NCBI RefSeq assembly: GCF_000504085.1
Contig: NC_022792.1
Location: 1,764,001 to 1,828,000, forward strand
Direction of reading: 5' to 3'
From: Pseudothermotoga elfii DSM 9442 = NBRC 107921
GTDB taxonomy: Bacteria > Thermotogota > Thermotogae > Thermotogales > DSM-5069
Length of the DNA: 64,000 bases
Part shown: piece after piece, positions 1 through 64,000 of the stretch
Layout: each line of letters starts with the position of its first letter
Position numbering within the stretch: the first letter of the stretch is position 1
Translations under genes and position numbers: made by a program
The notes under the pieces: generated by a model
What the model was told of the DNA's origin: nothing
What the model saw: the letters and a program-made list of their open reading frames with translations, nothing else
The model's database searches: none

Positions 1-31
1 TACACTGTAAAAGTACGAACAGGTTCTTTAA

Positions 32-59
32 TTGATTTTTGAACACCTGTTGGTATAAT
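32..59 (+). promoter_or_regulatory. Promoter of tRNA-Ser
   Basis: A -35 box TTGATT (32-37) and a perfect -10 box TATAAT (54-59) are separated by 16 bases. The -10 box ends 11 bases before the mature 5' end of the tRNA. The transcript may continue into panC, because no terminator is visible between the tRNA and panC. Confidence 0.75.
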
Positions 60-70
60 GAAAATAAAGC

Positions 71-159
71 GGAGGCGTGTCCGAATTGGCTAAGGAGCCG
101 GTCTCGAAAATCGGTGGGCTTTTAAGCCCTTGTGGGTTCGAGTCCCACCGCCTCCGCCA
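71..159 (+). tRNA. tRNA-Ser (anticodon CGA)
   Basis: The acceptor stem GGAGGCG (71-77) pairs with CGCCTCC (149-155), followed by discriminator G and an encoded CCA. The anticodon loop CTCGAAA gives anticodon CGA. A long variable arm (GGGCTT/AAGCCC type) marks it as a class II tRNA, and the T arm GTGGG-TTCGAGT-CCCAC is perfect. The length of 89 with a long variable arm fits serine; it would read UCG codons. Confidence 0.95.
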
Positions 160-181
160 GTTTTTATAGCGAGGTGAAATA

Positions 182-1027
182 ATGGTAGTTGTCAAAAACA
201 TAGACGAAATGAAAAAGATATGTAGAGAGTTGAGAAAAGAAAAAACAATAGGCTTTGTTCCAACAATGGGTTATCTGCATGAAGGACATCTTTCCCTGGT
301 CAGACGTTCAAAAAAAGAGAATGATATAACTGTTGTCAGCATATTTGTCAATCCAACGCAATTTGGTCCAAATGAGGACTATAATTCTTACCCAAGAAAT
401 TTAAATCGTGATGCGTCTCTTCTCGAAAAAGAAGATGTTGATTATGTTTTTGTTCCCGAAATTGAACAAATGTATCCAAAAGATTATTCTACCTACATCA
501 ATGAAGAGAGTCTTTCAAGACACTTATGTGGCAGATCAAGACCAGGGCATTTCAGAGGTGTCTGCACAGTTGTAACCAAGTTGTTCAACATAGTGAAACC
601 CAACCGTGCATATTTTGGCCAGAAAGATGCACAACAGTTTCGTGTAATAAGAAGAATGGTCAGGGATTTAAACATGGACGTAGAAGTAATAGAATGCCCG
701 ATTGTGAGAGAGCCAGATGGTCTTGCAATGAGTTCAAGAAATATTTATCTATCAACTGAAGAAAGGAACCAGGCGCTTGCATTGAACAGATCCCTGAAAA
801 TTGCGGAAAATCTATACAGGTCTGGCGAAAAAAATACCGAAAGAATGAAAGAAAAAATAGTACAGTATCTGTCTTCCTTCGATAAAATAAAAATAGATTA
901 CGTAGAAATAGTTAGTGAGGAAACCCTTGAACCTGTTGAAAAAATCGAAGGAAAAGTCATTGTTGCCATTGCGGCTTGGGTTGGGAAAGCTCGCCTGATC
1001 GACAACACTATTTTAGGAGAAATATAA
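182..1027 (+). CDS. panC: Pantothenate synthetase (pantoate--beta-alanine ligase)
   Basis: A cytoplasmic enzyme that joins pantoate and beta-alanine with ATP in coenzyme A synthesis. The 281-residue protein has the family's normal length. The ATP-binding HIGH-like motif MGYLHEGH lies at residues 29-36, FGQKD at 145-149, and the KMSKS-like loop MSSRN at 183-187. The ATG follows a GAGGTGA ribosome site. It lies just after tRNA-Ser and one base before a TTG-started DUF5317 gene, so the two are probably co-transcribed. No other pantothenate genes are in the window. Confidence 0.97.
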
Positions 1028-1028
1028 A

Positions 1029-1517
1029 TTGATACTGGATGTTTTCATAATAGCACTCTTACTTTCCCTCATTCTGAAAAAAAGAATTTTCCATCTTGAC
1101 AAACTCGAAATCAAAGCGATTTATTTGTTTCCCGTGCCTTTTATTATACAAATACTCCCTTTTCAACAAAGAGGCCTCTTGATGGCTATCTCTTATGGAT
1201 TACTTTTTACTGCAATGATGTTAAACTGGAAAATCAACGGTTTTAAATTCATGGCAGCTGGTTCAGCTATGAATGCGCTCGTGATACTTTTCAACAATGG
1301 AAAAATGCCCGTTTATGAACCTTTTGCCAGAATGCTTGAACTCGACCTGACAGTGAAACACACATTTGTTTATTCTTTTTCTGAAAAACTTATCCTTGGA
1401 GATTGGATACCCATTATCCTTCCATGGGCCAGAAAATTTCTCATAAGCCCTGGAGATATTCTCATATATGCAGGGGTGTTTATCTTCTTTTTAACCATCG
1501 AAAAAACCCATCGATAG
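1029..1517 (+). CDS. DUF5317 family membrane protein
   Basis: A 162-residue, very hydrophobic protein with about four or five membrane segments and no enzyme motif. The segment NNGKMPV at residues 89-95 resembles the conserved N-G-x-MPV stretch that I associate with DUF5317. The TTG start follows TAGGAGA and sits one base after the panC stop, which suggests translational coupling. Its function is unknown; a role linked to pantothenate would be only a guess from position. Confidence 0.7.
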   Translation: MILDVFIIALLLSLILKKRIFHLDKLEIKAIYLFPVPFIIQILPFQQRGLLMAISYGLLFTAMMLNWKINGFKFMAAGSAMNALVILFNNGKMPVYEPFARMLELDLTVKHTFVYSFSEKLILGDWIPIILPWARKFLISPGDILIYAGVFIFFLTIEKTHR

Positions 1518-1589
1518 CTTTCAAACATAAGCCATTTTCGTCATATCAAAATTGTATTTATGATATGATAACTATATGGAGGTGATCGT

Positions 1590-3026
1590 ATGAAAGTACT
1601 AACTTCTTTCTTTTTGATTGTCTCCGTTTTTCTATTTGCAACCACTTTTCCAGCAAGAATAAGTGTTTTATTGAGCAATGAATTAGACAATGCGGGAACA
1701 ACAAAAGGTTATGTTTTTAACGAGGTGAAAATCGAGTGTTTAAGTGAAACATCTATCGAAGCCCAATCTTTTGAAAAAGGATCCGTGGTAATAATCAAAC
1801 CGGGAGCAAACGGATTGTTAATGAATGATACACAGATCAACTCAGATTCAATAACAATTAAGGGAATGATCAAGGTTCTTTCGGCAAAGCGCTCCTATGG
1901 AACACCCGTTTATGAAGACACCATCTTAGTAAAAATGATCGATAAGGGGATAATACTTATAAACGAATTAGACATCGAAAACTACGTGAAATACGTTGTA
2001 CCAAGTGAAGTACCAGGTTGGTTTGAAAAAGAAGCTATAAAAGCACAGGCAGTTCTTGCAAGAAGTCGCGCCATCGCTGATGTTCTAAAAGGTCCTAAGG
2101 ATAATTTCTATGGGGCCCACTGCGACGATAGTACGAAAAGCCAGGTTTTTAACAACAAAGAAATTTCCGAAATCGTTGAAAAAGCTGTTGAAGAAACACA
2201 GGGGAAAATTATGTTTGTAAATGGATATCCCGTAGAAACAGTGGTTTACTTTTCAACATCATGTGGTTTTACATCAAACAATGAGGAAGTATGGAGTGAT
2301 GAACAGGGCAATTTTCCAGGTGCGGTTATACCTTATCTCAGGTCAAAACCACAATTTGGAAAACTCTTAGTTGAAAACAAAAATGAGGAATTCTGGAATA
2401 AATTTTTCAGAGCTTTCTGGGGCATTGAAAAAGAACTATGTGATTTTTACGACAGAGAGTCCCCATGGTTCAGATGGAAAGTAACCATGACACGTGAAGA
2501 ACTTGAAAATGTCATCAGCAAGGGTTTGATTGCGAGAGAAAAAGCTGACCAGCTTTTAGGGGTAGATGCAATAAGAACTCTGCAGGGGATTCCTGTAGAT
2601 ATTAATAATGCTAACTTTTCTATTGGGGAACTCAAAGATTTAAAAATTGTCAGAAGAGGAGAAGGTGGAATAGTTATGACGCTCAGGATAGTATCGGAGA
2701 ATGGAATTTATGAAATAGACAAGGAATACAACATCAGATTCATTATACGCCCGACCAAAAGTCTCACAGGCTTTAACAGGGATATAATCATTGAACGGCA
2801 TGATGGTTCTACTTACAGTAATTATTCTATACTGCCAAGTGGATACTTTGTATTTGACATTGATAGAGAAAATGGAAAAATAAAACAAGTTACTTTTTAT
2901 GGTGGAGGAAATGGCCACGGTGTTGGAATGAGTCAGTACGGAGCCAACTACCTTGCCAAAATTGGGAAAAACTATCAACAAATATTAAAAACTTTCTACG
3001 AAGGCAAGATAGAAAATATCTTTTAA
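1590..3026 (+). CDS. SpoIID/LytB domain protein
   Basis: A 478-residue secreted protein with an N-terminal signal peptide (hydrophobic residues 4-20). The SpoIID region begins near residue 135 with VVPSEVPGWF and then an EAIKAQAVLARSRA stretch, and ends near residues 438-452 with the signature GNGHGVGMSQYGA. In spore formers SpoIID is a peptidoglycan lytic transglycosylase and LytB an amidase enhancer; in this non-sporing lineage a role in cell-wall remodelling is likely. The region near residues 245-420 is longer than a minimal SpoIID domain. The start is set by GGAGGTGATCGT before the ATG. It ends in a hairpin shared with the convergent gene. Confidence 0.85.
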   Translation: MKVLTSFFLIVSVFLFATTFPARISVLLSNELDNAGTTKGYVFNEVKIECLSETSIEAQSFEKGSVVIIKPGANGLLMNDTQINSDSITIKGMIKVLSAKRSYGTPVYEDTILVKMIDKGIILINELDIENYVKYVVPSEVPGWFEKEAIKAQAVLARSRAIADVLKGPKDNFYGAHCDDSTKSQVFNNKEISEIVEKAVEETQGKIMFVNGYPVETVVYFSTSCGFTSNNEEVWSDEQGNFPGAVIPYLRSKPQFGKLLVENKNEEFWNKFFRAFWGIEKELCDFYDRESPWFRWKVTMTREELENVISKGLIAREKADQLLGVDAIRTLQGIPVDINNANFSIGELKDLKIVRRGEGGIVMTLRIVSENGIYEIDKEYNIRFIIRPTKSLTGFNRDIIIERHDGSTYSNYSILPSGYFVFDIDRENGKIKQVTFYGGGNGHGVGMSQYGANYLAKIGKNYQQILKTFYEGKIENIF

Positions 3027-3047
3027 GGGAGCCTTACAGGCTCCCTT
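3025..3047. terminator. Bidirectional terminator hairpin
   Basis: A perfect 10-bp stem, AAGGGAGCCT/AGGCTCCCTT with loop TAC, lies between convergent genes. It overlaps the stop codon of the SpoIID gene. Pyrimidine- and T-rich sequence follows on both strands. Confidence 0.8.
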
Positions 3048-3048
3048 C

Positions 3049-5043
3049 TTATTTGGATAAATCGATAAAAGCAATTGTTCCATTCATAGAGGCTACCAGA
3101 ACCCCAGATTTATACGGATAAGCCTTTGAAAATATAAACCCGGGTCCAAGATAAAGCTTTTCCAGAACCTCTCCCTTTTCCAGATCAAGAAAGAAAATAT
3201 TACCGTCAATCGTGCAAACGACCAACATTTCTTCTCCCACAATCCTGGGAGATGAATCATAGATTTGTCCGTCTACATTTGATTTCCACAGAATTTCCCC
3301 ATCTACAGGATTGAATTTATAGATCGTACCATTTATGTTTGAAACATACGCATTTCCAGAGTTGTCTTTTTCCACAGAAGAATATCCAGCTCCCAGGGAA
3401 GATTTTCTCCATCTTTTTGTTTTCATTGAAATATTTTGCCCATGTAAAGCACCTGATGTATTTGTGAAAACAATCCAGTCATCGAACAATTCCGGTGTGC
3501 ATGGGGCAGCTGTTTCATATCCAGCTCCAACTGCAAAGTTCTTGACCAATTTTCCGTTCTCATCAATAATCGAAAGGACACCTCCCCACGATGTTTGCAG
3601 AAAATAAGGGGATACAAATCTTGCTGGTGATTGCACTGTACCATACATGTAGAATTTATAAATTATTCTTCCACAATCTGGATCTACAAGATACAGATTT
3701 TCACCACTTCCAACAGCTATATTTTTTTGCCCGGATGATATAGAAAAAACCGGACAATCAAAATTCATGGACCATATTTCATCAAAAGTCTCAAGATCAT
3801 ATGCCGCAAGATTTCCCATTAAATCTCCAAAAATAAGTTTTCTACCCCTTACAACAACATTTGAAACAAAAGGACCTGAAAATTTTTTCTTCCACAACAA
3901 TTTACCATAGTCATCGAGTACATAAACTGTGCCTGATAAATCTGCAAAACATATTTTGCCATCTGAGCAAACAGGATTTGAGAAAACTCCGTCTGAAGCC
4001 TGAAATTTCCATAGCAACTTTGATGAATCAAAATCAGAGAAGATATAGCGTTCAGTAAAACCATCAACGCCTTCAGCAAGAATCTTTGCAAATATACAAG
4101 CATCATTGTGCAACTCAACAGGTACTTCGAGCCGCTTTTCGAAATCTGAAAACTTCTTAAAAATTGAATTGTTAATTGTGAGAGTTATCTGTTTTATGCC
4201 TTCTGTTTCAAAATATAATGAAACCCCTTTTTCACCAATCTTTCTCAGATTAACCTTCAAAATCTGAGAGTATCTTCTTTCTTTTCCTGCAGGAATTTGC
4301 CTTATAAGATTGCAAACACCATCAGTATTCAAAGCCCATAAAAATATTTCGCCATCTTCCCAGCTTAAAACCGTGTACCAACCATCCTTAGCTGCACCAA
4401 CCATCTGAAACCAGGCACCATTGTACATACCCTTAATATCATAGCTGTGCCCATGACCAACTAAAACAACTGGGACATTTGAATCATTTATCAAGTTCAT
4501 CAATTTCCAGCCATCATCTGTAAAATTAGCTGGCCCGCCAAAAGGATGATGGGCCATTATCACAACCGGCTTTTCACTTTGTTTGAGTCTCGTCTCGATC
4601 CACTGCAATTGAAGAATTCCTATATGACCATGGTGCTCAAAGTACATCGATGTATCTACACCGAGAAATTCAAAAGGTCCAGCATCAATACAAAATCCCT
4701 TAAAACCACTCTCGCCTTTTCTGTTTCTCGGTGACCATCTTGTATCATGATTTCCAGGCGTTTCATAAACGTCTATTTCATAACTGTTCAATCTGGATAT
4801 GATCTTATCCAGTTCAGAAAACTCATAATCAGACCCCATCTCTGTCAAATCACCGAGGATAAAAACCGCCCCTGGCTTAATTTCGCAAACTTGATCTATC
4901 AGAAACTCGACCTTTTCTTTTGCAAAAGGAAAATGAAGATCACTTAAAATTACGACAAATCCTTCATGATTCAAAAACGGATGTTTTGAAAACGCATATA
5001 TCGACAGGGACAGAAATACCATTAAGAAAAGTGTTTTTTTCAT
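3049..5043 (-). CDS. Secreted calcineurin-like metallophosphatase with PQQ/WD-type beta-propeller
   Basis: A 664-residue protein with a signal peptide (residues 1-19). The phosphatase half shows the metal-binding motifs in order: SDLH (34-37), GDLTE (64-68), GNHD (97-100), HHPF (165-168) and GHGH (196-199). From about residue 345 to the end there are repeated blade-like units containing A/SDxxGxxY and WxxxxD patterns, as in PQQ-like propellers. No quinone-enzyme residues are evident, so the propeller is probably a binding platform. The phosphoester substrate is unknown. It is the last gene of a run of exported proteins and overlaps the amidase gene by four bases. The fusion of a secreted phosphatase to a propeller is the odd feature. 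Confidence 0.82.
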   Translation of the reverse strand: MKKTLFLMVFLSLSIYAFSKHPFLNHEGFVVILSDLHFPFAKEKVEFLIDQVCEIKPGAVFILGDLTEMGSDYEFSELDKIISRLNSYEIDVYETPGNHDTRWSPRNRKGESGFKGFCIDAGPFEFLGVDTSMYFEHHGHIGILQLQWIETRLKQSEKPVVIMAHHPFGGPANFTDDGWKLMNLINDSNVPVVLVGHGHSYDIKGMYNGAWFQMVGAAKDGWYTVLSWEDGEIFLWALNTDGVCNLIRQIPAGKERRYSQILKVNLRKIGEKGVSLYFETEGIKQITLTINNSIFKKFSDFEKRLEVPVELHNDACIFAKILAEGVDGFTERYIFSDFDSSKLLWKFQASDGVFSNPVCSDGKICFADLSGTVYVLDDYGKLLWKKKFSGPFVSNVVVRGRKLIFGDLMGNLAAYDLETFDEIWSMNFDCPVFSISSGQKNIAVGSGENLYLVDPDCGRIIYKFYMYGTVQSPARFVSPYFLQTSWGGVLSIIDENGKLVKNFAVGAGYETAAPCTPELFDDWIVFTNTSGALHGQNISMKTKRWRKSSLGAGYSSVEKDNSGNAYVSNINGTIYKFNPVDGEILWKSNVDGQIYDSSPRIVGEEMLVVCTIDGNIFFLDLEKGEVLEKLYLGPGFIFSKAYPYKSGVLVASMNGTIAFIDLSK

Positions 5044-6620
5044 CCAATACCTCCTGCTTTTTTAAGTAACTCAATTGCTCTGTCTAACTCTTTCTCATCT
5101 GATAGAAAGAAAGTTTCATATCTCGGTTTTAGATTTATATTGAGGCTTATCAGAAATATGAAATCAACAGAAGAAGCTCTCCTCATGAGATTTATCTCGT
5201 CTCTTTTGCTTTGAACTATTACAATCTCTGCATCACATCCATAATTTTGTAGGATTTGAGCTATCTTCTCAAAACTCTCTTTCCGCTCTGATGCAGCTAT
5301 TATTATTTTTTTGCCTTTCAAAAATCCTTCAAGTGTTCTGTTAACCCGAATACTTTTGAAGCTCACCGGTTTTACCGGTGTCTGGTTGTATATAACCCTC
5401 TCATAACCGTCGTATGAAATAGTTACTGGTTCGCCAGTATTTTCAATTATTCCAAGAAATGTCCCATCATCGCTATAAATAGAAACAACTTCTACCCAGG
5501 TGTCACCGGAAAAAAGCAATGGTACAGTTAATTCAGTGGCTTCGTAAGAAACAGTGATACACACTTCATCTATCCCCATGTACGGAATTATCAGGGAATT
5601 TCCACTTTTTGTGATAAAACCATCACTCACTTTTACAGATAATGGTTCTTTATCTACGCAATGCCTTCTTGCATAAGGAATCAGATCTATTTTATAATAA
5701 CTACCAGCAATTGCAGGCGCTCTATCTGGAAAGATTTCAATCTTGACTGAATCAACAGGCGGATTGAATTGTATCCATTTTGTATATTTTTTCGAATAAA
5801 CACCATTCTTTCCAATTGCATATACTGTTAAGAAATATTTTCCTGGTGAGATATTCTCCGGCACAGAAATAAATAAACGATCTTGCTGAATCTCTACGTT
5901 GAGTGGTTGTTTATCAAAAAAGGCAAAAGCTTTATCTATATTCTGAGAACAATCTATATTAAAATCCCAACTGTTTATTTCTTCAACAGCTTCAAGGTTT
6001 AATTCAGGTATCTCACTGTCAAAAAGCCGGCAGATGGCCTCTTTATAAGCTATCGCGACAGCTTTGAGATTTTCTTCCTCGTTTAACCATTGCTCTCTTT
6101 CTTCATTGGAAACATGACATGGCTCTCCCAAAACAGCAGGGACTTTTACTTCTCTCATTAAATAAACATCACCAGGTCCAGCATCACCCGAAGTGCCAAC
6201 ATATTTTTTGAAAGATTCTATAAGATAATCTGCAACATTTCTTGCATAATCAGCAGAATATGCTGAATAATAGGCTATGGAAAAATCAGAATTAGGGGTA
6301 TTTTTCATAGAATTGAAATGTATACTCACAAAAAGATCGGCATCAACCCTGTTTGCAAGATTTGCCCTTTCAGCCAGGCTCACAGTCCTGTCAGAAGTTC
6401 TTGTCATGATAACTGTTGCACCACATTCTTCAAGTAACTCGCGCAAATATTTTGCAACTTTTAAATTTATATCTGCTTCTTCAAGAATAGTTCCAGTGGC
6501 ACCGCGATCTTCTTTCCCACCATGACCGGGATCAACTACGATCAATTTTCCAATCAGGCTGGCAAAAAGTAGATTAAAGGAGCACAAACTAAGCAAAATT
6601 AACAATAAACGCCTTTTCAT
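5040..6620 (-). CDS. N-acetylmuramoyl-L-alanine amidase (amidase_3) with C-terminal extension
   Basis: Cuts the bond between MurNAc and the stem peptide of peptidoglycan. The 526-residue protein starts with a signal peptide (1-20). The zinc amidase domain runs to about residue 210: VVDPGHGG around residue 30, a glutamate in EEADINLK near 48, SIHFNS near 100, and a late catalytic-type Glu in LGEPCHVSNEE. The remaining 300 residues look like beta-rich Ig-like domains plus a small alpha/beta segment, of unknown role. It sits in the secreted-enzyme operon and overlaps the next gene by four bases (ATGA). Confidence 0.88.
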   Translation of the reverse strand: MKRRLLLILLSLCSFNLLFASLIGKLIVVDPGHGGKEDRGATGTILEEADINLKVAKYLRELLEECGATVIMTRTSDRTVSLAERANLANRVDADLFVSIHFNSMKNTPNSDFSIAYYSAYSADYARNVADYLIESFKKYVGTSGDAGPGDVYLMREVKVPAVLGEPCHVSNEEREQWLNEEENLKAVAIAYKEAICRLFDSEIPELNLEAVEEINSWDFNIDCSQNIDKAFAFFDKQPLNVEIQQDRLFISVPENISPGKYFLTVYAIGKNGVYSKKYTKWIQFNPPVDSVKIEIFPDRAPAIAGSYYKIDLIPYARRHCVDKEPLSVKVSDGFITKSGNSLIIPYMGIDEVCITVSYEATELTVPLLFSGDTWVEVVSIYSDDGTFLGIIENTGEPVTISYDGYERVIYNQTPVKPVSFKSIRVNRTLEGFLKGKKIIIAASERKESFEKIAQILQNYGCDAEIVIVQSKRDEINLMRRASSVDFIFLISLNINLKPRYETFFLSDEKELDRAIELLKKAGGIG

Positions 6621-6638
6621 AAAACCACCACTCCTTAA

Positions 6639-6669
6639 AACAAAGGGGAGAATTGCTCTCCCCTTTGTT
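6639..6669 (-). terminator. Intra-operon hairpin before the amidase gene
   Basis: A 13-bp stem (AACAAAGGGGAGA with its complement, loop ATTGC) overlaps the stop of the upstream gene and is followed on the minus strand by TTTTAAGG. It can act as a partial terminator or mRNA stabiliser, since the amidase ribosome site follows directly. Confidence 0.7.
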
Positions 6670-7469
6670 CACTTTTTCATGAAGTAATCAATGATATTTG
6701 CAAGGAGCAGCTGAACCATTGGTTCATCAAAGTTTGGGTTCAAAAAGAGATCTTCACCGACGTATATACAATTCTTTCCTTCTATGATCGCAGCATTGAC
6801 ATCTGGCATGTGACTTGGAGTTTCCATATCATCGTTGTACCATTCTCCAAGAACGGCCGCATCTTCCAAAATCTCAACAACCATAGCCCAGTGCCTTGGA
6901 GTAGCTACAAACTCATCGATCCCTTCCCATATTGGATGATCTGCAACTTTTTTTATATAGCCATGCACAGGAGGTTTCCAGGCAAACGCGCTGTACGAAA
7001 CTTTGAAAATATCTCCGAGAGCAAATACAGTACTGACATCATAGGAAGAATTGTTATGGTTTCTAAAAGAAGCCTGTGCCAAGGCAAAAACATAGCCACC
7101 ATTGCTTATGAATTTTTTCACAGCTTCAATTTCCAAAGGCGACATGCGCCTTGTGTTAGGAAGTATAAGGAGTTTAATTTTGCTCATATCAAAAATTCTT
7201 TCGAATTTGATCACTGGATCTGCCTCGGGATTGGCATACAATTCCAGATCTCTGTTGAAAACAGGGACACAGCTGTAACCAAGACCTTTAACGAAATCGA
7301 ATATGCGTTTCATTTCCCCAAGATAATCCCAGTCGGAACCAGAGAAGCCAAGTTCGGCATACCATCGAGCCGTATAATCACTCATCAAAACCCCGACAAC
7401 CTGCTGTTCATCAGCCAGGACTGGAACAAATAAAACTGCCAGAGCCAGGACAATCAGAAATTTTTTCAT
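6669..7469 (-). CDS. Secreted ThuA/class I GATase-like protein
   Basis: A 266-residue protein with a signal peptide ending near ADEQ. The body is an alpha/beta flavodoxin-like fold: a strand reading LLILPNTRRM, then LEIEAVKKFISNGGYVFALAQ, which is typical of ThuA-like or trehalose-utilisation glutamine-amidotransferase folds that lack a clear nucleophile elbow. I see no Cys-His-Glu triad, so it may bind rather than cut. The ATG at 7469 is chosen over the GTG at 7475 because AAGGAGG is eight bases before the ATG. It lies between a GHL10-type hydrolase and the amidase, so a role in glycan or wall turnover is likely but unproven. Confidence 0.6.
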   Translation of the reverse strand: MKKFLIVLALAVLFVPVLADEQQVVGVLMSDYTARWYAELGFSGSDWDYLGEMKRIFDFVKGLGYSCVPVFNRDLELYANPEADPVIKFERIFDMSKIKLLILPNTRRMSPLEIEAVKKFISNGGYVFALAQASFRNHNNSSYDVSTVFALGDIFKVSYSAFAWKPPVHGYIKKVADHPIWEGIDEFVATPRHWAMVVEILEDAAVLGEWYNDDMETPSHMPDVNAAIIEGKNCIYVGEDLFLNPNFDEPMVQLLLANIIDYFMKK

Positions 7470-7484
7470 GCTCACTACCTCCTT

Positions 7485-8588
7485 TTAAAAATTCAATCTG
7501 GCGATATCCGCCACATATTTTCTTACTTTTTCATCAAGCAAATTTTCAAAAGAGAAAATCAAAATCTCATCTGGCCGATATTTTTCTACAACACTTTTTG
7601 CTATTTCATATAATTTTTCAGGATTCTCTGTCATTTTGTAGGCTCCAAGACCAACCCTTATTTTCTCAGCTGCTCCAAGCGCTTTTACAGCGTACTTAAC
7701 ATAATATTCAACAGTATCTCTGTTATTCTCATAAGCCATTAAACAAGCATAATCCAAATATTCTCCCTCTAACCATTGCAACCACCCCTGAAGTCTCTGG
7801 CTTATCGCATCTTGTTCATAGTAAGCAAAGACAGCAGCAGACAGTTTTTTACCGTAGTTATGGACTTTTTCGTAGATTAACTTAACAGTATCGGAAACCT
7901 GTTGTATTCTGAAAAGATCGAAACCTTCCCCAAGATTGGTCAACTTTTTCTCCTGAATAGCCTTTTTTAGCCACTCTCTATATATCTTCATCGCTTCTGG
8001 ATGATAACCAAATGTTTTGTAGGGATATCTAATATAATCAAGATGTATCTCATCAACATCATAATTTTTTGCAATTTCTTCAGCAATATTGCTCACAAAT
8101 TTTTTTACATCTTCAAGCGCTGGCTCCAGGAATAAACCAGGTGTGTTTATTTCGGGTGAGGATGCATACTCAAGCATACTTTTTCCATTTTGATCATAAG
8201 TTATCCAATCAGGATGAACATTAACTACATGTTTTTCAGAAACTGGTTTTTTTCCAAAAGGCCAGGCATAGAAAACATTCATCCAGGCTGAAATTTTTAT
8301 TCCACTAATCTTTGCTAAATCTATTATCTCTTTGAGAGGATCGAAATCTGGCGAACATTCAGAAAGGGTTTCGGCTTTCGGCAAAATTTCAGAGTTGTAA
8401 TAAGCATCAGCTCTACCAACAACTTGGACATATATCCTTGTTGCTCCCACTTCTTTCGCTATTTCTATTACCCTGTTAATTTTCTCTATGGAAGTTATTT
8501 GATCTCTTACAACCCATATGCCAAGTGGATAGGGCATTAAAGTTGTTGTCACAAGTAAAACAAGAAAAAGATTAACCTTTCGTGCCAC
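7485..8588 (-). CDS. GHL10/DUF4015-like putative glycoside hydrolase, secreted
   Basis: A 367-residue protein with a signal-like N-terminus. It looks like a (beta/alpha)8 barrel of the hypothetical glycoside hydrolase families: GIWVVRD on strand 1, ISAWMNVFYAWP, then DEIHLDYIRYPYK, whose acidic residues match the conserved HxDYIRYP signature, and later DYACLMAYENN. The substrate is unknown. A GTG start at 8588 overlaps the end of the permease gene by 17 bases and has a poor ribosome site, so translation is probably coupled. Its position next to a sugar importer suggests that it releases the imported saccharide. Confidence 0.78.
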   Translation of the reverse strand: MARKVNLFLVLLVTTTLMPYPLGIWVVRDQITSIEKINRVIEIAKEVGATRIYVQVVGRADAYYNSEILPKAETLSECSPDFDPLKEIIDLAKISGIKISAWMNVFYAWPFGKKPVSEKHVVNVHPDWITYDQNGKSMLEYASSPEINTPGLFLEPALEDVKKFVSNIAEEIAKNYDVDEIHLDYIRYPYKTFGYHPEAMKIYREWLKKAIQEKKLTNLGEGFDLFRIQQVSDTVKLIYEKVHNYGKKLSAAVFAYYEQDAISQRLQGWLQWLEGEYLDYACLMAYENNRDTVEYYVKYAVKALGAAEKIRVGLGAYKMTENPEKLYEIAKSVVEKYRPDEILIFSFENLLDEKVRKYVADIARLNF

Positions 8589-9393
8589 CTGTCATCAATC
8601 CCTTCACAAAATATCTCTGGAAAGCAAAGAAGATAACAACCATAGGTATAGCGGAGACCATGGAACCAGCCATCTGCAAACCGAACTGCGTCATCTCAAG
8701 TCTCTGCAATGTTGCCAGTCCAACTGTCAAAGGATATTTTGAGGGCGTGTTCAAAACTATTAATGGCCATAGGAAGGCATTCCAGGATGAAATAAAAGTA
8801 AAAATGGAAGCAGCTGCGATAACTGGTTTACTCATGGGTAATATTACCCTCCAATAAATTCCCCACTCTGTAGCTCCGTCAATTCTCGCAGCGTCCATAT
8901 AGTCTTGAGAGATAGAAAACATAAATTGCCTCATCATAAAGATTGTATAAGGGCTCGCAAGTGATGGGATTATTACAGCCCATAGAGTATCAAGTAATCC
9001 AAATTTATTTATCAAGAGAAACGCCGGTAAAAGTGTTACCTGGGGTGGAACCATTATTGTGGAAACTATAGCTGTAAACAGCAATCTTTTTCCTTTGAAA
9101 TTCATTTTTGCCAGGGCATAAGCTGCTAAGGAGCAGACAAATATTGAACCAGCTGTGATTGAAATGCTTATAAGCAAACTGTTCACTGACCAGTCCCAGA
9201 TTTGAGAATATGTGAATAAATCCCTGAAATTTTGCAAAGTTGGTCTTGAAGGAAAGAGCTTAGGGGGAATTTGTCTTATATCTTCCTCTGGAGTAAGCGA
9301 TGTTTGTGCCATCCAGTAAAGAGGAAAAAGCGTTGATACAGACCATATTCCTAAAACCAGTGCAATAGCCAGCAACTTGAAAATCTTTTTCAA
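8572..9393 (-). CDS. Carbohydrate ABC transporter permease (MalG type)
   Basis: An inner-membrane protein of about 273 residues with six predicted membrane helices. The cytoplasmic EAA loop, which docks the ATPase, reads DYMDAARIDGATEWGIYWRVILPM. The TTG at 9393 is chosen because GGGAGGG lies seven bases upstream; an ATG at 9408 lies inside that ribosome site. It overlaps the neighbouring permease gene. No ATPase gene is in the operon, so a shared MsmK/UgpC-type ATPase encoded elsewhere is needed. Confidence 0.92.
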   Translation of the reverse strand: MKKIFKLLAIALVLGIWSVSTLFPLYWMAQTSLTPEEDIRQIPPKLFPSRPTLQNFRDLFTYSQIWDWSVNSLLISISITAGSIFVCSLAAYALAKMNFKGKRLLFTAIVSTIMVPPQVTLLPAFLLINKFGLLDTLWAVIIPSLASPYTIFMMRQFMFSISQDYMDAARIDGATEWGIYWRVILPMSKPVIAAASIFTFISSWNAFLWPLIVLNTPSKYPLTVGLATLQRLEMTQFGLQMAGSMVSAIPMVVIFFAFQRYFVKGLMTGGTKG

Positions 9394-9395
9394 TC

Positions 9396-10265
9396 TCAGC
9401 CCTCCCATTCGTAAGAACGCGACAAAGATTTGAACTGAAAGATAGATATCACTACAGCTATAGAGAAAAATACTAAGGAGATAGCTGAAGCAAGACCATA
9501 ATTGAAATCTCTGAAAGCAGTTGTGTAAATAAGATAAACCAGAGTTATTGTCGAATTTCCAGGACCACCACCTGTGAGTACATAAATTTTGTCAAAAACA
9601 CTTATAGCTGCTATCGTATAAACAACTGTTAGATAGAGTGTGGTGGGAGTCACAAGTGGGATTGTTATCTTCAACCATTTATAAAATCCAGACGCGCCAT
9701 CTAATTCAGCTGCCTCATAGAGTGATTTTGGTATATTGTTTATTGCCGCAAGATAAAGAATCACTCCCGAACCAGGCGCAATAACCATGTCAGTTAGAAT
9801 TATCGACCACATAGCCATTGAAGGGTCCACGAGCCAAGGAACAGGACCAGCACCTATCTTGGTCAGGAAAGTATTTATCGGCCCGAAAGAGTAATTTAAA
9901 AGCCATCCCCAAACAATACCTATGACCACTGTTGCAGTAACCGTTGGAAGATAATAAATTGCTCGAAAAAGGCTTTGAGCTTTTTCTGATAATGGAGCAA
10001 GAAGTGAAGCAAGCATAAGAGCGACAGAAATATTCTTTAAAACATTAAATGAAGCATACCACATGGTATTTCTCAAGGCAATCCAGAAATCGCTATTCTG
10101 AAAAACTTCTTTGAAATTCTCGAAACCAACCCATTCATTACCAAATATTCCAACATTCTGGAACGCCATTACAAAAGCCATCACAACAGGAACGAAGGTA
10201 AAAATTATAAAGATAATCGTAGCAGGAGCGACAAAGAAATAAGCACTGATCTTTCTACGTAGCAA
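9396..10265 (-). CDS. Carbohydrate ABC transporter permease (MalF type)
   Basis: A 289-residue partner permease with six membrane helices. The EAA loop is LYEAAELDGASGFYKWLKITIPL, followed by the family's VFDKIYVLTGGGPG segment near residue 230. A TTG start follows AAGGGGAGA. It lies two bases after the binding-protein gene. Together with the MalG-type permease it forms the import channel; the sugar cannot be told from sequence. Confidence 0.93.
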   Translation of the reverse strand: MLRRKISAYFFVAPATIIFIIFTFVPVVMAFVMAFQNVGIFGNEWVGFENFKEVFQNSDFWIALRNTMWYASFNVLKNISVALMLASLLAPLSEKAQSLFRAIYYLPTVTATVVIGIVWGWLLNYSFGPINTFLTKIGAGPVPWLVDPSMAMWSIILTDMVIAPGSGVILYLAAINNIPKSLYEAAELDGASGFYKWLKITIPLVTPTTLYLTVVYTIAAISVFDKIYVLTGGGPGNSTITLVYLIYTTAFRDFNYGLASAISLVFFSIAVVISIFQFKSLSRSYEWEG

Positions 10266-10267
10266 TA

Positions 10268-11536
10268 TTATCTCCCCTTCTTTGTGCTTTCTATTATCCG
10301 TGTTACGTTCTTATCTGCATCTTCCAGAGCCTTTCTTGCATCTTTTTTTCCAAGCAAAACAAGCTGAATCTCTCTTGAGATAGCTTCCATTATCTTTTCT
10401 TTAGCTGGATGGGGAGGAAAAACATAATTGTGCTGGGATATCAAGTTTGCCTTGAACATCAATGGATCGTTTTCATATATATTTCCTGCGCTCTTCTTTG
10501 TTGGAAATTGTCCATATTTCGTCAGTTCCTTTTGCTGTTCAGAAGATGTTATATACTTCGCAAACTCAATAACTGCCTTCAATTTCTCCACATCATTCTG
10601 CACAAATACTTGATATGAAGAAACATCGCCAAAACTCCAGAAACTATCACCCTTGTTCTTTACTGGATATGGGACCACATCTATTTCGAGACCAGCATTA
10701 ATGAGGGCTGGAATTGCCCACGTTCCAGTAACATAAATGGCAGCTTTACCGCTTCTGAATAACGTATACGCATCAGCATCACCATAAGAAGCCATAAAAG
10801 GAGGCGCACAGTCTGCAAAAACCTTTGCAAGCCATTCTAATGATTGTTTGTTCTCCTCATTCACAATCGCAGACCTTAAATCTTTCCCCTGACCTTCTAC
10901 AAATTTTCCTCCCCATCCAAGCACAAATGGCCACAAATGGGAATTATCTGGTGCTGGAAAACCACTCGCAACGAATCCATATACATCAATTTTGCCGTCT
11001 GAGTTTCTATCAAAGGTCAACTTTTTTGCAATCTCATAGAATTCGTCAAAAGTCCATGGGTTTTCGACAGATGGTATTTGCACAGACATTTCATCAAAAA
11101 TCTTTTTATTGACAATAACTACCTTTGTCGTCATATAAAATGGAAAACCGTACATCTTTCCTTCATAAGTTGCCCCTTTGATTGCTTCAGAATAGTAATC
11201 CATCTTCTCTTCCTCGGTGAGATAATCATCGATGTTTTGAAGAACCCCCTGTACTACATAATGGGTTCTAAGAGGGCCTCGGGTGAGATCTGGCCACTTT
11301 TTTGAAGCAACAGCAAGGTCCAGTTTTTGATCTCCACCGCTCCATGGTATTTCTGTAAGTTTAAATTCAATGCCTGGGCATGATTCCGAAAATTTAGACA
11401 TCATTCTCTTCAACCAGGCATAGTTATCTCCATCTTCACTCCAGGCTGGAAAATCCCATATGTATATTGTGCCCGCCCAGGAAAACAATGTGGTACAAAT
11501 AGCCACAAAAACTAAAATTGAAGAAAGCTTTTTCAC
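10268..11536 (-). CDS. Sugar ABC transporter substrate-binding protein (family 1)
   Basis: About 422 residues with a signal peptide ending near FSWAG, then a mature domain of the extracellular solute-binding family 1. There is an early WDFPAWSEDG segment and WTFDEFYEIAKKLT in the middle. The GTG at 11536 is chosen because AAGGAGGTG lies just upstream; an earlier GTG at 11554 is part of a leader that overlaps the NlpC/P60 gene. It captures the sugar outside the membrane for the two following permeases. The ligand is unknown; the neighbours suggest an oligosaccharide from glycan breakdown. Confidence 0.92.
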   Translation of the reverse strand: MKKLSSILVFVAICTTLFSWAGTIYIWDFPAWSEDGDNYAWLKRMMSKFSESCPGIEFKLTEIPWSGGDQKLDLAVASKKWPDLTRGPLRTHYVVQGVLQNIDDYLTEEEKMDYYSEAIKGATYEGKMYGFPFYMTTKVVIVNKKIFDEMSVQIPSVENPWTFDEFYEIAKKLTFDRNSDGKIDVYGFVASGFPAPDNSHLWPFVLGWGGKFVEGQGKDLRSAIVNEENKQSLEWLAKVFADCAPPFMASYGDADAYTLFRSGKAAIYVTGTWAIPALINAGLEIDVVPYPVKNKGDSFWSFGDVSSYQVFVQNDVEKLKAVIEFAKYITSSEQQKELTKYGQFPTKKSAGNIYENDPLMFKANLISQHNYVFPPHPAKEKIMEAISREIQLVLLGKKDARKALEDADKNVTRIIESTKKGR

Positions 11537-11550
11537 TTTAAACACCTCCT

Positions 11551-12378
11551 TCACATAATCTCAGTAAATTTTAGAATTTTTGTATCGTAAGAAAAAGCAT
11601 CACGCGTTCCTAAAGAAATTCTGACTTTAAAATACACATAAATATTTTGTACATCATCTGTTGGTATATGTACTTTCAAAACATTTTCATCTAAAGAATA
11701 AATATCTAAATCATACGAAGATTTCCAGATAACTTCATCCGTCATGTAATCAAGCATCTCTACCTGAAGAGTGTATCCACTCAAAAAAGGCAAAGCATAA
11801 TAATGTATTGTGAGATCCACTCCATCATCTCTGAAAAAATAATTTGGTGGTTCTTCAACATAAACATATGGGAAAGATGGGTTTTCATGAAGCCAGAGTC
11901 TCACCAAGAGCGAGAAATAACAAAACCTGTTTCCTGTTTGGCCATAAGGAGCAAACCTGTTTTCACCCCTTATATCAAAAACACCTATACCATATTTTCC
12001 TCCACGTGCTTCTATAGTCTTGTAATTTCCTTTATATATACCAGCATGGAACCCAACTGTATGGCCGCCACCGTTAAAAAGAAGATCACCTGCCAGAAGT
12101 TCTTCAGCTTTGTCGAAATAAACCCAGAGTAGATCACTTCTACCAATTATCATGTGATCGATTCTTTCATTTTCATCTAATGCGGTATGATAAACCCACG
12201 TGGCAAAATTCCAACAATCAAATACTCTGTTTTCTGGATCGTAACTCCCCCACCCATACTCTCCACCGACCATGGTCATTGCATAGTTAATAACTTTTCT
12301 TTGCAAGGGATTCAGGTAATTTCCGAAAATAAGCCCGGCTATCAAAATCGCAAGCCAAAACAAAACAGATTTCCTCAT
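11551..12378 (-). CDS. Secreted NlpC/P60-type cysteine peptidase-like protein
   Basis: About 275 residues with a signal peptide. The NlpC/P60-like core has YGWGSYDPENRVFDCWNF with a candidate nucleophile Cys, and later a His in TVGFHAGIYKG, followed by EARGG. The C-terminal 110 residues look like a beta-rich appended domain. Such enzymes cut peptidoglycan stem peptides or act as amidases. The ATG at 12378 is chosen because GGGGGTA lies eight bases upstream; the longer frame from 12399 has no ribosome site. It is the first gene of the minus-strand secreted-enzyme and sugar-import operon, next to a large palindrome at 12424-12457. Confidence 0.72.
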   Translation of the reverse strand: MRKSVLFWLAILIAGLIFGNYLNPLQRKVINYAMTMVGGEYGWGSYDPENRVFDCWNFATWVYHTALDENERIDHMIIGRSDLLWVYFDKAEELLAGDLLFNGGGHTVGFHAGIYKGNYKTIEARGGKYGIGVFDIRGENRFAPYGQTGNRFCYFSLLVRLWLHENPSFPYVYVEEPPNYFFRDDGVDLTIHYYALPFLSGYTLQVEMLDYMTDEVIWKSSYDLDIYSLDENVLKVHIPTDDVQNIYVYFKVRISLGTRDAFSYDTKILKFTEIM

Positions 12379-12423
12379 AATCTTACCCCCATGGTTCACA
12401 TAATTATGTTACCACAATAGATA

Positions 12424-12457
12424 TTATCATAACCATAAAGTATTTATGTTATGATAA
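12424..12457. promoter_or_regulatory. 34-base near-perfect palindrome in the divergent promoter region
   Basis: TTATCATAA at 12424-12432 is complementary to TTATGATAA at 12449-12457, and inside it CATAAA (12434-12439) pairs with TTTATG (12443-12448) around GTA. One extra C (12433) is the only asymmetry. On the minus strand the right half overlaps a TATGAT-like -10 sequence for the NlpC/P60-ABC operon. A double operator is the simplest reading; no T-run follows, so a terminator is unlikely. Confidence 0.6.
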
Positions 12458-12594
12458 ATTTATTTTCCTTTCTACTATCTCAAAGCATCGCCGTCTTTGT
12501 AACAATTAAAGAATATAAATTACAGAAATAAAATACCTTGAAAGTGCTGCAAAATAAGAATTTTAAAGCTTTTTAGTTAATTAAGAAGGCAGTG

Positions 12595-12622
12595 TTGTAT
12601 CAGAAAAAATTTATGCTATACT
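12595..12622 (+). promoter_or_regulatory. Promoter of the methylthioribose-type operon
   Basis: A -35 box TTGTAT (12595-12600), a 16-base spacer and a -10 box TATACT (12617-12622) lie about 68 bases before the ATG of the binding-protein gene. Two palindromes follow directly downstream of the -10 box. Confidence 0.65.
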
Positions 12623-12627
12623 TGTTT

Positions 12628-12659
12628 TGCACAAATGTGCATTATTGCACAAATGTGCA
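12628..12659 (+). promoter_or_regulatory. Tandem operator: two copies of TGCACAAATGTGCA
   Basis: Identical 14-base palindromes (arms TGCACA/TGTGCA, centre AA) lie at 12628-12641 and 12646-12659, with starts 18 bases apart. They fall just after the -10 box, where a bound repressor would block transcription. The best candidate binder is the SorC-family regulator encoded last in the same operon (21656-22579); this link is inferred. Confidence 0.7.
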
Positions 12660-12689
12660 TAATCTATTCCTCTATGGAGGTGCATTGTC

Positions 12690-13736
12690 ATGAAAAACTC
12701 GAAAGTGCTGGTGTTTCTTTTAACATCACTAGTAGTGATCTCAGTCTTCGCCCAGGTTCAACTCCCCAAAAAATTTGAAAATCCCAAAAATGTACGGATA
12801 GCTCTGGTAAGGGAGGTAGGAGAAGGTAGTTTCTTTGAGCGTTACCTTGCCGGTGCTCAATCAATGGCAAGAGAACTCGGCGTAACACTTTTAGAAGCAA
12901 CCGCTCATGGAGATATGGCAAGAATGGTTACCATGATCGAAAATTTTATCACCCAGAGAGTTGACGCGATCATAATTGACCATGGAAGACCAGATCCATT
13001 GATGCCAAAGATCAAAGAGGCTTTAGACAGAGGAATCAAAGTAGTAACTTTCGATCTGGTTGTAGATGACAACAGAGTTCCTGAAATCGAACAAGATGAT
13101 TTGCTGATAGGTTATCTGATAAGCAAACAACTGGCAGTTGACTTTGCAGGAAATGCAAATGTTATTTATGTAAACGTAGGTGGATTTGCACCATTAGATA
13201 AGAGAGACAAAATGTGGCAGATAATCAAATGGCGTTTTCCCGGGATCAAAGAAGTTGCAAAGATAGGTGCAGTTACAGGATCAACTGCTGCTGATACTCA
13301 AACAAGAATGGAAGCAGCCATGAAAGAAAAACCCGAAGCAAATGCAGTACTCGCCATGTGGGATGAATTCGCAAAAGGTGCGGTAAGAGCAATAATGCAA
13401 GCAGGTAAAAGTGATCAGTTCAAAGTTTACTCAGTTGATGTTACCACCGAAGACATTCAGATGATGATTCAGCAAAACAGTCCATGGGTTGCAACTGTTG
13501 GAACAGATTCCTACGCAGTCGGTCGACTTGCCGTAAGGGCTGCGGCAGCCCTCGTTGGTGGAGAAAAATTACCCAAGTATTTACTGGTCGAACCACAATT
13601 GATTACAAGACAGTTCCTTGTCGACAACAATATAACCAACATGGACGAACTTGTAAAAGCATTACCGGCCCTTGGTGAAAGCAATTTAGTATGGCCCGAA
13701 TGGCTGAAGGCTTTAACTGAAAAAAATAAGAAATAA
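12690..13736 (+). CDS. Ribose-type (Peripla_BP_4) sugar-binding protein
   Basis: A 348-residue periplasmic-binding protein with a signal peptide (cleavage near VFAQ). It belongs to the RbsB/LacI-like type 1 fold: VRIALVREVGEGSFFERYLAGAQ at the start of lobe 1, RVDAIIIDHGRPD, and VLAMWDEFAKGAVRAI in lobe 2. It is the capture protein for the following ATPase and permease. Operon content (MtnK, MtnA) suggests a 5-substituted ribose such as 5-methylthioribose as ligand. The ATG follows TGGAGG. A GC-rich hairpin lies directly after the gene. Confidence 0.9.
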   Translation: MKNSKVLVFLLTSLVVISVFAQVQLPKKFENPKNVRIALVREVGEGSFFERYLAGAQSMARELGVTLLEATAHGDMARMVTMIENFITQRVDAIIIDHGRPDPLMPKIKEALDRGIKVVTFDLVVDDNRVPEIEQDDLLIGYLISKQLAVDFAGNANVIYVNVGGFAPLDKRDKMWQIIKWRFPGIKEVAKIGAVTGSTAADTQTRMEAAMKEKPEANAVLAMWDEFAKGAVRAIMQAGKSDQFKVYSVDVTTEDIQMMIQQNSPWVATVGTDSYAVGRLAVRAAAALVGGEKLPKYLLVEPQLITRQFLVDNNITNMDELVKALPALGESNLVWPEWLKALTEKNKK

Positions 13737-13750
13737 GAAAGGGGGAATTG

Positions 13751-13771
13751 GGCAGGGCTTTTTGCCCTGCC
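13751..13771 (+). promoter_or_regulatory. GC-rich intercistronic hairpin after the binding-protein gene
   Basis: GGCAGGGC (13751-13758), loop TTTTT, and GCCCTGCC (13764-13771) form a perfect 8-bp stem. There is only a weak T-run after it, so it more likely protects the upstream mRNA or reduces read-through, giving more binding protein than ATPase. A similar hairpin follows the binding-protein gene at 42999-43017. Confidence 0.65.
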
Positions 13772-13779
13772 TTCCTAAT

Positions 13780-15273
13780 ATGGCTGTGCTAAGAGGAAAT
13801 AATTTGAGCAAAAAATTTCCCGGTGTTCTGGCTCTCGATAAAGTCGATATAGAGATAAAATCGGGCAAAGTGCATGCACTTGTAGGGGCTAATGGTGCCG
13901 GGAAAAGCACCTTGGTTAAAATTTTGACCGGGTATTACGACAGCTATGATGGCTCAGTTACGATAGATAACCAGGAAGTAATTTTGAGAACACCATTTGA
14001 CGCGCTTCACAATGGAATAGAAGTAGTTCACCAGGAAGTGGATACCCAGTTAGTTCCAACTCTAACAGTGGCTGAGAATCTTTATCTTGAAAATTTTGCT
14101 AACAGGTATGGCACAATTGTCTCTACAAGAGATCTTAAAAAGAAAGCTGAAAAGGATCTGAGTGATATAGGTTTTCCCATACCTGCTTTCGAGAAAGTTG
14201 AGAATTTATCCTTGCACGAAAAACAGCAGCTTGTGATAGCAAGAGCTTTGTTGCATAAAGTTAAATTTCTCATTTTAGATGAACCAACTTCTTCATTGAG
14301 TCTAATTGAAGCAGAAAAGCTCTTTGAGCTTGTCAAAAAATTGAAAGCGCGTGATGTCGGAATTTTGTATATAAGCCAGAGATTGGATGAAATTCAAATT
14401 GTGGCAGATGAGGTCACTGTCCTCAGAAATGGTAGAAAAGCAGCATATTTTGAACATGTACCGCAACTATCAAAAATAGTTGAGGCGATGCTCGATTCAC
14501 CTCAGGAAGATCTTTTTCCAAAAAAAGATCTGAGACAGTTCGGACAGGAAATTTTGAGAGTAGAAGATTTAAAATGTCTTAACAGAGTGAATGGAGTGAG
14601 CTTTAGTGTCAGGAAGGGTGAAATATTAGCCATAACGGGCCTAACAGGTGCCGGAAAGACAGAAACATTGAAAGCAATCTTTGGAGCCATTCGTGCTAAT
14701 AATGGGAAAATTTTCGTGAACGGTAAGCAAATAAAAATAACAAGCCCCGTTGATGCTATTAAAAGCGGTATATACCTCGTTCCAGAAGAAAGAAGAAAAG
14801 AAGGATTGATTCTTGACAAATCCGCGAGAGAAAATATAACCATACCTTTCCTAAAAAATTTCTGCGGCTTCTTAGGCAAAATACTCAAAAAGAATGAATG
14901 CAATCACGCCAAGAGTTTGGCTGAAAAAGTTCGATTGGTACCTTTCGACATTGAACGTCAGGCACAGTACTTTTCTGGAGGAAATCAGCAAAAAATAGTT
15001 GTCAGCAGATGGCTTGGAGGTAAACCAAAGGTGCTTTTGCTTGATGAACCAACTCAAGGTGTTGATGTAGGAGCAAAAAAGGAAATATACCAGCTTATCA
15101 TTCAAGTTGCGAAAGAATCTGCTGTCATTCTTGCCACCAGTGAAATAAACGAGGCTGTTGGAATAGCCGACAGGATATTAGTCATGAGGAATGGAAAGAT
15201 TGTGGCGGAGTTAACTTATGAAAATGCCGATTCAAAAGCGATTATGAGCTATGCAGCGGGGGTGAAACAGTGA
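13780..15273 (+). CDS. Ribose-type ABC transporter ATPase, double-domain (RbsA/MglA family)
   Basis: About 497 residues with two fused nucleotide-binding domains. The first Walker A is GANGAGKST and its signature region is the variant LSLHEKQQL; the second has GLTGAGKTE in the A loop and the signature FSGGNQQK with DEPTQGVD as Walker B. Degeneracy of this sort is usual in the RbsA family. The ATG at 13780 is preferred because the first beta-strand (AVLRGNNLSKKF) is then complete, although no clear ribosome site precedes it; initiation may depend on the upstream hairpin or on coupling. It powers import of the operon's sugar. Confidence 0.9.
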   Translation: MAVLRGNNLSKKFPGVLALDKVDIEIKSGKVHALVGANGAGKSTLVKILTGYYDSYDGSVTIDNQEVILRTPFDALHNGIEVVHQEVDTQLVPTLTVAENLYLENFANRYGTIVSTRDLKKKAEKDLSDIGFPIPAFEKVENLSLHEKQQLVIARALLHKVKFLILDEPTSSLSLIEAEKLFELVKKLKARDVGILYISQRLDEIQIVADEVTVLRNGRKAAYFEHVPQLSKIVEAMLDSPQEDLFPKKDLRQFGQEILRVEDLKCLNRVNGVSFSVRKGEILAITGLTGAGKTETLKAIFGAIRANNGKIFVNGKQIKITSPVDAIKSGIYLVPEERRKEGLILDKSARENITIPFLKNFCGFLGKILKKNECNHAKSLAEKVRLVPFDIERQAQYFSGGNQQKIVVSRWLGGKPKVLLLDEPTQGVDVGAKKEIYQLIIQVAKESAVILATSEINEAVGIADRILVMRNGKIVAELTYENADSKAIMSYAAGVKQ

Positions 15274-16280
15274 AAGATAGGATGACAAATTTTCTTCTCA
15301 AGTATGGTGTAATAACTGCTCTTGTTGTTCTGATAGTTTTCTTTTCGCTCAGTACAAGAGCCTTTTTCAGCTTAGACAATTTTTTTGACATCCTCAGGGC
15401 TGTCTCTATTTTGACTATCGTGGCAATTGGTGTGACTTTTTCGGTAGTTGTTAATGGTATGGATGTGTCTGTTGGTGCCGTGACAGGATTTGCGGTGATA
15501 TTTTCTACAGCTTTAATGGTTATCTGGCAGATTCCCTGGTATATTGCAATAGTTGGTGCTCTGCTGGCTGGAATTGGTATCGGTTTGCTCAATTCCTTTT
15601 TGATATTGAAACTCCGGATACCAGATTTGCTGGCTACACTTGGAACACTTTATCTTGCCCAGGGTTTGCAAATGTGGATCACAAAAGGAGATGCCGTGTA
15701 TAGAGGCATGACAAATCCGTGGGACCCTATGCGCCAGGTCACAAAAGGATTCATACCCAAGGAATTCTTAACGATAGGACAGGGGTTCGTATTCAAAACA
15801 GAGAACTTTCGCGGCATACCTGTACCGGTCATTATAATGCTCTGCGTAGTGCTGATCACCTGGTTTTTGCTTGAATTCACGAGATTTGGCAGAGCTTTTT
15901 ATGCAGTTGGTGGGAACATCGAAGCTGCAAGGTTAGCAGGTATACCGGTGAAAAAATACAGAACAGCTGCTTACGTAATAAGTGCTTTACTTGCAACCCT
16001 CGGAGGTCTTGTCCTCGCTTCGCGCATTGGTTCTGGTGCGGTTAAAGCAGGAGACCCTTATCTTCTGGACGCAGTTGCATCAACATATTTCGGTTTTGCA
16101 GTACTTGGTGTCAGAAGGCCTAACGTCTGGGGTACGTTCTTAGGAGCAGTTTTTGTTGGAGTTATGCTGAATGGTCTTACTATGCTCAACACACCATGGT
16201 ATATACAGGACTTCATTAAAGGTCTGGTATTAGTATCTGCTCTGGGAATTAGTTTCGCCATACGCAAAGAATCACGTTAA
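15270..16280 (+). CDS. Ribose-type ABC transporter permease (RbsC family)
   Basis: A 336-residue membrane protein with eight to ten hydrophobic segments. The branched-chain/ribose permease signature is clear: GMDVSVGAV near residue 65 and RFGRAFYAVGGNIEAARLAGIPV near 205-230, a cytoplasmic ATPase-docking loop. A GTG start overlaps the ATPase stop by four bases, so the two are translationally coupled. One permease gene implies a homodimer channel. Confidence 0.93.
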   Translation: MKDRMTNFLLKYGVITALVVLIVFFSLSTRAFFSLDNFFDILRAVSILTIVAIGVTFSVVVNGMDVSVGAVTGFAVIFSTALMVIWQIPWYIAIVGALLAGIGIGLLNSFLILKLRIPDLLATLGTLYLAQGLQMWITKGDAVYRGMTNPWDPMRQVTKGFIPKEFLTIGQGFVFKTENFRGIPVPVIIMLCVVLITWFLLEFTRFGRAFYAVGGNIEAARLAGIPVKKYRTAAYVISALLATLGGLVLASRIGSGAVKAGDPYLLDAVASTYFGFAVLGVRRPNVWGTFLGAVFVGVMLNGLTMLNTPWYIQDFIKGLVLVSALGISFAIRKESR

Positions 16281-16298
16281 TTAAGGAGGTCGAAGCAG

Positions 16299-17501
16299 AT
16301 GGAACAGCTCAACGAAAGAACCGTTTTGGAATATGTGGAAAAAACCGATCTCAGAAAATCTATTCTTGGCGATGGAAAACTTTCGGCTCAGATTATTTCA
16401 GAAGGCAATGTTAATTTAATATTCCGCATTTGCAATATCGAAAATGGAAATTCTGTTATACTGAAGCAGGCTTTGCCGTATGCATGGAGATATCCAGATT
16501 TCAAAATGCCAGTTGACAGGCAGAGAATAGAGTACGAAACCCTCAGTATAGAATCACAGTACGCACCAGATTATGTCCCAAAAATATATTTCTACGATAA
16601 TAAATCGCACGTCCTTGTGATAGAAGACCTTAAGGAATTAAAAGTTATGCGCGAAGCTTTAATAGATGGAGAAATCTTTCCAAAAGTTGCTGAGCACATA
16701 GGGATCTTCATGGCAAAAACCCTGTTCTATACTTCTGATCTTTACTTATCTTCAGGAAAGAAAAAAGAAATGGTGATCAATTTTTCAAACCCTGTTCTGT
16801 GCAAAGTTCAGGAAGATTTGGTATTCACACAACCATATATTGATCATCCAAACAATAAATGGAGTAAGCCTCTTGATGAAATAGTAAAAAAGATTCACCA
16901 GGATGACAAAATCAGAGGTGAAATATTCTACTTCAAAGAACTTTATATGACTAAATCTCAGGCCTTAATCCACAACGATTTGCACACCGGTTCGATAATG
17001 TTAAATGAAAAAACAACGAAAGTGATCGACCCGGAATTTGCATTTTACGGCCCAATGGCACATGACATAGGAACCTACTTTGCGAACCTTGCAATTGCCT
17101 ATGCCGCACAGGAAGCACACAGAGTAGAACCAGGCACAAGAAATGTATATAGAGAATGGATAGCTGAGTCTTTCGAAGAAACCTGGAACGTTTTTCAGCA
17201 GAGATTTTTGAATGCCTGGGAAAAAGATTCAAATGGCGAATGGCCTTCAGAAAGCTATAGAGAAAATTACATGCTAAGGCTTCTTAAAGAATCGGCTGGA
17301 TTTGGTGCAGCTGAGATTTTCAGAAGGACTATAGGAATGGCGCATGTTCATGATTTCTGGACAATAAAAGATGAAAACATCAGGGCGAAATCAGAAAGTA
17401 TTGCCCTGTATATTGCTATTAATTGGATCAACATGTGGAAAGACGTTGAAAAAATTCAAGATCTGTCGCAAGTTATGAAAAATTCAAAACCATTGATTTG
17501 A
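16299..17501 (+). CDS. mtnK: 5-Methylthioribose kinase
   Basis: Phosphorylates 5-methylthioribose at C1 with ATP; some family members also accept 5-deoxyribose. The 400-residue length matches MtnK. It has the aminoglycoside-kinase-like fold: ATP-site Lys in VILKQALP (K56), a catalytic loop HNDLHTGS (225-232) and the metal-binding DPEFAFYGP (244-252). The MtnK-type stretch AWRYPDFKMPVDRQRIEYE is present at 62-80. The ATG follows AAGGAGG. It sits between the importer and MtnA, giving the order import, phosphorylation, isomerisation. Confidence 0.93.
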   Translation: MEQLNERTVLEYVEKTDLRKSILGDGKLSAQIISEGNVNLIFRICNIENGNSVILKQALPYAWRYPDFKMPVDRQRIEYETLSIESQYAPDYVPKIYFYDNKSHVLVIEDLKELKVMREALIDGEIFPKVAEHIGIFMAKTLFYTSDLYLSSGKKKEMVINFSNPVLCKVQEDLVFTQPYIDHPNNKWSKPLDEIVKKIHQDDKIRGEIFYFKELYMTKSQALIHNDLHTGSIMLNEKTTKVIDPEFAFYGPMAHDIGTYFANLAIAYAAQEAHRVEPGTRNVYREWIAESFEETWNVFQQRFLNAWEKDSNGEWPSESYRENYMLRLLKESAGFGAAEIFRRTIGMAHVHDFWTIKDENIRAKSESIALYIAINWINMWKDVEKIQDLSQVMKNSKPLI

Positions 17502-17515
17502 AAGGAGGAAATGAT

Positions 17516-18553
17516 TTGAGCACATTCAGATCTATAGAATGGAAAAAGGATAAACTTGTACTCTTAGATCAGAGATACCTACCAGAGAAAACTCTGTATC
17601 TTGAATTGAAAACTGTTGATGAGGTTGCCAGAGCCATTAAAGAGATGACCGTTAGAGGTGCTCCGGCAATTGGAGTAGCAGCAGCTTATGGAATGGTTCT
17701 TTGTGTGCAAAAGCTTTCGAAAAATGACGATTTAATCAGAGAACTTCAAAAGGCCGACGATCTTCTGAGAGCTTCAAGACCCACTGCCGTGAATCTTTTC
17801 TGGGCACTGGATAGAATGAAGAAAATCTGGCAGGGATTCAATGGTTCGCTCGAAGATTTAAAAATGATTCTGGAAAAAGAAGCAGTTGATATTGAACGCG
17901 AAGATGTTGAAATAAACAAACAGATAGCTAAAAATGGTGTTGAACTTGTACCTTTTGGAGCAAAGATAATTCACCACTGTAACACAGGATCTCTGGCAAC
18001 AGTTGATTACGGTACTGCTTTAGGAATAATAAGATATGCACATGAAATAGATAAGAAAATACACGTTTTCCTGGATGAAACAAGGCCAAGATTACAGGGG
18101 GCCCGTTTATCTGCCTGGGAAATGAAAGAACTCGGTATACCTCACACAATAATCGTAGATGGAGCAAGCGGTCTGGTGATGAAAAAATTCAAAATCGATC
18201 TTGCACTTGTTGGAGCAGACAGAATAGCAGCCAACGGCGATACTGCAAATAAAATAGGAACTTACAACCTCGCTATAGTTGCCAAATACCATAATGTTCC
18301 ATTATACGTTGTTGCACCAACCAGTACGATTGATCTCAAAACACCTGCAGGTCAGGATATACCAATAGAAGAAAGAAGCGCTGATGAAATCCGCTGTGTG
18401 GGAAATAGTCAGGTTGCACCACAGGAAAGCCCTGTTTTCAATCCAGCTTTCGATGTGACCCCGGCAGAATTAATTTCAGGCATTATCACAGAAAAAGGCA
18501 TTGTTTATCCACCGTTCAAAGAAAATCTCAGAAAGCTTTTTGAATCGGCGTAA
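17516..18553 (+). CDS. mtnA: 5-Methylthioribose-1-phosphate isomerase
   Basis: Converts methylthioribose-1-phosphate to methylthioribulose-1-phosphate. About 345 residues, related to the eIF2B subunits. RGAPAIG lies at 47-53, the catalytic Cys in HHCNTGSLAT at about 155, and the catalytic Asp in VGADRIAANGDTANKIGTY at about 235. The TTG at 17516 is chosen because AAGGAGG lies seven bases upstream; the frame stays open back to 17498 inside the mtnK stop. An archaeal-type ribose-1,5-bisphosphate isomerase is a relative but does not fit the mtnK neighbour. Confidence 0.94.
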   Translation: MSTFRSIEWKKDKLVLLDQRYLPEKTLYLELKTVDEVARAIKEMTVRGAPAIGVAAAYGMVLCVQKLSKNDDLIRELQKADDLLRASRPTAVNLFWALDRMKKIWQGFNGSLEDLKMILEKEAVDIEREDVEINKQIAKNGVELVPFGAKIIHHCNTGSLATVDYGTALGIIRYAHEIDKKIHVFLDETRPRLQGARLSAWEMKELGIPHTIIVDGASGLVMKKFKIDLALVGADRIAANGDTANKIGTYNLAIVAKYHNVPLYVVAPTSTIDLKTPAGQDIPIEERSADEIRCVGNSQVAPQESPVFNPAFDVTPAELISGIITEKGIVYPPFKENLRKLFESA

Positions 18554-18571
18554 CTTCGGAGGTGATGTTCA

Positions 18572-19480
18572 GTGAATAAAGATATCAAGAAAATAGCAGA
18601 TGGGATAAGACGCAGGGTACTTGAATTTACAATAAGAAATGGTGGCGGTTATTTATCTCAAGCATGTTCAAGTGCAGAAATTTTAGCCACTCTCTACACC
18701 AAACTGATGAACATTGGTCCATCAGTAGCTCCAAAAATTCCCCCTGCTTTCACCGGTGTACCATCGAAAAACAACAGAGAATATTTTTCCGGTTACGGTT
18801 ACAACGGTCCAAAAGAACCCCAGCTCGACAGGTTTTTTCTCAGTCCCGTGCATTACGCTCTGGTGCTGTATGCCACTCTTGTTGAAACAAATCGCATGGC
18901 TGCTGAAGGCTTGGAGATGTTCAACAAAGATGGTTTTACAGTCGAGATGATAGGTGCCGATCATTCACCCGGTCATGAATTGATGTCCGGCTCACTTGGT
19001 CAAACTATCTCACAGGTTCTTGGTATAGCTCTGGCAAGAAAGAGAAAAGGTGAAACTGGGAAAAACTGGCTTGTCATGTCCGATGGGGAATTCATGATTG
19101 GCCAGACATGGGAAGCAATAGAAACACTTTCTTTTTACAAAATAGATACTGTCAATGTGATAATCGACGCAAATGGACAATCAGCAGATGGAAAAATAGA
19201 TACTGTAAATCAAATTGAACCACTGAAAAAAAGATTGGAATCTTTCGGAGCAGTGGCAGTAGAAGTGAATGGACATGATACGAAACAACTCATTGATGCG
19301 GCAAACACTCCTCATGAATCAAAACCTTTGTTTATTATCGCAAGGACTATCCCATATCAGGGCATTGAAATACTCAAAAAAAGAGCACCAAAATTTCATT
19401 ACATAAGAATAACAAATGAACAGGAAAAAGAAGAACTTCAGCAATTTCTGCACGAAAGATTCGGGGGTGATGGTCAATGA
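18572..19480 (+). CDS. Transketolase-like N-terminal subunit (TPP-pyrophosphate domain)
   Basis: A 302-residue subunit of a split transketolase that binds the diphosphate of TPP. It keeps SGSLGQ (139-144), SDGE (170-173, usually GDGE) and DANGQ (199-203, the Mg-binding Asn region). Residues that normally contact sugar substrate are changed: GGYLSQ at 25-30 where common transketolases have a GH-x-G motif, SPVHY at 91-95 in place of SKGHA, and an extra HSPGHELM before SGSLGQ. A GTG start follows GGAGGTGA. The changes suggest an unusual donor sugar; one linked to methylthioribulose-phosphate is my inference. Confidence 0.88.
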   Translation: MNKDIKKIADGIRRRVLEFTIRNGGGYLSQACSSAEILATLYTKLMNIGPSVAPKIPPAFTGVPSKNNREYFSGYGYNGPKEPQLDRFFLSPVHYALVLYATLVETNRMAAEGLEMFNKDGFTVEMIGADHSPGHELMSGSLGQTISQVLGIALARKRKGETGKNWLVMSDGEFMIGQTWEAIETLSFYKIDTVNVIIDANGQSADGKIDTVNQIEPLKKRLESFGAVAVEVNGHDTKQLIDAANTPHESKPLFIIARTIPYQGIEILKKRAPKFHYIRITNEQEKEELQQFLHERFGGDGQ

Positions 19481-20478
19481 AATTAGAAGCAAGAGTTCAT
19501 GAGAGAAATCTTGTCAAATGGGCTGCCGATAAACCGGAAGTCGTTGTTTTTTCAGCTGATTTAACCAATTCTACGGAAATAGGTCTTTTCAAAGAAACCT
19601 ATCCAGATAGATTTTATTCCTTCGGAATGACCGAACAAAACATGATGAGCGCAGCAGGAGGTATGGCAAGAGAAGGCTTTACACCCTTCGTACATACTTT
19701 TGCCGTTTTTATGTACAGAAGAGCCCTTGATCAAATAGAAATGAGCATAGCCTATCCAAACCTGAAAGTAAGGATATTTGGCTTTTTACCCGGTATAACT
19801 ACGCCAGGTGGTGCATCGCACCAGGCGATAAACGACATTGGAATTTTGCGGACAGTTCCCAACATGACCATACTGGAAACAGGTGATGCAACAGAAGTAG
19901 AGAGCGTTCTCGACGTGGCTCAATCAATAGATGGACCTGTTTACATCAGGCAACTTAGGGGACAAATACCAAGATTGTTTAAAGAACCAATGAGATTTGG
20001 AAAGAGTAGAGTTTTGAGCAAAGGAAGCGATATTACTCTGATAACAAGCGGAATCATGACTGAAGAAGCCCTGAAAGCCACAGCAGTGCTCAGAGAAAAT
20101 GGCGTTTCTATAGAACACTTACATATCTCGACTCACAAACCATTTGGTGATGACTCAATACTTGATGCAATTGAAAAAACGAAATACGGTGTGATCAGTA
20201 TGGAAAATCACACAATCATTGGTGGACTTGGCAGTTCAATTTCAGAACTCATGGCTGAAAACGGTATTGCTAAACGCCTTATAAGAATAGGTTTAAAAGA
20301 CACATACGCTCATGGTGGAAGTAAAGAATATCTGATGAAATACTATGGACTTAATGCGATGAATCTTGTAAAAGCCGTTGAAACTCTCACAGGTCAAAAA
20401 CTGAATATCAAGGAAGAAGATCTTGTCGAGCCACAGATAGATGAGATTGAGCAATTTATAAAAAGTGAAGATTTATAA
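19477..20478 (+). CDS. Transketolase-like C-terminal subunit (TPP-pyrimidine domain)
   Basis: A 333-residue partner subunit. The catalytic Glu that activates the TPP ring is in GMTEQNMM (E53). The pyrimidine-binding segment reads FAVFMYRRALDQI, and the C-terminal transketolase domain starts near residue 190. It overlaps the N-terminal subunit gene by four bases (ATGA), so equal amounts are expected. Deoxyxylulose-phosphate synthase and pyruvate dehydrogenase E1-beta share this fold, but the order and sizes fit a split transketolase. Confidence 0.9.
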   Translation: MKLEARVHERNLVKWAADKPEVVVFSADLTNSTEIGLFKETYPDRFYSFGMTEQNMMSAAGGMAREGFTPFVHTFAVFMYRRALDQIEMSIAYPNLKVRIFGFLPGITTPGGASHQAINDIGILRTVPNMTILETGDATEVESVLDVAQSIDGPVYIRQLRGQIPRLFKEPMRFGKSRVLSKGSDITLITSGIMTEEALKATAVLRENGVSIEHLHISTHKPFGDDSILDAIEKTKYGVISMENHTIIGGLGSSISELMAENGIAKRLIRIGLKDTYAHGGSKEYLMKYYGLNAMNLVKAVETLTGQKLNIKEEDLVEPQIDEIEQFIKSEDL

Positions 20479-20495
20479 ATGGAAGGTGAATCAAA

Positions 20496-21626
20496 GTGAT
20501 TGAATATGAAACCAGATACCATTTCAGTCAGGAGAGATTCAGGGTAAAATATCAGATATTTGAAGAAAGTAAAAGAGCCAAGGAAATTGCCGAAGCAATC
20601 TGTGTTGAACAGACTATCGAATTTCCAATAGAACTTACAGGAAATTCAATTAGAGAAAATGTTGTTGGAAAAATTGAAGAGATTCAAAACAATCACAATT
20701 CCACTGTTGTTACAATAAGTTACCCTGTCGAGACTGTTGGAAATGAACCAGCACAATTTTTCAACGTTATCATGGGAAACTGCAGCCTGTTTCCAAATTT
20801 GAAGATAATCGGCCTTCAACTTTCCCCTTCTATAGAAAATATCTTTCCCGGTCCGCGCTATGGCATTTCAGGATTGAGAAAATTGCTTTCTATATACAAC
20901 AGGCCACTTCTTGCAACAGCCATCAAGCCAATGGGTCTCTCAACAGATCAGCTTGCCCAGATGGCTTACAATTTAGCACTTGGTGGTATAGACATTATAA
21001 AAGACGATCACGGACTTGCTGATCAACCATTCTCAAAATTCAAAGATCGTGTTTTAAAAGTAACAGAAGCAATTCACAAAGCAAATCGCGAAACTGGATT
21101 TCACACAATCTACGCTCCAAACATAACATCTAATGAGCAAACTATGTTGAAACAAGCAGAATTTGTCAAAGAAGCTGGAAGTGGTGCACTGCTTGTATCA
21201 CCGGCTCTCAGTGGATTCAGCAGTTTCATAACTTTGAGGGAAAACACCGATCTTCCTATTTTGAGCCACCCGGCCTTTCTTGGCGGATATCTTTCTATTA
21301 TGGATTTTGACGTTTTGTTTGGAACAATACAGCGTATGATAGGCGCCGATGTAGTAATATTTCCAAATTACGGTGGTCGTTTTACTTTTTCAAAAGAAGA
21401 TTGTCGCAAAATAAATCATGGACTCAAAAAACCTTTCGGATCATTCAAAGAAATCTTTCCATCTCCGGCAGGAGGTATGAATATAGATTCTTGTGGTGAT
21501 ATAGTGTCATTTTATAACAAAGATGTGGTACTTTTAATAGGAGGGGCGCTCCACAAAGCAGGTGCAGATTTAACAGAAAATGTAAAAGCATTTAAAGCGC
21601 AGGTTGAAAAAATCCATGTTCGATGA
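20496..21626 (+). CDS. RuBisCO-like protein (form IV RuBisCO large-chain homologue)
   Basis: A 376-residue TIM-barrel enzyme. It has the phosphate/substrate Lys in AIKPMGLS (K144), a metal-site stretch GGIDIIKDDHG with K169, D171 and H172, then LSHPAFLGGY, FPNYGGRF (near 290-297), FPSPAGGM and LIGGALHKAG. In true RuBisCO the triad is Lys-Asp-Glu; here His replaces the Glu, and the loop-6 lysine motif is absent, so it should not fix CO2. Known relatives are the enolase MtnW and the methylthioribulose-1-phosphate isomerase of the isoprenoid shunt; the neighbours favour an isomerase role on MtnA's product. A GTG start follows GGAAGGTGA. Confidence 0.9.
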   Translation: MIEYETRYHFSQERFRVKYQIFEESKRAKEIAEAICVEQTIEFPIELTGNSIRENVVGKIEEIQNNHNSTVVTISYPVETVGNEPAQFFNVIMGNCSLFPNLKIIGLQLSPSIENIFPGPRYGISGLRKLLSIYNRPLLATAIKPMGLSTDQLAQMAYNLALGGIDIIKDDHGLADQPFSKFKDRVLKVTEAIHKANRETGFHTIYAPNITSNEQTMLKQAEFVKEAGSGALLVSPALSGFSSFITLRENTDLPILSHPAFLGGYLSIMDFDVLFGTIQRMIGADVVIFPNYGGRFTFSKEDCRKINHGLKKPFGSFKEIFPSPAGGMNIDSCGDIVSFYNKDVVLLIGGALHKAGADLTENVKAFKAQVEKIHVR

Positions 21627-21655
21627 TTCACTGGTTCAAAAGGAGAGAACTGTTG

Positions 21656-22579
21656 ATGCTGGGTTTTCAAAGCAACGAAGATCTGATGACTATAATTGCC
21701 TGGATGTACTATGTGGATGGACACACTCAGCAAGAAATAGCCGAAGAACTTGGTATAACAAGGACAAAAGTCAGCAGATTGTTGTCTGTTGCAAAAAATC
21801 AAGGGATAGTACAGGTTAGAATTAATCGATCATTACCAGAATACTATATTCTGGAAAAAGAGCTGAAAAAACTTTTTGGATTAAAAATAGCAGTTGTTGC
21901 TCCTGAAGACAGAAATCTACTTGGACAATTTGGTGCTGAATTTTTGCTGAAGTTCATAGCTGACCATAAGCCATCGAGAATAGGGCTTGGATGGAGCACA
22001 ACTGTCAGCTCAATGGCTCCACATCTTTCCCAGAAGATTATCCAAATACACCACAAGTGTTCTGTTCATGATTTAACAGGCAGTTTTATTGGCCAGAGAA
22101 ACCCTTACAGTATAAGCTGGATTCTGGCTGAAGCTATTTCAGCTCAGTATATACCTTTAGCTGTACCGGTTCTTGTAGAAAATCCTTCAATAAAAGAAGA
22201 ACCTTCAGTAAAAAAAGCACTTATGGAGGCATCTGAGGTCGATATAGCTTTTGTTGGAATGGGATGTATGGGTCAGGAAAGTACACTGTTAAAGACCAAG
22301 TTAGTTTCAAAAGAAACAATGGAACAGCTTGAAAAGTTGAGCTGTGTTGGAGAGGTTCTTATGCGATTTTTTGACGAAAATGGGAAGCCAGTGCAAACTT
22401 CTCTTGATGATAGAATAGTATCCATTGACTGGAATGCCATTCAAAAAATACCAGTATTTGTAGTTATGGCTGCGGGCAAAGAAAAAGTTTTACCTCTTAA
22501 AGCCGCATTAAAAGGTGGGTGGATTTCAGGACTTATAACAGATATCTCTACTGCAAGAAATCTTGTAGAAAACAAATAA
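21656..22579 (+). CDS. SorC-family sugar-binding transcriptional regulator
   Basis: About 307 residues. The N-terminal helix-turn-helix (residues about 8-50) contains HTQQEIAEELGITRTKVSRLL; the rest is the SorC effector domain, which binds a phosphorylated sugar (IGLGWSTTVSSMA, VGMGCMG, LITDISTARNLV at the end). The ATG at 21656 is preferred because AGGAGAG lies eight bases upstream; the frame is open back to 21623. It is the last gene of the operon and the likely reader of the two TGCACAAATGTGCA sites at its promoter. Confidence 0.9.
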   Translation: MLGFQSNEDLMTIIAWMYYVDGHTQQEIAEELGITRTKVSRLLSVAKNQGIVQVRINRSLPEYYILEKELKKLFGLKIAVVAPEDRNLLGQFGAEFLLKFIADHKPSRIGLGWSTTVSSMAPHLSQKIIQIHHKCSVHDLTGSFIGQRNPYSISWILAEAISAQYIPLAVPVLVENPSIKEEPSVKKALMEASEVDIAFVGMGCMGQESTLLKTKLVSKETMEQLEKLSCVGEVLMRFFDENGKPVQTSLDDRIVSIDWNAIQKIPVFVVMAAGKEKVLPLKAALKGGWISGLITDISTARNLVENK

Positions 22580-22992
22580 AAAATTCTATTTTCAGTGAAT
22601 GGTTGAATTGTTCTAAAGAACATGTAATGTGTTATAACAAAATCGTGGGACTCAAGATGAATGTAAGATATCTAAAAAGCATAGCTTGAAGTAAAACATT
22701 CCAAACCATGTAGTGCGGCGGGAATAGGTTAAGAGTCAGATCATTGACAAGTGAAAAAAGATGGTAAAACAAGATCAGGTCACTGATACAGTAATTTGCA
22801 ATGATTTTAAGCAAAATCTTCAAACCTCCCTCAAAAAATAGACATAGCGAAAACAAGCTACTTTTAAGAAATAGGTCCTGAATCCGCATGGGAAGCCAAA
22901 AAGAGTGATGAAAAAGGGTTAATGTTAGACATGCACTAACATTGTTAACACCAGGTTATGAATTTTAGATACAAATAGCCCTTTATTTATGG
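22580..22992. other. Long gene-free stretch upstream of the repeat element
   Basis: No credible gene on either strand: the open frames are short and lack ribosome sites. It holds a perfect 8-bp inverted repeat AATGTTAG/CTAACATT (22921-22928 and 22936-22943) with a seven-base loop. No terminator is visible after the SorC regulator gene. It may be decayed sequence; I recognise no insertion-sequence end. Confidence 0.5.
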
Positions 22993-22998
22993 TATACT
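22990..22998 (+). promoter_or_regulatory. Extended -10 promoter driving the repeat element
   Basis: TGG immediately followed by TATACT (22993-22998) makes an extended -10 promoter; no good -35 box is seen at 16-18 bases. A transcript would start near 23005, cross both repeats and reach the hairpin at 23122, giving an RNA of about 140 bases. Confidence 0.5.
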
Positions 22999-23010
22999 CA
23001 AAAACGTAGA

Positions 23011-23118
23011 GTCCGAAAGAAGGTCCTCTCTGAAAGAGATGGAAACTTTCCTCCTCCATTCCTTCCTCCTCCTCTCTTTTTAGTCCGAAAGAAGGTCCTC
23101 TCTGAAAGAGATGGGAAC
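23011..23118 (+). repeat. Two direct 36-base repeats with a 36-base pyrimidine-rich spacer (CRISPR-like or small-RNA unit)
   Basis: The unit GTCCGAAAGAAGG...GATGGAAAC at 23011-23046 recurs at 23083-23118 with one difference near the 3' end (GGGAAC). Each copy can form a small hairpin TCTCT-GAA-AGAGA followed by ATGGAAAC, which resembles the end of Thermotoga-type CRISPR repeats. The 36 bases between (23047-23082) are almost all C and T (TTTCCTCCTCC...), complementary to Shine-Dalgarno sequence. No cas genes are in the window. It could be a two-repeat orphan array or a regulatory RNA with an anti-ribosome-site loop. Confidence 0.6.
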
Positions 23119-23121
23119 AAA

Positions 23122-23146
23122 AAAAGGACCAATTACTGGTCCTTTT
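23122..23146. terminator. Bidirectional terminator
   Basis: AAAAGGACC (23122-23130) pairs with GGTCCTTTT (23138-23146) around a seven-base loop. T-rich sequence follows on both strands, so it can end the repeat transcript (plus) and the importer operon (minus). GGTCCT in the second repeat (23094-23099) could pair with AGGACC of this stem. Confidence 0.75.
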
Positions 23147-23187
23147 GTAATATTTTGCAACTGAAAAAAGGTATTAGAAAGAAATGC

Positions 23188-24015
23188 CTACTTGTTTTTT
23201 GGATCGAGAAGGTCTCTCAAACCATCTCCAAGAATATTCAGGTTCAAAACAATGAGGGCTATGACAAATCCCGGGAACAGTGTTACCCATGGGGCACTGA
23301 GCAAAAATGCCGTGCCCTGACCAACCAGACCACCAAGGGTTGGTTCTGGTGGTGGCACGCTCAATCCAAGAAAACCAAGCGATGCCTCGGTGAGAAAAGC
23401 TGTAGAGAGATTAGTTGTGAAAGTGACAATCAATATTGAAGATAAATTTAATAGCACATCTTCAATCATTATTTTTAAATCACTTTTTCCTATTACCTTT
23501 GACGCCTTTACAAACAAACTCTCTCTAATAGATAAAGCAGCTCCTCGTACCGTTCTTGCAAAAATCGGTATATAAACTACACCAACAGCGATTATCATAT
23601 TAATAAGGGTTGCACCAAACAGTGCTACTATAAAAAGCGCCAGAATCAACGAGGGAAATGCAAAAAACCCGTCGCAAATCCTCATGATCAACAAATCCCA
23701 GAAACCACCATAATATCCAGCTATCAATCCCAGAATTGAACCAAAAAACGAGGCAATCAAAATCGAGCTGAACGCGATTATCACACTTTTCTGAAGACCA
23801 AAAATACATCTTGAAAAAATATCCCTGCCGAATTGATCTGTTCCAAAAAAATGCTTTAAAGAAGGCGGTTCGAGTATAGCGTTGTAATCCATCGAATAAG
23901 GGTCGTAAGGTGAAAAAATTTCCGGAATAAAGGCTATAATTATAACTGCCAGCAAAACTACTAAGGAAATGAGATTCAAATAATTTTTGAAAAACCTTCT
24001 TATTGTTTTATTCAT
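23188..24015 (-). CDS. Peptide-type ABC transporter permease (DppC/OppC family)
   Basis: A 275-residue inner-membrane protein with about six helices. It has the N-terminal OppC segment HFFGTDQFGRDIFSRCIFG and the family loop GLSVPPPEPTLGGLVGQG near the end. It pairs with the DppB-type permease ten bases upstream. No DppD/DppF ATPase genes follow; a terminator comes next, so ATPases must be encoded elsewhere. Context suggests import of cell-wall fragments. Confidence 0.93.
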   Translation of the reverse strand: MNKTIRRFFKNYLNLISLVVLLAVIIIAFIPEIFSPYDPYSMDYNAILEPPSLKHFFGTDQFGRDIFSRCIFGLQKSVIIAFSSILIASFFGSILGLIAGYYGGFWDLLIMRICDGFFAFPSLILALFIVALFGATLINMIIAVGVVYIPIFARTVRGAALSIRESLFVKASKVIGKSDLKIMIEDVLLNLSSILIVTFTTNLSTAFLTEASLGFLGLSVPPPEPTLGGLVGQGTAFLLSAPWVTLFPGFVIALIVLNLNILGDGLRDLLDPKNK

Positions 24016-24024
24016 CGTGAAACC

Positions 24025-24978
24025 TCACTTTAACTCGACTCGAGGATCAATTAGTGTATATATGAAATCAACAACTATGTTCAGAGCAACTATTATCAAG
24101 GCTATGAACATCACCACAAACTGTATTACTGGATAATCTCTCTCGTTAACCGCTTGTAAAAGTAATCTTCCCAGCCCCGGCAGAGCAAACATGTTTTCTA
24201 TAACAATCGTCCCTGCCAGAAGATATCCAAGCTGGATGCCTGAAAGTGTTATGATCGGTATCAGAGCATTTTTAAGAGCATGTTTTCCTATGAGTTTTGA
24301 GTAGCTTACTCCTTTTGCTTTTGCGGTCTTTATATATTCTTGCTGTAAAACATCGAGCATTGATGATCTTGTCATTCTCATAATCTGAGCCGAAAGCATC
24401 AAACCAAGTGTCAGAGATGGCAGGAACATAACCTGCAGGTTCTTCAAGAAATCTTCTTGCATGCGCACATAACCAAAAATGTTAAAGCCTTTGAATAACC
24501 CCGCGAAGATGACAATCAAAATCGCCCCCACCCAGAAAGATGGGGACGAAAGGCCTACCAATCCAATAACTCTGACCAGACCATCGGTGAAAGAATTTTT
24601 CTTGATAGCAGCGATGATACCAAGTGGAATTCCTATAATAGTTGCGAAAAACATCGATAATATAGATAATTCCAGAGTCACAGGAAATCTATCGGCTATC
24701 AGGGCTGCCACCTTTTTTCCTGACCTTAACGACGTTCCAAAATCAAGTGTCACTAAATTTTTTAACCATACACCAAATTGAACAATCAAAGGTTTATCAA
24801 GCCCATATTGTTTGTACAGTTCTTGTATTTGTTCTTGAGTCAAATAATTTTGAGTTCCAAGCATCATATCTACGACATCGCCCGGAACAAGGTGTATTAT
24901 TATAAAAACTACAAAAGCAACAAACAGAACTGTTGGAATTGATGTGATAATACGTCTTATAAGATAACCGAAACTCAC
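24025..24978 (-). CDS. Peptide-type ABC transporter permease (DppB/OppB family)
   Basis: A 317-residue inner-membrane protein with six helices. It has the family's HLVPGDVVDMMLGTQ segment near residue 30, LDFGTSLRSGKKV near 95, and the C-terminal EAA-type loop around EYIKTAKAKGVSYSKLIGKHALKNALIPI. The ATG overlaps the binding-protein stop by four bases, so the two are translationally coupled. Confidence 0.94.
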   Translation of the reverse strand: MSFGYLIRRIITSIPTVLFVAFVVFIIIHLVPGDVVDMMLGTQNYLTQEQIQELYKQYGLDKPLIVQFGVWLKNLVTLDFGTSLRSGKKVAALIADRFPVTLELSILSMFFATIIGIPLGIIAAIKKNSFTDGLVRVIGLVGLSSPSFWVGAILIVIFAGLFKGFNIFGYVRMQEDFLKNLQVMFLPSLTLGLMLSAQIMRMTRSSMLDVLQQEYIKTAKAKGVSYSKLIGKHALKNALIPIITLSGIQLGYLLAGTIVIENMFALPGLGRLLLQAVNERDYPVIQFVVMFIALIIVALNIVVDFIYTLIDPRVELK

Positions 24979-26468
24979 TTCTTATAGGTCTCCCTTAAAA
25001 ATACAAGACTCTCGTTTGCAAGAAGTTTGAAACCTTCAACAGATGCATTACTCACAAAGACCTGATTTGCACTGTACAGGAATATAACGGGTGATTCTTT
25101 TACGATGATCCTTTGCAATTCATCGTAGATAGCCTTTCTCTTTGATATGTCGACTTCACTTCTCCCGAGATCGAGTAATTCATCAACCCTTGGATTTGAA
25201 TACAGGAAAACATTTGTCGATCCACCGGTATGGAATGTTCTGTAAAATTGAATATCAGGTTCTATTGATCCGCTGTTCATAGAAATGAAGGCATCGAAAT
25301 CGCTCTCACGCCACTTTTTGACGAATATACCCCATTCGACCAGGTTGATCTTCACTTTAACACCGATTTCCGCAAGTTGAGCTTGAATAACCTGCGCAAC
25401 TTTATCGAAATTATATCTCTGTGATGCTACAATTTCGAACTCAAAACCATTTGGATAACCAGCTTGTGCCAAAAGCTCTTTTGCCTTTGCAGGATTGTAT
25501 GTGTATTCATCAAAAGCCTTTGGTTGAAGTGCCCATGGCTGAACAGCTGGATTCAACGGGCCTGTTACTACTCCTTCGGAAAAAGCAACAGCTTTTATAA
25601 TGGCTTCTCTGTTGATAGCGTAGTTAAGCGCATTTCTCACCCTTGGATCGTTCAAAGGTTTTCTCGTGGTGTTAATACCTATCAGGTAATAACTGAGTAC
25701 CGGTGATCTGTAGATTTTGAATTTACCTTCTGGGAATTGCTTGAGATTCAATGGCTCATTGATCTTGGCTATATCAACATCGCCATTCTTCAAAGCCGCT
25801 ACTCTGGAAACTTCTTCGGGCATGAAAACGATTCTGATTTCATCGAATTTGGGTTGATCTTTCACAAAGTAATAAGGATTTTTCTTCAAAATGATGTAAT
25901 TCCCGGGTACATATTCGGCTAAATAGAATGGACCTGTTCCGTTTGTTTCAAGTTGCATATTTTTTCCAGATTCAACAAATTTTTTGGAAACTATTGAGCT
26001 ATTCACGCCCGCGAAATTAGGTAAAAGTGCGCTTGCCATGGGTTTTTTCAGCTTGAACTCGATTTTGTTGTTGTCTATGGCTTTGATAGATTCGACATCT
26101 TGATAAAACGCGGCAGCAGGAGATTTTGTGTCCGGATCCAATATTCTTTGAAAACTGAAAAGCACATCCTCAACGGTTAAAGGAGTCCCATCGTGAAATT
26201 TCACACCCTCCCTGATTTTGAAAATAATTGTATAAGGATCCACAGCTTTGGCTTCTTCGGCAAGGTTTGGTATTAATCTCATATTTTCATCATATCTGAA
26301 TAAACCATCGTAGATATTTTCCAAAACCCTGTGAGATGCGAAAGCTGTAACAAGGTGTGGATCAAGACCTACAGGTTCTGTTTCCATAGCGATAATCAAT
26401 CTTCCATCAGCTGCAAAAATCCCAGCTACTGCAAAAACTGCCAGAATAGCTACCAAAAACTTCTTCAT
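24975..26468 (-). CDS. Peptide-type substrate-binding protein (solute-binding family 5)
   Basis: About 497 residues with a signal peptide (MKKFLVAILAVFAVAGIFAADG). The family 5 pattern is clear: an early LDPHLVTAFASHRVLENIYDGLF segment, VKFHDGTPLTVEDVLFSFQR, and LNDPRVRNALNYAINREAIIKAV. Family members bind peptides, nickel or oligosaccharides. The ATG at 26468 is preferred because AAAGGGGG lies upstream; the longer frame runs back into the GntR gene. With nagZ and murQ in the same run, a muropeptide or GlcNAc-MurNAc-type ligand is a reasonable guess. Confidence 0.92.
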   Translation of the reverse strand: MKKFLVAILAVFAVAGIFAADGRLIIAMETEPVGLDPHLVTAFASHRVLENIYDGLFRYDENMRLIPNLAEEAKAVDPYTIIFKIREGVKFHDGTPLTVEDVLFSFQRILDPDTKSPAAAFYQDVESIKAIDNNKIEFKLKKPMASALLPNFAGVNSSIVSKKFVESGKNMQLETNGTGPFYLAEYVPGNYIILKKNPYYFVKDQPKFDEIRIVFMPEEVSRVAALKNGDVDIAKINEPLNLKQFPEGKFKIYRSPVLSYYLIGINTTRKPLNDPRVRNALNYAINREAIIKAVAFSEGVVTGPLNPAVQPWALQPKAFDEYTYNPAKAKELLAQAGYPNGFEFEIVASQRYNFDKVAQVIQAQLAEIGVKVKINLVEWGIFVKKWRESDFDAFISMNSGSIEPDIQFYRTFHTGGSTNVFLYSNPRVDELLDLGRSEVDISKRKAIYDELQRIIVKESPVIFLYSANQVFVSNASVEGFKLLANESLVFLRETYKK

Positions 26469-26490
26469 GAAAGCACCCCCTTTATGGTTT

Positions 26491-27240
26491 TCATTTTTCA
26501 AAAACACCAGTTGTTTTTAGTTCGATTTTGAATCTGTATTTGTCTCCTCTATAAATAGATCTGACAAATTCCAGGCATTTGTTAGCTGTAGTGTAAGTGT
26601 AACGTTTTCTAAGCAAAGCGCACAGGCCTGCTGAAACATTCAAATATTTAGCATCCATGCCAGATACTTGCGTGACCTCAAGAATCTCGTATGCCCTCAA
26701 AAGCGGCAATTTCAAATCTGCTCTTAAAAAATCATAGAGAGATTCCTTTGACATATCTCTTTTCAGGATATTCAGTAATCTGACATCAACAGAAGTATTC
26801 AAATAAGCACTTTCTATTGCCACGGGCTCTTCGTTCATATAACGCACTCGTTTCAGCAATATAACCATTGTCCCCTGGTCAATCGCAAATACCTCTGCAA
26901 GATCTGGTGGAACCTCCACCAATTTGTTTTCAAGAACGATGGATTTTACGGCGAATCCTTCTTCTTTCGCTTTGTCAGTGAAACCTTTAAGTACATTCAT
27001 CTGCTCTTCTTCTTTCTTACCAGTGATAAAAGTACCTCTGCCCTTTGCTCTCGTTATAAAACCTTCTGATCTCAATTCCTCAAGAGCTCTTCTAACTGTT
27101 AATCTGCTCACATTATAGATTTGCACCAGCTCAGATTCGGGTGGTATTCTATCACCTGGTTTGTAGACACCATCAAGAATTTTCTGCCTCAAATTCTGAT
27201 AAACTTTGTAATAAAGCGGAATGGGGTATTCTTTATCCAT
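26491..27240 (-). CDS. GntR/HutC-family transcriptional regulator
   Basis: About 249 residues. The winged helix-turn-helix at residues 8-72 contains GDRIPPESELVQIYNVSRLTVRRALEEL and RGRGTFI; the UTRA effector domain follows (about 90-240). Such regulators often sense amino-sugar phosphates. The ATG at 27240 follows AAGGGGA. Sitting between murQ and the importer, it probably controls this operon; a candidate site is the 13-base palindrome at 29745-29757. Confidence 0.9.
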   Translation of the reverse strand: MDKEYPIPLYYKVYQNLRQKILDGVYKPGDRIPPESELVQIYNVSRLTVRRALEELRSEGFITRAKGRGTFITGKKEEEQMNVLKGFTDKAKEEGFAVKSIVLENKLVEVPPDLAEVFAIDQGTMVILLKRVRYMNEEPVAIESAYLNTSVDVRLLNILKRDMSKESLYDFLRADLKLPLLRAYEILEVTQVSGMDAKYLNVSAGLCALLRKRYTYTTANKCLEFVRSIYRGDKYRFKIELKTTGVFEK

Positions 27241-27293
27241 TTTCAATCCCCTTTCTCATAAATTTTAGCGATGTTTAAATAATAGCAAAAAAC

Positions 27294-28193
27294 TTATCTA
27301 ACTGCTATCTGTAAAGCTTTTCTAAGATTTGATTGATCTTGTAGTATTTTTCTGCATTCCTCGACATCATTTTTTGACAAAATCATCAATACCGCTACTT
27401 TCACATTGTAATCAGCTTTCTTTAAATAAATCTCTGCTGTCTGTTTATCTACACCTGTTATGTGAGTAACTATATTCTGAGCTCTTTCTCTAAGTTTTTC
27501 ATTTAAAACCATAACATCAACCATGAGGTTGTCGTAAACCTTGCCCATCTTAACCATAACAGTTGTACTTATCATATTTAGAATCATCTTCTGCGCTGTG
27601 CCGGCTTTCATTCTCGTGCTGCCCGCTACAACCTCTGGCCCAGTTTCAGCAGCAATCACAACATCAGCGTATTCGGCCAGAAGAGGTTTTCTCACATTAC
27701 ATATCAGAGCGGTTTTACAACCACACTGCTTAGCATATCTTAAAGCACCTGCTACATAAGGTGTCCTTCCACTGGCAGCTATTCCAATAACAACATCTTT
27801 TTCAGAAGGTTTGTAGAAAAATAGATCATTTTTTCCACCTTCTTCATCATCTTCTACGCCTTCTACAGATTTTCCAAGTGCTTGAGTGCCACCCGCTATT
27901 ATTGGAATAAATACACCCTCCTGCAGGCTGTAAGTGGGAATCAATTCAACAGCATCTACATATGCAACTCTACCACTCGTTCCAGCTCCTACATAAAATA
28001 CGCGTCCGTTCTTTTCAAGGCAGTTTATACACATTTGGACAACCTTATCTATTTCTGCCAACACCTCTCTTATTGCGAGAGCCACAAGTGCGTCTTCTTC
28101 GTTAATGAGTTTGAGTATTTCGAAAGTATCTCTCGCATCAAGATTTCTTGTTTTGGGATTCACCATTTCTGTAGGTAAATTGGACAGACTCAT
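27294..28193 (-). CDS. murQ: N-acetylmuramic acid 6-phosphate etherase
   Basis: Splits the lactyl ether of MurNAc-6-phosphate to give GlcNAc-6-phosphate and D-lactate. The 299-residue length is normal. It is a SIS-domain protein: GAGTSGRVAYVDAVEL near residue 70, GVEDDEEGG near 115 with the conserved acidic residues, AASGRTPYVAGAL, and the signature STRMKAGTAQKMILNM near 200. It overlaps nagZ by four bases. The D-lactate it releases could feed the GlcD-type dehydrogenase encoded next to nagZ on the other strand. Confidence 0.96.
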   Translation of the reverse strand: MSLSNLPTEMVNPKTRNLDARDTFEILKLINEEDALVALAIREVLAEIDKVVQMCINCLEKNGRVFYVGAGTSGRVAYVDAVELIPTYSLQEGVFIPIIAGGTQALGKSVEGVEDDEEGGKNDLFFYKPSEKDVVIGIAASGRTPYVAGALRYAKQCGCKTALICNVRKPLLAEYADVVIAAETGPEVVAGSTRMKAGTAQKMILNMISTTVMVKMGKVYDNLMVDVMVLNEKLRERAQNIVTHITGVDKQTAEIYLKKADYNVKVAVLMILSKNDVEECRKILQDQSNLRKALQIAVR

Positions 28194-29698
28194 TTGAACA
28201 CCTCCACTGGTAATTCTCCAAGGGGTTTAATCTCTCCGAGCAAAACCTTAAAAAGTGCCCTTTGGGAAACCATTTCATAACTGTAAGAACATATAGAAGA
28301 TGAGTTAACAAGAAAACAATCATACGGATTTCTCATTGCCACAACAAGCAACTGTCTGAAATTGCTTCTTGCCTGTTCGAGCAATCGACTCTGCCAGGTA
28401 CTGAGATGAGCATTTTCCGTGAAAAAAACACATTTTTTACCTTTTTTCACCAATTTTGAATCTTTATCAACCACCAACAATTCACAACCAAATTTTTCTG
28501 ACAATTCCTTCGCAACCCATGGAATACCCGTTTGAGTTTCCTGAACCTGAACAAGCCTGCTTGTTTTCACAGTGATCACACAATCATTCACAGATAACTC
28601 AAGAGGAATCATCTTATCTTCATCGCTCACAAGAGTTATAGATTGTTCTGCTATTTTGTCCATGATCTTTTCATGATCAGAAAAATCAAATGATATTTCA
28701 TCGGGAAACGTTTTTAAATAGAATTTCTCTTTAAAATTTTTAATTCTTCCAAGAGATTCAGATAACCTTTTTTCAAGCTCAGGATTTTTCTTTATCTGCT
28801 CAAGTAAAGCTTTTTTGGCAGAAATTTGAGCCTGTGGTTCATGACATAAACTTAAAACATCCATACCTGATTTGAATGAATTAATCACCGCATCTTCAAC
28901 AGACATAGCTTTTGTTATGCCACCCATCAACAGATCATCAGCCACAGCTATACCATGATAGTTCAACGTTTTTCTGAGCAAATCTGTGAGTATTTCTTTT
29001 GAAACCGTAGCTGGCAGCCTGTCTGGTTGCAATTGTGGTAAATGTATATGGCTCGGCATGATACTTTCTAAACCTTCTTTCATAAGCTCAACAAAGGGTA
29101 TCAATTCCCATCTTTTGAGTTCTTCAAGAGATTTTTGCAAAACAGGCATATCTAAGTGCGCATCAACTTCCACACTTCCTTTTCCAGGAAAATGCTTACC
29201 GCAGGCTGCGACTGATTCCTCGCTTAAACCCTTGTAAAAAGCCTTGGCGAACTTTATCACTTTTTGCGGTGTGTCCCCAAAACTTCTCACTCCAATTCCC
29301 GGGTTATTCGGATTGTCATTTATATCAAGCACCGGGGCAAGATTCCACGTAATTCCAAGAGATTTCATTTCCAAAGCCAGAATCTTCCCAGCGAGATATG
29401 CATTGTTTTCATCTTTCGTCGCCGCAAGGGCCATCGCTCCACAGCTCACTGTAAATCCATTTCTAAGCCTTGTTACAATTCCTCCTTCCTGATCTATGGA
29501 AAAGACTACAGGCTTTTTGACAACTTTTCTGAGCTCTTTGATCAGCTGGTAAAGTTGCTCCGGAGATTCAATGTTTCTTGAAAAAAGTATGATAAAACCA
29601 GGTTTAACCTGCTCAAGAACGCGCGCAGTCTCATCAGTTAATTCCGTACCATCTATACCAACCATAAAAAGCTCCCCAGCAAGGCTTTCTAAGCTCAT
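28190..29698 (-). CDS. nagZ: Beta-N-acetylhexosaminidase, glycoside hydrolase family 3 (NagZ-like)
   Basis: Removes GlcNAc from muropeptides; no signal peptide, so cytoplasmic. About 502 residues, longer than minimal NagZ (about 340) because it carries the second GH3 domain, as in Bacillus-type enzymes. SIDQEGGIVTRL is near residue 68, and the NagZ catalytic loop GKHFPGKGSVEVDAH supplies the His acid/base near 165-180. Second ATG 29698 is chosen because AAGGAGG is six bases before it and touches the first ATG. It is the first gene of the run with murQ, a GntR regulator and a peptide-type importer. Confidence 0.92.
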   Translation of the reverse strand: MSLESLAGELFMVGIDGTELTDETARVLEQVKPGFIILFSRNIESPEQLYQLIKELRKVVKKPVVFSIDQEGGIVTRLRNGFTVSCGAMALAATKDENNAYLAGKILALEMKSLGITWNLAPVLDINDNPNNPGIGVRSFGDTPQKVIKFAKAFYKGLSEESVAACGKHFPGKGSVEVDAHLDMPVLQKSLEELKRWELIPFVELMKEGLESIMPSHIHLPQLQPDRLPATVSKEILTDLLRKTLNYHGIAVADDLLMGGITKAMSVEDAVINSFKSGMDVLSLCHEPQAQISAKKALLEQIKKNPELEKRLSESLGRIKNFKEKFYLKTFPDEISFDFSDHEKIMDKIAEQSITLVSDEDKMIPLELSVNDCVITVKTSRLVQVQETQTGIPWVAKELSEKFGCELLVVDKDSKLVKKGKKCVFFTENAHLSTWQSRLLEQARSNFRQLLVVAMRNPYDCFLVNSSSICSYSYEMVSQRALFKVLLGEIKPLGELPVEVFK

Positions 29699-29728
29699 AT
29701 CCATCCTCCTTAATGAATTTCTGGGATT

Positions 29729-29784
29729 ATTATATCAGATATTCAGACAATATGTCTTTACATTATGGTCATTTATGGTATAAG
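29729..29784. promoter_or_regulatory. Divergent promoters with a 13-base palindrome (nagZ and etfB)
   Basis: For etfB: -35 TTTACA (29757-29762), a 16-base spacer and -10 TATAAG (29779-29784). For nagZ on the minus strand, a TATAAT -10 lies at 29734-29729. Between them, AGACAATATGTCT (29745-29757; arms AGACA/TGTCT) could be an operator for the GntR regulator and would touch both promoters. Confidence 0.6.
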
Positions 29785-29818
29785 ATATGTACAGCAGATA
29801 GAGTGAGGTGTTATCAGC

Positions 29819-30619
29819 ATGAAAATACTTGTTCTTGCAAAACAGGTACCGGACACAGATAGGGTAAAGATAGATCCAGAAACTGGAACCATGATTCGTG
29901 AGGGATTGGATGCTATTATGAACCCTCTTGACATGCATGCTCTTGAATTAGCATTGAATCTGAAAGAATCCCATCAGGCACATATAACGGTAATGAGCAT
30001 GGGCCCAATGAATTGCGAGGAAGTTTTGAAAGATGCATACGCTCTTGGAGCAGACAGAGCAATACTTCTGAGCGATCCATTTTTTGCAGGTTCAGATACA
30101 TGGGCTACCAGCTTTACTTTGTCTGAAGCAATTAAAAGACTGAATATCTCGTTCGATCTTGTTCTTTGCGGCGAAAAAGCCACCGATGGTGAAACAGGTC
30201 AGGTTGGGATAGAACTCGCTATGCTCTTGAACCTGCCTGTGTTAACCTATGTATCAAAATTCATAGCAATTGAAGAACAATCAATAGTGGCTGAAAGAAC
30301 CACAGAAGATGCGTATGAGGTATGGAAGGTAAAACTACCAGCGGTTCTTGCAGTTTTAAGAACTGTAAGCGAGCCAAGACTGCCAACATTATCTGGCAAA
30401 AAAGCGGCGCTTGGTAAAAAAGTTGAGATATACACAGCAAAGGATCTCGGCTTTTCTCAGAACGAAGTCGGCCTAAGAGCTTCCCCTACAAGAGTCGTGA
30501 AAGTTTATAATACTAAATTTTCAAGAAATTGTTTCATATACTCAGGAAAAGATGTTTCAAAAGGAATAAAAGAAATCGTGGAGATTCTAAAGCCATACAA
30601 AGGAAGTGCAGTGAAATGA
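29819..30619 (+). CDS. etfB: Electron transfer flavoprotein, beta subunit
   Basis: A 266-residue subunit that binds a nucleotide/flavin and shuttles electrons. It has the family's KQVPDTDRVKIDPETGT near the N-terminus, NPLDMHALELAL, the ALGADRAILL strand, and CGEKATDGETGQVG near residue 120. The ATG follows GAGGTGT. It forms one unit with etfA (four-base overlap) and a GlcD-type dehydrogenase. Confidence 0.95.
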   Translation: MKILVLAKQVPDTDRVKIDPETGTMIREGLDAIMNPLDMHALELALNLKESHQAHITVMSMGPMNCEEVLKDAYALGADRAILLSDPFFAGSDTWATSFTLSEAIKRLNISFDLVLCGEKATDGETGQVGIELAMLLNLPVLTYVSKFIAIEEQSIVAERTTEDAYEVWKVKLPAVLAVLRTVSEPRLPTLSGKKAALGKKVEIYTAKDLGFSQNEVGLRASPTRVVKVYNTKFSRNCFIYSGKDVSKGIKEIVEILKPYKGSAVK

Positions 30620-31566
30620 TATGTGTGCTCAACGATCGCACTGATCGAACTACCCTGGAATTGCTAAGTAAATCAAACCAAATGGCAGAAAAAATAAATT
30701 CTCAGCTGATGCTTATATTGTGTTGCACGAAAAATCCAGATATAGACATTTTAAAAAAATATGCCGATAAAATAATCGTTCTGATTTTCGAAAAAATGGA
30801 AAGACTTTCACCTGAACCATTGATAGAGTATGTGGAAAAAACTGTCAGGGAATACAGTCCAACTATAATACTTGCACCAGCTACCACTTTTGGAAGAACT
30901 ATTATGCCAGCACTCGCAGCTAAACTGAAAACAGGCTTAACGGCAGATTGTACAGAACTCGATGTCGATGAAAATGGAAACCTTTTACAAACAAGGCCAG
31001 CGATCGGTGGAAATGTCATGGCGACAATAATCACCCCAAATCACCGGCCTCAAATGGCAACAGTCAGGCCAAAAGTCTTTCCAATCTTACAGGTGAAAAA
31101 ACAAAAATGCGAGATCATTTTCAAAAGAATTACCGAAACAACCGACAAATATCAATTGATAGGATTTACAGAGAAAAAAGAAGCGAAAATAGAAGATTCA
31201 GAGGTAGTAATATCTGTTGGAAAGGGACTCAGGAAAAAAGAAAATGTTCAGATAGCTGAAAAACTTGCCCGATTAATCAATGGAGCAGTTGGCGCAACAA
31301 GAGCCGTTGTAGATGCAAAATGGATCTCTTTTGATCACCAGGTTGGATTAAGTGGAAAAGTAGTCAAACCTAAAATCTACATTGCTGCAGGCATATCTGG
31401 TGCTGTACAGCACCTTGCCGGGATGCAAACTTCACAAATCATTATCGCTATTAACAAAGATAAATACGCTCCAATCTTCAAGGTGGCAGACATAGGAATA
31501 GTTTCAGATGCATGCAGTACCCTTGAACAGATAACTAAATACCTGGAGGATGAAACTAATGAATAG
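30616..31566 (+). CDS. etfA: Electron transfer flavoprotein, alpha subunit
   Basis: 316 residues. The C-terminal FAD domain shows GATRAVVDAKWISFDHQVGLSGK and the isoalloxazine/adenine contact region GISGAVQHLAGMQTS, and PIFKVADIGIVSD near the end. The ATG at 30616 overlaps the etfB stop as ATGA; the frame is open about 30 codons upstream, but that part is shadowed by etfB. No ferredoxin domain is fused, unlike some bifurcating EtfA proteins. Confidence 0.95.
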   Translation: MICVLNDRTDRTTLELLSKSNQMAEKINSQLMLILCCTKNPDIDILKKYADKIIVLIFEKMERLSPEPLIEYVEKTVREYSPTIILAPATTFGRTIMPALAAKLKTGLTADCTELDVDENGNLLQTRPAIGGNVMATIITPNHRPQMATVRPKVFPILQVKKQKCEIIFKRITETTDKYQLIGFTEKKEAKIEDSEVVISVGKGLRKKENVQIAEKLARLINGAVGATRAVVDAKWISFDHQVGLSGKVVKPKIYIAAGISGAVQHLAGMQTSQIIIAINKDKYAPIFKVADIGIVSDACSTLEQITKYLEDETNE

Positions 31567-32953
31567 CATTATAGAACATCTCAGGAAAATCGTGGGCGAG
31601 GAAAATATTAAGACAGATGTTGAAGAACTCGAAAGATATTCGAAAGATGAGACAAGCGGTGTGAGGCCTCCTTTGCCAATGGCAGTTGTTTTTGCTAACA
31701 GTGCAAACGAAGTAAGTGAGATAATGAAATTTGCCTATAATCACAAAATTCCAGTCACACCAAGAGGCGCCGGCACAGGTCTGTCTGGTGGGGCTGTTGC
31801 TGAAAAAAATGGACTGATATTATCACTGGAAAAAATGAATCATATAATCGAATTTGACGCAGAAAATATGACTGTCACTGTAGAGCCCGGCGTCATAACA
31901 GACGAGATACAGAAGCTCGCTGAAGAACATGGCTTATTTTATGCAGGAGATCCTGCCAGCAGCGAAAGTTCTTCAATAGGTGGGAATGTGGCAGAGAACG
32001 CAGGGGGCGTAAAGGTATTAAAGTATGGTCCCACGAGCTATCATGTTCTTGGAATAGAAGTCGTTTTGCCCACAGGAGAAATAGTCCACTTTGGTGGAAA
32101 AATGATGAAAAATGTCATGGGATACGATATGATAAGACTCTTCATAGGAAGCGAAGGCACACTTGGAATAGTGACAAAAATAATACTCAGATTGATTCCA
32201 AAGCCAAAATATTCCGCTGTACTTCTCGCACCTTTTGAAAGCATTGACGATGCTGTTAGGTGCGTACCGAAAGTACTTTCTCAATCTGGAATCCTCCCTA
32301 CATCTATAGAGTTGATGGACAAATATTCAGTACAGATGGCTTCCAGATTTCTGAACGAGGCCATACCTTATCAAGAAGCAGGATGTCACCTGATATTCGA
32401 GATTGATTCATCTGACAGGCAAAGCTTAATCAAACTGTATATATCACTCGGCGAGAAACTTCAGCAGATGGGAGCAATGGAAGTTTACATAGCAGATAAC
32501 AGACATCAAAAGATGAAGATATGGAAATTCAGAAAGGCAATAGCTGAGGGAATAATTGCTTTCAGACCAGAACATTGCATGGAAGATGTAAGTGTTCCAA
32601 TCAATGCCATACCCAGGTTGATCCAATCTACCTATCAGATAGCCAGAAAAAACAACATCGAAGTTTTAAATTTTGGCCATGTTGGCGATGGAAATGTCCA
32701 TGTGACTTTCCTCAAACCGGAGTCAATGAACAATGAAAACTGGAAGTTGTCAACTGAAAAATCCTTAGAAGAACTCTATCAGATCACGGCGCAGTTAGAA
32801 GGAAGTATGACTGGAGAGCACGGTGTTGGACTAAAGAGAAAAAAATACCTGCCCATATTTTTCCGTCAGGAAGAAATAGACTTGATGAAAAAAATCAAAA
32901 AAGCGATAGATCCCGGAAACATTTTGAATCCTTCGAAATTATTTATGTCTTGA
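31559..32953 (+). CDS. GlcD-type FAD-linked dehydrogenase (D-lactate/glycolate type)
   Basis: About 464 residues. The FAD-binding domain 4 contains VTPRGAGTGLSGGAVAEKNGLIL near residue 70 and a DPASSESSSIGGNVAENAGG loop near 135. The C-terminal domain has FGHVGDGNVHVTF and ends TGEHGVGLKRKKYL...DPGNILNPSKLF, as in the D-lactate and glycolate dehydrogenases. It probably passes electrons to the EtfAB encoded just upstream, as in anaerobic lactate dehydrogenase/Etf complexes. The ATG at 31559 is preferred: GGAGG is nine bases before it. Its 3' end overlaps the convergent transporter gene by 11 bases. Confidence 0.9.
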   Translation: MNSIIEHLRKIVGEENIKTDVEELERYSKDETSGVRPPLPMAVVFANSANEVSEIMKFAYNHKIPVTPRGAGTGLSGGAVAEKNGLILSLEKMNHIIEFDAENMTVTVEPGVITDEIQKLAEEHGLFYAGDPASSESSSIGGNVAENAGGVKVLKYGPTSYHVLGIEVVLPTGEIVHFGGKMMKNVMGYDMIRLFIGSEGTLGIVTKIILRLIPKPKYSAVLLAPFESIDDAVRCVPKVLSQSGILPTSIELMDKYSVQMASRFLNEAIPYQEAGCHLIFEIDSSDRQSLIKLYISLGEKLQQMGAMEVYIADNRHQKMKIWKFRKAIAEGIIAFRPEHCMEDVSVPINAIPRLIQSTYQIARKNNIEVLNFGHVGDGNVHVTFLKPESMNNENWKLSTEKSLEELYQITAQLEGSMTGEHGVGLKRKKYLPIFFRQEEIDLMKKIKKAIDPGNILNPSKLFMS

Positions 32954-33794
32954 GTTTGAGTTTTTTGTTTATGACCGGAAAAGCATACCTGCACGTTACC
33001 GAACAAAGTATTACCGTTCCTCCCAGAAGGGCCCATTTTCCGGGCGTTTCTTTTGTGGCAATGAAAACCCAGACGGGATTTAAAATTGGCTCCAGAACAG
33101 GAACAAGTATGGCTTCAAGTGCAGTTACATGTTTTATTGCAATTGAGTACAGTATGTAAGATATCCCAAGCTGAACAGTTCCAAGAAGTATTATTCCCAA
33201 GAACCCTGATAGGGAAGGCAATGGTTCTGTCATAAAAGGAAGCGAAAACAATGCTGCAAAAATATTACCAAGAAAAACCGATTCTGTCGTTGAAGATTTC
33301 TTTTGTCTTCTTAAAAAAACAATCATGAAAGCAAAAGAAATCCCGCTCAAAATTGCAAATATATTGCCAAGCAAATTTCCGAAATCAAGCTCATCCAGAA
33401 AGAAAAGGATCATACCAGAGAAAACCAAACCAATTGTCAGCCAATCATATCTGTTTGCTTTCTCCTTTAAAAGCCATGAACCAAGCAAAGCAACATAAAC
33501 GGGGGCACTGTATTGAAGCAATATTGCATTTGCTGCTGTTGTGAACTTGTTTGCCATCACAAACAAAATAACGACTCCTGCATAGAAAAAAGCTGCAAGT
33601 AATTGATCAATACTCCAGGTTAACCTGGGTTTTCTCAAATAAATAAGCATAACAATCGCTGCAATAGCGCTTCTTGAACCGGCTATCGCAATTGGATTCC
33701 AATCAACTAATTTTATCAACACTCCACCAAGGCTCCACAATATTGCCGTGATTACCAGATAAATAAAAGATGTTGATCTTCCCATATCTTTCAT
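32943..33794 (-). CDS. EamA-family (drug/metabolite) exporter
   Basis: A 283-residue membrane protein with ten predicted helices in two EamA repeats: WSLGGVLIKLVDWNPIAIAGSRSAIAAIVM in the first half, and ISYILYSIAIKHVTALEAILVPVLEPILNPVWVFI in the second. Substrate unknown. No clear ribosome site precedes either of two candidate starts (33794, 33785). It converges with the dehydrogenase gene. Confidence 0.88.
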   Translation of the reverse strand: MKDMGRSTSFIYLVITAILWSLGGVLIKLVDWNPIAIAGSRSAIAAIVMLIYLRKPRLTWSIDQLLAAFFYAGVVILFVMANKFTTAANAILLQYSAPVYVALLGSWLLKEKANRYDWLTIGLVFSGMILFFLDELDFGNLLGNIFAILSGISFAFMIVFLRRQKKSSTTESVFLGNIFAALFSLPFMTEPLPSLSGFLGIILLGTVQLGISYILYSIAIKHVTALEAILVPVLEPILNPVWVFIATKETPGKWALLGGTVILCSVTCRYAFPVINKKLKLKT

Positions 33795-33907
33795 GATTCA
33801 ATCATACTATCTTTATAGATCTCCAAAGTATCGACTTTGTTTCAGATATATCTTCATGAAATCTCAACAGCATTAGATGTTATCTTATTTATGTAGGAGG
33901 TTGGAGC

Positions 33908-34131
33908 GTGAAAGAAGCGATGATCGTTTATACATCCCGTGAAAATGCTGCAAAATTCCCTGAGCAATCCGGCTTCAAAATAACATTAGAAAAGTATCTG
34001 CTGAGGAGAAAAAAGCTTTATATGTCGAAATCAACTGTTTCCATCATGAACACGGAAAGAGGGAATTTAGCATTTGCATAAAAGAAAAGGCAGCGGAGAA
34101 TGCTGTAAATCTTGATTCGCTGGGTAATTAT
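33908..34131 (+). pseudogene. Small frameshifted gene, function unknown
   Basis: AGGAGG (33896-33901) precedes a GTG start at 33908 and a coding-like frame beginning MKEAMIVYTSRENAAKFP. That frame runs into stop at about 34081, while the next frame (open from 33964) gives a plausible tail, EEKKALYVEINCFHHEHG then ENAVNLDSLGNY, ending at 34131 just before the next gene's ribosome site. A single shift around 33970-34010 would join them. I do not recognise the family. It could be a real decayed gene, a sequencing error, or a programmed shift. Confidence 0.5.
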
Positions 34132-34147
34132 TAAAGGAGGGAACAAA

Positions 34148-35083
34148 ATGTACCCCTGGCACAGCAGATTTCACATGGGACTAATACATTTTATGGCTTA
34201 TCCGGATGCGAAAACTGAAGAAGAGATATTGTCAACTGTGAAAAAAGTCCTGATAGACGAATTTTTTCAAGCTATTGAGATAAGTGCTCTGGTGGAAAAG
34301 CCAGTACTTGAAAAAATCGCGAAGATGTGTGAAATTGCAAAAGTGGAACTGTTGATTGCTGCTCAGCCACTGATTTTAGCAAAAGGATTAAATTTAAACT
34401 CTTTAAAAGAGGAAAATAGAAAGAAAGCCGTTGAGGAAATCAAAAACTCCATAGACAAAGCTTATCTAACAAAAGCAAAAGCCGTGGCACTGTTAAGTGG
34501 AAAAATGGTGAAGGAAGATCAACTTGAAGCGGCAAAAAAACAGCTTGTAAAATCTTTAAGAGAGCTCTGTCAATATTCACAGCAATTGAGCGAACAGTTT
34601 AACCACTCTGTCGGGATAAATCTGGAGATCTTTGACTGGTCAATAGACAAAAAAGCGCTGATCGGTCCGGCGCCTGTGGCCTTCGAGATAGCTTCATATG
34701 TAAGAAGCTATCATCAGAACTTTGGTTTAACTATTGATCTTTCTCACCAACCACTGGTGTTCGAAGATTCTTTTTACACAATACAATTACTCTCGCCATT
34801 TATCACGCATGTTCATATAGGAAACGCTGTTCTCAAAAAAGACCATCCTGCATACGGCGATCTCCACCCGAGATTTGGAATAGATCATGGAGCTAACGAC
34901 GTTGAGCAATTAACTTACTTTCTAAAATCATTAGAAAAAACTGGTTACTTTGACAAAAAAACAGCCACAGAAAAACCCGTAATTTCCTTTGAGGTCAAAC
35001 CACTTCCTGGTGAAGATCCCGATCTTGTTGTGGCAAACGCAAAAAGAATATTTTTATCTGCTTATGGAAATCTGTTAAAGTAA
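34148..35083 (+). CDS. TIM-barrel sugar isomerase/AP-endonuclease-like protein
   Basis: About 311 residues with the xylose-isomerase-like barrel pattern of conserved acidic and His residues: INLEIFDW (Glu ligand), LTIDLSHQPLVFED (Asp/His), HVHIGNAVLKKDHPAYGDLHPRFG, and VISFEVKP near the C-terminus. Such proteins are sugar isomerases or epimerases; the substrate is not clear. The ATG at 34148 follows AAGGAGGG. A 2-hydroxyacid dehydrogenase gene follows 28 bases downstream, so the two may act on one pathway. Confidence 0.82.
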   Translation: MYPWHSRFHMGLIHFMAYPDAKTEEEILSTVKKVLIDEFFQAIEISALVEKPVLEKIAKMCEIAKVELLIAAQPLILAKGLNLNSLKEENRKKAVEEIKNSIDKAYLTKAKAVALLSGKMVKEDQLEAAKKQLVKSLRELCQYSQQLSEQFNHSVGINLEIFDWSIDKKALIGPAPVAFEIASYVRSYHQNFGLTIDLSHQPLVFEDSFYTIQLLSPFITHVHIGNAVLKKDHPAYGDLHPRFGIDHGANDVEQLTYFLKSLEKTGYFDKKTATEKPVISFEVKPLPGEDPDLVVANAKRIFLSAYGNLLK

Positions 35084-35110
35084 TTTACTAATTGAAGGGA
35101 GGTATAAGGC

Positions 35111-36094
35111 TTGAAAAAACCAAAAGTTTTTGTAACAGCACAAATACCAGATGAAGGCTTAAAAATGATTTCCCAACACTGTGAAATGCAGATCGGTAAC
35201 TACGACGGAGTTTTGCCAAAAGATGTTCTTATCGACAAAGTAAAGGGAGTGGATGGTATTCTCTGCCTCCTGGCAGATGTAATTGACAAAGATGTGATGG
35301 AAGCAGCAGGAAAACAGTTAAAGGTTATAGCAAACTACGCTGTCGGTTATAACAATATCGACATTGAAGAAGCAACAAAAAGAGGAATCATGGTAACAAA
35401 TACACCGGGTGTCCTGACAGAAACAACAGCTGACCTTGCCTGGGCATTGATGATGTCAATTGCTCGAAGAATAGTTGAATCAGACAAATTTGTCAGAGAA
35501 GGAAAATTTAATGGTTGGCAGCCAATGCTTATGCTTGGGACAGATATCTATGGTGCAACCCTTGGAGTTGTCGGTTTTGGCAGAATAGGCCAGGCTGTAG
35601 CAAGGCGTGCATCAGGTTTCAACATGAGAGTTCTGTATTACAGCAGGAAAAGAGCTCCTGAAGATGTTGAAAAGCAATTGAACGCTTCTTTTGTAGATCT
35701 TTCCACACTGCTGAGAGAATCAGATTTCGTGACATTGCATTTGCCACTAACAAAAGAAACATATCACTTAATTGGAGAGGAAGAACTCCGGATGATGAAA
35801 AAGGAAGCTTATCTGATAAACACCGCTCGCGGACCAGTAATTGATGAAAAAGCTCTTGTTAAAGCTTTGAAGAATAAATGGATCAGGGGTGCTGCGCTTG
35901 ATGTTTTCGAGAAAGAGCCACAAATTGAACCAGAGTTACTTGAACTGGATAATGTGATCCTCACGCCACATATTGGATCAGCATCTTATACAACGAGAAC
36001 AAAAATGTCTGTCATGGCAGCTGAAAATCTTGTTAAAGCACTTTATGGAGAAATTCCACCTAATCTTGTGAATACAGAGGTGTTGAAAAAATAA
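35111..36094 (+). CDS. D-isomer-specific 2-hydroxyacid dehydrogenase (glyoxylate/hydroxypyruvate reductase type)
   Basis: 327 residues. The NAD-binding loop is GVVGFGRIGQAVARRA near residue 155, with the catalytic Arg in INTARGPVIDEKAL (near 237), Glu about 265 (FEKEP) and His in TPHIGSASYTTRTKM near 283. The protein is close to glyoxylate reductase/glycerate dehydrogenase in length and motifs. A TTG start follows GGAGG. A terminator follows directly. Confidence 0.93.
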   Translation: MKKPKVFVTAQIPDEGLKMISQHCEMQIGNYDGVLPKDVLIDKVKGVDGILCLLADVIDKDVMEAAGKQLKVIANYAVGYNNIDIEEATKRGIMVTNTPGVLTETTADLAWALMMSIARRIVESDKFVREGKFNGWQPMLMLGTDIYGATLGVVGFGRIGQAVARRASGFNMRVLYYSRKRAPEDVEKQLNASFVDLSTLLRESDFVTLHLPLTKETYHLIGEEELRMMKKEAYLINTARGPVIDEKALVKALKNKWIRGAALDVFEKEPQIEPELLELDNVILTPHIGSASYTTRTKMSVMAAENLVKALYGEIPPNLVNTEVLKK

Positions 36095-36116
36095 GGGTGA
36101 GTTTTACTCACCCTTT
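36093..36116. terminator. Bidirectional terminator
   Basis: AAGGGTGAG (36093-36101) and CTCACCCTT (36107-36115) form a 9-bp stem with loop TTTTA, followed by T-rich sequence on the plus strand and by A/T-rich sequence on the minus strand. It overlaps the phoU stop. Confidence 0.8.
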
Positions 36117-36794
36117 TTCTTTTCTGAGGACCTCTTTAAGTTGCTTGCCTGTCTCCATGAAATAAAGTTTTTCTGAAATATTTGTTAGATGATCTGCTAT
36201 TCTCTCCAAATGCCTGATTAAAAAGGCTTCCTCCAGGTACAATCTCATCATTCTTGGGCTTGTTTCTTTACATGCAAAATCAATGAGATTCTCGTGACCC
36301 CTGTTATGAAGAAAATCAACCTGATCATCTTTTTTCCACACTTTTATCGCAAGATCGAGATCTTTATGCTGAACAGCCTCGACTATCTCTTTGAACATTG
36401 TCAATATGATTTTTATCATCTCATTCAATGTCTTCCACGCTGTGAAACCTTCGACGCCCCTCTGGGTATGCCTGCTTAGCTGTGCGATATTTACACATTC
36501 ATCGGCAATCCTCTCAAGATCCACTGAAAGACCTATCATTGCAACAACAAACCTCAAATCATCGGCAAGAGGCTGATATTTCCCGATTATATCGAATGCA
36601 GTTGTTTGAATTTTAAGATCGAGTGAATCAAAGTAATCATCCATATTTTCTATTTGCTTGATAACATGCTCATCACCAGATTGAATAGCATAAAGGGTCT
36701 TTTCAAATAGATTTTCAACACCTGTTATAAACTCAGCAAGTTTCTCATTTAAAAAAAGCATTTCCTTCTCATAATGTATAGTTCTACCTGTCAT
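36108..36794 (-). CDS. phoU: Phosphate signalling protein PhoU
   Basis: A 228-residue cytoplasmic all-helical protein of two three-helix repeats. The metal-binding acidic helices are visible as ERIADECVNIA near residue 100 and ERIADHLTNISEK near 207. It links the state of the Pst transporter to the histidine kinase. It is the last gene of the pst operon, 13 bases after pstB. Confidence 0.95.
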   Translation of the reverse strand: MTGRTIHYEKEMLFLNEKLAEFITGVENLFEKTLYAIQSGDEHVIKQIENMDDYFDSLDLKIQTTAFDIIGKYQPLADDLRFVVAMIGLSVDLERIADECVNIAQLSRHTQRGVEGFTAWKTLNEMIKIILTMFKEIVEAVQHKDLDLAIKVWKKDDQVDFLHNRGHENLIDFACKETSPRMMRLYLEEAFLIRHLERIADHLTNISEKLYFMETGKQLKEVLRKEKG

Positions 36795-36807
36795 CTACAC
36801 CTCTCCT

Positions 36808-37563
36808 TCAACCTATCTTACCAGTTAAAAATTGCCGCGTCATTTCATGAGTTGGAGTTTTAACAATCTGTGATGTCACACCGTATTCTACCAGACGACC
36901 CTGATATAAAAACATCACTTCATCACTTATCCTAAGGGCCTGCCCCATACTATGCGTTACAATTACCACCGTGTATTCCTCTGCTATAGTTTCGAGAAGT
37001 CTTTCAATCTTAGTTGTTGCAATGGGATCAAGTGCCGATGTTGGTTCATCCAGAAGTATCACCTCTGGTTCAACAGCAAGTGCTCTTGCTATGCAAAGTC
37101 TTTGCTGCTGGCCCCCCGAAAGCTGGACTGCGGGTTTTTTTAATTTATCTTCAACTTCATCCCAGAGAGCGGCTCGTTTCAAAGCATTTTCCACCTTTTC
37201 CCTTATCAAATAACGATCCTTTATGCCCATTAACCTGAGCCCATATGCAACATTGTCAAATACCGACATTGGAAAAGGGTTAGGCCTCTGAAAAACCATG
37301 GTCACTTTTCGGCGATACTGTGTTAGATCTTTGATCTGGTATATATCCTGTCCTCTGTAAAAAATCTGACCGACCATTGAAAATCCATCAACAAGATCAT
37401 TTAATCTGTTCAAGCACCTTAAGAATGTACTTTTTCCACAACCAGACGGGCCCATAATCGCAGTTATCCTTTTAGATTTTATCTGCACATTGATATGATC
37501 AAGAACTCTGTGGGTATCGTAATATGCGCAAAGATCCTTTATCTCAAAAATAATTTCATCCAT
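36808..37563 (-). CDS. pstB: Phosphate ABC transporter ATPase
   Basis: 251 residues of the single-domain PstB type. Walker A GPSGCGKST, the PstB-specific LRCLNRLNDLVDGF just after it, signature LSGGQQQR and Walker B ILLDEPTSALDP are all intact. It overlaps pstA by eight bases and drives phosphate import through PstC/PstA. Confidence 0.97.
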   Translation of the reverse strand: MDEIIFEIKDLCAYYDTHRVLDHINVQIKSKRITAIMGPSGCGKSTFLRCLNRLNDLVDGFSMVGQIFYRGQDIYQIKDLTQYRRKVTMVFQRPNPFPMSVFDNVAYGLRLMGIKDRYLIREKVENALKRAALWDEVEDKLKKPAVQLSGGQQQRLCIARALAVEPEVILLDEPTSALDPIATTKIERLLETIAEEYTVVIVTHSMGQALRISDEVMFLYQGRLVEYGVTSQIVKTPTHEMTRQFLTGKIG

Positions 37564-38359
37564 TTCTATGCCTCCTTATTATTTGAACAATGGAATAAAT
37601 CAAAATCATAACAATTGTCATCAAACTCGCCATTCCATGAGCCATCCACTGGGATTTCTGCCCAAGATTCATAACAATCGCGTAAATACTCGTTGGTAAA
37701 GACATTATTGGATCAGTAAGCCTCCCAGGAAGCCTTGTGGCATAAAAAACAGCTCCTGTGATCAAAATCGGTGCTGTTTCACTGAAAGCCCTCCCGAGTG
37801 TAAGCATCAAAGTGGTTAAAAGACCACTTTTACCCGATTTCAGAACCATCATGGTTGTCTGAACTTTGTTTGCACCAAGGGCAACAACACCTTCGCGGAG
37901 TTCCCTGGGAACAGCTCTGAGAAATTCAACGGCATTATTTATAAAAAAAGGTATCGCCATCGTTGACAAAGTTAATGAAGCCGATATCAAAGATGTTCCA
38001 AATCTTAATCTGACACAGAAGAAACTCAACCCAAATAGCCCGTAAACTATCGATGGGATGCTGTTCATAGTACCTGCAAGAGATTGAAGAAAAACAGAGA
38101 AACGCTTTGGTGCAAATTCACTTATAAATATCGACCCCAACAATCCAAGAGGTATTGTCACAAGAAAAACGAAAACCATTAGGAGAAAAGAGCCTATTAT
38201 AGAAGGAAATATTCCACCTTCCGCCATTGCTGATCTGGGAAACTCGGTGAAAAAACCTGGTCGAAAGAAGGCATTTATACCAGGGATGATTATGAGCAAT
38301 ATAACTGCTACCATAACAGCAAGAATACTGTAGCTTATCAATCTGAAAAACCACTTCAT
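37556..38359 (-). CDS. pstA: Phosphate ABC transporter permease PstA
   Basis: A 267-residue membrane protein with six helices. The PstA pattern SIPSIVYGLFGLSFF near residue 98 and the cytoplasmic loop REGVVALGANKVQTTMMVL followed by GRAFSETAPILITG are present. It lies four bases after pstC. Confidence 0.95.
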   Translation of the reverse strand: MKWFFRLISYSILAVMVAVILLIIIPGINAFFRPGFFTEFPRSAMAEGGIFPSIIGSFLLMVFVFLVTIPLGLLGSIFISEFAPKRFSVFLQSLAGTMNSIPSIVYGLFGLSFFCVRLRFGTSLISASLTLSTMAIPFFINNAVEFLRAVPRELREGVVALGANKVQTTMMVLKSGKSGLLTTLMLTLGRAFSETAPILITGAVFYATRLPGRLTDPIMSLPTSIYAIVMNLGQKSQWMAHGMASLMTIVMILIYSIVQIIRRHRNG

Positions 38360-38363
38360 TCAA

Positions 38364-39230
38364 TCAACCCCTTATCCATCTTTCTCGCCATCTTACTATG
38401 TAATTTGCAAGCACGGTCAGGAGCAATGAAATAATCAGAAGCAGAAAACCTATGAAAAACAACGCACTGTAATGCACACTCCCAATTTCAACCTCCCCCA
38501 TTTCACTTCCAAGAGTTGCTGTTAAAGGCCTTATAGGATCAAAGAAAGATTTGACAAGCATATTACTTCCGCCCGAAACCATAAGTACTATCATTGTTTC
38601 ACCGAAAATCCTGTTGAATACATTCATCATAGAATTAACAATACCAGGCATCGCATACCTCAGTTCGACAACCATAACTGATAACTGCTTCGCTCCAATT
38701 GCCACGGCAGCATAGGAGATCTCCTTTGGGACTTTTTCCAGTGACTGATATGACAGACTAATCATGAACGGTAAAGTGAACACAGAAAGCATTAAAGAAG
38801 CGTTCAAAAAATTTTGCCCTGTCCAGGCCCCTACTTTTAGAAGAACTGGGGCAAGAACAACTACGCCAAAAAATCCGAGAACGACTGACGGTATTCCGCT
38901 GACAAATTCAAAAATTCTGAGCATAAATTCTTTTTCATTTTTTCCAGCATAACTATGAAGATAAAAAGCAACTATAATGCCGATTATCCACACAACAACA
39001 CTCGTCCAGATAGTTAGCAACAAAGAATTAAGGAGCATGGTTCTAATACCAAACTCTGGTTCATCCCACACGGGAAACCAGTTTGCGGAAAAAAGGTCTG
39101 AACCTACTTCTTTGATCGCCTTGAGGGATTCAGCAAAAAGAAAATACACGATACCAAAAAGCGCGACTGCCACGAGTATGGCAGCCATAAAAACTATCAG
39201 AGAAAAAAGAAACTGGCCTGTTTTCCTCAT
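38364..39230 (-). CDS. pstC: Phosphate ABC transporter permease PstC
   Basis: A 288-residue membrane protein with six helices. It contains GIPSVVLGFFGV near residue 115, an EISYAAVAIGAKQLSVMVVELRYAMPGI docking loop, and RIFGETMIVLMVSG. Its start touches the end of pstS (one-base overlap), so the two are coupled. Confidence 0.95.
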   Translation of the reverse strand: MRKTGQFLFSLIVFMAAILVAVALFGIVYFLFAESLKAIKEVGSDLFSANWFPVWDEPEFGIRTMLLNSLLLTIWTSVVVWIIGIIVAFYLHSYAGKNEKEFMLRIFEFVSGIPSVVLGFFGVVVLAPVLLKVGAWTGQNFLNASLMLSVFTLPFMISLSYQSLEKVPKEISYAAVAIGAKQLSVMVVELRYAMPGIVNSMMNVFNRIFGETMIVLMVSGGSNMLVKSFFDPIRPLTATLGSEMGEVEIGSVHYSALFFIGFLLLIISLLLTVLANYIVRWRERWIRG

Positions 39231-40066
39231 TATCTACCTGTTCCATAAGCTGGTATATAGCCAGCTTTTTCAACTATTTTCTGTCCCTCAGGCGATAAGA
39301 TAAACCTTATATAACTTGCCACAATACCTTTTTCAGGCCATGCGTTACCAAAACGGCTTAAATCAAAAAACACAAACAGAGGTCTGCTCAAAGGATATTT
39401 TCCAGCGAGAACATTTTGTACTGATGGTTCTATGCCATCAATCTTTAATGCTTTAACCTGATCGGTAACATAACCCATACCTGTGTAAGCAATCGCGTAT
39501 GGGTTTCTCGCGACACTCTCAATTTCTGCCTGTGTTGATTCAACCATCTGAATTCTTGGCGAAAGTTTGTCCCCTTTCAAAACCTTTTCCAGCCATACCT
39601 CAAATGTTCCAGAAGCAGTGTTTCGAGAATAGGCAACAATCGTCTTTTTTGGTAATTTCGAATCAATTTGACTCCATTCTGTTATCTGACCGGTGTAAAT
39701 TTTGTAGAGTGTATCGATGGATATAGAATCAATTCCCAGATCTGGATTAACTATAACAGCGATACCATCGTATCCTATCACCAGCGGGACAAAGTATTTT
39801 TTCTGTTCATGCATGGCCTCAATTTCACTTGACTTTAAAAACCTGCTTGCGTTAGCGATATCAGCTGTCTGATTCATCAAAGCCTTGATGCCTGTGCTTG
39901 AGCCTGCTCCTTCAAGAGTTGCCACCACATCTGGATACATTTTCTGAAATTCTTCAATCCACAGCTGTGCAATTGGATAAATAGTGTTTGAGCCCTTAAT
40001 TACAAGGGTTTCTCCCAGAATAGCTATTGCTACCAGCACTAACAAAAACACAGAAATCTTTTTCAC
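39230..40066 (-). CDS. pstS: Phosphate-binding protein PstS
   Basis: About 278 residues with a signal peptide (cleavage near LGETL). It has KGSNTIYPIAQLWIEEF, then EGAGSSTGIKAL for phosphate binding, SRNTASGTFEVWLEKVL near residue 150, and the family's VARNPYAIAYTGMGYV. The GTG at 40066 is preferred because AGGAGGTG lies eight bases upstream; the frame is open back to 40141. It is the first gene of the pst operon, divergent from the two-component system. Confidence 0.95.
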   Translation of the reverse strand: MKKISVFLLVLVAIAILGETLVIKGSNTIYPIAQLWIEEFQKMYPDVVATLEGAGSSTGIKALMNQTADIANASRFLKSSEIEAMHEQKKYFVPLVIGYDGIAVIVNPDLGIDSISIDTLYKIYTGQITEWSQIDSKLPKKTIVAYSRNTASGTFEVWLEKVLKGDKLSPRIQMVESTQAEIESVARNPYAIAYTGMGYVTDQVKALKIDGIEPSVQNVLAGKYPLSRPLFVFFDLSRFGNAWPEKGIVASYIRFILSPEGQKIVEKAGYIPAYGTGR

Positions 40067-40185
40067 AAATAACACCTCCTTCTGTTTTCTCCCAATTCTT
40101 TTATGCCGCAGGGATTTCGAAAGGTTATGAAAAAGTATCAAAACTTTTTAACATCTTCATGGCATTATTCAAATGGAGGGATTCT

Positions 40186-40839
40186 ATGGCTTCGATACTT
40201 GTAGTAGAAGACGAACAAGATGTCAGTGATGTTATATGCAGGTATCTAAAACTGGATTCTCATGAGGTAAAAACCGCAGATTCCATTGAAAAAATGTATG
40301 ATTATATCGAAAAAGAGTGTTTTGATTTAATTGTGCTTGATCTAATGCTACCTGATGGGGATGCGATGGAAGAAATACCCACAATTCGTGTTATGTGCCC
40401 CAAAACCTACGTAATAGTTTTGACAGCTCTAAGAGAAGATAGAAATAAAATTCTCGGTCTTGAAATGGGAGCAGACGATTATGTGACAAAACCGTTTCAT
40501 CCAAGAGAGCTGGTCGCGAGAGTCAGAGCCATGCTTAGGAGAAAAAACATGTTTGCTGAACGTGAACTAACACACAAAGACATGAAATTGCTCGTAAATG
40601 AAAGAATTCTGCTGATAAACGACGAATCTGTGGAGCTTTCAGCAAAAGAATTTGAGATTCTTTTGATGTTTTTTGAAAACCCTAAGAAAGTCTTTACCAG
40701 AAGCGAAATATTAGACAATGTCTGGCAAAACGAGGATAGGAGTGAGAGAATTGTAGACGTGTACATGAGTTTACTCAGAAAAAAACTCGGCAAAGAGAGG
40801 CTGGTGACTGTGCACGGTGTCGGATATAAACTGGCATGA
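40186..40839 (+). CDS. PhoB-like response regulator (OmpR family)
   Basis: About 217 residues. The receiver domain has the acidic pair in VVEDEQD, the phospho-acceptor Asp in LIVLDLMLPDG (about D52), Thr/Ser in ITLT-like VIVLTAL, and Lys in VTKPFHPREL. The C-terminal winged helix (about 125-217) ends RIVDVYMSLLRKKL...VHGVGYKLA. The ATG at 40186 follows TGGAGGG; the frame is open upstream. Being divergent from pstS, it is probably the phosphate-response regulator. Confidence 0.93.
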   Translation: MASILVVEDEQDVSDVICRYLKLDSHEVKTADSIEKMYDYIEKECFDLIVLDLMLPDGDAMEEIPTIRVMCPKTYVIVLTALREDRNKILGLEMGADDYVTKPFHPRELVARVRAMLRRKNMFAERELTHKDMKLLVNERILLINDESVELSAKEFEILLMFFENPKKVFTRSEILDNVWQNEDRSERIVDVYMSLLRKKLGKERLVTVHGVGYKLA

Positions 40840-41572
40840 GATAGCTGAAAAATATAAACCCTTAATGGTTCTCAAACCAGATGTGATAATTTTTTATCCA
40901 AGCAATGGTGGCATCTTTGAGGAAAAACAAATTTTGAGCGATTCAAAGACATTTTTCGTAAATGCAGTGGCGCATGAATTATTTACACCAATAACAGCAT
41001 TACTGGGATTACTTCAAATAGCAAAAGAAGGTGAATATGTTCAGGAAACGCTTGGAAAAATGGAAAAACATTTAAAACGAATGCAAAGAATAATTGAACA
41101 GCTGGTACTACTCTCAAAACTGGAACAGCAGGAGTACATTCCGGAGAAAGTCAAAATAAATTTGAAAATATTGATAGATGAAGTGATTTCGGAATACGAC
41201 AAAAAAATCAAGCAAAAAAATCTCTTCGTGCATATCAAAGTGAACAAGATCATAAAGACTGACACAGAGGCACTCAAAATAGCTCTGGCAAACTTGATTT
41301 CTAACGCAATTAAATATTCGAATCAAAACGGAGACATTATCATTCACGCCAAAAAAGACACCCTGATTATCGAAGATAAAGGAGTTGGAATTCCTGAAGA
41401 AGATCTCAAGAATATAACGGCCCGTTTTTACCGGGCAAGTAACGCGAGAACTTTCTCCGGTTCTGGCCTTGGGCTTGCTATTGTTAAACACATACTCAGG
41501 AAATTGTCTTTATCGTGGGCTATTCACTCCATCGTCGATAAGGGGACAAAGATTTTTCTCGAAATTCCATAA
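40817..41572 (+). CDS. Soluble histidine kinase (PhoR-like) without a visible sensor or membrane segment
   Basis: 251 residues. Phospho-acceptor His53 is in AHELFTPITALLG (usual HELRTP), the N box is ANLISNAIKYSN, the G1 box EDKGVGIPEED, and the G2 box GSGLGLAIVKHIL. Only about 45 residues precede the His, too few for a PAS or membrane domain, so it may read PhoU/PstB directly. A GTG start overlaps the regulator gene by 23 bases. Confidence 0.9.
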   Translation: MSDINWHEIAEKYKPLMVLKPDVIIFYPSNGGIFEEKQILSDSKTFFVNAVAHELFTPITALLGLLQIAKEGEYVQETLGKMEKHLKRMQRIIEQLVLLSKLEQQEYIPEKVKINLKILIDEVISEYDKKIKQKNLFVHIKVNKIIKTDTEALKIALANLISNAIKYSNQNGDIIIHAKKDTLIIEDKGVGIPEEDLKNITARFYRASNARTFSGSGLGLAIVKHILRKLSLSWAIHSIVDKGTKIFLEIP

Positions 41573-41701
41573 TATAACAACTCTAATAGCATTTAAGGTG
41601 GGGTTTTCACCAGAAAGCTCTTTTTTATTTTCGCTTCCTCACACTTAAACTCCAAAATCCAATTTGCATTGAAAAAACAAAACTGATAAACTTATTTTTG
41701 A

Positions 41702-41728
41702 GTTACATAAGTAAGTTACATATGTAAC
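41702..41728 (+). promoter_or_regulatory. Tandem operator-like palindromes GTTACATATGTAAC
   Basis: A perfect 14-base palindrome, GTTACATATGTAAC (41715-41728), is preceded by a weaker copy, GTTACATAAGTAAG (41702-41715), sharing one base. They lie between a possible TTGAAA -35 (41669-41674) and the ATG at 41750. The likely binder is the SorC regulator encoded at 44723; this is inferred. Confidence 0.6.
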
Positions 41729-41749
41729 CACACATAAGGAGGGGTGAAT

Positions 41750-42988
41750 ATGAAGAAGACAGTTTTGTGTTTATTCCTGGCAATTGTGAGCGTTCTAAGT
41801 TTCTCGAAGACATTGACGATATGGATAGGAGGACAGGTTGCAGAGCTTGACGAAACATGGAACTCTGTCATTAAAACTTTTGAAGAAAAATACGGAATAT
41901 CTGTTGAAGTTCAGTTATTTGGTTTTGACACCTATTACGACAAACTCGTCACAGCACTGCAGGCTGGAAAGGGTCCAGATCTTGCTTTTGCAGACCTTGG
42001 TGGCTGGGTCCCAACCTTTGCAGAAAAGGGCTGGCTTGAGCCGATGGAAGAACATCTTAAAAACTGGGAAGGGACTGCTCAGATATGGCCGAATCTATGG
42101 CCTACTGTGACTTACAAAAAGATCAGATATGGGTTACCATGGTATACAGATTGCAGACTTTTACTTTACAACAAAGCAATGTTTGAGAAAGCTGGCCTCA
42201 ACCCGGATAATCCTCCAAAAACATGGGATGAACTTCTGGATGCGGCGCTGAAAATTACAGATACGAAAAATAGGATATATGGCTACGGTGTCAGCGGTAC
42301 TAAAACAGAGCATACCACCCTTGGATATATGATGTTTCTGTACGCCGCAGGTGGAAAACTTCTAACAGATGACTATTCAAAAGCAGCTTTCGATTCACCT
42401 GAAGGGCTTAAAGCGTTGAAATTCTACACAGACCTTGCAAAAAAATACAATGTTAGCCCAAACGCTATTCAGTATCATGAAGATGATTACCGAAATATGA
42501 TGGCACAGAACCGTGTTGCCATGGCAATAGGTGGTCCATGGTCATTCCCGTTGATTGAAGCTGCCAACCCAGATATTGCTGGAAAATACTCGGTAGCACT
42601 TCATCCATATGATGCAAAACCTGCAAGTGTCCTTGGAGGATGGGCTTTGGTTATTCCAAGCTCAAGTCCAAACAAAGAAGATGCCTGGAAACTTGCAGAA
42701 TACCTGACAAGTTTTGATGTTTGGATGAAATGGGTAGAGGAAAAAGGCGGTCCCATGCCAACAAGGATGGACGTATGTAAGAAATCCAAGCTTGCTAATG
42801 ACGTTAAATGGCAAATAATATTTGAAACTTTCCCACATGCAGTAGCAAGACCTCCTATTCCTCAGTATCCACAAATATCAGAACAAATTCAAACAATGGT
42901 ACAGAGAGTTTTACTTGGCGAACTCACACCAGAGGAGGCTATTAAAATAGCAGCAGAAAATGTTAATAAAATACTTGGAGCGAAGTAA
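41750..42988 (+). CDS. Sugar ABC transporter substrate-binding protein (family 1)
   Basis: About 412 residues with a signal peptide ending near SFSKTL. The family 1 pattern is clear: LTIWIGGQ, VQLFGFDTYYDKLVTALQAGKGPDLAFAD, and PWYTDCRLLLYNKAMFEKAGL...PKTWDELLDAALK near residue 150. The ATG at 41750 is chosen because AAGGAGGGG lies six bases upstream. The sugar is unknown. A GC-rich hairpin follows the gene. Confidence 0.93.
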   Translation: MKKTVLCLFLAIVSVLSFSKTLTIWIGGQVAELDETWNSVIKTFEEKYGISVEVQLFGFDTYYDKLVTALQAGKGPDLAFADLGGWVPTFAEKGWLEPMEEHLKNWEGTAQIWPNLWPTVTYKKIRYGLPWYTDCRLLLYNKAMFEKAGLNPDNPPKTWDELLDAALKITDTKNRIYGYGVSGTKTEHTTLGYMMFLYAAGGKLLTDDYSKAAFDSPEGLKALKFYTDLAKKYNVSPNAIQYHEDDYRNMMAQNRVAMAIGGPWSFPLIEAANPDIAGKYSVALHPYDAKPASVLGGWALVIPSSSPNKEDAWKLAEYLTSFDVWMKWVEEKGGPMPTRMDVCKKSKLANDVKWQIIFETFPHAVARPPIPQYPQISEQIQTMVQRVLLGELTPEEAIKIAAENVNKILGAK

Positions 42989-42998
42989 ACTATAAATC

Positions 42999-43017
42999 GG
43001 GCGGGCTTGTCCCGCCC
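42999..43017 (+). promoter_or_regulatory. GC-rich intercistronic hairpin after the binding-protein gene
   Basis: GGGCGGG (42999-43005), loop CTTGT, and CCCGCCC (43011-43017) make a perfect 7-bp GC stem with no T-run after it. It likely stabilises the binding-protein mRNA or dampens read-through. Confidence 0.65.
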
Positions 43018-43038
43018 ATCAGTCAGGAGTGAGAGGTT

Positions 43039-43890
43039 TTGAAAGAGGGAAAAATCGCGCTCAGGATGGTTTTGCCTTATGTTATTGTGATAGTTCTTTT
43101 CGTAATATTTCTGACAATCTCAAATATTGTGATGAGTTTCTCAGATGATGGTAAATTCACTTTTAAAAATTACCTTGATATCTTCAAAGACCAGATTTTT
43201 TACAAAGCCATTAAAAACACTGCTGTATGGGTTTTTGGAAGTGTCCTGGGTCAGATTTCTCTTGGACTTGCCGTTGCTCTCTTGCTCAATCAGATCAAAC
43301 GAGGACAGGTGTTCTTCAGAACAATCATTCTAATCCTTCCGTGGGCAACTCTGGATATTGTCGCTGGTGTCATGTGGAAATGGATGTATAACGATATGTA
43401 CGGTGTGCTGAACGATCTTCTTATGAAAGCCGGAATTATAAGAGACTACATAGCCTGGCTTGCCACTCCGAATATGGCAATGGTTTCTGTTATTATCGCG
43501 AATATCTGGAAGGGATTTTGCCTTTGTGGAATGTTTTTTCTGGCTGGTATTCAGACAATTCCTCAGGAGCTTTATGAAGCAGCAGAAATAGATGGGGCAA
43601 ATGCATACAGACGATTTTGGAATGTCACCATACCCCAGTTAAAACCCGTGATGATGACCACATTAATGTTAACCATTATATGGACAATAAATTATTTCCC
43701 TTTGATCTACGTAATGACTGGTGGTGGGCCAAATTACGGGACTGAAACAATTGTGACTTATATTTATAGACTCAGTTTCAGGTTTCTGGAATACAATAAA
43801 TCCGCTGCTCTGTCTAACATTTTATTTCTGTTAGTCTTTCTGATAGCATATCTTTTCACAAGAAATATGTCAAAGGAAGTGGCTGCTTGA
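43039..43890 (+). CDS. Carbohydrate ABC transporter permease (MalF type)
   Basis: A 283-residue membrane protein with six helices. The EAA loop is LYEAAEIDGANAYRRFWNVTIPQL, followed by INYFPLIYVMTGGGPNYGTETI. A TTG start at 43039 follows AGGAGTGAG. It overlaps the second permease gene by four bases. Confidence 0.93.
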   Translation: MKEGKIALRMVLPYVIVIVLFVIFLTISNIVMSFSDDGKFTFKNYLDIFKDQIFYKAIKNTAVWVFGSVLGQISLGLAVALLLNQIKRGQVFFRTIILILPWATLDIVAGVMWKWMYNDMYGVLNDLLMKAGIIRDYIAWLATPNMAMVSVIIANIWKGFCLCGMFFLAGIQTIPQELYEAAEIDGANAYRRFWNVTIPQLKPVMMTTLMLTIIWTINYFPLIYVMTGGGPNYGTETIVTYIYRLSFRFLEYNKSAALSNILFLLVFLIAYLFTRNMSKEVAA

Positions 43891-44726
43891 TGAAAAGAAG
43901 TACTAAGAAGAAAACAATAAGGATTGTTTCATATATTCTGCTCGGCGTTATATCATTTGTCATAGCTTTTCCTTTCATATGGCTTGTTCTGACATCTTTT
44001 AAAACATATCAGGAAATATATAGTTACCCGATAATGTACCTTCCGAAAAGTTGGACTACTGAACATTATCATAAAATATCAAATCTGGACTTCAAAAATT
44101 ACTTTTTTAACAGCATAATTGTTGGCACTGGTACAATGATTTTTTCTTTATTGATAGGCCTCTTCCCGGCTTACGCTTTTTCACGATATTCATTCAAATG
44201 GAAAAACACTTTACTTATAAGCGTTTTGATCTTTCAAATGTTTCCGATGATAGTTTTCTTGGTACCGATATTCAAGTTTCTCGACTGGATAAAACTCCTT
44301 GACACACATATTGGTTTAATCTTAGCTTATATTCCATTCACCACACCTATAACCATTGTATTTCTCAGGAGCTTTTTTCTATCAGTTCCAAAATCCCTTG
44401 AAGAAGCTGCACTCATAGATGGATGTACTCGGACGAAAGCTTTTCTAAGAATTATATTTCCGGTAACTCTTCCTGGCATTGCGGCAGTAGGAGTATATGC
44501 ATTCTTGTTTGCGTGGAGTGAGCTTTTGTACTCAATGTCTTTACTGACAAGCAAGGCACTCCAGACAATACCAACATTTCTCTCAGTATTCGTTGGCCAG
44601 TATCAAACTCGCTGGGGACCTTTATTTGCAGGTTCTGTGTTTGCTACATTGCCACCACTTGTTGTATTCATATTGTTGCAAAGATATTTCATTTCAGGAC
44701 TTGTCAGCGGGGCGGTGAAGGAATGA
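43887..44726 (+). CDS. Carbohydrate ABC transporter permease (MalG type)
   Basis: A 279-residue membrane protein with six helices. The EAA loop is SLEEAALIDGCTRTKAFLRIIFPVTLPGI and the C-terminus RYFISGLVSGAVKE is family-typical. TTG (43887) and ATG (43890) are both possible starts. No ATPase gene follows; the SorC regulator gene overlaps its stop by four bases. Confidence 0.93.
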   Translation: MMKRSTKKKTIRIVSYILLGVISFVIAFPFIWLVLTSFKTYQEIYSYPIMYLPKSWTTEHYHKISNLDFKNYFFNSIIVGTGTMIFSLLIGLFPAYAFSRYSFKWKNTLLISVLIFQMFPMIVFLVPIFKFLDWIKLLDTHIGLILAYIPFTTPITIVFLRSFFLSVPKSLEEAALIDGCTRTKAFLRIIFPVTLPGIAAVGVYAFLFAWSELLYSMSLLTSKALQTIPTFLSVFVGQYQTRWGPLFAGSVFATLPPLVVFILLQRYFISGLVSGAVKE

Positions 44727-45691
44727 CAATAAGTGATGACTTACTGTTTGAAGTGGCATTCGATTACTATGTAAAAAACATGCTACAGAAGGACATTGCC
44801 AGAAAACTTGGCGTATCAAGGGTTCAGGTTAGCAAATACTTGAAAATGGCTGTTGAAAGAAAGATAGTCCGTATAGAAGTAATACCACCGAAAATACCAG
44901 AAAAACTCGAAATAGAATATGCAAAATTGTTCAAGGAAAAATTTGATTTGAAAAAATTGCTGCTTACGAATAGCCACAGTAACAATCAACTCTTGCTTCA
45001 ATCTCTCGCAAGAAAAGCCTGGGAGTTTTTATCCGGTCTACCTGATGAATCCCTTAACATAGGCATAGGCTGGGGAACCACTATGTACACACTCGCGACA
45101 TACGAATACAACCTGCAAAAGCATAACTGGAAAATAGTTCCTCTATCTGGGGGAACTTTCAAGTTATCTGACAGGCATTTTGATTCAAATTTCATAGCAC
45201 AGAATTTTGCAGAGCGCCTGAATGCGAAATCGATTCCTGTTTACTTTCCATTCCTTATGGATAACATCGAGCAAAAGCAGCAATTTCAAAATACAGAAGA
45301 ATTTACTTTTATAAATTCGATGTGGAACAACCTGGATATAGTTATTTGCAGTGTTGGGTACTCAATATCCCGTTCACCGCTCTTCCGACAGAATGTTTTC
45401 GATGGATCAACTCTGAACACGCTTGAAAAACTCAAGATTGTTGGCGATGTCCTGACACATTATTTTGATATCAATGGAAAAATATATGATCTGGATTTCA
45501 TGAAAAAAGTAAATAATATAACTTTTGAGCAATATATGAAATCCAGACTAAAAATTGTTGTTGCTGGAGGTTTTCATAAAATTGAAAGCATTGCTGGCCT
45601 GCTCAAGGGAAAGCTCACCGATGTGCTGATAACAGATATAAACACCGCAAAAAATGTTATCGAATATGCTGCGGAAAGAGATTGGAGGTAG
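44723..45691 (+). CDS. SorC-family sugar-binding transcriptional regulator
   Basis: 322 residues. The N-terminal helix-turn-helix contains LQKDIARKLGVSRVQVSKYL; the effector domain includes IGIGWGTTMYTLA, ICSVGYSISRSPLF and ends LITDINTAKNVIEYA. It resembles the regulator at 21656-22579 in layout. It is likely to bind the GTTACATATGTAAC sites at the head of the operon and to sense a phosphorylated sugar made by the kinases that follow. Confidence 0.9.
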   Translation: MTISDDLLFEVAFDYYVKNMLQKDIARKLGVSRVQVSKYLKMAVERKIVRIEVIPPKIPEKLEIEYAKLFKEKFDLKKLLLTNSHSNNQLLLQSLARKAWEFLSGLPDESLNIGIGWGTTMYTLATYEYNLQKHNWKIVPLSGGTFKLSDRHFDSNFIAQNFAERLNAKSIPVYFPFLMDNIEQKQQFQNTEEFTFINSMWNNLDIVICSVGYSISRSPLFRQNVFDGSTLNTLEKLKIVGDVLTHYFDINGKIYDLDFMKKVNNITFEQYMKSRLKIVVAGGFHKIESIAGLLKGKLTDVLITDINTAKNVIEYAAERDWR

Positions 45692-45695
45692 ACCT

Positions 45696-46625
45696 GTGAC
45701 AATCCAGATAATGAATCTAAACCCATGTTACGATCACTGGGTTATAATATCAAACCCTCCAAAAACTCCAAATGTTCTGAGAGGCGATTCAATAGTAAAA
45801 CTGGTTGATGGCAAAGGTTTAAACATAGCACGGGTCTTCAGAACACTTGGTTTCGAAGATTACGTATGTTTAAACATATTAGGAGGAGATGTGGGTAAGA
45901 TAATTTCTTCTAAATGCAGAGAGGAAAATCTCAAGACAGTAGAGTTCTGGATAGAAGATGAAAATAGAATCAACACAGCGGTTGTTTACGAATACGAGAA
46001 AAAGATGGTCATGATAAATGAACCCGGACCATTTATAAAAAAAAGAGAAATAGAAGAATTTATCTCATTTATTACCTTCTCGCTAATTCCAGAAAGTACT
46101 GTGGTGATCTCAGGCAGCGCTCCAAGAGGTTTCGGAACAAAAGACATGTCGAAAGTAGCACAGCTTATAAAAGAGAAATCATGCAGGCTTATGGTAGACA
46201 TATCCGGCGAATGGTTAAAAGAACTGGTCAAGTATGAACCTGAAATGGTTAAAGTAAATGCCGAGGAATTGAAAATAGCCTTTGAACTGGAGGACATAAG
46301 TTTAACACAACTCAATAAGTTGAGAAAAACTTTCAACATAGAAGTTCTGTGTATTACAAAAGGGAAAGAAGGATCGACAATTTTAAGTGAGGAGGCAATT
46401 TTTCATGTAAAACCGAAAATCGTTTACTCGGATTTTTCCGTTGGCTCTGGGGATTCTTTCTTTGCTGGATACCTGTACAGCGAAGCTTTGGGAAAATCAC
46501 TCAGAGAAAGGTCTATTTTTGCGACAGCATGCGGCATGGCCAATACTCTAAGATATGGAGCTGCTATTTTCAATATCGAAGACCTGGAGAGTCAACTTCC
46601 ATTAGTTGAGATACTGGAGGAATAA
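45696..46625 (+). CDS. PfkB-family sugar kinase (1-phosphofructokinase/tagatose-6-phosphate kinase type)
   Basis: About 309 residues. It begins IMNLNPCYDHWVI, like the LacC/FruK group (TLNPAxD), has a glycine-rich KGLNIARVFRTLG segment and SGSAPRGFG near residue 145, and the PfkB signature DFSVGSGDSFFAGYLYSE with catalytic Asp near 255. It should add a phosphate to a ketose phosphate. The GTG at 45696 is chosen because TTGGAGGT lies upstream; the open frame back to 45654 is shadowed by the SorC gene. Confidence 0.9.
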   Translation: MTIQIMNLNPCYDHWVIISNPPKTPNVLRGDSIVKLVDGKGLNIARVFRTLGFEDYVCLNILGGDVGKIISSKCREENLKTVEFWIEDENRINTAVVYEYEKKMVMINEPGPFIKKREIEEFISFITFSLIPESTVVISGSAPRGFGTKDMSKVAQLIKEKSCRLMVDISGEWLKELVKYEPEMVKVNAEELKIAFELEDISLTQLNKLRKTFNIEVLCITKGKEGSTILSEEAIFHVKPKIVYSDFSVGSGDSFFAGYLYSEALGKSLRERSIFATACGMANTLRYGAAIFNIEDLESQLPLVEILEE

Positions 46626-46627
46626 TT

Positions 46628-48061
46628 ATGAAAGCTTATGCAGGTATAGACATCGGTACCACCAATACCAAAATAATGGTTATCACAAAAAATGGCATTG
46701 AAAATGTATTCAAAGTAAAAACACCAAAAAACGTTATCAATGGAGTTGAGTATTTCGATCTTGATAAACTTGAACACGCTATAGAGAAAGTACTTTGTCA
46801 GATCAAAGACAGGTGGAGTTTAGCAGGGCTTTCATGCACAAGTGTTGGTGAATCAGTCGTAGCGGTATCACGTGGCAAAAAACTGTATGATCCGATAGTT
46901 TGGTATGATACATGTACAAAGCCACTTCAGGAAAAATATAAAGACACAGTTGAGACACTTGCCCCTTATGAAATCTCAGGTTCAAGGGATATCTATTATT
47001 TTTCGCTGTACAAAATACTGTACATGTATGAAAAGTCGATAGTCAAACCTGACCAGGTTGAACACTGGCTTCCAATCTCCTCTTACATAACTTATAAATT
47101 AACACGAAAACCTCTCTGGGACATGACTCAGGCATGCCGAAGTCACATGGTAGATATACACCGTCGAAAATGGAATGAGGAGTTGTTGAAATATTTTCAA
47201 ATTGACCCAGATCAACTTGGAGAACTGCATTATACTGGGAGTTTTGCTGGGCAATGGGAAAATGTGCCCGTTTTTCTATCTGGGCATGATCACCTCACGG
47301 GAACATACGGATTAACATCTCTTTTTGGAAGCGAAATAATTTACGACTCAATGGGAACAGCCTCTCTGATAACCGCTATAGCTCACGAAAAAGATAAAAA
47401 TATGCATATGAAATCTCCCTTCATGAAAAACGGTGGACTTGTTGGAATTGCTTTCGAAGATAAGCAATATTATCTCGCTTCAGGCGTCAGGTATCATGGA
47501 AAACTAATTGAATTAATTCTCAAGATTTTCGGGATGAAAACATCATCGAAAAGATTCATTGAGTTGAACGAGCAAATAAGTGTTCTGCCTGTAAAATTAC
47601 CTTTTTATATTTATTCAAACGGTGACAATATAGTTGGAGAAAACGCAGATGGAATAAATTTTCTCAAGATACCTGCAAGCTGCTCCCAGATAGAGATGCT
47701 TCAATCCGTTTACCTCTATCTATGCTACACAAGCAGATTGACTGTTGAGAACCTCGAAAAATTTGTTGGGCAATTGCCTGTAATCGCTGGTGGAGGTTTG
47801 ACAGACAACAAAACTTTTATATCATATAAAGCTTCCATGTTAGGCAAAACCATTTATTATCTCAACACTGCAGAGTTGACCGCTCTTGGTGCTGCAATAT
47901 CTGCGATCAGAGGTGCAAATGATTTTCAAATGATCGAATACTTGAGAAAAAAGATCCATTTCGAAAAAGTTTTTCCAAATAAAGAATTGTCAGAAAAAAT
48001 GAATGAGCTTTATAAAGAAATCCAAAGAGGTTATGAAAGATTGATCAAGGAGGTAGAATAA
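46628..48061 (+). CDS. FGGY-family carbohydrate kinase
   Basis: 477 residues in two actin-like domains. The N-terminal phosphate loop is GIDIGTTNTKIMVI, with GHDHLTGTYGL near residue 215, DSMGTASL near 238 and AGGGLTDNKTFISYKASMLG near 380, where xylulokinase-like enzymes bind ATP. The substrate could be a ketose or polyol. It is two bases after the PfkB gene and overlaps the aldolase gene by one base. Confidence 0.9.
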   Translation: MKAYAGIDIGTTNTKIMVITKNGIENVFKVKTPKNVINGVEYFDLDKLEHAIEKVLCQIKDRWSLAGLSCTSVGESVVAVSRGKKLYDPIVWYDTCTKPLQEKYKDTVETLAPYEISGSRDIYYFSLYKILYMYEKSIVKPDQVEHWLPISSYITYKLTRKPLWDMTQACRSHMVDIHRRKWNEELLKYFQIDPDQLGELHYTGSFAGQWENVPVFLSGHDHLTGTYGLTSLFGSEIIYDSMGTASLITAIAHEKDKNMHMKSPFMKNGGLVGIAFEDKQYYLASGVRYHGKLIELILKIFGMKTSSKRFIELNEQISVLPVKLPFYIYSNGDNIVGENADGINFLKIPASCSQIEMLQSVYLYLCYTSRLTVENLEKFVGQLPVIAGGGLTDNKTFISYKASMLGKTIYYLNTAELTALGAAISAIRGANDFQMIEYLRKKIHFEKVFPNKELSEKMNELYKEIQRGYERLIKEVE

Positions 48062-48903
48062 TGCTGACTACTCTGAAAGAATTACTACAAGTTGCATACA
48101 GATCTAACTACGCCATTCCTGCTTTTAATATTCACACTTACGAAGATGCCGTAGCAATAATAAAAGGTGCGGAAGAAATGAAATCCCCTGTCATACTGAT
48201 GGCTTCTCCAAGCGCAATAAAACATCTCGGTGTGGAAATAGCCGCATTCATGATGAATGAGCTGGCGAAGAAGACATTTGTGCCAGTAGTTTCTCATCTG
48301 GATCACGCCAGAGAGCTTGATATTATTTTCAGAGCAATGAAAGCTGGGTTTACATCTGTTATGTATGATGGATCAGATTTATCGTTTGAACAAAATGTAC
48401 GTAACACACAAATTGTGGTGAAAGTTGCCAGATCGCTCGGTATATCTGTAGAAGCCGAGATAGGAAGAGTAGGAAAATCAGAGGATGGAGAAGAAATCTC
48501 CCAAATTCTCACAGAGCCAGCTGTGGCAAAGGAGTTTTTCCAGAACACCGAAGTAGATGCCCTTGCAATAGCTGTAGGAACAGCACATGCAATGCAAAAG
48601 CAAGAAGCACAGATAAATTTTGAAAGGATCCAGCAGATACAAAATGTTGTTGATGTACCACTGGTTTTGCATGGTTCAAGCGGAGTAACTGATGAAGATC
48701 TCAAGAAAATAAGCAGAATGAATTTTGGAAAGATAAACATAGGAACTGTTCTTAAGACAGTTTATGTCAAAAAAATCAGGGAAATTTTGAGTTCAAACCC
48801 ACAGCTTAAAGATCAGCTCACATTGCTCAATGCTGCATCAAAAGCTATCACAGAAACAGTAATACACAAAATAGAGCTTCTTGGAAGTTCCGGAAAAATT
48901 TAA
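48061..48903 (+). CDS. Class II ketose-bisphosphate aldolase (FBA/GatY family)
   Basis: 280 residues. Zinc ligands are visible in SHLDHARELD (about residue 79-88), Glu in AEIGRVGKSEDG near 130, GTAHAMQKQ near 178 and LHGSSGVTDEDL near 206. It splits a ketose 1,6-bisphosphate into DHAP and an aldehyde. With the PfkB and FGGY kinases it could complete a pathway from imported sugar to triose phosphate. Fructose or tagatose bisphosphate is most likely, but unproven. Confidence 0.92.
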   Translation: MLTTLKELLQVAYRSNYAIPAFNIHTYEDAVAIIKGAEEMKSPVILMASPSAIKHLGVEIAAFMMNELAKKTFVPVVSHLDHARELDIIFRAMKAGFTSVMYDGSDLSFEQNVRNTQIVVKVARSLGISVEAEIGRVGKSEDGEEISQILTEPAVAKEFFQNTEVDALAIAVGTAHAMQKQEAQINFERIQQIQNVVDVPLVLHGSSGVTDEDLKKISRMNFGKINIGTVLKTVYVKKIREILSSNPQLKDQLTLLNAASKAITETVIHKIELLGSSGKI

Positions 48904-48946
48904 GCCTTTAGATAATTTGTGATACGATGGAGACGGAGGTGGTGGT

Positions 48947-50515
48947 GTGGATCGCCCAGTAATAAAACTTGACGGCGATTCAGTTGTTTATGCAAGACAA
49001 CTTGCAAAAGAGATAACAGATGAGGTCAAAAACGAACTGATTGATCATTATTCCACCGTCTCTGTCGAGCGAACAGTTCTGAGATTTTTTGGTGTGGATG
49101 GAGTAACGAGAGATCAAATTCCTTTAGTCAACGTGGTAGTCGACAAACTTAAAGAATGGAGTATGCTCGAAGACGGTGTAGCAAAACCTGTAGTTAATGC
49201 AATGATCGTACTGGAAAAAAGTGCTCAGGAGATATGTGAAGCGATTTCAGATGGCCTGGATCTTAGAACTTTACCCGATGCACCATTTTATAAAATCGAA
49301 TCGAAAATGCGCGAGCTTTCAAAGGAAGCTCTTGATAAATTAGAGAAAAAAAGCAGTCAACGAAATGATTTACTCAAATTACTGGGTGATCCACCAAAAC
49401 CATACAAATATCTTATAGTAGCAACAGGGAACATATACGAAGACGTTGTTCAGGCAAGAGCTGCCGTTTTTCAGGGAGCGGATATAATCGCTGTGATAAG
49501 GTCAACTGCACAGAGTTTGCTTGACTATGTTCCTTATGGTGCCACAACAGAAGGCTACGGTGGCACATACGCCACTCAGGAAAATTTCAGAATCATGAGG
49601 CAGGCTCTTGATAATGCTGCCGAGAAAGTCGGCAGATATATCCGTCAGGTAAATTACGCTTCAGGGCTTTGCATGCCAGAAATTGCTGCTATTGCTGCTA
49701 TGGAAGGACTCGATATACTCCTGAATGATGCAATGTACGGCATATTATTCAGAGATATAAACATGATCAGGACATTCACCGATCAATACATCTCCAGGTT
49801 AATCTGTGCATTTGCTGGAATAACTATCAATACTGGAGAAGATAATTATCTCACAACAGCCGACGCTATTGAAAAAGCTTACACAGTGACAGCTTCGCAA
49901 TTGATTAATGAACAATTCGCACTGAAGGCAGGAATGAAACCAGAATTGATGGGCCTTGGACATGCTTTTGAAATCAACCCCGATATTGAGGACAGCCTTT
50001 TGTATGAAATAGCTCACGCAATGCTGGCACGCGAATTGTTTCCCAATTGTCCTATAAAGTACATGCCCCCAACGAAGTTCATGACTGGAAATATATTTAA
50101 AGGCTATGCCCTGGAAACCCTTTTTAATCTCGTGTCAGTTATGACAGGACAGAGTATTCAGCTTCTTGGAATTTTGACTGAAGCAATACACACACCACAC
50201 CTGCAGGACAGATACCTTGCACTTGTAAATGCAAATTATGTTTTCAAAGCTGCTCGCCATCTTGGCAGAGAAATTCTTTTTAAAGAAAAAGGTTTCGTAG
50301 AACAAAGGGCAAACACAGTCTTGAGGCAGGCTGTTAACCTGCTTGAACACGTGAAAGAAGTAGGGTTGCTGAGAGCAATAGAAGAAGGGCAGTTTGCCGA
50401 CATATCCCGAAAACCAGACAGTGGTAAAGGTTTTGAGGGCGTGTTTAGAAAATCTGAAAACTATATAAACCCTATTCAGGACGAACTTGAAAATCGCCTG
50501 GGGGTGAAAAAATGA
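48947..50515 (+). CDS. kamD: Lysine 5,6-aminomutase, alpha subunit
   Basis: A 522-residue subunit of the adenosylcobalamin- and PLP-dependent enzyme that shifts the epsilon-amino group of lysine (D-lysine or beta-lysine) to C5. It matches the large-subunit length and has the barrel segments GATTEGYGGTYATQENFR, QVNYASGLCMPEIAAIAA and KYMPPTKFMTGNIFKG. A GTG start follows GGAGGTGGTG. None of the other lysine-fermentation genes is present, so the substrate may differ in this organism. Confidence 0.92.
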   Translation: MDRPVIKLDGDSVVYARQLAKEITDEVKNELIDHYSTVSVERTVLRFFGVDGVTRDQIPLVNVVVDKLKEWSMLEDGVAKPVVNAMIVLEKSAQEICEAISDGLDLRTLPDAPFYKIESKMRELSKEALDKLEKKSSQRNDLLKLLGDPPKPYKYLIVATGNIYEDVVQARAAVFQGADIIAVIRSTAQSLLDYVPYGATTEGYGGTYATQENFRIMRQALDNAAEKVGRYIRQVNYASGLCMPEIAAIAAMEGLDILLNDAMYGILFRDINMIRTFTDQYISRLICAFAGITINTGEDNYLTTADAIEKAYTVTASQLINEQFALKAGMKPELMGLGHAFEINPDIEDSLLYEIAHAMLARELFPNCPIKYMPPTKFMTGNIFKGYALETLFNLVSVMTGQSIQLLGILTEAIHTPHLQDRYLALVNANYVFKAARHLGREILFKEKGFVEQRANTVLRQAVNLLEHVKEVGLLRAIEEGQFADISRKPDSGKGFEGVFRKSENYINPIQDELENRLGVKK

Positions 50516-51255
50516 TCGACCTCAGAAATATAAGACCATATGGAGATCAAACAAATGATGGCGCCGTCCAACTTTCTTTTACTCTTCCTTTAGAGTATGG
50601 GCCTCTTGCACGGGAGGTTGCAAAGAAATTCTGTGAAAACCTCGGTTTTCAGGACATAGTTATAGCAACGATGGAAGATTTAGGTGAGAATTTCACATTT
50701 TTTGTCGTTTACGGAAAAACAAATATGTCAATAGATGCAACCGCGATAAAGGTAGTCGCTCCGAAATTCAAAAAAATGTCCCGTGACCAGCTTGATGAAC
50801 TTGTGGAAAAGGAGTTTGGCAGGAAAATAGTTGTCGTTGGAGCAACTGTTGGAACCGATGCTCACACAGTAGGACTTGATTCAATCTTAAATATGAAAGG
50901 TTTTCACGGAGATTACGGGCTTGAAAGGTACCGGGCATTTAAAGTTTACAACCTTGGAGCTCAAATTTTGCCTCTTGAGCTTATCAAAAAAGTACGTGAA
51001 GTTCATGCAGATGCCATTCTTGTATCTCAAGTTGTCACGCAGAAAAATGTCCACATAAAACATTTGACAGAACTTATAGATATGCTCTATGCTGAGGGCA
51101 TAAGAGATAGTTTACTGGCAATAGTTGGTGGGCCAAGAATCACACACGAATTGGCCTTAGAGCTCGGTTATGATGCTGGCTTTGGTGCTGGTACGCTGCC
51201 AAGCGACGTGGCAAATTTCATTGTTCAGGAACTTTTGAAAAAACGCTTTCGATAA
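50512..51255 (+). CDS. kamE: Lysine 5,6-aminomutase, beta subunit (B12- and PLP-binding)
   Basis: 247 residues. The cobalamin-binding DxHxxG motif is DAHTVG (116-121), followed by the Lys that forms the PLP aldimine in LNMKGFHG (K129). GGPRITHELALELGYDAGFGAGT closes the B12 domain. It overlaps kamD by four bases. Its 3' end overlaps the convergent CCA-adding gene by 38 bases. Confidence 0.93.
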   Translation: MIDLRNIRPYGDQTNDGAVQLSFTLPLEYGPLAREVAKKFCENLGFQDIVIATMEDLGENFTFFVVYGKTNMSIDATAIKVVAPKFKKMSRDQLDELVEKEFGRKIVVVGATVGTDAHTVGLDSILNMKGFHGDYGLERYRAFKVYNLGAQILPLELIKKVREVHADAILVSQVVTQKNVHIKHLTELIDMLYAEGIRDSLLAIVGGPRITHELALELGYDAGFGAGTLPSDVANFIVQELLKKRFR

Positions 51256-53845
51256 GCTTTTTAGCGTACTCTTCTTCAGATTCGTCGGTGATCACTCCAT
51301 CGAGTTTTGCGCAATAAAGTTTCTCGAGGATATCACCGACGAGTCTGCCTGGTTTTAGATTAAAATTTTTTACCAGATACCCGCCGTTGACCTTCAATCT
51401 TGTGCCTTTCACTTTTTCGAGGAACTCTTTCAAATATTGCTGAGCCTGTGAATCAAGATAAGAAGCCACATAGCAAAAGGCCTCTGATGAGAAACTCTGT
51501 GTTACTCTGTATATATCTGAAAATTCCATATGAAGTGAAATCATTTTGGAAAGCGGTACGATCATTTTTTTGATTACTTTCAATTCTGATACAAAACAAT
51601 GTGATAAACCATATCTCTGCCTAATTTCTTCCAGCAAATTTTCGCTGTGATATTCGAGAAATACGTACATAACTGCGTAAAATCTATTCAATTTTTCAAA
51701 AAAATTCTCCGCCCATGGTAAAAACATGAACAGCGCCCTCAGTTTTTCTTCCATAGAACTTGTGTAAAAAACACCCGGGAACATGTGCTTTATAACCTCA
51801 AAATCAGAAAGTCTCTTCAAGGCTTCAAAAACACTTTTCTCTTCAAGTATTTTCTCAAACTCTTGCCTCAATCTCTGCCCACTGACTTTTTCCAGATACC
51901 CCTGATGAACCGCATCGAGCATCAATCTGGCTGTTTGCTGCTCTATTTTGAAACCAAAACGTGTTTCAAATCTGACAGCTCTGAGAATTCTTGTCGGATC
52001 TTCCACAAAACTCAATGTATGAAGACACCTTATGAGCTTGCTATCTAAATCTTTCTTTGCACCAAAGAAATCTATCAACAAACCAAAATCTTTCTGATTC
52101 AATTTTATCGCCATGGCATTTATGGTGAAATCTCTTCTGTAGAGATCTTTCTTTATGGTGCTTACCTCAACCTGAGGTAATTCTGTAGGAGCTTCGTAGT
52201 ATTCGGTTCTTGCAGTCGCTACGTCTATTCTTAAACCATCTTTGCAAAAAAGAGAAGCGGTGAGAAATTTTTCATATTTCACCAATTTGGCATTCAACTT
52301 CCTCGCAGCAAGATCGGCAAGTGAAAGTCCGTCTTTTTCAACCACTATATCGATATCGTAATTCGGATTTCCCATTAAAAGATCTCTCACAAAGCCTCCA
52401 ACTGTGTAAACTGGTAATCCTATTTCGTCACCAAATCTTCCAAGCTGTCTCAGAAGAATAGATATTTTCTTTGGCAAATTGCTCAACATTATATCTCTGA
52501 CATTCAAAAATGTGGTCTCAACAGTTTCGTGAACGGCTTTTCTTTGAATAGAACGTACCGCATTTGAGAAACTCGATCTCATGACATCTGTTCTTGTGAT
52601 GATACCCACCAGAATTCCATTCTCTACCACCGGTATTCTGCCTATGTCATTCTCTATCATAATCTGTCTAATCTTGTTCAATGGAGTCTCTGGTGACACA
52701 ACTATCAATTTGCCTGACATAATGGATTTAACAGGATGTTTTTGCAAACCGTGATTCATCGCCCTATCAACAGCTTTTTTCGTAACAATACCAACAAGTT
52801 TATTATCTTCGATCACAGGCAAACCATTGTGCCCTGTTCTCTCCATTATCTTGTTCACTTCGGATATACTCATTTCAGCATACGCAACCCTGACAGGGAA
52901 AGACATAATGTCCCTTGCCTTTGGCCCTTTATTTACGTAATTTTTCAATTTTTGCAGCAGCATGCTCTTAATTTTCGGAACATCTTGAGAATTCAAAGTG
53001 CAACTTGCCGCTTTTCTGTGACCGCCCCCGCCAAGTTCTGTCATCAAAGTACCGATGTCAATGTTGTTTGAAGAACTGCGACCTATAATATGTGTCTTTT
53101 TACCGGTTCTTACAATGCAAATTAATGTATCCATACCCTCCAGATACCACAATTTACTGCTCACAGCATTTAAGCCACCTACAAACTTGTCTGTCTCAGC
53201 AACTGCTATGCTCACAGGTGAACCCTCTATTTCGATAGTTTCGAGATTTGAAACGAGTTGATCCATTATAAGTTTTTGATCATAGTTCAAATCATATTTT
53301 ATGAAATCTGAAATTTCCACGAGGTTTGCTCCATTTTGCAACAAATATTTGATCATCTCCACATCACGAATAGTTGTCGTTGTATAGAGCAGATTACCTG
53401 TGTCTTCATATATCGCTACAGCAAATAACGTTGCATCAATTGAGTCAATCTGTATGTTTTTCCTCTTTATCTCTTCAAGTAAAATTGTTACAGTAGCCCC
53501 CACACTTTCTATCTTTTTTTCGCCCTTTATAGATATCTCTTTTATGTCTGGATGATGGTCAAAAATCAAGACATTACCACATCTTTCAAGAATCTCTTGA
53601 ATTTGCTGACTTACACGTTCTTTACTGGCAGTATCAACAACAATGATAGACTCAGCTGATTTATCGGGAAGATCCTTTTCAGTTATGAATGGATATTTTT
53701 CTTCATACACTGCAAGATATTGGGCAAGATTCTGTTGAGGCAATCCACTCAAGACAATCGTATGATCCGGGTAAAGTTTCTGAGCAGCCACACACGAAGC
53801 AAAACAATCAAAATCAGGATTTCTGTGTCCAACGATCAATTTCAA
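51218..53845 (-). CDS. DHH phosphoesterase-CBS-tRNA nucleotidyltransferase fusion
   Basis: An 875-residue three-part protein. Part 1 (about 1-305) is a DHH/DHHA1 phosphoesterase with HRNPDFD (7-13), IVVDTA and FDHH (95-98). Part 2 (about 310-430) is a pair of CBS domains (ARDIMSFPVRVAYAEMSIS, VKSIMSGKLIVVSPETPL). Part 3 is the class II nucleotidyltransferase: GGFVRDLLMGNPNYDIDI with the metal DxD, RRDFTINAMAI, and EDPTRILRAVRFETRFGF. It repairs or matures tRNA 3' ends, adding A or CCA. The tRNA-Met in this window lacks an encoded CCA, so the activity is needed. It overlaps the next gene by four bases. Confidence 0.9.
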   Translation of the reverse strand: MKLIVGHRNPDFDCFASCVAAQKLYPDHTIVLSGLPQQNLAQYLAVYEEKYPFITEKDLPDKSAESIIVVDTASKERVSQQIQEILERCGNVLIFDHHPDIKEISIKGEKKIESVGATVTILLEEIKRKNIQIDSIDATLFAVAIYEDTGNLLYTTTTIRDVEMIKYLLQNGANLVEISDFIKYDLNYDQKLIMDQLVSNLETIEIEGSPVSIAVAETDKFVGGLNAVSSKLWYLEGMDTLICIVRTGKKTHIIGRSSSNNIDIGTLMTELGGGGHRKAASCTLNSQDVPKIKSMLLQKLKNYVNKGPKARDIMSFPVRVAYAEMSISEVNKIMERTGHNGLPVIEDNKLVGIVTKKAVDRAMNHGLQKHPVKSIMSGKLIVVSPETPLNKIRQIMIENDIGRIPVVENGILVGIITRTDVMRSSFSNAVRSIQRKAVHETVETTFLNVRDIMLSNLPKKISILLRQLGRFGDEIGLPVYTVGGFVRDLLMGNPNYDIDIVVEKDGLSLADLAARKLNAKLVKYEKFLTASLFCKDGLRIDVATARTEYYEAPTELPQVEVSTIKKDLYRRDFTINAMAIKLNQKDFGLLIDFFGAKKDLDSKLIRCLHTLSFVEDPTRILRAVRFETRFGFKIEQQTARLMLDAVHQGYLEKVSGQRLRQEFEKILEEKSVFEALKRLSDFEVIKHMFPGVFYTSSMEEKLRALFMFLPWAENFFEKLNRFYAVMYVFLEYHSENLLEEIRQRYGLSHCFVSELKVIKKMIVPLSKMISLHMEFSDIYRVTQSFSSEAFCYVASYLDSQAQQYLKEFLEKVKGTRLKVNGGYLVKNFNLKPGRLVGDILEKLYCAKLDGVITDESEEEYAKKLIESVFSKVPEQ

Positions 53846-54627
53846 GGCTTTTTCCTCCTAAGCTTTACCAATTCTCCTTCATGAAATTTGAAAACATTTG
53901 CGGCACTGTCCTGATTCACAGATATCTCTATGAAGCCAGAGCTATCTACATGTACAAGTCCTTTCCCTTTTTCTACATCGCCATAAGCTTTGACATAAAT
54001 AAGCTCGTATCTTTCATTCAACAATATAACATCATCCATTTCCCACTGCAATTTTTCTACAAAACATGCTGGTATGTTGGTTTCGACATTTCCAAATCCA
54101 TCGAAATAAACAACTTCACCAATCATGAAATCAGAACCAAGCTGAGCATTTTTTGTGGGTAGCACAATGTAGTTTGGTAGAACCGATCCAATTTGTTCAA
54201 ATGGAATCCCTTTTGAAAGATAGCCGGCAACTGCTGCAAAAATATCCCTGCCATGAAACGTGTATGAAGATCCATAATGAAATGATTTATTATCAAGTTC
54301 TCTAATTTGCTTTACCCCATAATGTTGCGCAACATATGTGAAAATGCCATTGTCCGGACCCACATAAAAATGATTGTTCTTCGTCTTCACGCAAATAGCC
54401 TTTCTGTTTGTTCCAACGCCATAATCAACCACAGCTACAAAAACTGTATTTTCAGGGAAATCAAATGACGCCCTGAGCAAAACATGAGCCGCCATTCTCA
54501 CGTCAAATGGTTTTATATCATGAGTGATATCAACAACATCCACAGACGGGTTGATTTTCTTCATAACCGCTTTGGCTACGCCAACGTAATAACTTTTTAA
54601 AGACCAATCGGTAAGAAATGCTATCAC
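53842..54627 (-). CDS. SAM hydroxide adenosyltransferase (DUF62 family)
   Basis: 261 residues. It has IAFLTDWSLKSYYVGVAKAV at the N-terminus, the conserved Asp in VVDITHDIKPFDV, VAVVDYGVGTNRK (usual VDPGVGT) and YVGPDNGIFTYV near residue 90. Family members split SAM into adenosine and methionine, using water; fluorinase and chlorinase are relatives. The GTG start follows AGGAGGTGA. It precedes the CCA-adding fusion gene with a four-base overlap. Confidence 0.9.
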   Translation of the reverse strand: MIAFLTDWSLKSYYVGVAKAVMKKINPSVDVVDITHDIKPFDVRMAAHVLLRASFDFPENTVFVAVVDYGVGTNRKAICVKTKNNHFYVGPDNGIFTYVAQHYGVKQIRELDNKSFHYGSSYTFHGRDIFAAVAGYLSKGIPFEQIGSVLPNYIVLPTKNAQLGSDFMIGEVVYFDGFGNVETNIPACFVEKLQWEMDDVILLNERYELIYVKAYGDVEKGKGLVHVDSSGFIEISVNQDSAANVFKFHEGELVKLRRKKP

Positions 54628-54680
54628 CTTGTCACCTCCTGTTTTATTTATGATACTACACTCTGAAAGATCTATCGAGC

Positions 54681-54710
54681 TTGAAATAAGTTCTTTTCAT
54701 GGTGTATACT
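54681..54710 (+). promoter_or_regulatory. Promoter of the orphan peptide-binding protein gene
   Basis: TTGAAA (54681-54686), an 18-base spacer and TATACT (54705-54710) lie 37 bases upstream of the chosen ATG. Both boxes are close to the sigma-70 consensus. Confidence 0.7.
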
Positions 54711-54746
54711 CTCTATGTAAATATCTCACCACAAGGGGGTATGAAG

Positions 54747-56600
54747 ATGAAAAAATTTTTTGTTCTGTTCATGGTTTTGGCGGCATTTCTGGCTTTCGCA
54801 GAGGTCAAAAACCCAGACACAATAATCAGACTGAACATGGCTGGCGAACCTGATACTTTCGATCCACATTTTGCCTATGACACAGCAAGCGGCGAAGTTC
54901 TGAGCGAAGTCTATGAATGTCTGATCGCTTATGACGGATCAAGTGTCACAAAAATGGTCCCGAGATTGGCAACTGAAGTACCGAACCTTGAAAATGGTTT
55001 GATCAAAGACGAAGGAAAAACCTATGTTTTTCCAATCAGAAAAGGTGTAAAATTCCACAATGGTGCAGAATTAAAACCCGAAGATGTGGAGTACAGTTTT
55101 GAAAGAGGCCTCCTTTTCGATCCGGCCGGGGGTCCAATGTGGATGCTGTGGGAAGCCATGTTTGAAGTTTATTCCTTAGAGGAATTCGTCGAAAAAGTCA
55201 CCGGAATGTCCTATTCTGATATGATTGATTCCAACACCGGTGAACCATTGCCAGAATACAAAGACAAACTGATAAAAATATACACAGATTACATCGACCC
55301 TGCTATCGAGGTTGATGGAGACAGCGTTGTGTTTCATTTAACAAGACCATTTGGCCCGTTTCTTTCCATTCTGTGTGGATATGCCAACTGGAGCATGGTG
55401 CTGAACAAAGAATGGTCAATAGCCCAGGGATGCTGGGATGGTAAAGCCGATACATGGTGGAGATACCACGATCTTCCGAAAGAACAGTCGCCTCTGTATG
55501 CAAAAACAAACGGAACAGGTCCATTTAGAGTAGTCGAATGGGATAGAGCACAGCAAAAAGTTATTCTTGAGAGATTTGATGGATACTGGAGAGGCCCAGC
55601 AAAAGTTAAACAGGTTATCATATGGAATGTGGGTGAATGGTCTACAATGAAAGCAATGCTTGAAAAAGGTGACGCCGATATCGCTGCAGTACCAACAATT
55701 TATCTGCCACAGATCGAAGGTACTCCTGGTATTGTAGTTGAGAAGAACCTCCCTTATATATCAATAACATCCCTGCATTTCAACTGGAATGTCAGACCAG
55801 ACAGCAAATACATTGGATCTGGAAAACTCGACGGTGAGGGTATTCCACCAGATTTCTTCAGTGACGAACATGTGAGAAGAGCCTTTGCATATGTTATCAA
55901 TTACGACGCGGTAATAAAAGATGTTCTACGTGGTCAGGGAAAAAGGATCCCAGCTGATTTGCCGAGTTCTCTGCTTGGTTATAACGCCAACCTTCCTATG
56001 TTTGATTTCAGCATAGCAAAGGCTACTGAAGAGTTCAAAAAAGCCTGGAATGGAGAAGTTTGGAAGAAAGGTTTCAAGCTCATATTGCTCTACAACACAG
56101 GAAATGAAACGAGAAGAACTGTGGCTGAAATGATAAAAACATACGTGGAAATGATAAATCCAAAATTCAAAATTGAGGTGCGTGGCGAACAGTGGCCCAC
56201 ATATTTAACATCATACAAAAATGGATACCTGCCGGCGTTCATAATAGGCTGGGTTGCAGATTATCCTGATCCTCATAACTTTATTCAGACGTACTACCAT
56301 TCGGCAGGAACATACGGGTTCGCTCAGGGAGACAATTTCAAAAAATTCGTTTCAACACCCACTCCAGAGCTTGGTGGGAAGAGCTGCAATCAAATTATAG
56401 AAGAAGCAGCCACGGCAACTGATCCTGCCTTGAGGCAGAAACTGTATGAACAGGTTCAGGCTTTTGCAATTAAATATGTTCTTGGTGTACCTCTCTATGA
56501 AGCCCAAACTCAGAGTGTCAGAAGAAGCTGGGTTAAAGGCTGGTTCCCGAACCCAATGAGAGGCGGGCAGGATTACTACTATCTGTGGAAAGAAGAATAA
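54747..56600 (+). CDS. Orphan peptide/oligosaccharide-binding protein (solute-binding family 5)
   Basis: About 617 residues with a signal peptide (cleavage near AFAEV). It shows EPDTFDPHFAYDTASGEVLSEVYECL, VKFHNGAELKPEDVEYSFER and EHVRRAFAYVINYDAVIKDVL. It is longer than the family average, with an insertion near residues 160-200. The ATG at 54747 is preferred: AAGGGGGT is six bases upstream of it. No permease or ATPase gene adjoins, and it is flanked by its own promoter and terminator. Confidence 0.9.
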   Translation: MKKFFVLFMVLAAFLAFAEVKNPDTIIRLNMAGEPDTFDPHFAYDTASGEVLSEVYECLIAYDGSSVTKMVPRLATEVPNLENGLIKDEGKTYVFPIRKGVKFHNGAELKPEDVEYSFERGLLFDPAGGPMWMLWEAMFEVYSLEEFVEKVTGMSYSDMIDSNTGEPLPEYKDKLIKIYTDYIDPAIEVDGDSVVFHLTRPFGPFLSILCGYANWSMVLNKEWSIAQGCWDGKADTWWRYHDLPKEQSPLYAKTNGTGPFRVVEWDRAQQKVILERFDGYWRGPAKVKQVIIWNVGEWSTMKAMLEKGDADIAAVPTIYLPQIEGTPGIVVEKNLPYISITSLHFNWNVRPDSKYIGSGKLDGEGIPPDFFSDEHVRRAFAYVINYDAVIKDVLRGQGKRIPADLPSSLLGYNANLPMFDFSIAKATEEFKKAWNGEVWKKGFKLILLYNTGNETRRTVAEMIKTYVEMINPKFKIEVRGEQWPTYLTSYKNGYLPAFIIGWVADYPDPHNFIQTYYHSAGTYGFAQGDNFKKFVSTPTPELGGKSCNQIIEEAATATDPALRQKLYEQVQAFAIKYVLGVPLYEAQTQSVRRSWVKGWFPNPMRGGQDYYYLWKEE

Positions 56601-56622
56601 TATTAATTTTCTCATCGAAACC

Positions 56623-56650
56623 AACCTGGGGCGTTTGCCCCAGGTTTTTT
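56623..56650 (+). terminator. Rho-independent terminator of the binding-protein gene
   Basis: AACCTGGGGC (56623-56632) and GCCCCAGGTT (56637-56646) form a 10-bp stem with loop GTTT, followed by a run of T. Confidence 0.92.
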
Positions 56651-56667
56651 GTTAGGAGGCATTCTGA

Positions 56668-57987
56668 ATGATCGTATTGTTAAATCCTCCTCTAAAACAT
56701 GTGCCGGCTTATGAACATATTGGGCTGGAATATATAGCCAGTCAACTGAGAAAAGAAGGCATAGAGACTGTTCTGATTGATCCAAAGCTTCAGAAAATTT
56801 CTGTTAAAAAAACTCTTGAAAAGATAAAATCTTTTGCTCCACAAATAATAGGAATATCTATCCCTTTTCAGGATTACACACTCGAAACAATGAATTTTGT
56901 GAAACTTGTCAAAAAAGCAAGTCCGAAATCTCATATAACAGTGGGGGGCATTTTTCCAACTTTTGCCTATTACACCCTGCTCGAAAATTTTTCAGCGATC
57001 GATTCAATCATACTTGGGGAAGGTGAAACAGGCTTTATAAATTTTGCCAGAGCATTTCTCAATGGAAAAAACTGGCAGAATATTAATGGTATTGCTTATA
57101 AAAAAAACGGAGAAATACTGAAAAACCCCTTCAATAAAGCTGCAAATCTGGATGATTTATCGTTTCCAGCAAGAGATTTTCTCCCTGATGCTTTAAAAAA
57201 AGTTGGGTATGCGTCAATGGAAAGCTCAAGAGGATGTTATGGAAGATGTATTTTTTGCAGTGTGGTACCTTTTTTTCAATTGTCTGGAAAAAAACTGAGA
57301 TTCAGAAGCGTGGAAAATGTTGTTGAGGAAATAAAAATTTTGAAAAAGAATCATGGAGTGAAGTACATATCTTTCAACGATGCCAATTTTCTGGCAAGCA
57401 AAGAAAGGGCCTTTTTGCTGGCAGAAAGAATTATTAAAGAAAATCTTGACATACGATACAGCATTGAATGCCGAGCTGATGATATAAACGAAGATCTCTT
57501 AAGGCTACTGAAAGAATCCGGCTTAAGAAAGGTATTTTTAGGAATAGAATCCGGTGTTCAGAGTGTTCTTGACAGATTTAAAAAAGACACAACGGTTCAA
57601 GATAACATAAAAGCCTTCGAAATACTTGGAAAGTTCGATATTCAAATAAGAGTTGGTTTTATAATGTTTGATGAATTAACAACTCTGGAAGAACTTTCTG
57701 AAAACTTCAATTTTATAAGAAAGGTGAGAAAGCTCGTTTCAAAAAAACAGATGAAAAGAATCGTCGTGACCTCAAGATTATTACCTTTAGCAGGCACCGA
57801 ATATGAAAAAAAGCTCATTGAAGAAAAAAAATATACTGGAGATATTTTCACATATGATTACCATTTTGAATCAAAATTAATTGAATTCATGTACAGATCC
57901 GGAAAAATCCTGAACGATACATTGAATTTACCGTTATCCATGCTCAAAATCCAGAATAGATGGGAAAAATACTGGCTTAAAAAATAA
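56668..57987 (+). CDS. B12-binding-like radical SAM protein
   Basis: A 439-residue protein of the BchE/methylthiotransferase-like layout. The N-terminal domain has GLEYIASQLRKEGIETVLID and GEGETGFINFARAF, as in cobalamin-binding radical SAM enzymes, but lacks the DxHxxG cobalamin ligand. The radical SAM cluster Cys residues are in SSRGCYGRCIFCSV (CxxxCxxC, about 192-199), with SFNDANF and LGIESGVQS downstream. The substrate is unknown. It starts from a good GGAGG and ends in a hairpin. Confidence 0.85.
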   Translation: MIVLLNPPLKHVPAYEHIGLEYIASQLRKEGIETVLIDPKLQKISVKKTLEKIKSFAPQIIGISIPFQDYTLETMNFVKLVKKASPKSHITVGGIFPTFAYYTLLENFSAIDSIILGEGETGFINFARAFLNGKNWQNINGIAYKKNGEILKNPFNKAANLDDLSFPARDFLPDALKKVGYASMESSRGCYGRCIFCSVVPFFQLSGKKLRFRSVENVVEEIKILKKNHGVKYISFNDANFLASKERAFLLAERIIKENLDIRYSIECRADDINEDLLRLLKESGLRKVFLGIESGVQSVLDRFKKDTTVQDNIKAFEILGKFDIQIRVGFIMFDELTTLEELSENFNFIRKVRKLVSKKQMKRIVVTSRLLPLAGTEYEKKLIEEKKYTGDIFTYDYHFESKLIEFMYRSGKILNDTLNLPLSMLKIQNRWEKYWLKK

Positions 57988-58012
57988 AACCCCGGCATAC
58001 ACCGGGGTTTTT
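57987..58012. terminator. Bidirectional terminator
   Basis: AAACCCCGG (57987-57995) pairs with CCGGGGTTT (58002-58010) around CATACA, with T-rich sequence on the plus strand and TTTTATTTTT on the minus strand. It ends both the radical SAM gene and the outer-membrane protein gene. Confidence 0.9.
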
Positions 58013-58028
58013 ATAAGCCAAGCTTACC

Positions 58029-59030
58029 TTAGAAGTACACTCTCATCCTCCAGGCAAGGGTAACAGTATCTGATGCGTATTTAACAGAAATTCTGTGGTT
58101 CAAAATTTCTGTTTTCCAGCTTGCATAAGCATCAAGACCGAAGTTTGTTACATCTGTAAGATCGCTCCAGACAACATCTGCACCGAGTGTTACAGGAGAA
58201 AGTATCTTTGTCTGGACACCGATACCAAGCATGTTTCCTTTTGCAAAAGCCAAACTACCGCTGAGCTTGTCATAACCAAAGTCTACGCCAACAAGATAAT
58301 CGCTGAGCATGGTGGAAAGATCCGTTGCTGCTGGGTCAACTGAGAGATATGCAAAGGCGTTGAGTGTGGCATTTTCGATGTTCAGAGCCTCTGCCAGGTC
58401 AGCAGAAACCGATCCACCAATTTCTGGAAATCCGAAAGTACCACCAGAAACTGCGCTGAAAACACCCTGTGCCATGAGCCCAACATTCAAAAATCCGAAG
58501 CTGAAGCTGTTGTAGATATCAAGGTCTGCCGTTGTTGATGTTGGTGAATAGACATACAGAGCAAGATTGTCAGAAACATCACCATTAGCAATATCCATAT
58601 CAACTGCAACTGCTGGAGTGTAATTGTCAAAAACAAAATATGGTGGTGTAACTATCCAGCTGAAGTAAGATCCTGTTACATAGCTCCATCCTCTTGAAAG
58701 CAAACCTGCTTTAAGCGTGACATTCAATGATTCAGAGCTGTAGAGTTTTTGCCATACATAGGTGTCATAATCGAGTGTGATTGGGAATGTTGTTGTGCTG
58801 TTTGTGATTGACTTTAGATAAGAAGCAAATGTCACGTAGAAACCTGTAGTGGTTGATTCATTTGATGCATCAACATTCAAGTAAGCAGATGCACCAATCG
58901 ATGTTGTCAAAGCAAGTGTTGATGCGTCGTAACTCAAACTCGGTGTTACGTCAAGTCTTCCAGAAAAATTCACTGCACCAAAGGCTGCGACTGTTGCCAA
59001 AGCAAGCAAAACTACCAAAAGTTTTTTCAT
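58029..59030 (-). CDS. Outer-sheath beta-barrel (porin-like) protein
   Basis: 333 residues with a clear signal peptide (MKKLLVVLLALATVAAFGAVN). The mature part is rich in alternating polar/hydrophobic strands (for example SLSYDASTLALTTSIGASAYLNV) and ends in a typical outer-membrane beta-signal, VTLAWRMRVYF, with a C-terminal Phe. It follows the sheath-anchor gene, as in the Thermotoga toga pair. The exact porin family is not certain. Confidence 0.82.
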   Translation of the reverse strand: MKKLLVVLLALATVAAFGAVNFSGRLDVTPSLSYDASTLALTTSIGASAYLNVDASNESTTTGFYVTFASYLKSITNSTTTFPITLDYDTYVWQKLYSSESLNVTLKAGLLSRGWSYVTGSYFSWIVTPPYFVFDNYTPAVAVDMDIANGDVSDNLALYVYSPTSTTADLDIYNSFSFGFLNVGLMAQGVFSAVSGGTFGFPEIGGSVSADLAEALNIENATLNAFAYLSVDPAATDLSTMLSDYLVGVDFGYDKLSGSLAFAKGNMLGIGVQTKILSPVTLGADVVWSDLTDVTNFGLDAYASWKTEILNHRISVKYASDTVTLAWRMRVYF

Positions 59031-59076
59031 ACTTTAACACCCTCCTTCACCTTTAAAAATTAGTGTTATTTTTTAT

Positions 59077-59090
59077 ACCCCACCAGGGGT
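59077..59090. promoter_or_regulatory. Short hairpin between the two sheath genes
   Basis: ACCCC (59077-59081) and GGGGT (59086-59090) form a 5-bp stem with loop ACCA, right after the sheath-anchor stop. No T-run follows on the minus strand, so read-through into the barrel gene is likely. Confidence 0.4.
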
Positions 59091-59092
59091 GT

Positions 59093-60301
59093 TTACATAG
59101 CACCCACAATCATTGCGGCTACTGCGATAATTATAGCACCGATTGCAAGTCCTGTCGTAGCCGAATTGGCTTTCTTGAGTTCCTCGATCTGAGCAAGTAA
59201 ATCAGATTTTACATTCTCAATTTTGCCATTCAGCTCTTCAATAGAGGCACCCGTGTCATCCTTGACAGCAAAGAGCCCTTCACGCAGTTCATCGATCTGC
59301 GAATTCACAGAATCAATTTCATCAAGCACATAATTGATCTGTTCGTCGTGCATGGCTGCGAAATCGTCAAAGTTGGACTCAAAACTGCCAAATTTCTCTT
59401 CAAGTTGAGAAAGCCTGTCTCCAAATTCTGCCTTGAGGCTTTCAATAGCCTGAGCGTTCTCGTCAATACCCTTTGATTTGTCCTCAAGAGCAGCTATTCT
59501 GTCTGTCGCATTGACCAGGTTTTCCTGCGCTCTATCGAGTTTGATAGACACATAGCCAATCGTCGCAACAGCATTATCGAGTGTGGCGCTCAGATCACCG
59601 ATTTTCTCTTCAGCGGAGGCAATTTTCTCTCCTTGAGCGGTAACTCTTGTCGTTAAATCTTTTAGAACATCTTTAATCGGTTGCAGCGCGAGGAGTTTCT
59701 TTTCGACATTTGCGATTTTTTCCTCAAGTTTACCCATAGCACTTTCCAGTGCTGCCAATTTGCTGGCTGCTGACTGATCTGCTTTGCTCATTTCAACAAA
59801 TTTTGCATCGTAATTTTTCTGGAGGTTTGCCACAGTTTCATAAAGCTTTATTACGTCTTTATCGTGGATATTGACAGTTTGCTTGAGCATCTCAACCGAT
59901 TTAGAAAGTTCGGAGAGCTGAGCTTCGGCTGTGGCAAGTTCTCCAGGAACCGTACTGAGGTTGTTCATTTTCTGTTCGAGTTCATCCACCTTTTTTACAG
60001 TTGAGCCAAGACGTAGACTGACAGCATCGAGAACTTTCATGATGTCTGCGATGTGTGGAGCAACTATCTCAGTTTCAAGAAGACCTATCAATCTGCTGAT
60101 CATTGCTGCTTCTTCATAACGAGTGATGTTTTGATTTCCCTTGAAGGTGCCATCGGGATAACCAATGACGATACCCTTATCTTTCAAGTGGCTAACATAA
60201 GGATATGCCCAATGGGTGGCTGGTACATCAGGAAACATACCCGCAGCCGAAACCCCTACTGCTACGAACAATGCCACGACTAAAAGGAGAAACCTCTTCA
60301 T
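59093..60301 (-). CDS. SLH-domain, coiled-coil sheath anchor protein (Omp-alpha type)
   Basis: 402 residues. Signal peptide (1-19), then an SLH domain with FPDVPATHWAYPYVSHLKDKGIVIGYPDGTFKG (about 23-55), which binds the cell wall, then about 280 residues of heptad-rich coiled coil, and a C-terminal hydrophobic segment (LAIGAIIIAVAAMIVGAM) that enters the outer sheath. This is the layout of Thermotoga Omp-alpha: a spacer that holds the toga off the cell. It is the promoter-proximal gene of the pair. Confidence 0.92.
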   Translation of the reverse strand: MKRFLLLVVALFVAVGVSAAGMFPDVPATHWAYPYVSHLKDKGIVIGYPDGTFKGNQNITRYEEAAMISRLIGLLETEIVAPHIADIMKVLDAVSLRLGSTVKKVDELEQKMNNLSTVPGELATAEAQLSELSKSVEMLKQTVNIHDKDVIKLYETVANLQKNYDAKFVEMSKADQSAASKLAALESAMGKLEEKIANVEKKLLALQPIKDVLKDLTTRVTAQGEKIASAEEKIGDLSATLDNAVATIGYVSIKLDRAQENLVNATDRIAALEDKSKGIDENAQAIESLKAEFGDRLSQLEEKFGSFESNFDDFAAMHDEQINYVLDEIDSVNSQIDELREGLFAVKDDTGASIEELNGKIENVKSDLLAQIEELKKANSATTGLAIGAIIIAVAAMIVGAM

Positions 60302-60386
60302 AGCTCCAACCTCCCTTCATATTATTTTCTTACGGTGGGATTCGTTCCCCCCACTTGTCAAAGACCAAAAATCAAGATCGTGAAAG

Positions 60387-60416
60387 ATTATAACACCATT
60401 TAGTACGAAAAATCAA
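60387..60416 (-). promoter_or_regulatory. Strong promoter of the sheath genes
   Basis: On the minus strand, -35 TTGATT (60416-60411), an 18-base spacer and a perfect -10 TATAAT (60392-60387) give a leader of about 80 bases. In the leader GTGGG and CCCAC can pair as a small stem. A strong promoter suits an abundant surface protein. Confidence 0.75.
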
Positions 60417-60430
60417 GAGTACAAATAAGT

Positions 60431-61624
60431 TTACCGACCAACAAGTCTGAAAAAGTTTCTCTTTCCGACTCTGAGAACTTTTTCTCTATCTACAAAAATT
60501 TTAGCATGTATATCTGTTATCTTTTCATCATCTATCTTTACTGCGCCCTGGGATATCAATCTTCTTGCTTCGCTTCTGCTTGAAGCAATCTGCAATGTCA
60601 CGAGTAATTCTACCAACTCAACCTCAGAATTGTCAAGCTCGATGGCAGGCATCTGCGTTGGCAATTCTTTTTGTCTGAAAATCTTGATAAACTCGTTTTC
60701 TGCCTTAGCTGCGCCCTCTTCGCCGTGAAAAAAGCTCGTTATTGCAAATGCCAGCTTCATTTTTATATCTCTTGGATTGACTGACTTACTTTGAATAAGC
60801 GATTCGTATTCATTTATCTTTTGTTCAGGAATCTGCGTCAGTAATCTTATGTATTTGATTATCAACTCATCCGGTATGGACATCAACTTTCCATACATAT
60901 CAAATGGTGTGTCGTTGAAAGCAATATAATTTTCATAACTTTTACTCATTTTCATTTTACCGTCAGTTCCCTCAATTATTGGCATCGTTAAAACAACTTG
61001 CGGTTCTTGACCCATTTCCTCCTGAATTTTTCTTCCAACGAGAAGATTGAAATATTGATCAGTTCCACCAAGCTCAACATCTGCCTGAACAGCAACTGAA
61101 TCATATGCCTGAGCAAGCGGATAAAGAAATTCAGATATAGATATCGGCAAATTCGATGAGTATCTTTTCGAGAAATCGTCTCTCTCAAGCATTCTGGCAA
61201 CAGTATATTTTGAAGCGAGTTTTATGACATCCGCAAAACTCATTTTAGAAAGCCACTCACTGTTAAAACGCACTTCGGTTTTCTCCTTATCAAGAATCCT
61301 GAACGCCTGTTCTTGATAGGTTTTTGCATTTTGTCTTACTTCGCTTTCAGATAACATCTGTCTGGTTACATCCCTTCCAGATGGATCACCTATCTGGGCT
61401 GTGAAATCACCTATGATTAAAATAACTCTATGACCAAGATCTTGAAATTGCCTGAGTTTGAATAGCACAACTGCATGACCTAAATGGAGATCTGGCCTGG
61501 TTGGATCCACTCCCAATTTCACTCTCAACTGTTTTTTTCTGGTGAGCTTATTCAGTAGATCTTCTTCACTAACAAGATCTACAGCGTTTTTTTTCAGAAT
61601 CTCAAGTTGCTGCTCAACTTGCAT
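60431..61624 (-). CDS. tyrS: Tyrosyl-tRNA synthetase
   Basis: 397 residues, class I. The HIGH-type motif is HLGHAV in [11 protein letters not shown] (about 45-50), [13 protein letters not shown] follows, and [10 protein letters not shown] lies at about 230. The C-terminal S4 domain (about 335-395) ends [20 protein letters not shown]. It is four bases after secG. Confidence 0.97.
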
Positions 61625-61628
61625 TTGA

Positions 61629-61859
61629 TCACCTCGAAATAAAGAAGGCAGTCAATATACTGCTCACAAAAAATGCCACACTCAACCACAAGGTAATCTT
61701 TCCCGATGTATCGAGTCCTTTCTTTCTTCCAAACATGGTGTGAAGCGATCCTGAGCCAAAAGCACCTCCCAGCTCAGCAAATTTACTCATCTGCTGAAGA
61801 ACCATGTAAATCAACGCAACGCTTATCAGTGAGTGAACTATTACCATGAAGACTTTCAC
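61629..61859 (-). CDS. secG: Preprotein translocase subunit SecG
   Basis: 76 residues with two membrane helices and the SecG pattern [17 protein letters not shown]...[21 protein letters not shown]. It is a small partner of SecYE. The ATG follows GGAGGTGCTCTGG. Confidence 0.92.
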
Positions 61860-61884
61860 CAGAGCACCTCCTTACGCTATATTA

Positions 61885-63216
61885 TCACATTGAATATGCT
61901 GCTTGCTGCCCTGTGCTTAAAAGTTTTATAAGGAACGGTATACCACGCTTAAATATTAATCTTGGTGTTGAATATATTGAATAATACGCTTTGAAAAACA
62001 ATTTTTTCAACTCATCCGGTGAAAATTTCGGATGTTGAAAAACTAAATTTGTGCCATCAAACATTGAGAGATCCTTCACTGTAATTTTTGATTTCAGTTT
62101 TTCATACAACTTAGTACCAGGATAAGGAGTCATTATTGAAAATTGCACAATTTCTGCTCCAAGTTTTTTTGCGAACTTTATAGTTTTTTTAATAGACTCT
62201 TTTGTGTCGTTTAATGCCCCCATGATAAAACTTGCAAACAGGTCTATTTTGTATTTTTTCAGCAGTTTGGCAACATCAAATGCAATTGAGCTGGATAATT
62301 TTTTGTTATACTCCTGGAGAATTTCGTCTTCAGCACTTTCAAAACCAATAAACAGCATCTTGCAACCGGCCTTTGACATTGCTTCAACTAAGTCTTCTTT
62401 GCCAAGTAATTCATCAGCTCTGGAAAATGCCCACCAGCTGAAATTTAAATTCTCTTTGAGCATCTGCTCGCAAAGTTTTATTGTTCTTGTCTTATCGATA
62501 GTGAAATTGTCATCAAAAAATATGACAGAACCGTAATTCATTTTTTTCAAAATCTTCAGTTCCTCCACAACATTTTCAATGCTTCTCTTTCTGATTCGCA
62601 TTCCCATAAATTGAGATGCACTGCAAAATTCACAATTGAATGGACATCCCCGAGAAGTTATAACGCTTGTCGCCATTTTTTTATCAAACATAGTTCTATA
62701 AGCAGTAAAATTTTCTCTGTCGGGAAATGGAAGTAAATCAAGGTCTTCCACAAATTCCGGTTTTTTCGAAACAATCGTCCCATTTTCTATGTAACACAGG
62801 CCACTTAAGTCGGGTTTTCTCTCGTTATTTTTAAGTGCTTCAAGAAGCTTTGGTAAAACAACTTCTCCTTCTCCAAGTACAACATAATCGCATATTCCAT
62901 CAGTTAGGATCTTTTCATATTCAGCTGTGGCGTGAGGACCACCCATAACAGTTATTACACCTTGAGATTTAACCACCTGACAGATCTGTTTTGCAAGCGG
63001 GAATCTAACTGTATCGGTTGAGACACCTACTACATCGAAAGAAGAATAATCAAAATTTCTCCAATCAAATGGTTCAACGTTCATATCAATTACTCTGACA
63101 GAATGACCTATTTTTTTCAAAGTGGAGCTTATGTAAAAAAGCCCGAGAGGGGGATAAACTGCTCCCAATCGATAATAATAACCTTTGTTTGAGGGATTAA
63201 CAAGAAGAATCCTCAA
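61885..63216 (-). CDS. B12-binding-like radical SAM protein
   Basis: 443 residues and clearly a relative of the gene at 56668. N-terminal segment VNPSNKGYYYRLGAVYPPLGLFYISSTLKK and VMGGPHATAEYE; the Cys triad is in SRGCPFNCEFCSASQFMG (about 192-199); later FDDNFTIDKTRT and FIGFESAEDEIL. No DxHxxG cobalamin ligand is seen. It is separated from secG by 25 bases. Members of this group modify lipids, cofactors or small molecules; the target here is unknown. Confidence 0.85.
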   Translation of the reverse strand: MRILLVNPSNKGYYYRLGAVYPPLGLFYISSTLKKIGHSVRVIDMNVEPFDWRNFDYSSFDVVGVSTDTVRFPLAKQICQVVKSQGVITVMGGPHATAEYEKILTDGICDYVVLGEGEVVLPKLLEALKNNERKPDLSGLCYIENGTIVSKKPEFVEDLDLLPFPDRENFTAYRTMFDKKMATSVITSRGCPFNCEFCSASQFMGMRIRKRSIENVVEELKILKKMNYGSVIFFDDNFTIDKTRTIKLCEQMLKENLNFSWWAFSRADELLGKEDLVEAMSKAGCKMLFIGFESAEDEILQEYNKKLSSSIAFDVAKLLKKYKIDLFASFIMGALNDTKESIKKTIKFAKKLGAEIVQFSIMTPYPGTKLYEKLKSKITVKDLSMFDGTNLVFQHPKFSPDELKKLFFKAYYSIYSTPRLIFKRGIPFLIKLLSTGQQAAYSM

Positions 63217-63282
63217 AATTTCACCTTCTTTCTGTACATAAAAAATTATACCTCAAATGGCTACTTTTCAAAATCTATAAAG

Positions 63283-63305
63283 AAAAAGGCAGCTATAGCT
63301 GCCTT
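63283..63305 (-). terminator. Terminator of tRNA-Met
   Basis: AAGGCAGC/GCTGCCTT with loop TATA (63286-63305) is followed on the minus strand by TTTTTCT. It lies just beyond the tRNA 3' end. Confidence 0.88.
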
Positions 63306-63309
63306 CGGG

Positions 63310-63383
63310 TGGCGGCGGTGGGACTCGAACCCACGACATAGTGATTATGAATCACTCGCTCTGACCAGCTGAGCTACACCGCC
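63310..63383 (-). tRNA. tRNA-Met (anticodon CAU), elongator-like
   Basis: The minus-strand cloverleaf has acceptor GGCGGTG pairing with CGCCGCC (one G-U pair), D arm GCTCAGCTGGTCAGAGC, anticodon stem AGTGA/TCACT with loop TTCATAA (CAU) and T arm GTGGG-TTCGAGT-CCCAC. The base after the discriminator A is C, then C, then C, so CCA is not encoded. The paired first base argues against an initiator tRNA. A tRNA-Ile2 that is lysidinylated at CAU is less likely but not excluded. Confidence 0.93.
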
Positions 63384-63394
63384 ACTGTTTTTAT

Positions 63395-63423
63395 ATAATA
63401 TCATATCTCAGATTGACTTTCAA
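63395..63423 (-). promoter_or_regulatory. Promoter of tRNA-Met
   Basis: On the minus strand, -35 TTGAAA (63423-63418), a 17-base spacer and -10 TATTAT (63400-63395) lie 11 bases before the tRNA 5' end and begin seven bases past the stop of the IscB-type gene. Confidence 0.75.
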
Positions 63424-63429
63424 GATTCA

Positions 63430-64000
63430 TCATAAACCAGCGCAGGAGATTTCATCTTCTTTAAGATGAAGAAAAGTGCGCTGATTCCTCCTTTCCAATA
63501 TTAACGTCTTTGCTCTTTCAATAACCTTTAAGTCTTGATACTTTGTTGATGAGTGTATTTTTTCCCCACTCAATGTACGTATATCAAAATACCCAGAACT
63601 CCTCAAATCATAAATTGTGCCAATTTGATTTTTGTACCTCACTTTATCAAATCTTCTAAATCCTTTGACTTCTTTTATAGTGTTTCGTTTTCTGATGCTG
63701 CCTTTTAATATATTCGCTTTGTGTAATGACGTGTTTTGTCTTCTGAAATATTTCCCAAAGTACCATTCAGTAGCTCTGTTAATATCTTTGCTACAACCTG
63801 CTATTACAAATGCATCGTTTCTATGTGTTTTCTCTAATCCCATTTCTGTTCTTTTTGCTTTTGTGATACTGCCAAAAGCTATTTCAACATCGTATTGTTG
63901 TTTCAACCTGTTTACTATGTGCCATCCTATTGTCGAAACATGATTTGCATCTTTTGGTTTTCTATATCTTGTTTTTCCATATCTTCTGTTTCTTCTATAT
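63430..64000 (-). CDS. IscB-type RuvC/HNH-family protein, 3' part only (gene continues past the window)
   Basis: The reading frame is open to the window edge; about 190 codons are visible. In order: an arginine-rich bridge-helix-like RRNRRYGKTRYRKP, then KDANHVSTIGWHIVNRL, RuvC-III with KTHRNDAFVIAG (catalytic His/Asp), and the C-terminal domain LHKANILKGSIRKRNT, FDKVRYKN, RSSGYFDIRTL. This is the C-terminal layout of IscB, the RNA-guided transposon-linked ancestor of Cas9. The arginine-rich stretch lies only a few residues from RuvC-III, where RuvC-II and HNH would be expected, so an internal deletion or an HNH-less form is possible. The ATG/TTG-like codon at 63906 is internal, not a start. 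Confidence 0.75.
   Translation of the reverse strand, partial: YRRNRRYGKTRYRKPKDANHVSTIGWHIVNRLKQQYDVEIAFGSITKAKRTEMGLEKTHRNDAFVIAGCSKDINRATEWYFGKYFRRQNTSLHKANILKGSIRKRNTIKEVKGFRRFDKVRYKNQIGTIYDLRSSGYFDIRTLSGEKIHSSTKYQDLKVIERAKTLILERRNQRTFLHLKEDEISCAGL

Follow-up and report, generated by a model that had tools for sequence, protein, structure and literature searches.

A probable peptidoglycan-scavenging operon in Pseudothermotoga elfii that joins an ABC sugar importer to predicted secreted wall enzymes

The genes murQ-murR-murP-amiE-nagZ-ybbC, the last encoding what we take to be NamZ, form a cluster in Bacillus subtilis. It brings an amidase, NagZ, NamZ, MurQ, a regulator and an importer together (PMC5061867). 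Among GHL10 proteins, DigH of Escherichia coli is a secreted denuded-glycan hydrolase that acts on wall glycan after amidases (PMC12288456), and Cwp19 of Clostridioides difficile is a lytic transglycosylase of wall glycan with wall-binding repeats (PMC6016235). DogH, which also belongs to GHL10, reportedly frees maltose from starch (PMC9967864). Membership of GHL10 alone does not make a wall enzyme. Within the Thermotogota, a CUT1-type importer is encoded beside NamZ (as at locus L054, 5934-8940). The lct genes of Acetobacterium woodii are a lactate-use operon, whose product Ldh-EtfAB (LctBCD) combines an LctD-like dehydrogenase with EtfB and EtfA.

In this report, we describe an operon in a 64,000-nucleotide stretch of the P. 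elfii DSM 9442 genome (hereafter, the window). It is, in our estimation, fairly probably a peptidoglycan-scavenging module; we infer all of its activities, its ligand and the partnership of two of its products, E and F, from sequence. ORF calling delineates eight minus-strand genes, A to H, running from 12399 down to 3049 (Table 1). Their spacing of -17 to +48 bases (A/B -4, B/C +2, C/D -13, D/E -17, E/F +9, F/G +48, G/H -4) bears out the preliminary description of a one-strand importer operon with overlaps and short gaps. The end given there, 12378, is an internal ATG of gene A, and the ORF itself reaches 12399. Also in agreement with that description, which had given signal peptides to nearly all of the products, a markedly hydrophobic, signal-peptide-like stretch lies near the N-terminus of six of the eight proteins (A, B, E, F, G and H), as scored by a hydropathy heuristic rather than a signal-peptide predictor. 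Domains were assigned where Pfam models exceeded their curated cut-offs.

Table 1. Features of the operon, its surroundings and the MurQ cluster in the window
Feature	Position	Strand	Basis or remark
A: secreted NlpC/P60 protein	11551..12399	-	PF00877 31.1 bits, cut-off 23; likely start 12378
B: solute-binding protein, CUT1-type sugar importer	10268..11554	-	PF13416 (SBP_bac_8) / PF01547 (SBP_bac_1)
C: importer permease	9396..10265	-	PF00528 (BPD_transp_1); 69% identity to G019 copy
D: importer permease	8572..9408	-	PF00528 (BPD_transp_1); 69% identity to G019 copy
E: secreted GHL10 glycosidase-like protein	7485..8588	-	PF02638 91.9 bits, cut-off 27.9
F: secreted ThuA/GATase-like-fold protein	6669..7475	-	fold match; proposed GHL10 partner
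Hairpin between F and G	6639..6669	-	12-13 bp stem, -19.4 kcal/mol
G: secreted N-acetylmuramoyl-L-alanine amidase, C-terminal extension	5040..6620	-	PF01520 (Amidase_3) 162.9 bits, cut-off 27
H: secreted metallophosphoesterase with PQQ-type propeller	3049..5043	-	PF00149 (Metallophos), PF13360 (PQQ_2)
Hairpin between convergent H and SpoIID genes	3025..3047	.	-15.2 kcal/mol over 22 intergenic bases
SpoIID/LytB-domain protein, convergent neighbour	1590..3026	+	PF08486 and TIGR02669 over cut-off
Dpp/Opp-type peptide importer	23188..26507	-	binding protein 24975-26507, PF00496
Dpp/Opp-type permeases	24025-24978 and 23188-24015	-	by position and by eye
GntR/UTRA regulator beside MurQ	26491..27246	-	PF00392, PF07702
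MurQ, MurNAc-6-phosphate etherase	27294..28193	-	TIGR00274 343 bits, cut-off 302
GH3 beta-N-acetylhexosaminidase, NagZ kind	28190..29704	-	NF003740 250 bits, cut-off 207; KHFPGKGSVEVDAH stretch; no signal peptide seen
EtfB	29819-30619	+	nearest PDB chains are bifurcating ETFs
EtfA	30529-31566	+	PF00766, PF01012; ORF overlaps EtfB, start uncertain
LctD-like FAD-linked lactate dehydrogenase	31550..32953	+	nearest PDB chain LctD, Acetobacterium woodii Ldh-EtfAB, E 2e-105

Two of the enzymes have conserved motifs of their families. In all three orthologues, A retains FDCWNF and FHxGIY, which presumably hold the Cys and His of NlpC/P60 proteins, and G retains DPGHGG, EA, [IL]H[FH]N and LGEP, which we take to supply the zinc ligands of Amidase_3. 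The importer is of the CUT1 type: a binding protein and two permeases are encoded here, and MalK-type ATPases, two in number, are encoded elsewhere in the genome. No ATPase gene lies inside the operon, as had been noticed before, and we propose that a shared ATPase from another locus powers B-C-D. The nearest solved chains to B are maltose-binding proteins (E 6.8e-20), too distant for naming a ligand; similarity at this level is common to any CUT1 binding protein. Its closest matches also include binding proteins of the MalE and GanS types. Together with the starch activity reported for DogH, this weakens the scavenging reading, and could mean that the importer is an ordinary one for alpha-glucans or plant oligosaccharides and neighbours wall enzymes by chance. 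We consider that explanation very improbable: seven of the genes keep together, in order, beside MurNAc genes in another genome (G019, below), a Pfam search found no amylase-type or glucosidase-type domain in the operon, and the resemblance of B to MalE is ordinary for its class.

Among PDB entries, only Cwp19 (8e-10) scores as a relative of E below E 0.01. In an ungapped alignment, E has Tyr for Arg132 of Cwp19 and a single Asp for the Asp195-Asp196 pair, two alignments placing that Asp differently; the role of Arg132 is a conjecture by the source's own account (PMC6016235). E is also without the wall-binding repeats of Cwp19. The Pfam GHL10 model also matches DigH in E. coli. Compared with DigH, E has diverged, and its gene lies with those of an importer, which digH lacks. 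The scavenging reading is supported by the fact that both well-studied GHL10 proteins considered here act on wall glycan, and is weakened by the differences between E and Cwp19 at the proposed active-site positions. Further, the source genome has three GHL10 genes besides E, at two loci, all with CUT1-type importers and beside either NanE, ROK and RpiR genes or GH20, BadF and SIS genes. Such neighbours indicate that GHL10 goes with HexNAc glycans generally, not with peptidoglycan alone, and a DYIRYP-like stretch that E has in common with these copies is absent from DigH and Cwp19. These facts raise the possibility that the operon serves another HexNAc-bearing envelope glycan, such as a sheath or secondary wall polymer; the amidase and the NlpC/P60 protein would then do no more than open the wall. 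We think this unlikely, given two peptidoglycan-type enzymes in the operon and the adjoining MurNAc-specific NamZ and MurQ genes in G019.

F had been called ThuA-like and said to have no known partner. It matches no Pfam model over cut-off (PF09822 and PF08532 match weakly). Its structural model (pLDDT 68) finds its best solved match in the ThuA-like protein 1t0b (Z 16.9, rmsd 3.4, 200 residues aligned), with other GATase-like folds scoring close below. Thus, the name is right for the fold and unsupported at family level. Large proteins of six aligned genomes have an N-terminal domain with 22-26% identity to F, and in the source genome's own large protein an F-like domain is fused to a following GHL10 domain. 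In place of the missing partner, this fusion suggests E, the GHL10 protein of the operon, as a likely one. Two contig scans with short conserved patterns, which may miss relatives, looked beyond the phylum: the first, with F, found none, and the second found only a MAG contig equal to contig C203 of genome G086.

H, for which the preliminary description had named no known partner role, is not supported as a working part of the operon. It is present in the operon of one of three genomes, the source genome; we therefore rejected it as a core part. It is accessory and not conserved with the operon. Nine other genomes among 103 have homologues, G019 and G086 not among them. From five loci (L058-L062) of these nine genomes, L061 alone was read gene by gene: no wall genes adjoin the H homologue there, and penicillin-binding-like and MurJ-like genes lie further off (by eye). 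The hairpin beyond H is likely a two-way terminator, and the SpoIID/LytB-domain neighbour may act on wall glycan too. The hairpin between F and G, possibly a partial terminator or processing site, is present also in G019 and absent in G086.

A conserved-neighbourhood analysis across the Thermotogota, the check proposed in the preliminary description, found the seven-gene set A-G (NlpC/P60, binding protein, two permeases, GHL10, ThuA-fold, Amidase_3) in 3 of 103 genomes, belonging to three families; orthologues of A, and likewise of B, occur in three genomes, the source included. This distribution suggests horizontal transfer of the operon, with loss as an alternative. In G086, A-B-C-D-E lie on one contig and F-G on another. 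In G019, all seven genes are in identical order (42-69% identity) and divergent from a BadF-type kinase, GntR, MurQ (326.7 bits, over the equivalog cut-off), NagZ-type GH3 and NamZ on one strand; EtfB-EtfA-LctD begins 102 bases beyond A-G. The content, order and conservation of the genes, and their linkage to MurNAc genes in G019, are direct observations. Because the G019 operon sits between the MurNAc genes and EtfB-EtfA-LctD, peptidoglycan glycan is the best-supported substrate, and its position among cell-wall-sugar genes makes it most likely that the operon serves to feed the cell on bacterial wall material. The earlier interpretation is partly supported: its core, that the locus trims wall glycan outside the membrane and imports the freed saccharide, is backed by these flanking genes and by the amidase and GHL10 protein, a combination that in E. 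coli generates denuded glycan and cleaves it (PMC12288456).

In G019, then, MurQ, NagZ, NamZ, an amidase, an importer and a regulator occur together as in B. subtilis. The differences are that B. subtilis uses the PTS MurP, MurR and AmiE, whereas here there are an ABC importer, a GntR/UTRA regulator and an Amidase_3 protein; NamZ and the NagZ-type protein are without signal peptides; and NlpC/P60, GHL10 and ThuA-fold proteins are added. We regard the operon as a probable version of MurNAc scavenging in which import is by an ABC transporter. This set is not together at the source genome's own operon. There, MurQ, the NagZ-type gene and GntR are about 15 kb off, with unrelated genes between, and stand beside EtfB-EtfA-LctD; NamZ and AnmK map to other parts of the genome, outside this cluster. 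Direct linkage of the operon to MurNAc genes is thus seen in one of three genomes, G019, and both the distance of MurQ here and the split contigs of G086 weaken the scavenging reading. So does the other NamZ-linked importer that the source genome already has. That importer, with a different binding protein and without the secreted enzyme set, occurs in 29 of 103 genomes and is absent from G019 and G086. Since these two genomes do have NamZ, B-C-D could stand in for that importer there.

A further weakness is regulatory. We compared the intergenic regions that precede A, the NagZ-type/EtfB pair, the NamZ importer and, in G019, NamZ/A. A palindrome script (score at least 7) gave no hits, and we found no operator common to the operon and the MurQ cluster. 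Across eight aligned intergenic stretches of family f1, TTTACA...TATAAG is conserved in the direction of EtfB; it resembles a promoter and is not an operator held in common with A. The tandem TGCACAAATGTGCA upstream of A was rejected as an operator; it adjoins the opposite gene (12690) and was assigned to that operon.

We envisage the following route for peptidoglycan scavenging. Outside the membrane, A would cut stem peptides, and G would strip the stems from MurNAc to leave denuded glycan, which E, probably with F as partner, would cut to short GlcNAc-MurNAc oligosaccharides. B, C and D would import these with energy from the shared ATPase. According to the hydropathy heuristic, NamZ, the NagZ-type protein and MurQ have no signal-peptide-like start; therefore, the intact saccharide must be imported first. 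In the cytoplasm, NamZ, the NagZ-type GH3, a kinase (BadF-type or AnmK) and MurQ would yield GlcNAc-6-phosphate and D-lactate. Growing and dividing cells could use identical chemistry to recycle their own wall. This explanation competes only with the scavenging part, is not mutually exclusive with it and, to us, has somewhat less than an even chance. Turnover of a cell's own wall commonly involves SpoIID and Amidase_3 proteins, which counts in its favour. Moreover, DigH and amidases work at the E. coli division septum (PMC12288456), and own-wall MurNAc recycling has been shown in Gram-positive models (PMC5061867). Against this, a patchy operon (3 of 103 genomes) suits an optional food source better than housekeeping.

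The fate of the D-lactate is suggested by the genes beside MurQ, an arrangement by which these Thermotogota differ from A. woodii. Of 103 genomes, 45 have both MurQ and LctD, 10 MurQ only, 7 LctD only and 41 neither (Fisher p 3e-12, overstated because related genomes are counted as independent). Among the 45, the two are on different contigs in 20, at most 5 kb apart in 15 (of the 25 with both on one contig), 13.3 kb apart in G019, 22-37 kb in six and more than 390 kb in three. In families f8 and f10, the LctD homologues show 42-45% identity, and none is within 5 kb of MurQ. By our reading, LctD keeps seven of ten active-site residues listed in PMC9232219. The EtfB motifs DGDTAQVGP, RXFXG and SPT read DGETGQVGP, RRFAG and SPT in G019, and DGETGQVGI, PFFAG and SPT in the source genome. 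The literature matches listed, from coverage mostly outside subscription journals, included none joining MurQ with an Etf-type lactate dehydrogenase. We tentatively propose, at a little under even odds, that part of the Thermotogota couple MurNAc breakdown to energy-linked oxidation of lactate. MurQ would free D-lactate from MurNAc-6-phosphate, and the Ldh-EtfAB-type complex encoded beside it would turn this D-lactate into pyruvate in an electron-confurcating oxidation. The operon would be the outside feeding end of such a route, in one locus with it in G019.

If the scavenging reading is true, these thermophiles can feed on dead bacterial walls by means of a dedicated operon, in which an ABC importer stands in for the PTS importer of model bacteria and a GHL10 enzyme is added for the glycan. 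The ThuA-fold protein would gain a testable partner. Further, an electron-confurcating lactate dehydrogenase would be a testable candidate answer to where MurQ-derived D-lactate goes in strict fermenters.

Eight genes, A to H, lie end to end in a single strand (ORF call, with computed intergenic gaps; positions in the table), and A to G probably provide a route for dismantling and importing cell-wall glycan. In this scheme, A and G would take off the stem peptides, E, perhaps helped by F, would then cut the denuded glycan, and B-C-D would bring the pieces in; inside the cell, NamZ, a NagZ-type enzyme, a kinase and MurQ would complete the breakdown. Amidase first and GHL10 second is the order known from E. 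coli, where DigH is described as degrading amidase-denuded glycan (PMC12288456). No ATPase is encoded with the importer; the genome has two of the MalK type. One hairpin separates F from G and another lies between H and a convergent SpoIID-domain gene, an arrangement that may set expression of G and H apart from that of A to F.

Features discussed in the text ("window", window positions; G000, P. elfii; G019, a second genome with the operon)
Feature	Position	Strand	Transcription order
Operon A-H	window 12399 to 3049	minus	
A, NlpC/P60		minus	1st
B, binding protein		minus	2nd
C, D, permeases		minus	3rd, 4th
E, GHL10		minus	5th
F, ThuA/GATase-like-fold protein		minus	6th
G, Amidase_3		minus	7th
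H, metallophosphoesterase + propeller		minus	8th
Palindrome pair	window 12628-12659		
Methylthioribose-type operon	window 12690-22579	plus	
NagZ-type GH3/MurQ set	window 23188-32953		
MalK-type ATPases	P. elfii 90,264; 1,358,066		
NamZ	P. elfii 428,950		
AnmK locus	L149 6338-15221 = G000:C1:1606338-1615221 (1.606-1.615 Mb)		
L020	G000:C1:92000-108000		
L021	G000:C1:1628000-1646000		
L023	G019:C1:1243000-1259000		
L061	G070:C1:1685000-1699000		

The nearest solved relative of E is Cwp19 of Clostridioides difficile, reported to be a lytic transglycosylase (PMC6016235). Of the residues proposed for the active site of Cwp19 (PMC5765458), E appears to lack Arg132 and one Asp of a pair, and DogH, another GHL10 protein, has reported activity on starch (PMC9967864); both points speak against a simple transfer of function to E. 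Larger proteins, mostly of ~970 residues, have an N-terminal domain that is 22-26% alike to F (alignment of three orthologues and six others). Ten such proteins were among the matches listed, and GHL10 was checked in the same protein in two (by Pfam in P. elfii, by BLAST to E in G019). This union in one protein elsewhere suggests that F and E are partners. P. elfii has four GHL10 genes at three loci, all of which also encode a binding protein and a pair of permeases; the other two loci carry NanE, ROK and RpiR genes, and GH20, BadF and SIS genes, respectively. L020 and L023 each hold a GHL10 protein of ~960-990 residues with an F-like domain, a CUT1-type importer, DUF4127, ROK and NanE, joined by RpiR in L020 and by a GH84-like gene in L023 (non-BLAST labels by eye in the latter). 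L021 contains two GHL10 proteins, a CUT1-type importer, GH20, a BadF-type kinase and two SIS proteins; a Pfam search with a 409-residue neighbor there gave no match.

Orthologues of A and of B each occur in three of 103 Thermotogota genomes, the same three: P. elfii (family f1), G086 (f3) and G019 (f9). Full-length orthologues of F (66-68% identity) are found in these three, with partial matches in others. H is present in 10/103 genomes, but among the operon holders only in P. elfii. In L061 its homolog stands alone between hybrid-cluster-like and DUF523/1722-like genes (labels by eye), a setting that does not point to a role for the phosphatase-propeller protein.

G019 keeps the order A to G. 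Divergent from A are NamZ, a NagZ-kind GH3, MurQ, a GntR/UTRA regulator and a BadF-type kinase, and EtfB, EtfA and the lactate dehydrogenase-like LctD start 102 bases past G. The window holds this inner set minus NamZ and the kinase; its NagZ-type GH3, MurQ, GntR and peptide-type importer genes diverge from EtfB-EtfA-LctD. In P. elfii, NamZ lies behind a different CUT1-type importer, whose binding protein occurs in 29/103 genomes but is absent from G019 and G086, both of which have NamZ. P. elfii holds both importers; B-C-D may replace the NamZ-linked one in the other two. The P. elfii AnmK adjoins a beta-lactamase-family protein and an Opp-type importer with two ATPases (importer labels by eye), with a BadF-type kinase divergent; this locus may offer wall fragments that still bear peptides a second way in. 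The kinase scores 38.5, far below the NagK equivalog cut-off of 370. Downstream of NamZ in G086 come a beta-lactamase-like gene (label by eye) and AnmK.

The reported products of MurQ are GlcNAc-6-phosphate and D-lactate (PMC5061867, PMC3022706). MurQ scores above cut-off in 55/103 genomes and an LctD homolog occurs in 52; 45 have both, 25 of them on one contig. In these 25 the distance is <5 kb in 15 (f1, f3, f7, f9), 22-37 kb in six and large in three; in G019 the operon separates the two genes, which are 13.3 kb apart. By best BLAST match to our own reference set, the two are divergent in f1, ordered MurQ-kinase-EtfB-EtfA-LctD in f7, and NamZ-MurQ-EtfB-EtfA-LctD in one f9 genus; the link therefore does not reflect a single ancestral layout passed on intact. 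LctD is closest to its counterpart in the confurcating Ldh-EtfAB complex of Acetobacterium woodii, and EtfB to bifurcating ETFs. Because two EtfB motifs in P. elfii differ from the published form, predicted electron confurcation is less sure there than in G019.

The neighboring plus-strand operon begins with a ribose-type ABC importer. Next come S-methyl-5-thioribose kinase (TIGR01767, 484 bits) and the isomerase (TIGR00512, 438 bits); the operon also encodes a split transketolase pair, a DeoR/LsrR-like regulator and a RuBisCO-like protein (203 bits, under the MtnW-type cut-off of 409). It looks like a system that takes up and salvages methylthioribose or a similar sugar. Directly upstream, the palindrome TGCACAAATGTGCA occurs in two perfect copies 18 bases apart, likely an operator; allowing one mismatch, the window has 3 matches against 0.31 expected.

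The wall operon would serve either feeding on foreign walls or recycling of the organism's own, uses that sequence does not separate. Its system shares the logic of the B. subtilis MurNAc cluster as reported (PMC5061867), but here the importer is of the ABC type, the exo-enzymes lack signal peptides, and a set of secreted enzymes is added.

Follow-up and report, generated by a model that had tools for sequence, protein, structure and literature searches.

We found that a short unit in the 64,000-nt window analysed here (the whole stretch of Pseudothermotoga elfii DSM 9442 DNA) is almost certainly an orphan CRISPR array of a type III repeat family, built as leader, repeat, spacer and repeat. 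Leader homology together with the repeat match identifies it as a CRISPR array instead of a chance pair of repeats, and the occurrence of the same repeat family beside type III genes in sister species G002, in combination with a host that lacks Cas10, makes it an orphan of the type III family. The element is of a known kind, the orphan mini-CRISPR array; orphan arrays are already known. The original prediction had offered this reading next to that of an RNA masking ribosome sites, and the conserved leader and the repeat shared with full sister-species arrays now bear out the former.

Architecture of the array

The unit occurs once in the 2.17-Mb host genome (a single contig, 99.96% complete), on the chromosome, flanked by metabolic and transport genes. 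Its parts are as follows.

22726–23010, plus strand: CRISPR leader, recognized by identity to the type III array leaders of G002; best conserved part, the last 154 nt (22857–23010)
22921–22943, plus strand: 8-bp perfect inverted repeat in the leader, AATGTTAG-ACATGCA-CTAACATT, from a script search
22990–22998, plus strand: extended -10 promoter element TGG-TATACT, from the sequence, with TGnTATACT kept in the G002 leaders
23011–23046, plus strand: CRISPR repeat 1, leader-proximal, with the canonical tag ATGGAAAC, from direct sequence comparison
23047–23082, plus strand: single spacer, 36 nt, 94% pyrimidine, from the sequence; searches yielded no protospacer
23083–23118, plus strand: CRISPR repeat 2, leader-distal, with one tag substitution (ATGGGAAC), from direct sequence comparison
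23122–23146, plus strand: intrinsic terminator hairpin, possibly bidirectional, from fold prediction and a terminator scan

Two 36-nt direct repeats, differing by a single mismatch in the tag (ATGGAAAC versus ATGGGAAC), thus enclose a unique spacer of similar length (36 nt), in which 34 of the 36 bases are C or T. Fold prediction gives a small stem 5' of ATGGAAAC for both repeats. The original prediction had described the repeats, their stems and the nearly pure C/T spacer in these terms, and had placed repeats, spacer, extended -10 and terminator correctly; it missed the leader, which takes the start of the unit back to about 22726.

This leader, 5' of the first repeat, is homologous to those of two G002 arrays, the only arrays against which it was compared, with 79% identity to each over 285 nt. 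Identity reached 88% across the 154 nt adjoining repeat 1, versus 66–71% farther out. Neighbouring protein-coding DNA is 76–80% identical between host and sister species, and the remaining intergenic DNA around the unit does not align to sister species, so the proximal leader is conserved beyond its surroundings. The loop and inner arms of the inverted repeat (22921–22943) are identical in both G002 leaders, with A or G at the outer left position; judged by its sequence, it may bind a protein during adaptation or transcription.

The extended -10 proposed ahead of repeat 1 was confirmed, and a sigma-70 scan did not detect a complete promoter with two hexamers or a convincing -35. Transcription is predicted to begin from this element at the leader end, a few bases 5' of repeat 1, and to stop at the hairpin 3' of repeat 2. 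That hairpin, also anticipated, has a 10-bp stem; the terminator scan picks it up on both strands, and it may therefore be shared with the convergent minus-strand ABC-permease gene. Pairing between repeat 2 and the terminator had been suggested as well: the two sequences are indeed complementary (GGTCCT/AGGACC), but the terminator hairpin stays intact when a fold is predicted for the entire unit, and antitermination by repeat 2 was set aside. An Rfam search of the region returned nothing near the gathering score, with a weak ylbH-leader match on the minus strand far below the cut-off.

Elsewhere in the window, the plus strand at 16299–21626 carries an operon for 5-methylthioribose kinase, methylthioribose-1-phosphate isomerase, two split transketolase halves and a RuBisCO-like protein that falls below all NCBIfam RuBisCO/MtnW cut-offs; a regulator with a sugar-binding domain follows these genes. 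The operon looks like a methylthioribose salvage route in which transketolase replaces the usual late steps.

Matching arrays in sister species

Among 41 related genomes, the unit was best matched in G002 (66 places) and G003 (16 places). Direct scanning resolved these into undoubted arrays: G002 has one of 39 repeats and another of 36, and in G003 18 repeats are intact and one further repeat, at the end of the array, has decayed. The orphan repeat equals their repeats at 34–35 of 36 positions (one or two differences), and since two sister species build arrays from this repeat, a chance repeat pair is excluded. The exact repeat pattern had no match elsewhere across genome contigs since the host variant is unique; a degenerate pattern matched a Thermotogota contig corresponding to G003. 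The search for similar elements in relatives, advised in the original prediction, therefore turned up full arrays. The same source would have counted a repeat without a matching array in its own genome against the CRISPR reading; the host indeed holds no such array, but this test was too narrow, as the matching arrays lie in sister species.

Array 1 of G002 is flanked by a type III-B Cmr operon on one side and, on the other, by a cluster of Argonaute, a second Cas1, a CRISPR-associated primase-polymerase, a second Cas6 and Csm5–Csm1 (type III-A), with a type I-B operon adjoining; in this relative, the repeat thus has effector genes of type III as neighbours. The two Cas1 proteins of G002 are only 28% identical, and its two Cas6 proteins show no BLAST similarity to each other. 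In array 2, a terminator directly follows the last repeat. The region G002:C1:238000-285999 as a whole brings together I-B, III-B and III-A operons, two cas1, two cas6, Argonaute, the primase-polymerase, Csx1 and a ring-nuclease-like protein. This Argonaute-bearing locus resembles one reported for Thermotoga (now Pseudothermotoga) profunda, which we take as a lead only.

The syntenic intergenic region carries no array in G001, G002 or G003. Among these genomes, the element is present at this chromosomal site in the host lineage only.

CRISPR machinery of the host

Homology searches for Cas10 of either type (Cmr2 and Csm1), in which positive controls matched, found neither in the host genome, and the Cas10 of a functional type III system is thus absent. 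The host has one cas1, compared with two in G002. It does encode a type I-B operon (cas3, cas5, cas7, cas8b, cas1, cas4 and cas6, with a Cas2-like frame beside cas1) about 0.6 Mb from the orphan array around the circle. The earlier description of the unit as lacking cas genes consequently holds for type III Cas10 effectors but not for the genome, and with a complete-looking I-B operon elsewhere the array is not necessarily without partners.

The host I-B repeat (GTTTCAATCGAACCTTAGAGGGATGGAAAC, 30 nt, 227 copies genome-wide) differs from the orphan repeat, which is accordingly not a member of the I-B family. Read opposite to the listed orientation, it ends in ATGGAAAC, the same tag as in the orphan repeat. 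BLAST detected no similarity between the host I-B Cas6 and the G002 type III Cas6. In the host, the I-B arrays make up a very large family, with 118 repeats in the stretch G000:C1:195000-202800 of the host genome, where four spacers are present twice.

We propose that a type III locus was lost from the host, or never arrived, and that the array stayed behind. If processed, its transcript would yield exactly one guide: the ATGGAAAC tag, then the spacer, then 5' sequence from repeat 2. The substitution in the tag of repeat 2, with no spacer behind it, should spare this guide. Given that the tag left by the I-B repeat is likewise ATGGAAAC, I-B Cas6 would be the likely nuclease and I-B Cascade the likely user of the guide, processing in trans being a guess. 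Continued function of the array through the I-B machinery, as read from these sequences, is possible but somewhat doubtful.

Spacer length and present function

Spacer length differs between the two systems. In the host I-B array, 36 nt is the commonest length (66 of 117 spacers); none of 90 spacers in the type III family is 36 nt long, their mode is 40 nt and lengths of 34–37 nt are rare (5/90). The G002 I-B array has a 66–67-nt spacing, corresponding to spacers of about 36 nt, which indicates that each system has its own length. The 36-nt orphan spacer suggests insertion in trans by the host I-B Cas1–Cas2, an argument from the length of one spacer. The fuller scenario, in which a type III leader–repeat unit lacking an integrase of its own was recognized and filled by a distantly related I-B Cas1–Cas2 and now supplies I-B Cascade with its guide, we regard as unlikely; the spacer length does follow the I-B ruler instead of the type III ruler, and in such a cross-system rescue use would run through the shared ATGGAAAC tag.

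The array could equally be a dead relic, a longer type III array shrunk by recombination between repeats after cas loss and now functionless. This rival concerns present function, not identity; we give it about an even chance, and it is no less likely than an array that still works. The missing type III effector (from the Cmr2 and Csm1 searches), the single spacer left, the tag mutation in the distal repeat and the lack of an array at the syntenic site of three sister genomes are all consistent with decay. Against it stand a spacer length atypical of type III, an intact repeat 1 and a leader whose last 154 nt match G002 better (88%) than do neighbouring genes (76–80%) or the unalignable rest of the intergenic DNA. 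The conserved proximal leader and intact repeat 1 agree with either a recent transfer or selection that lasted until recently.

Spacer composition and candidate targets

At 94% pyrimidine, the orphan spacer exceeds all 207 other spacers (highest 84%). Type III spacers also lean towards pyrimidine (57%), as would be expected if they are antisense to purine-rich mRNA. A C/T-rich spacer had led to the proposal of an antisense RNA masking Shine-Dalgarno sites through CCTCCTCC. Complementarity to the spacer over 6 nt or more does occur in 37 of 107 upstream regions, versus 14 random 20-mers; however, shuffles of the same composition average 29.5 and 31 of 200 reach 37, so that the matches are not significantly above shuffled spacers. 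Any C/T-rich sequence pairs with GGAGG, and a CRISPR array accounts for the whole structure. We consider masking of ribosome sites extremely improbable.

Searches for a target of the orphan array recovered none. Allowing up to 3 mismatches, the 45 genomes searched within the order yielded no protospacer; viral contigs contained no exact 25-mer or first 20-mer of the spacer and likewise lacked the repeat core. The second spacer 20-mer matched three related viral contigs (GC 60–63%), with only 24 of 36 positions matching, and was rejected as chance. A phage BLAST with the spacer was empty, although the low-complexity filter may mask this query. In the host genome, only the spacer itself was recovered at up to 3 mismatches, and the host-directed spacer envisaged earlier was not supported.

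Partial pairing was weighed separately, since a single crRNA might lead I-B Cascade to a host promoter in the manner of CreA/CreR. The two-repeat, one-spacer layout resembles that of minimal creA genes (PMC8501985), and a 7-nt seed match lies in the intergenic region 5' of the host I-B cas6. However, 14 of 200 shuffles and 10 of 207 ordinary spacers equalled or exceeded this seed, which is not significant, and the site is not visible 5' of cas6 in G001 or G002. The repeats are also not degenerate as in creA, having one mismatch, and the unit lies away from cas genes and from any detected toxin. Such a regulatory guide is very improbable.

Comparison with known systems

The origin and working state of orphan arrays usually cannot be told; in this case, the parent system can be named from sister genomes. 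With a spacer-length ruler for each system (36 and 40 nt) and a shared crRNA tag, rescue by integrase and Cas6 across types also becomes directly testable in one thermophile.

In CreTA modules, creA consists of two repeats around one guide and works with a type I effector (PMC8501985). The orphan array shares the two repeats flanking one guide, but its repeats are not degenerate, no toxin RNA was detected, it has no significant partial target and it is not at a cas operon. Virus- or plasmid-borne mini-CRISPR arrays (PMC6858448, PMC9071438) have few spacers and no adjacent cas genes, like the orphan array, and depend on machinery encoded elsewhere, as it would too; in contrast to them, it is chromosomal and has a full leader and a repeat core found on no viral contig. 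With the host I-B family it shares the ATGGAAAC tag and a spacer length of 36, whereas that family has a 30-nt repeat of other sequence, a different leader and 227 copies. The type III arrays of G002 and G003 differ in having 17–38 spacers of about 40 nt at another chromosomal site, with Cmr, Csm, Argonaute and primase-polymerase genes alongside in G002; they share with the orphan array the repeat (34–35/36), the repeat length, the extended -10, the leader (G002) and, in one array, a terminator after the last repeat.
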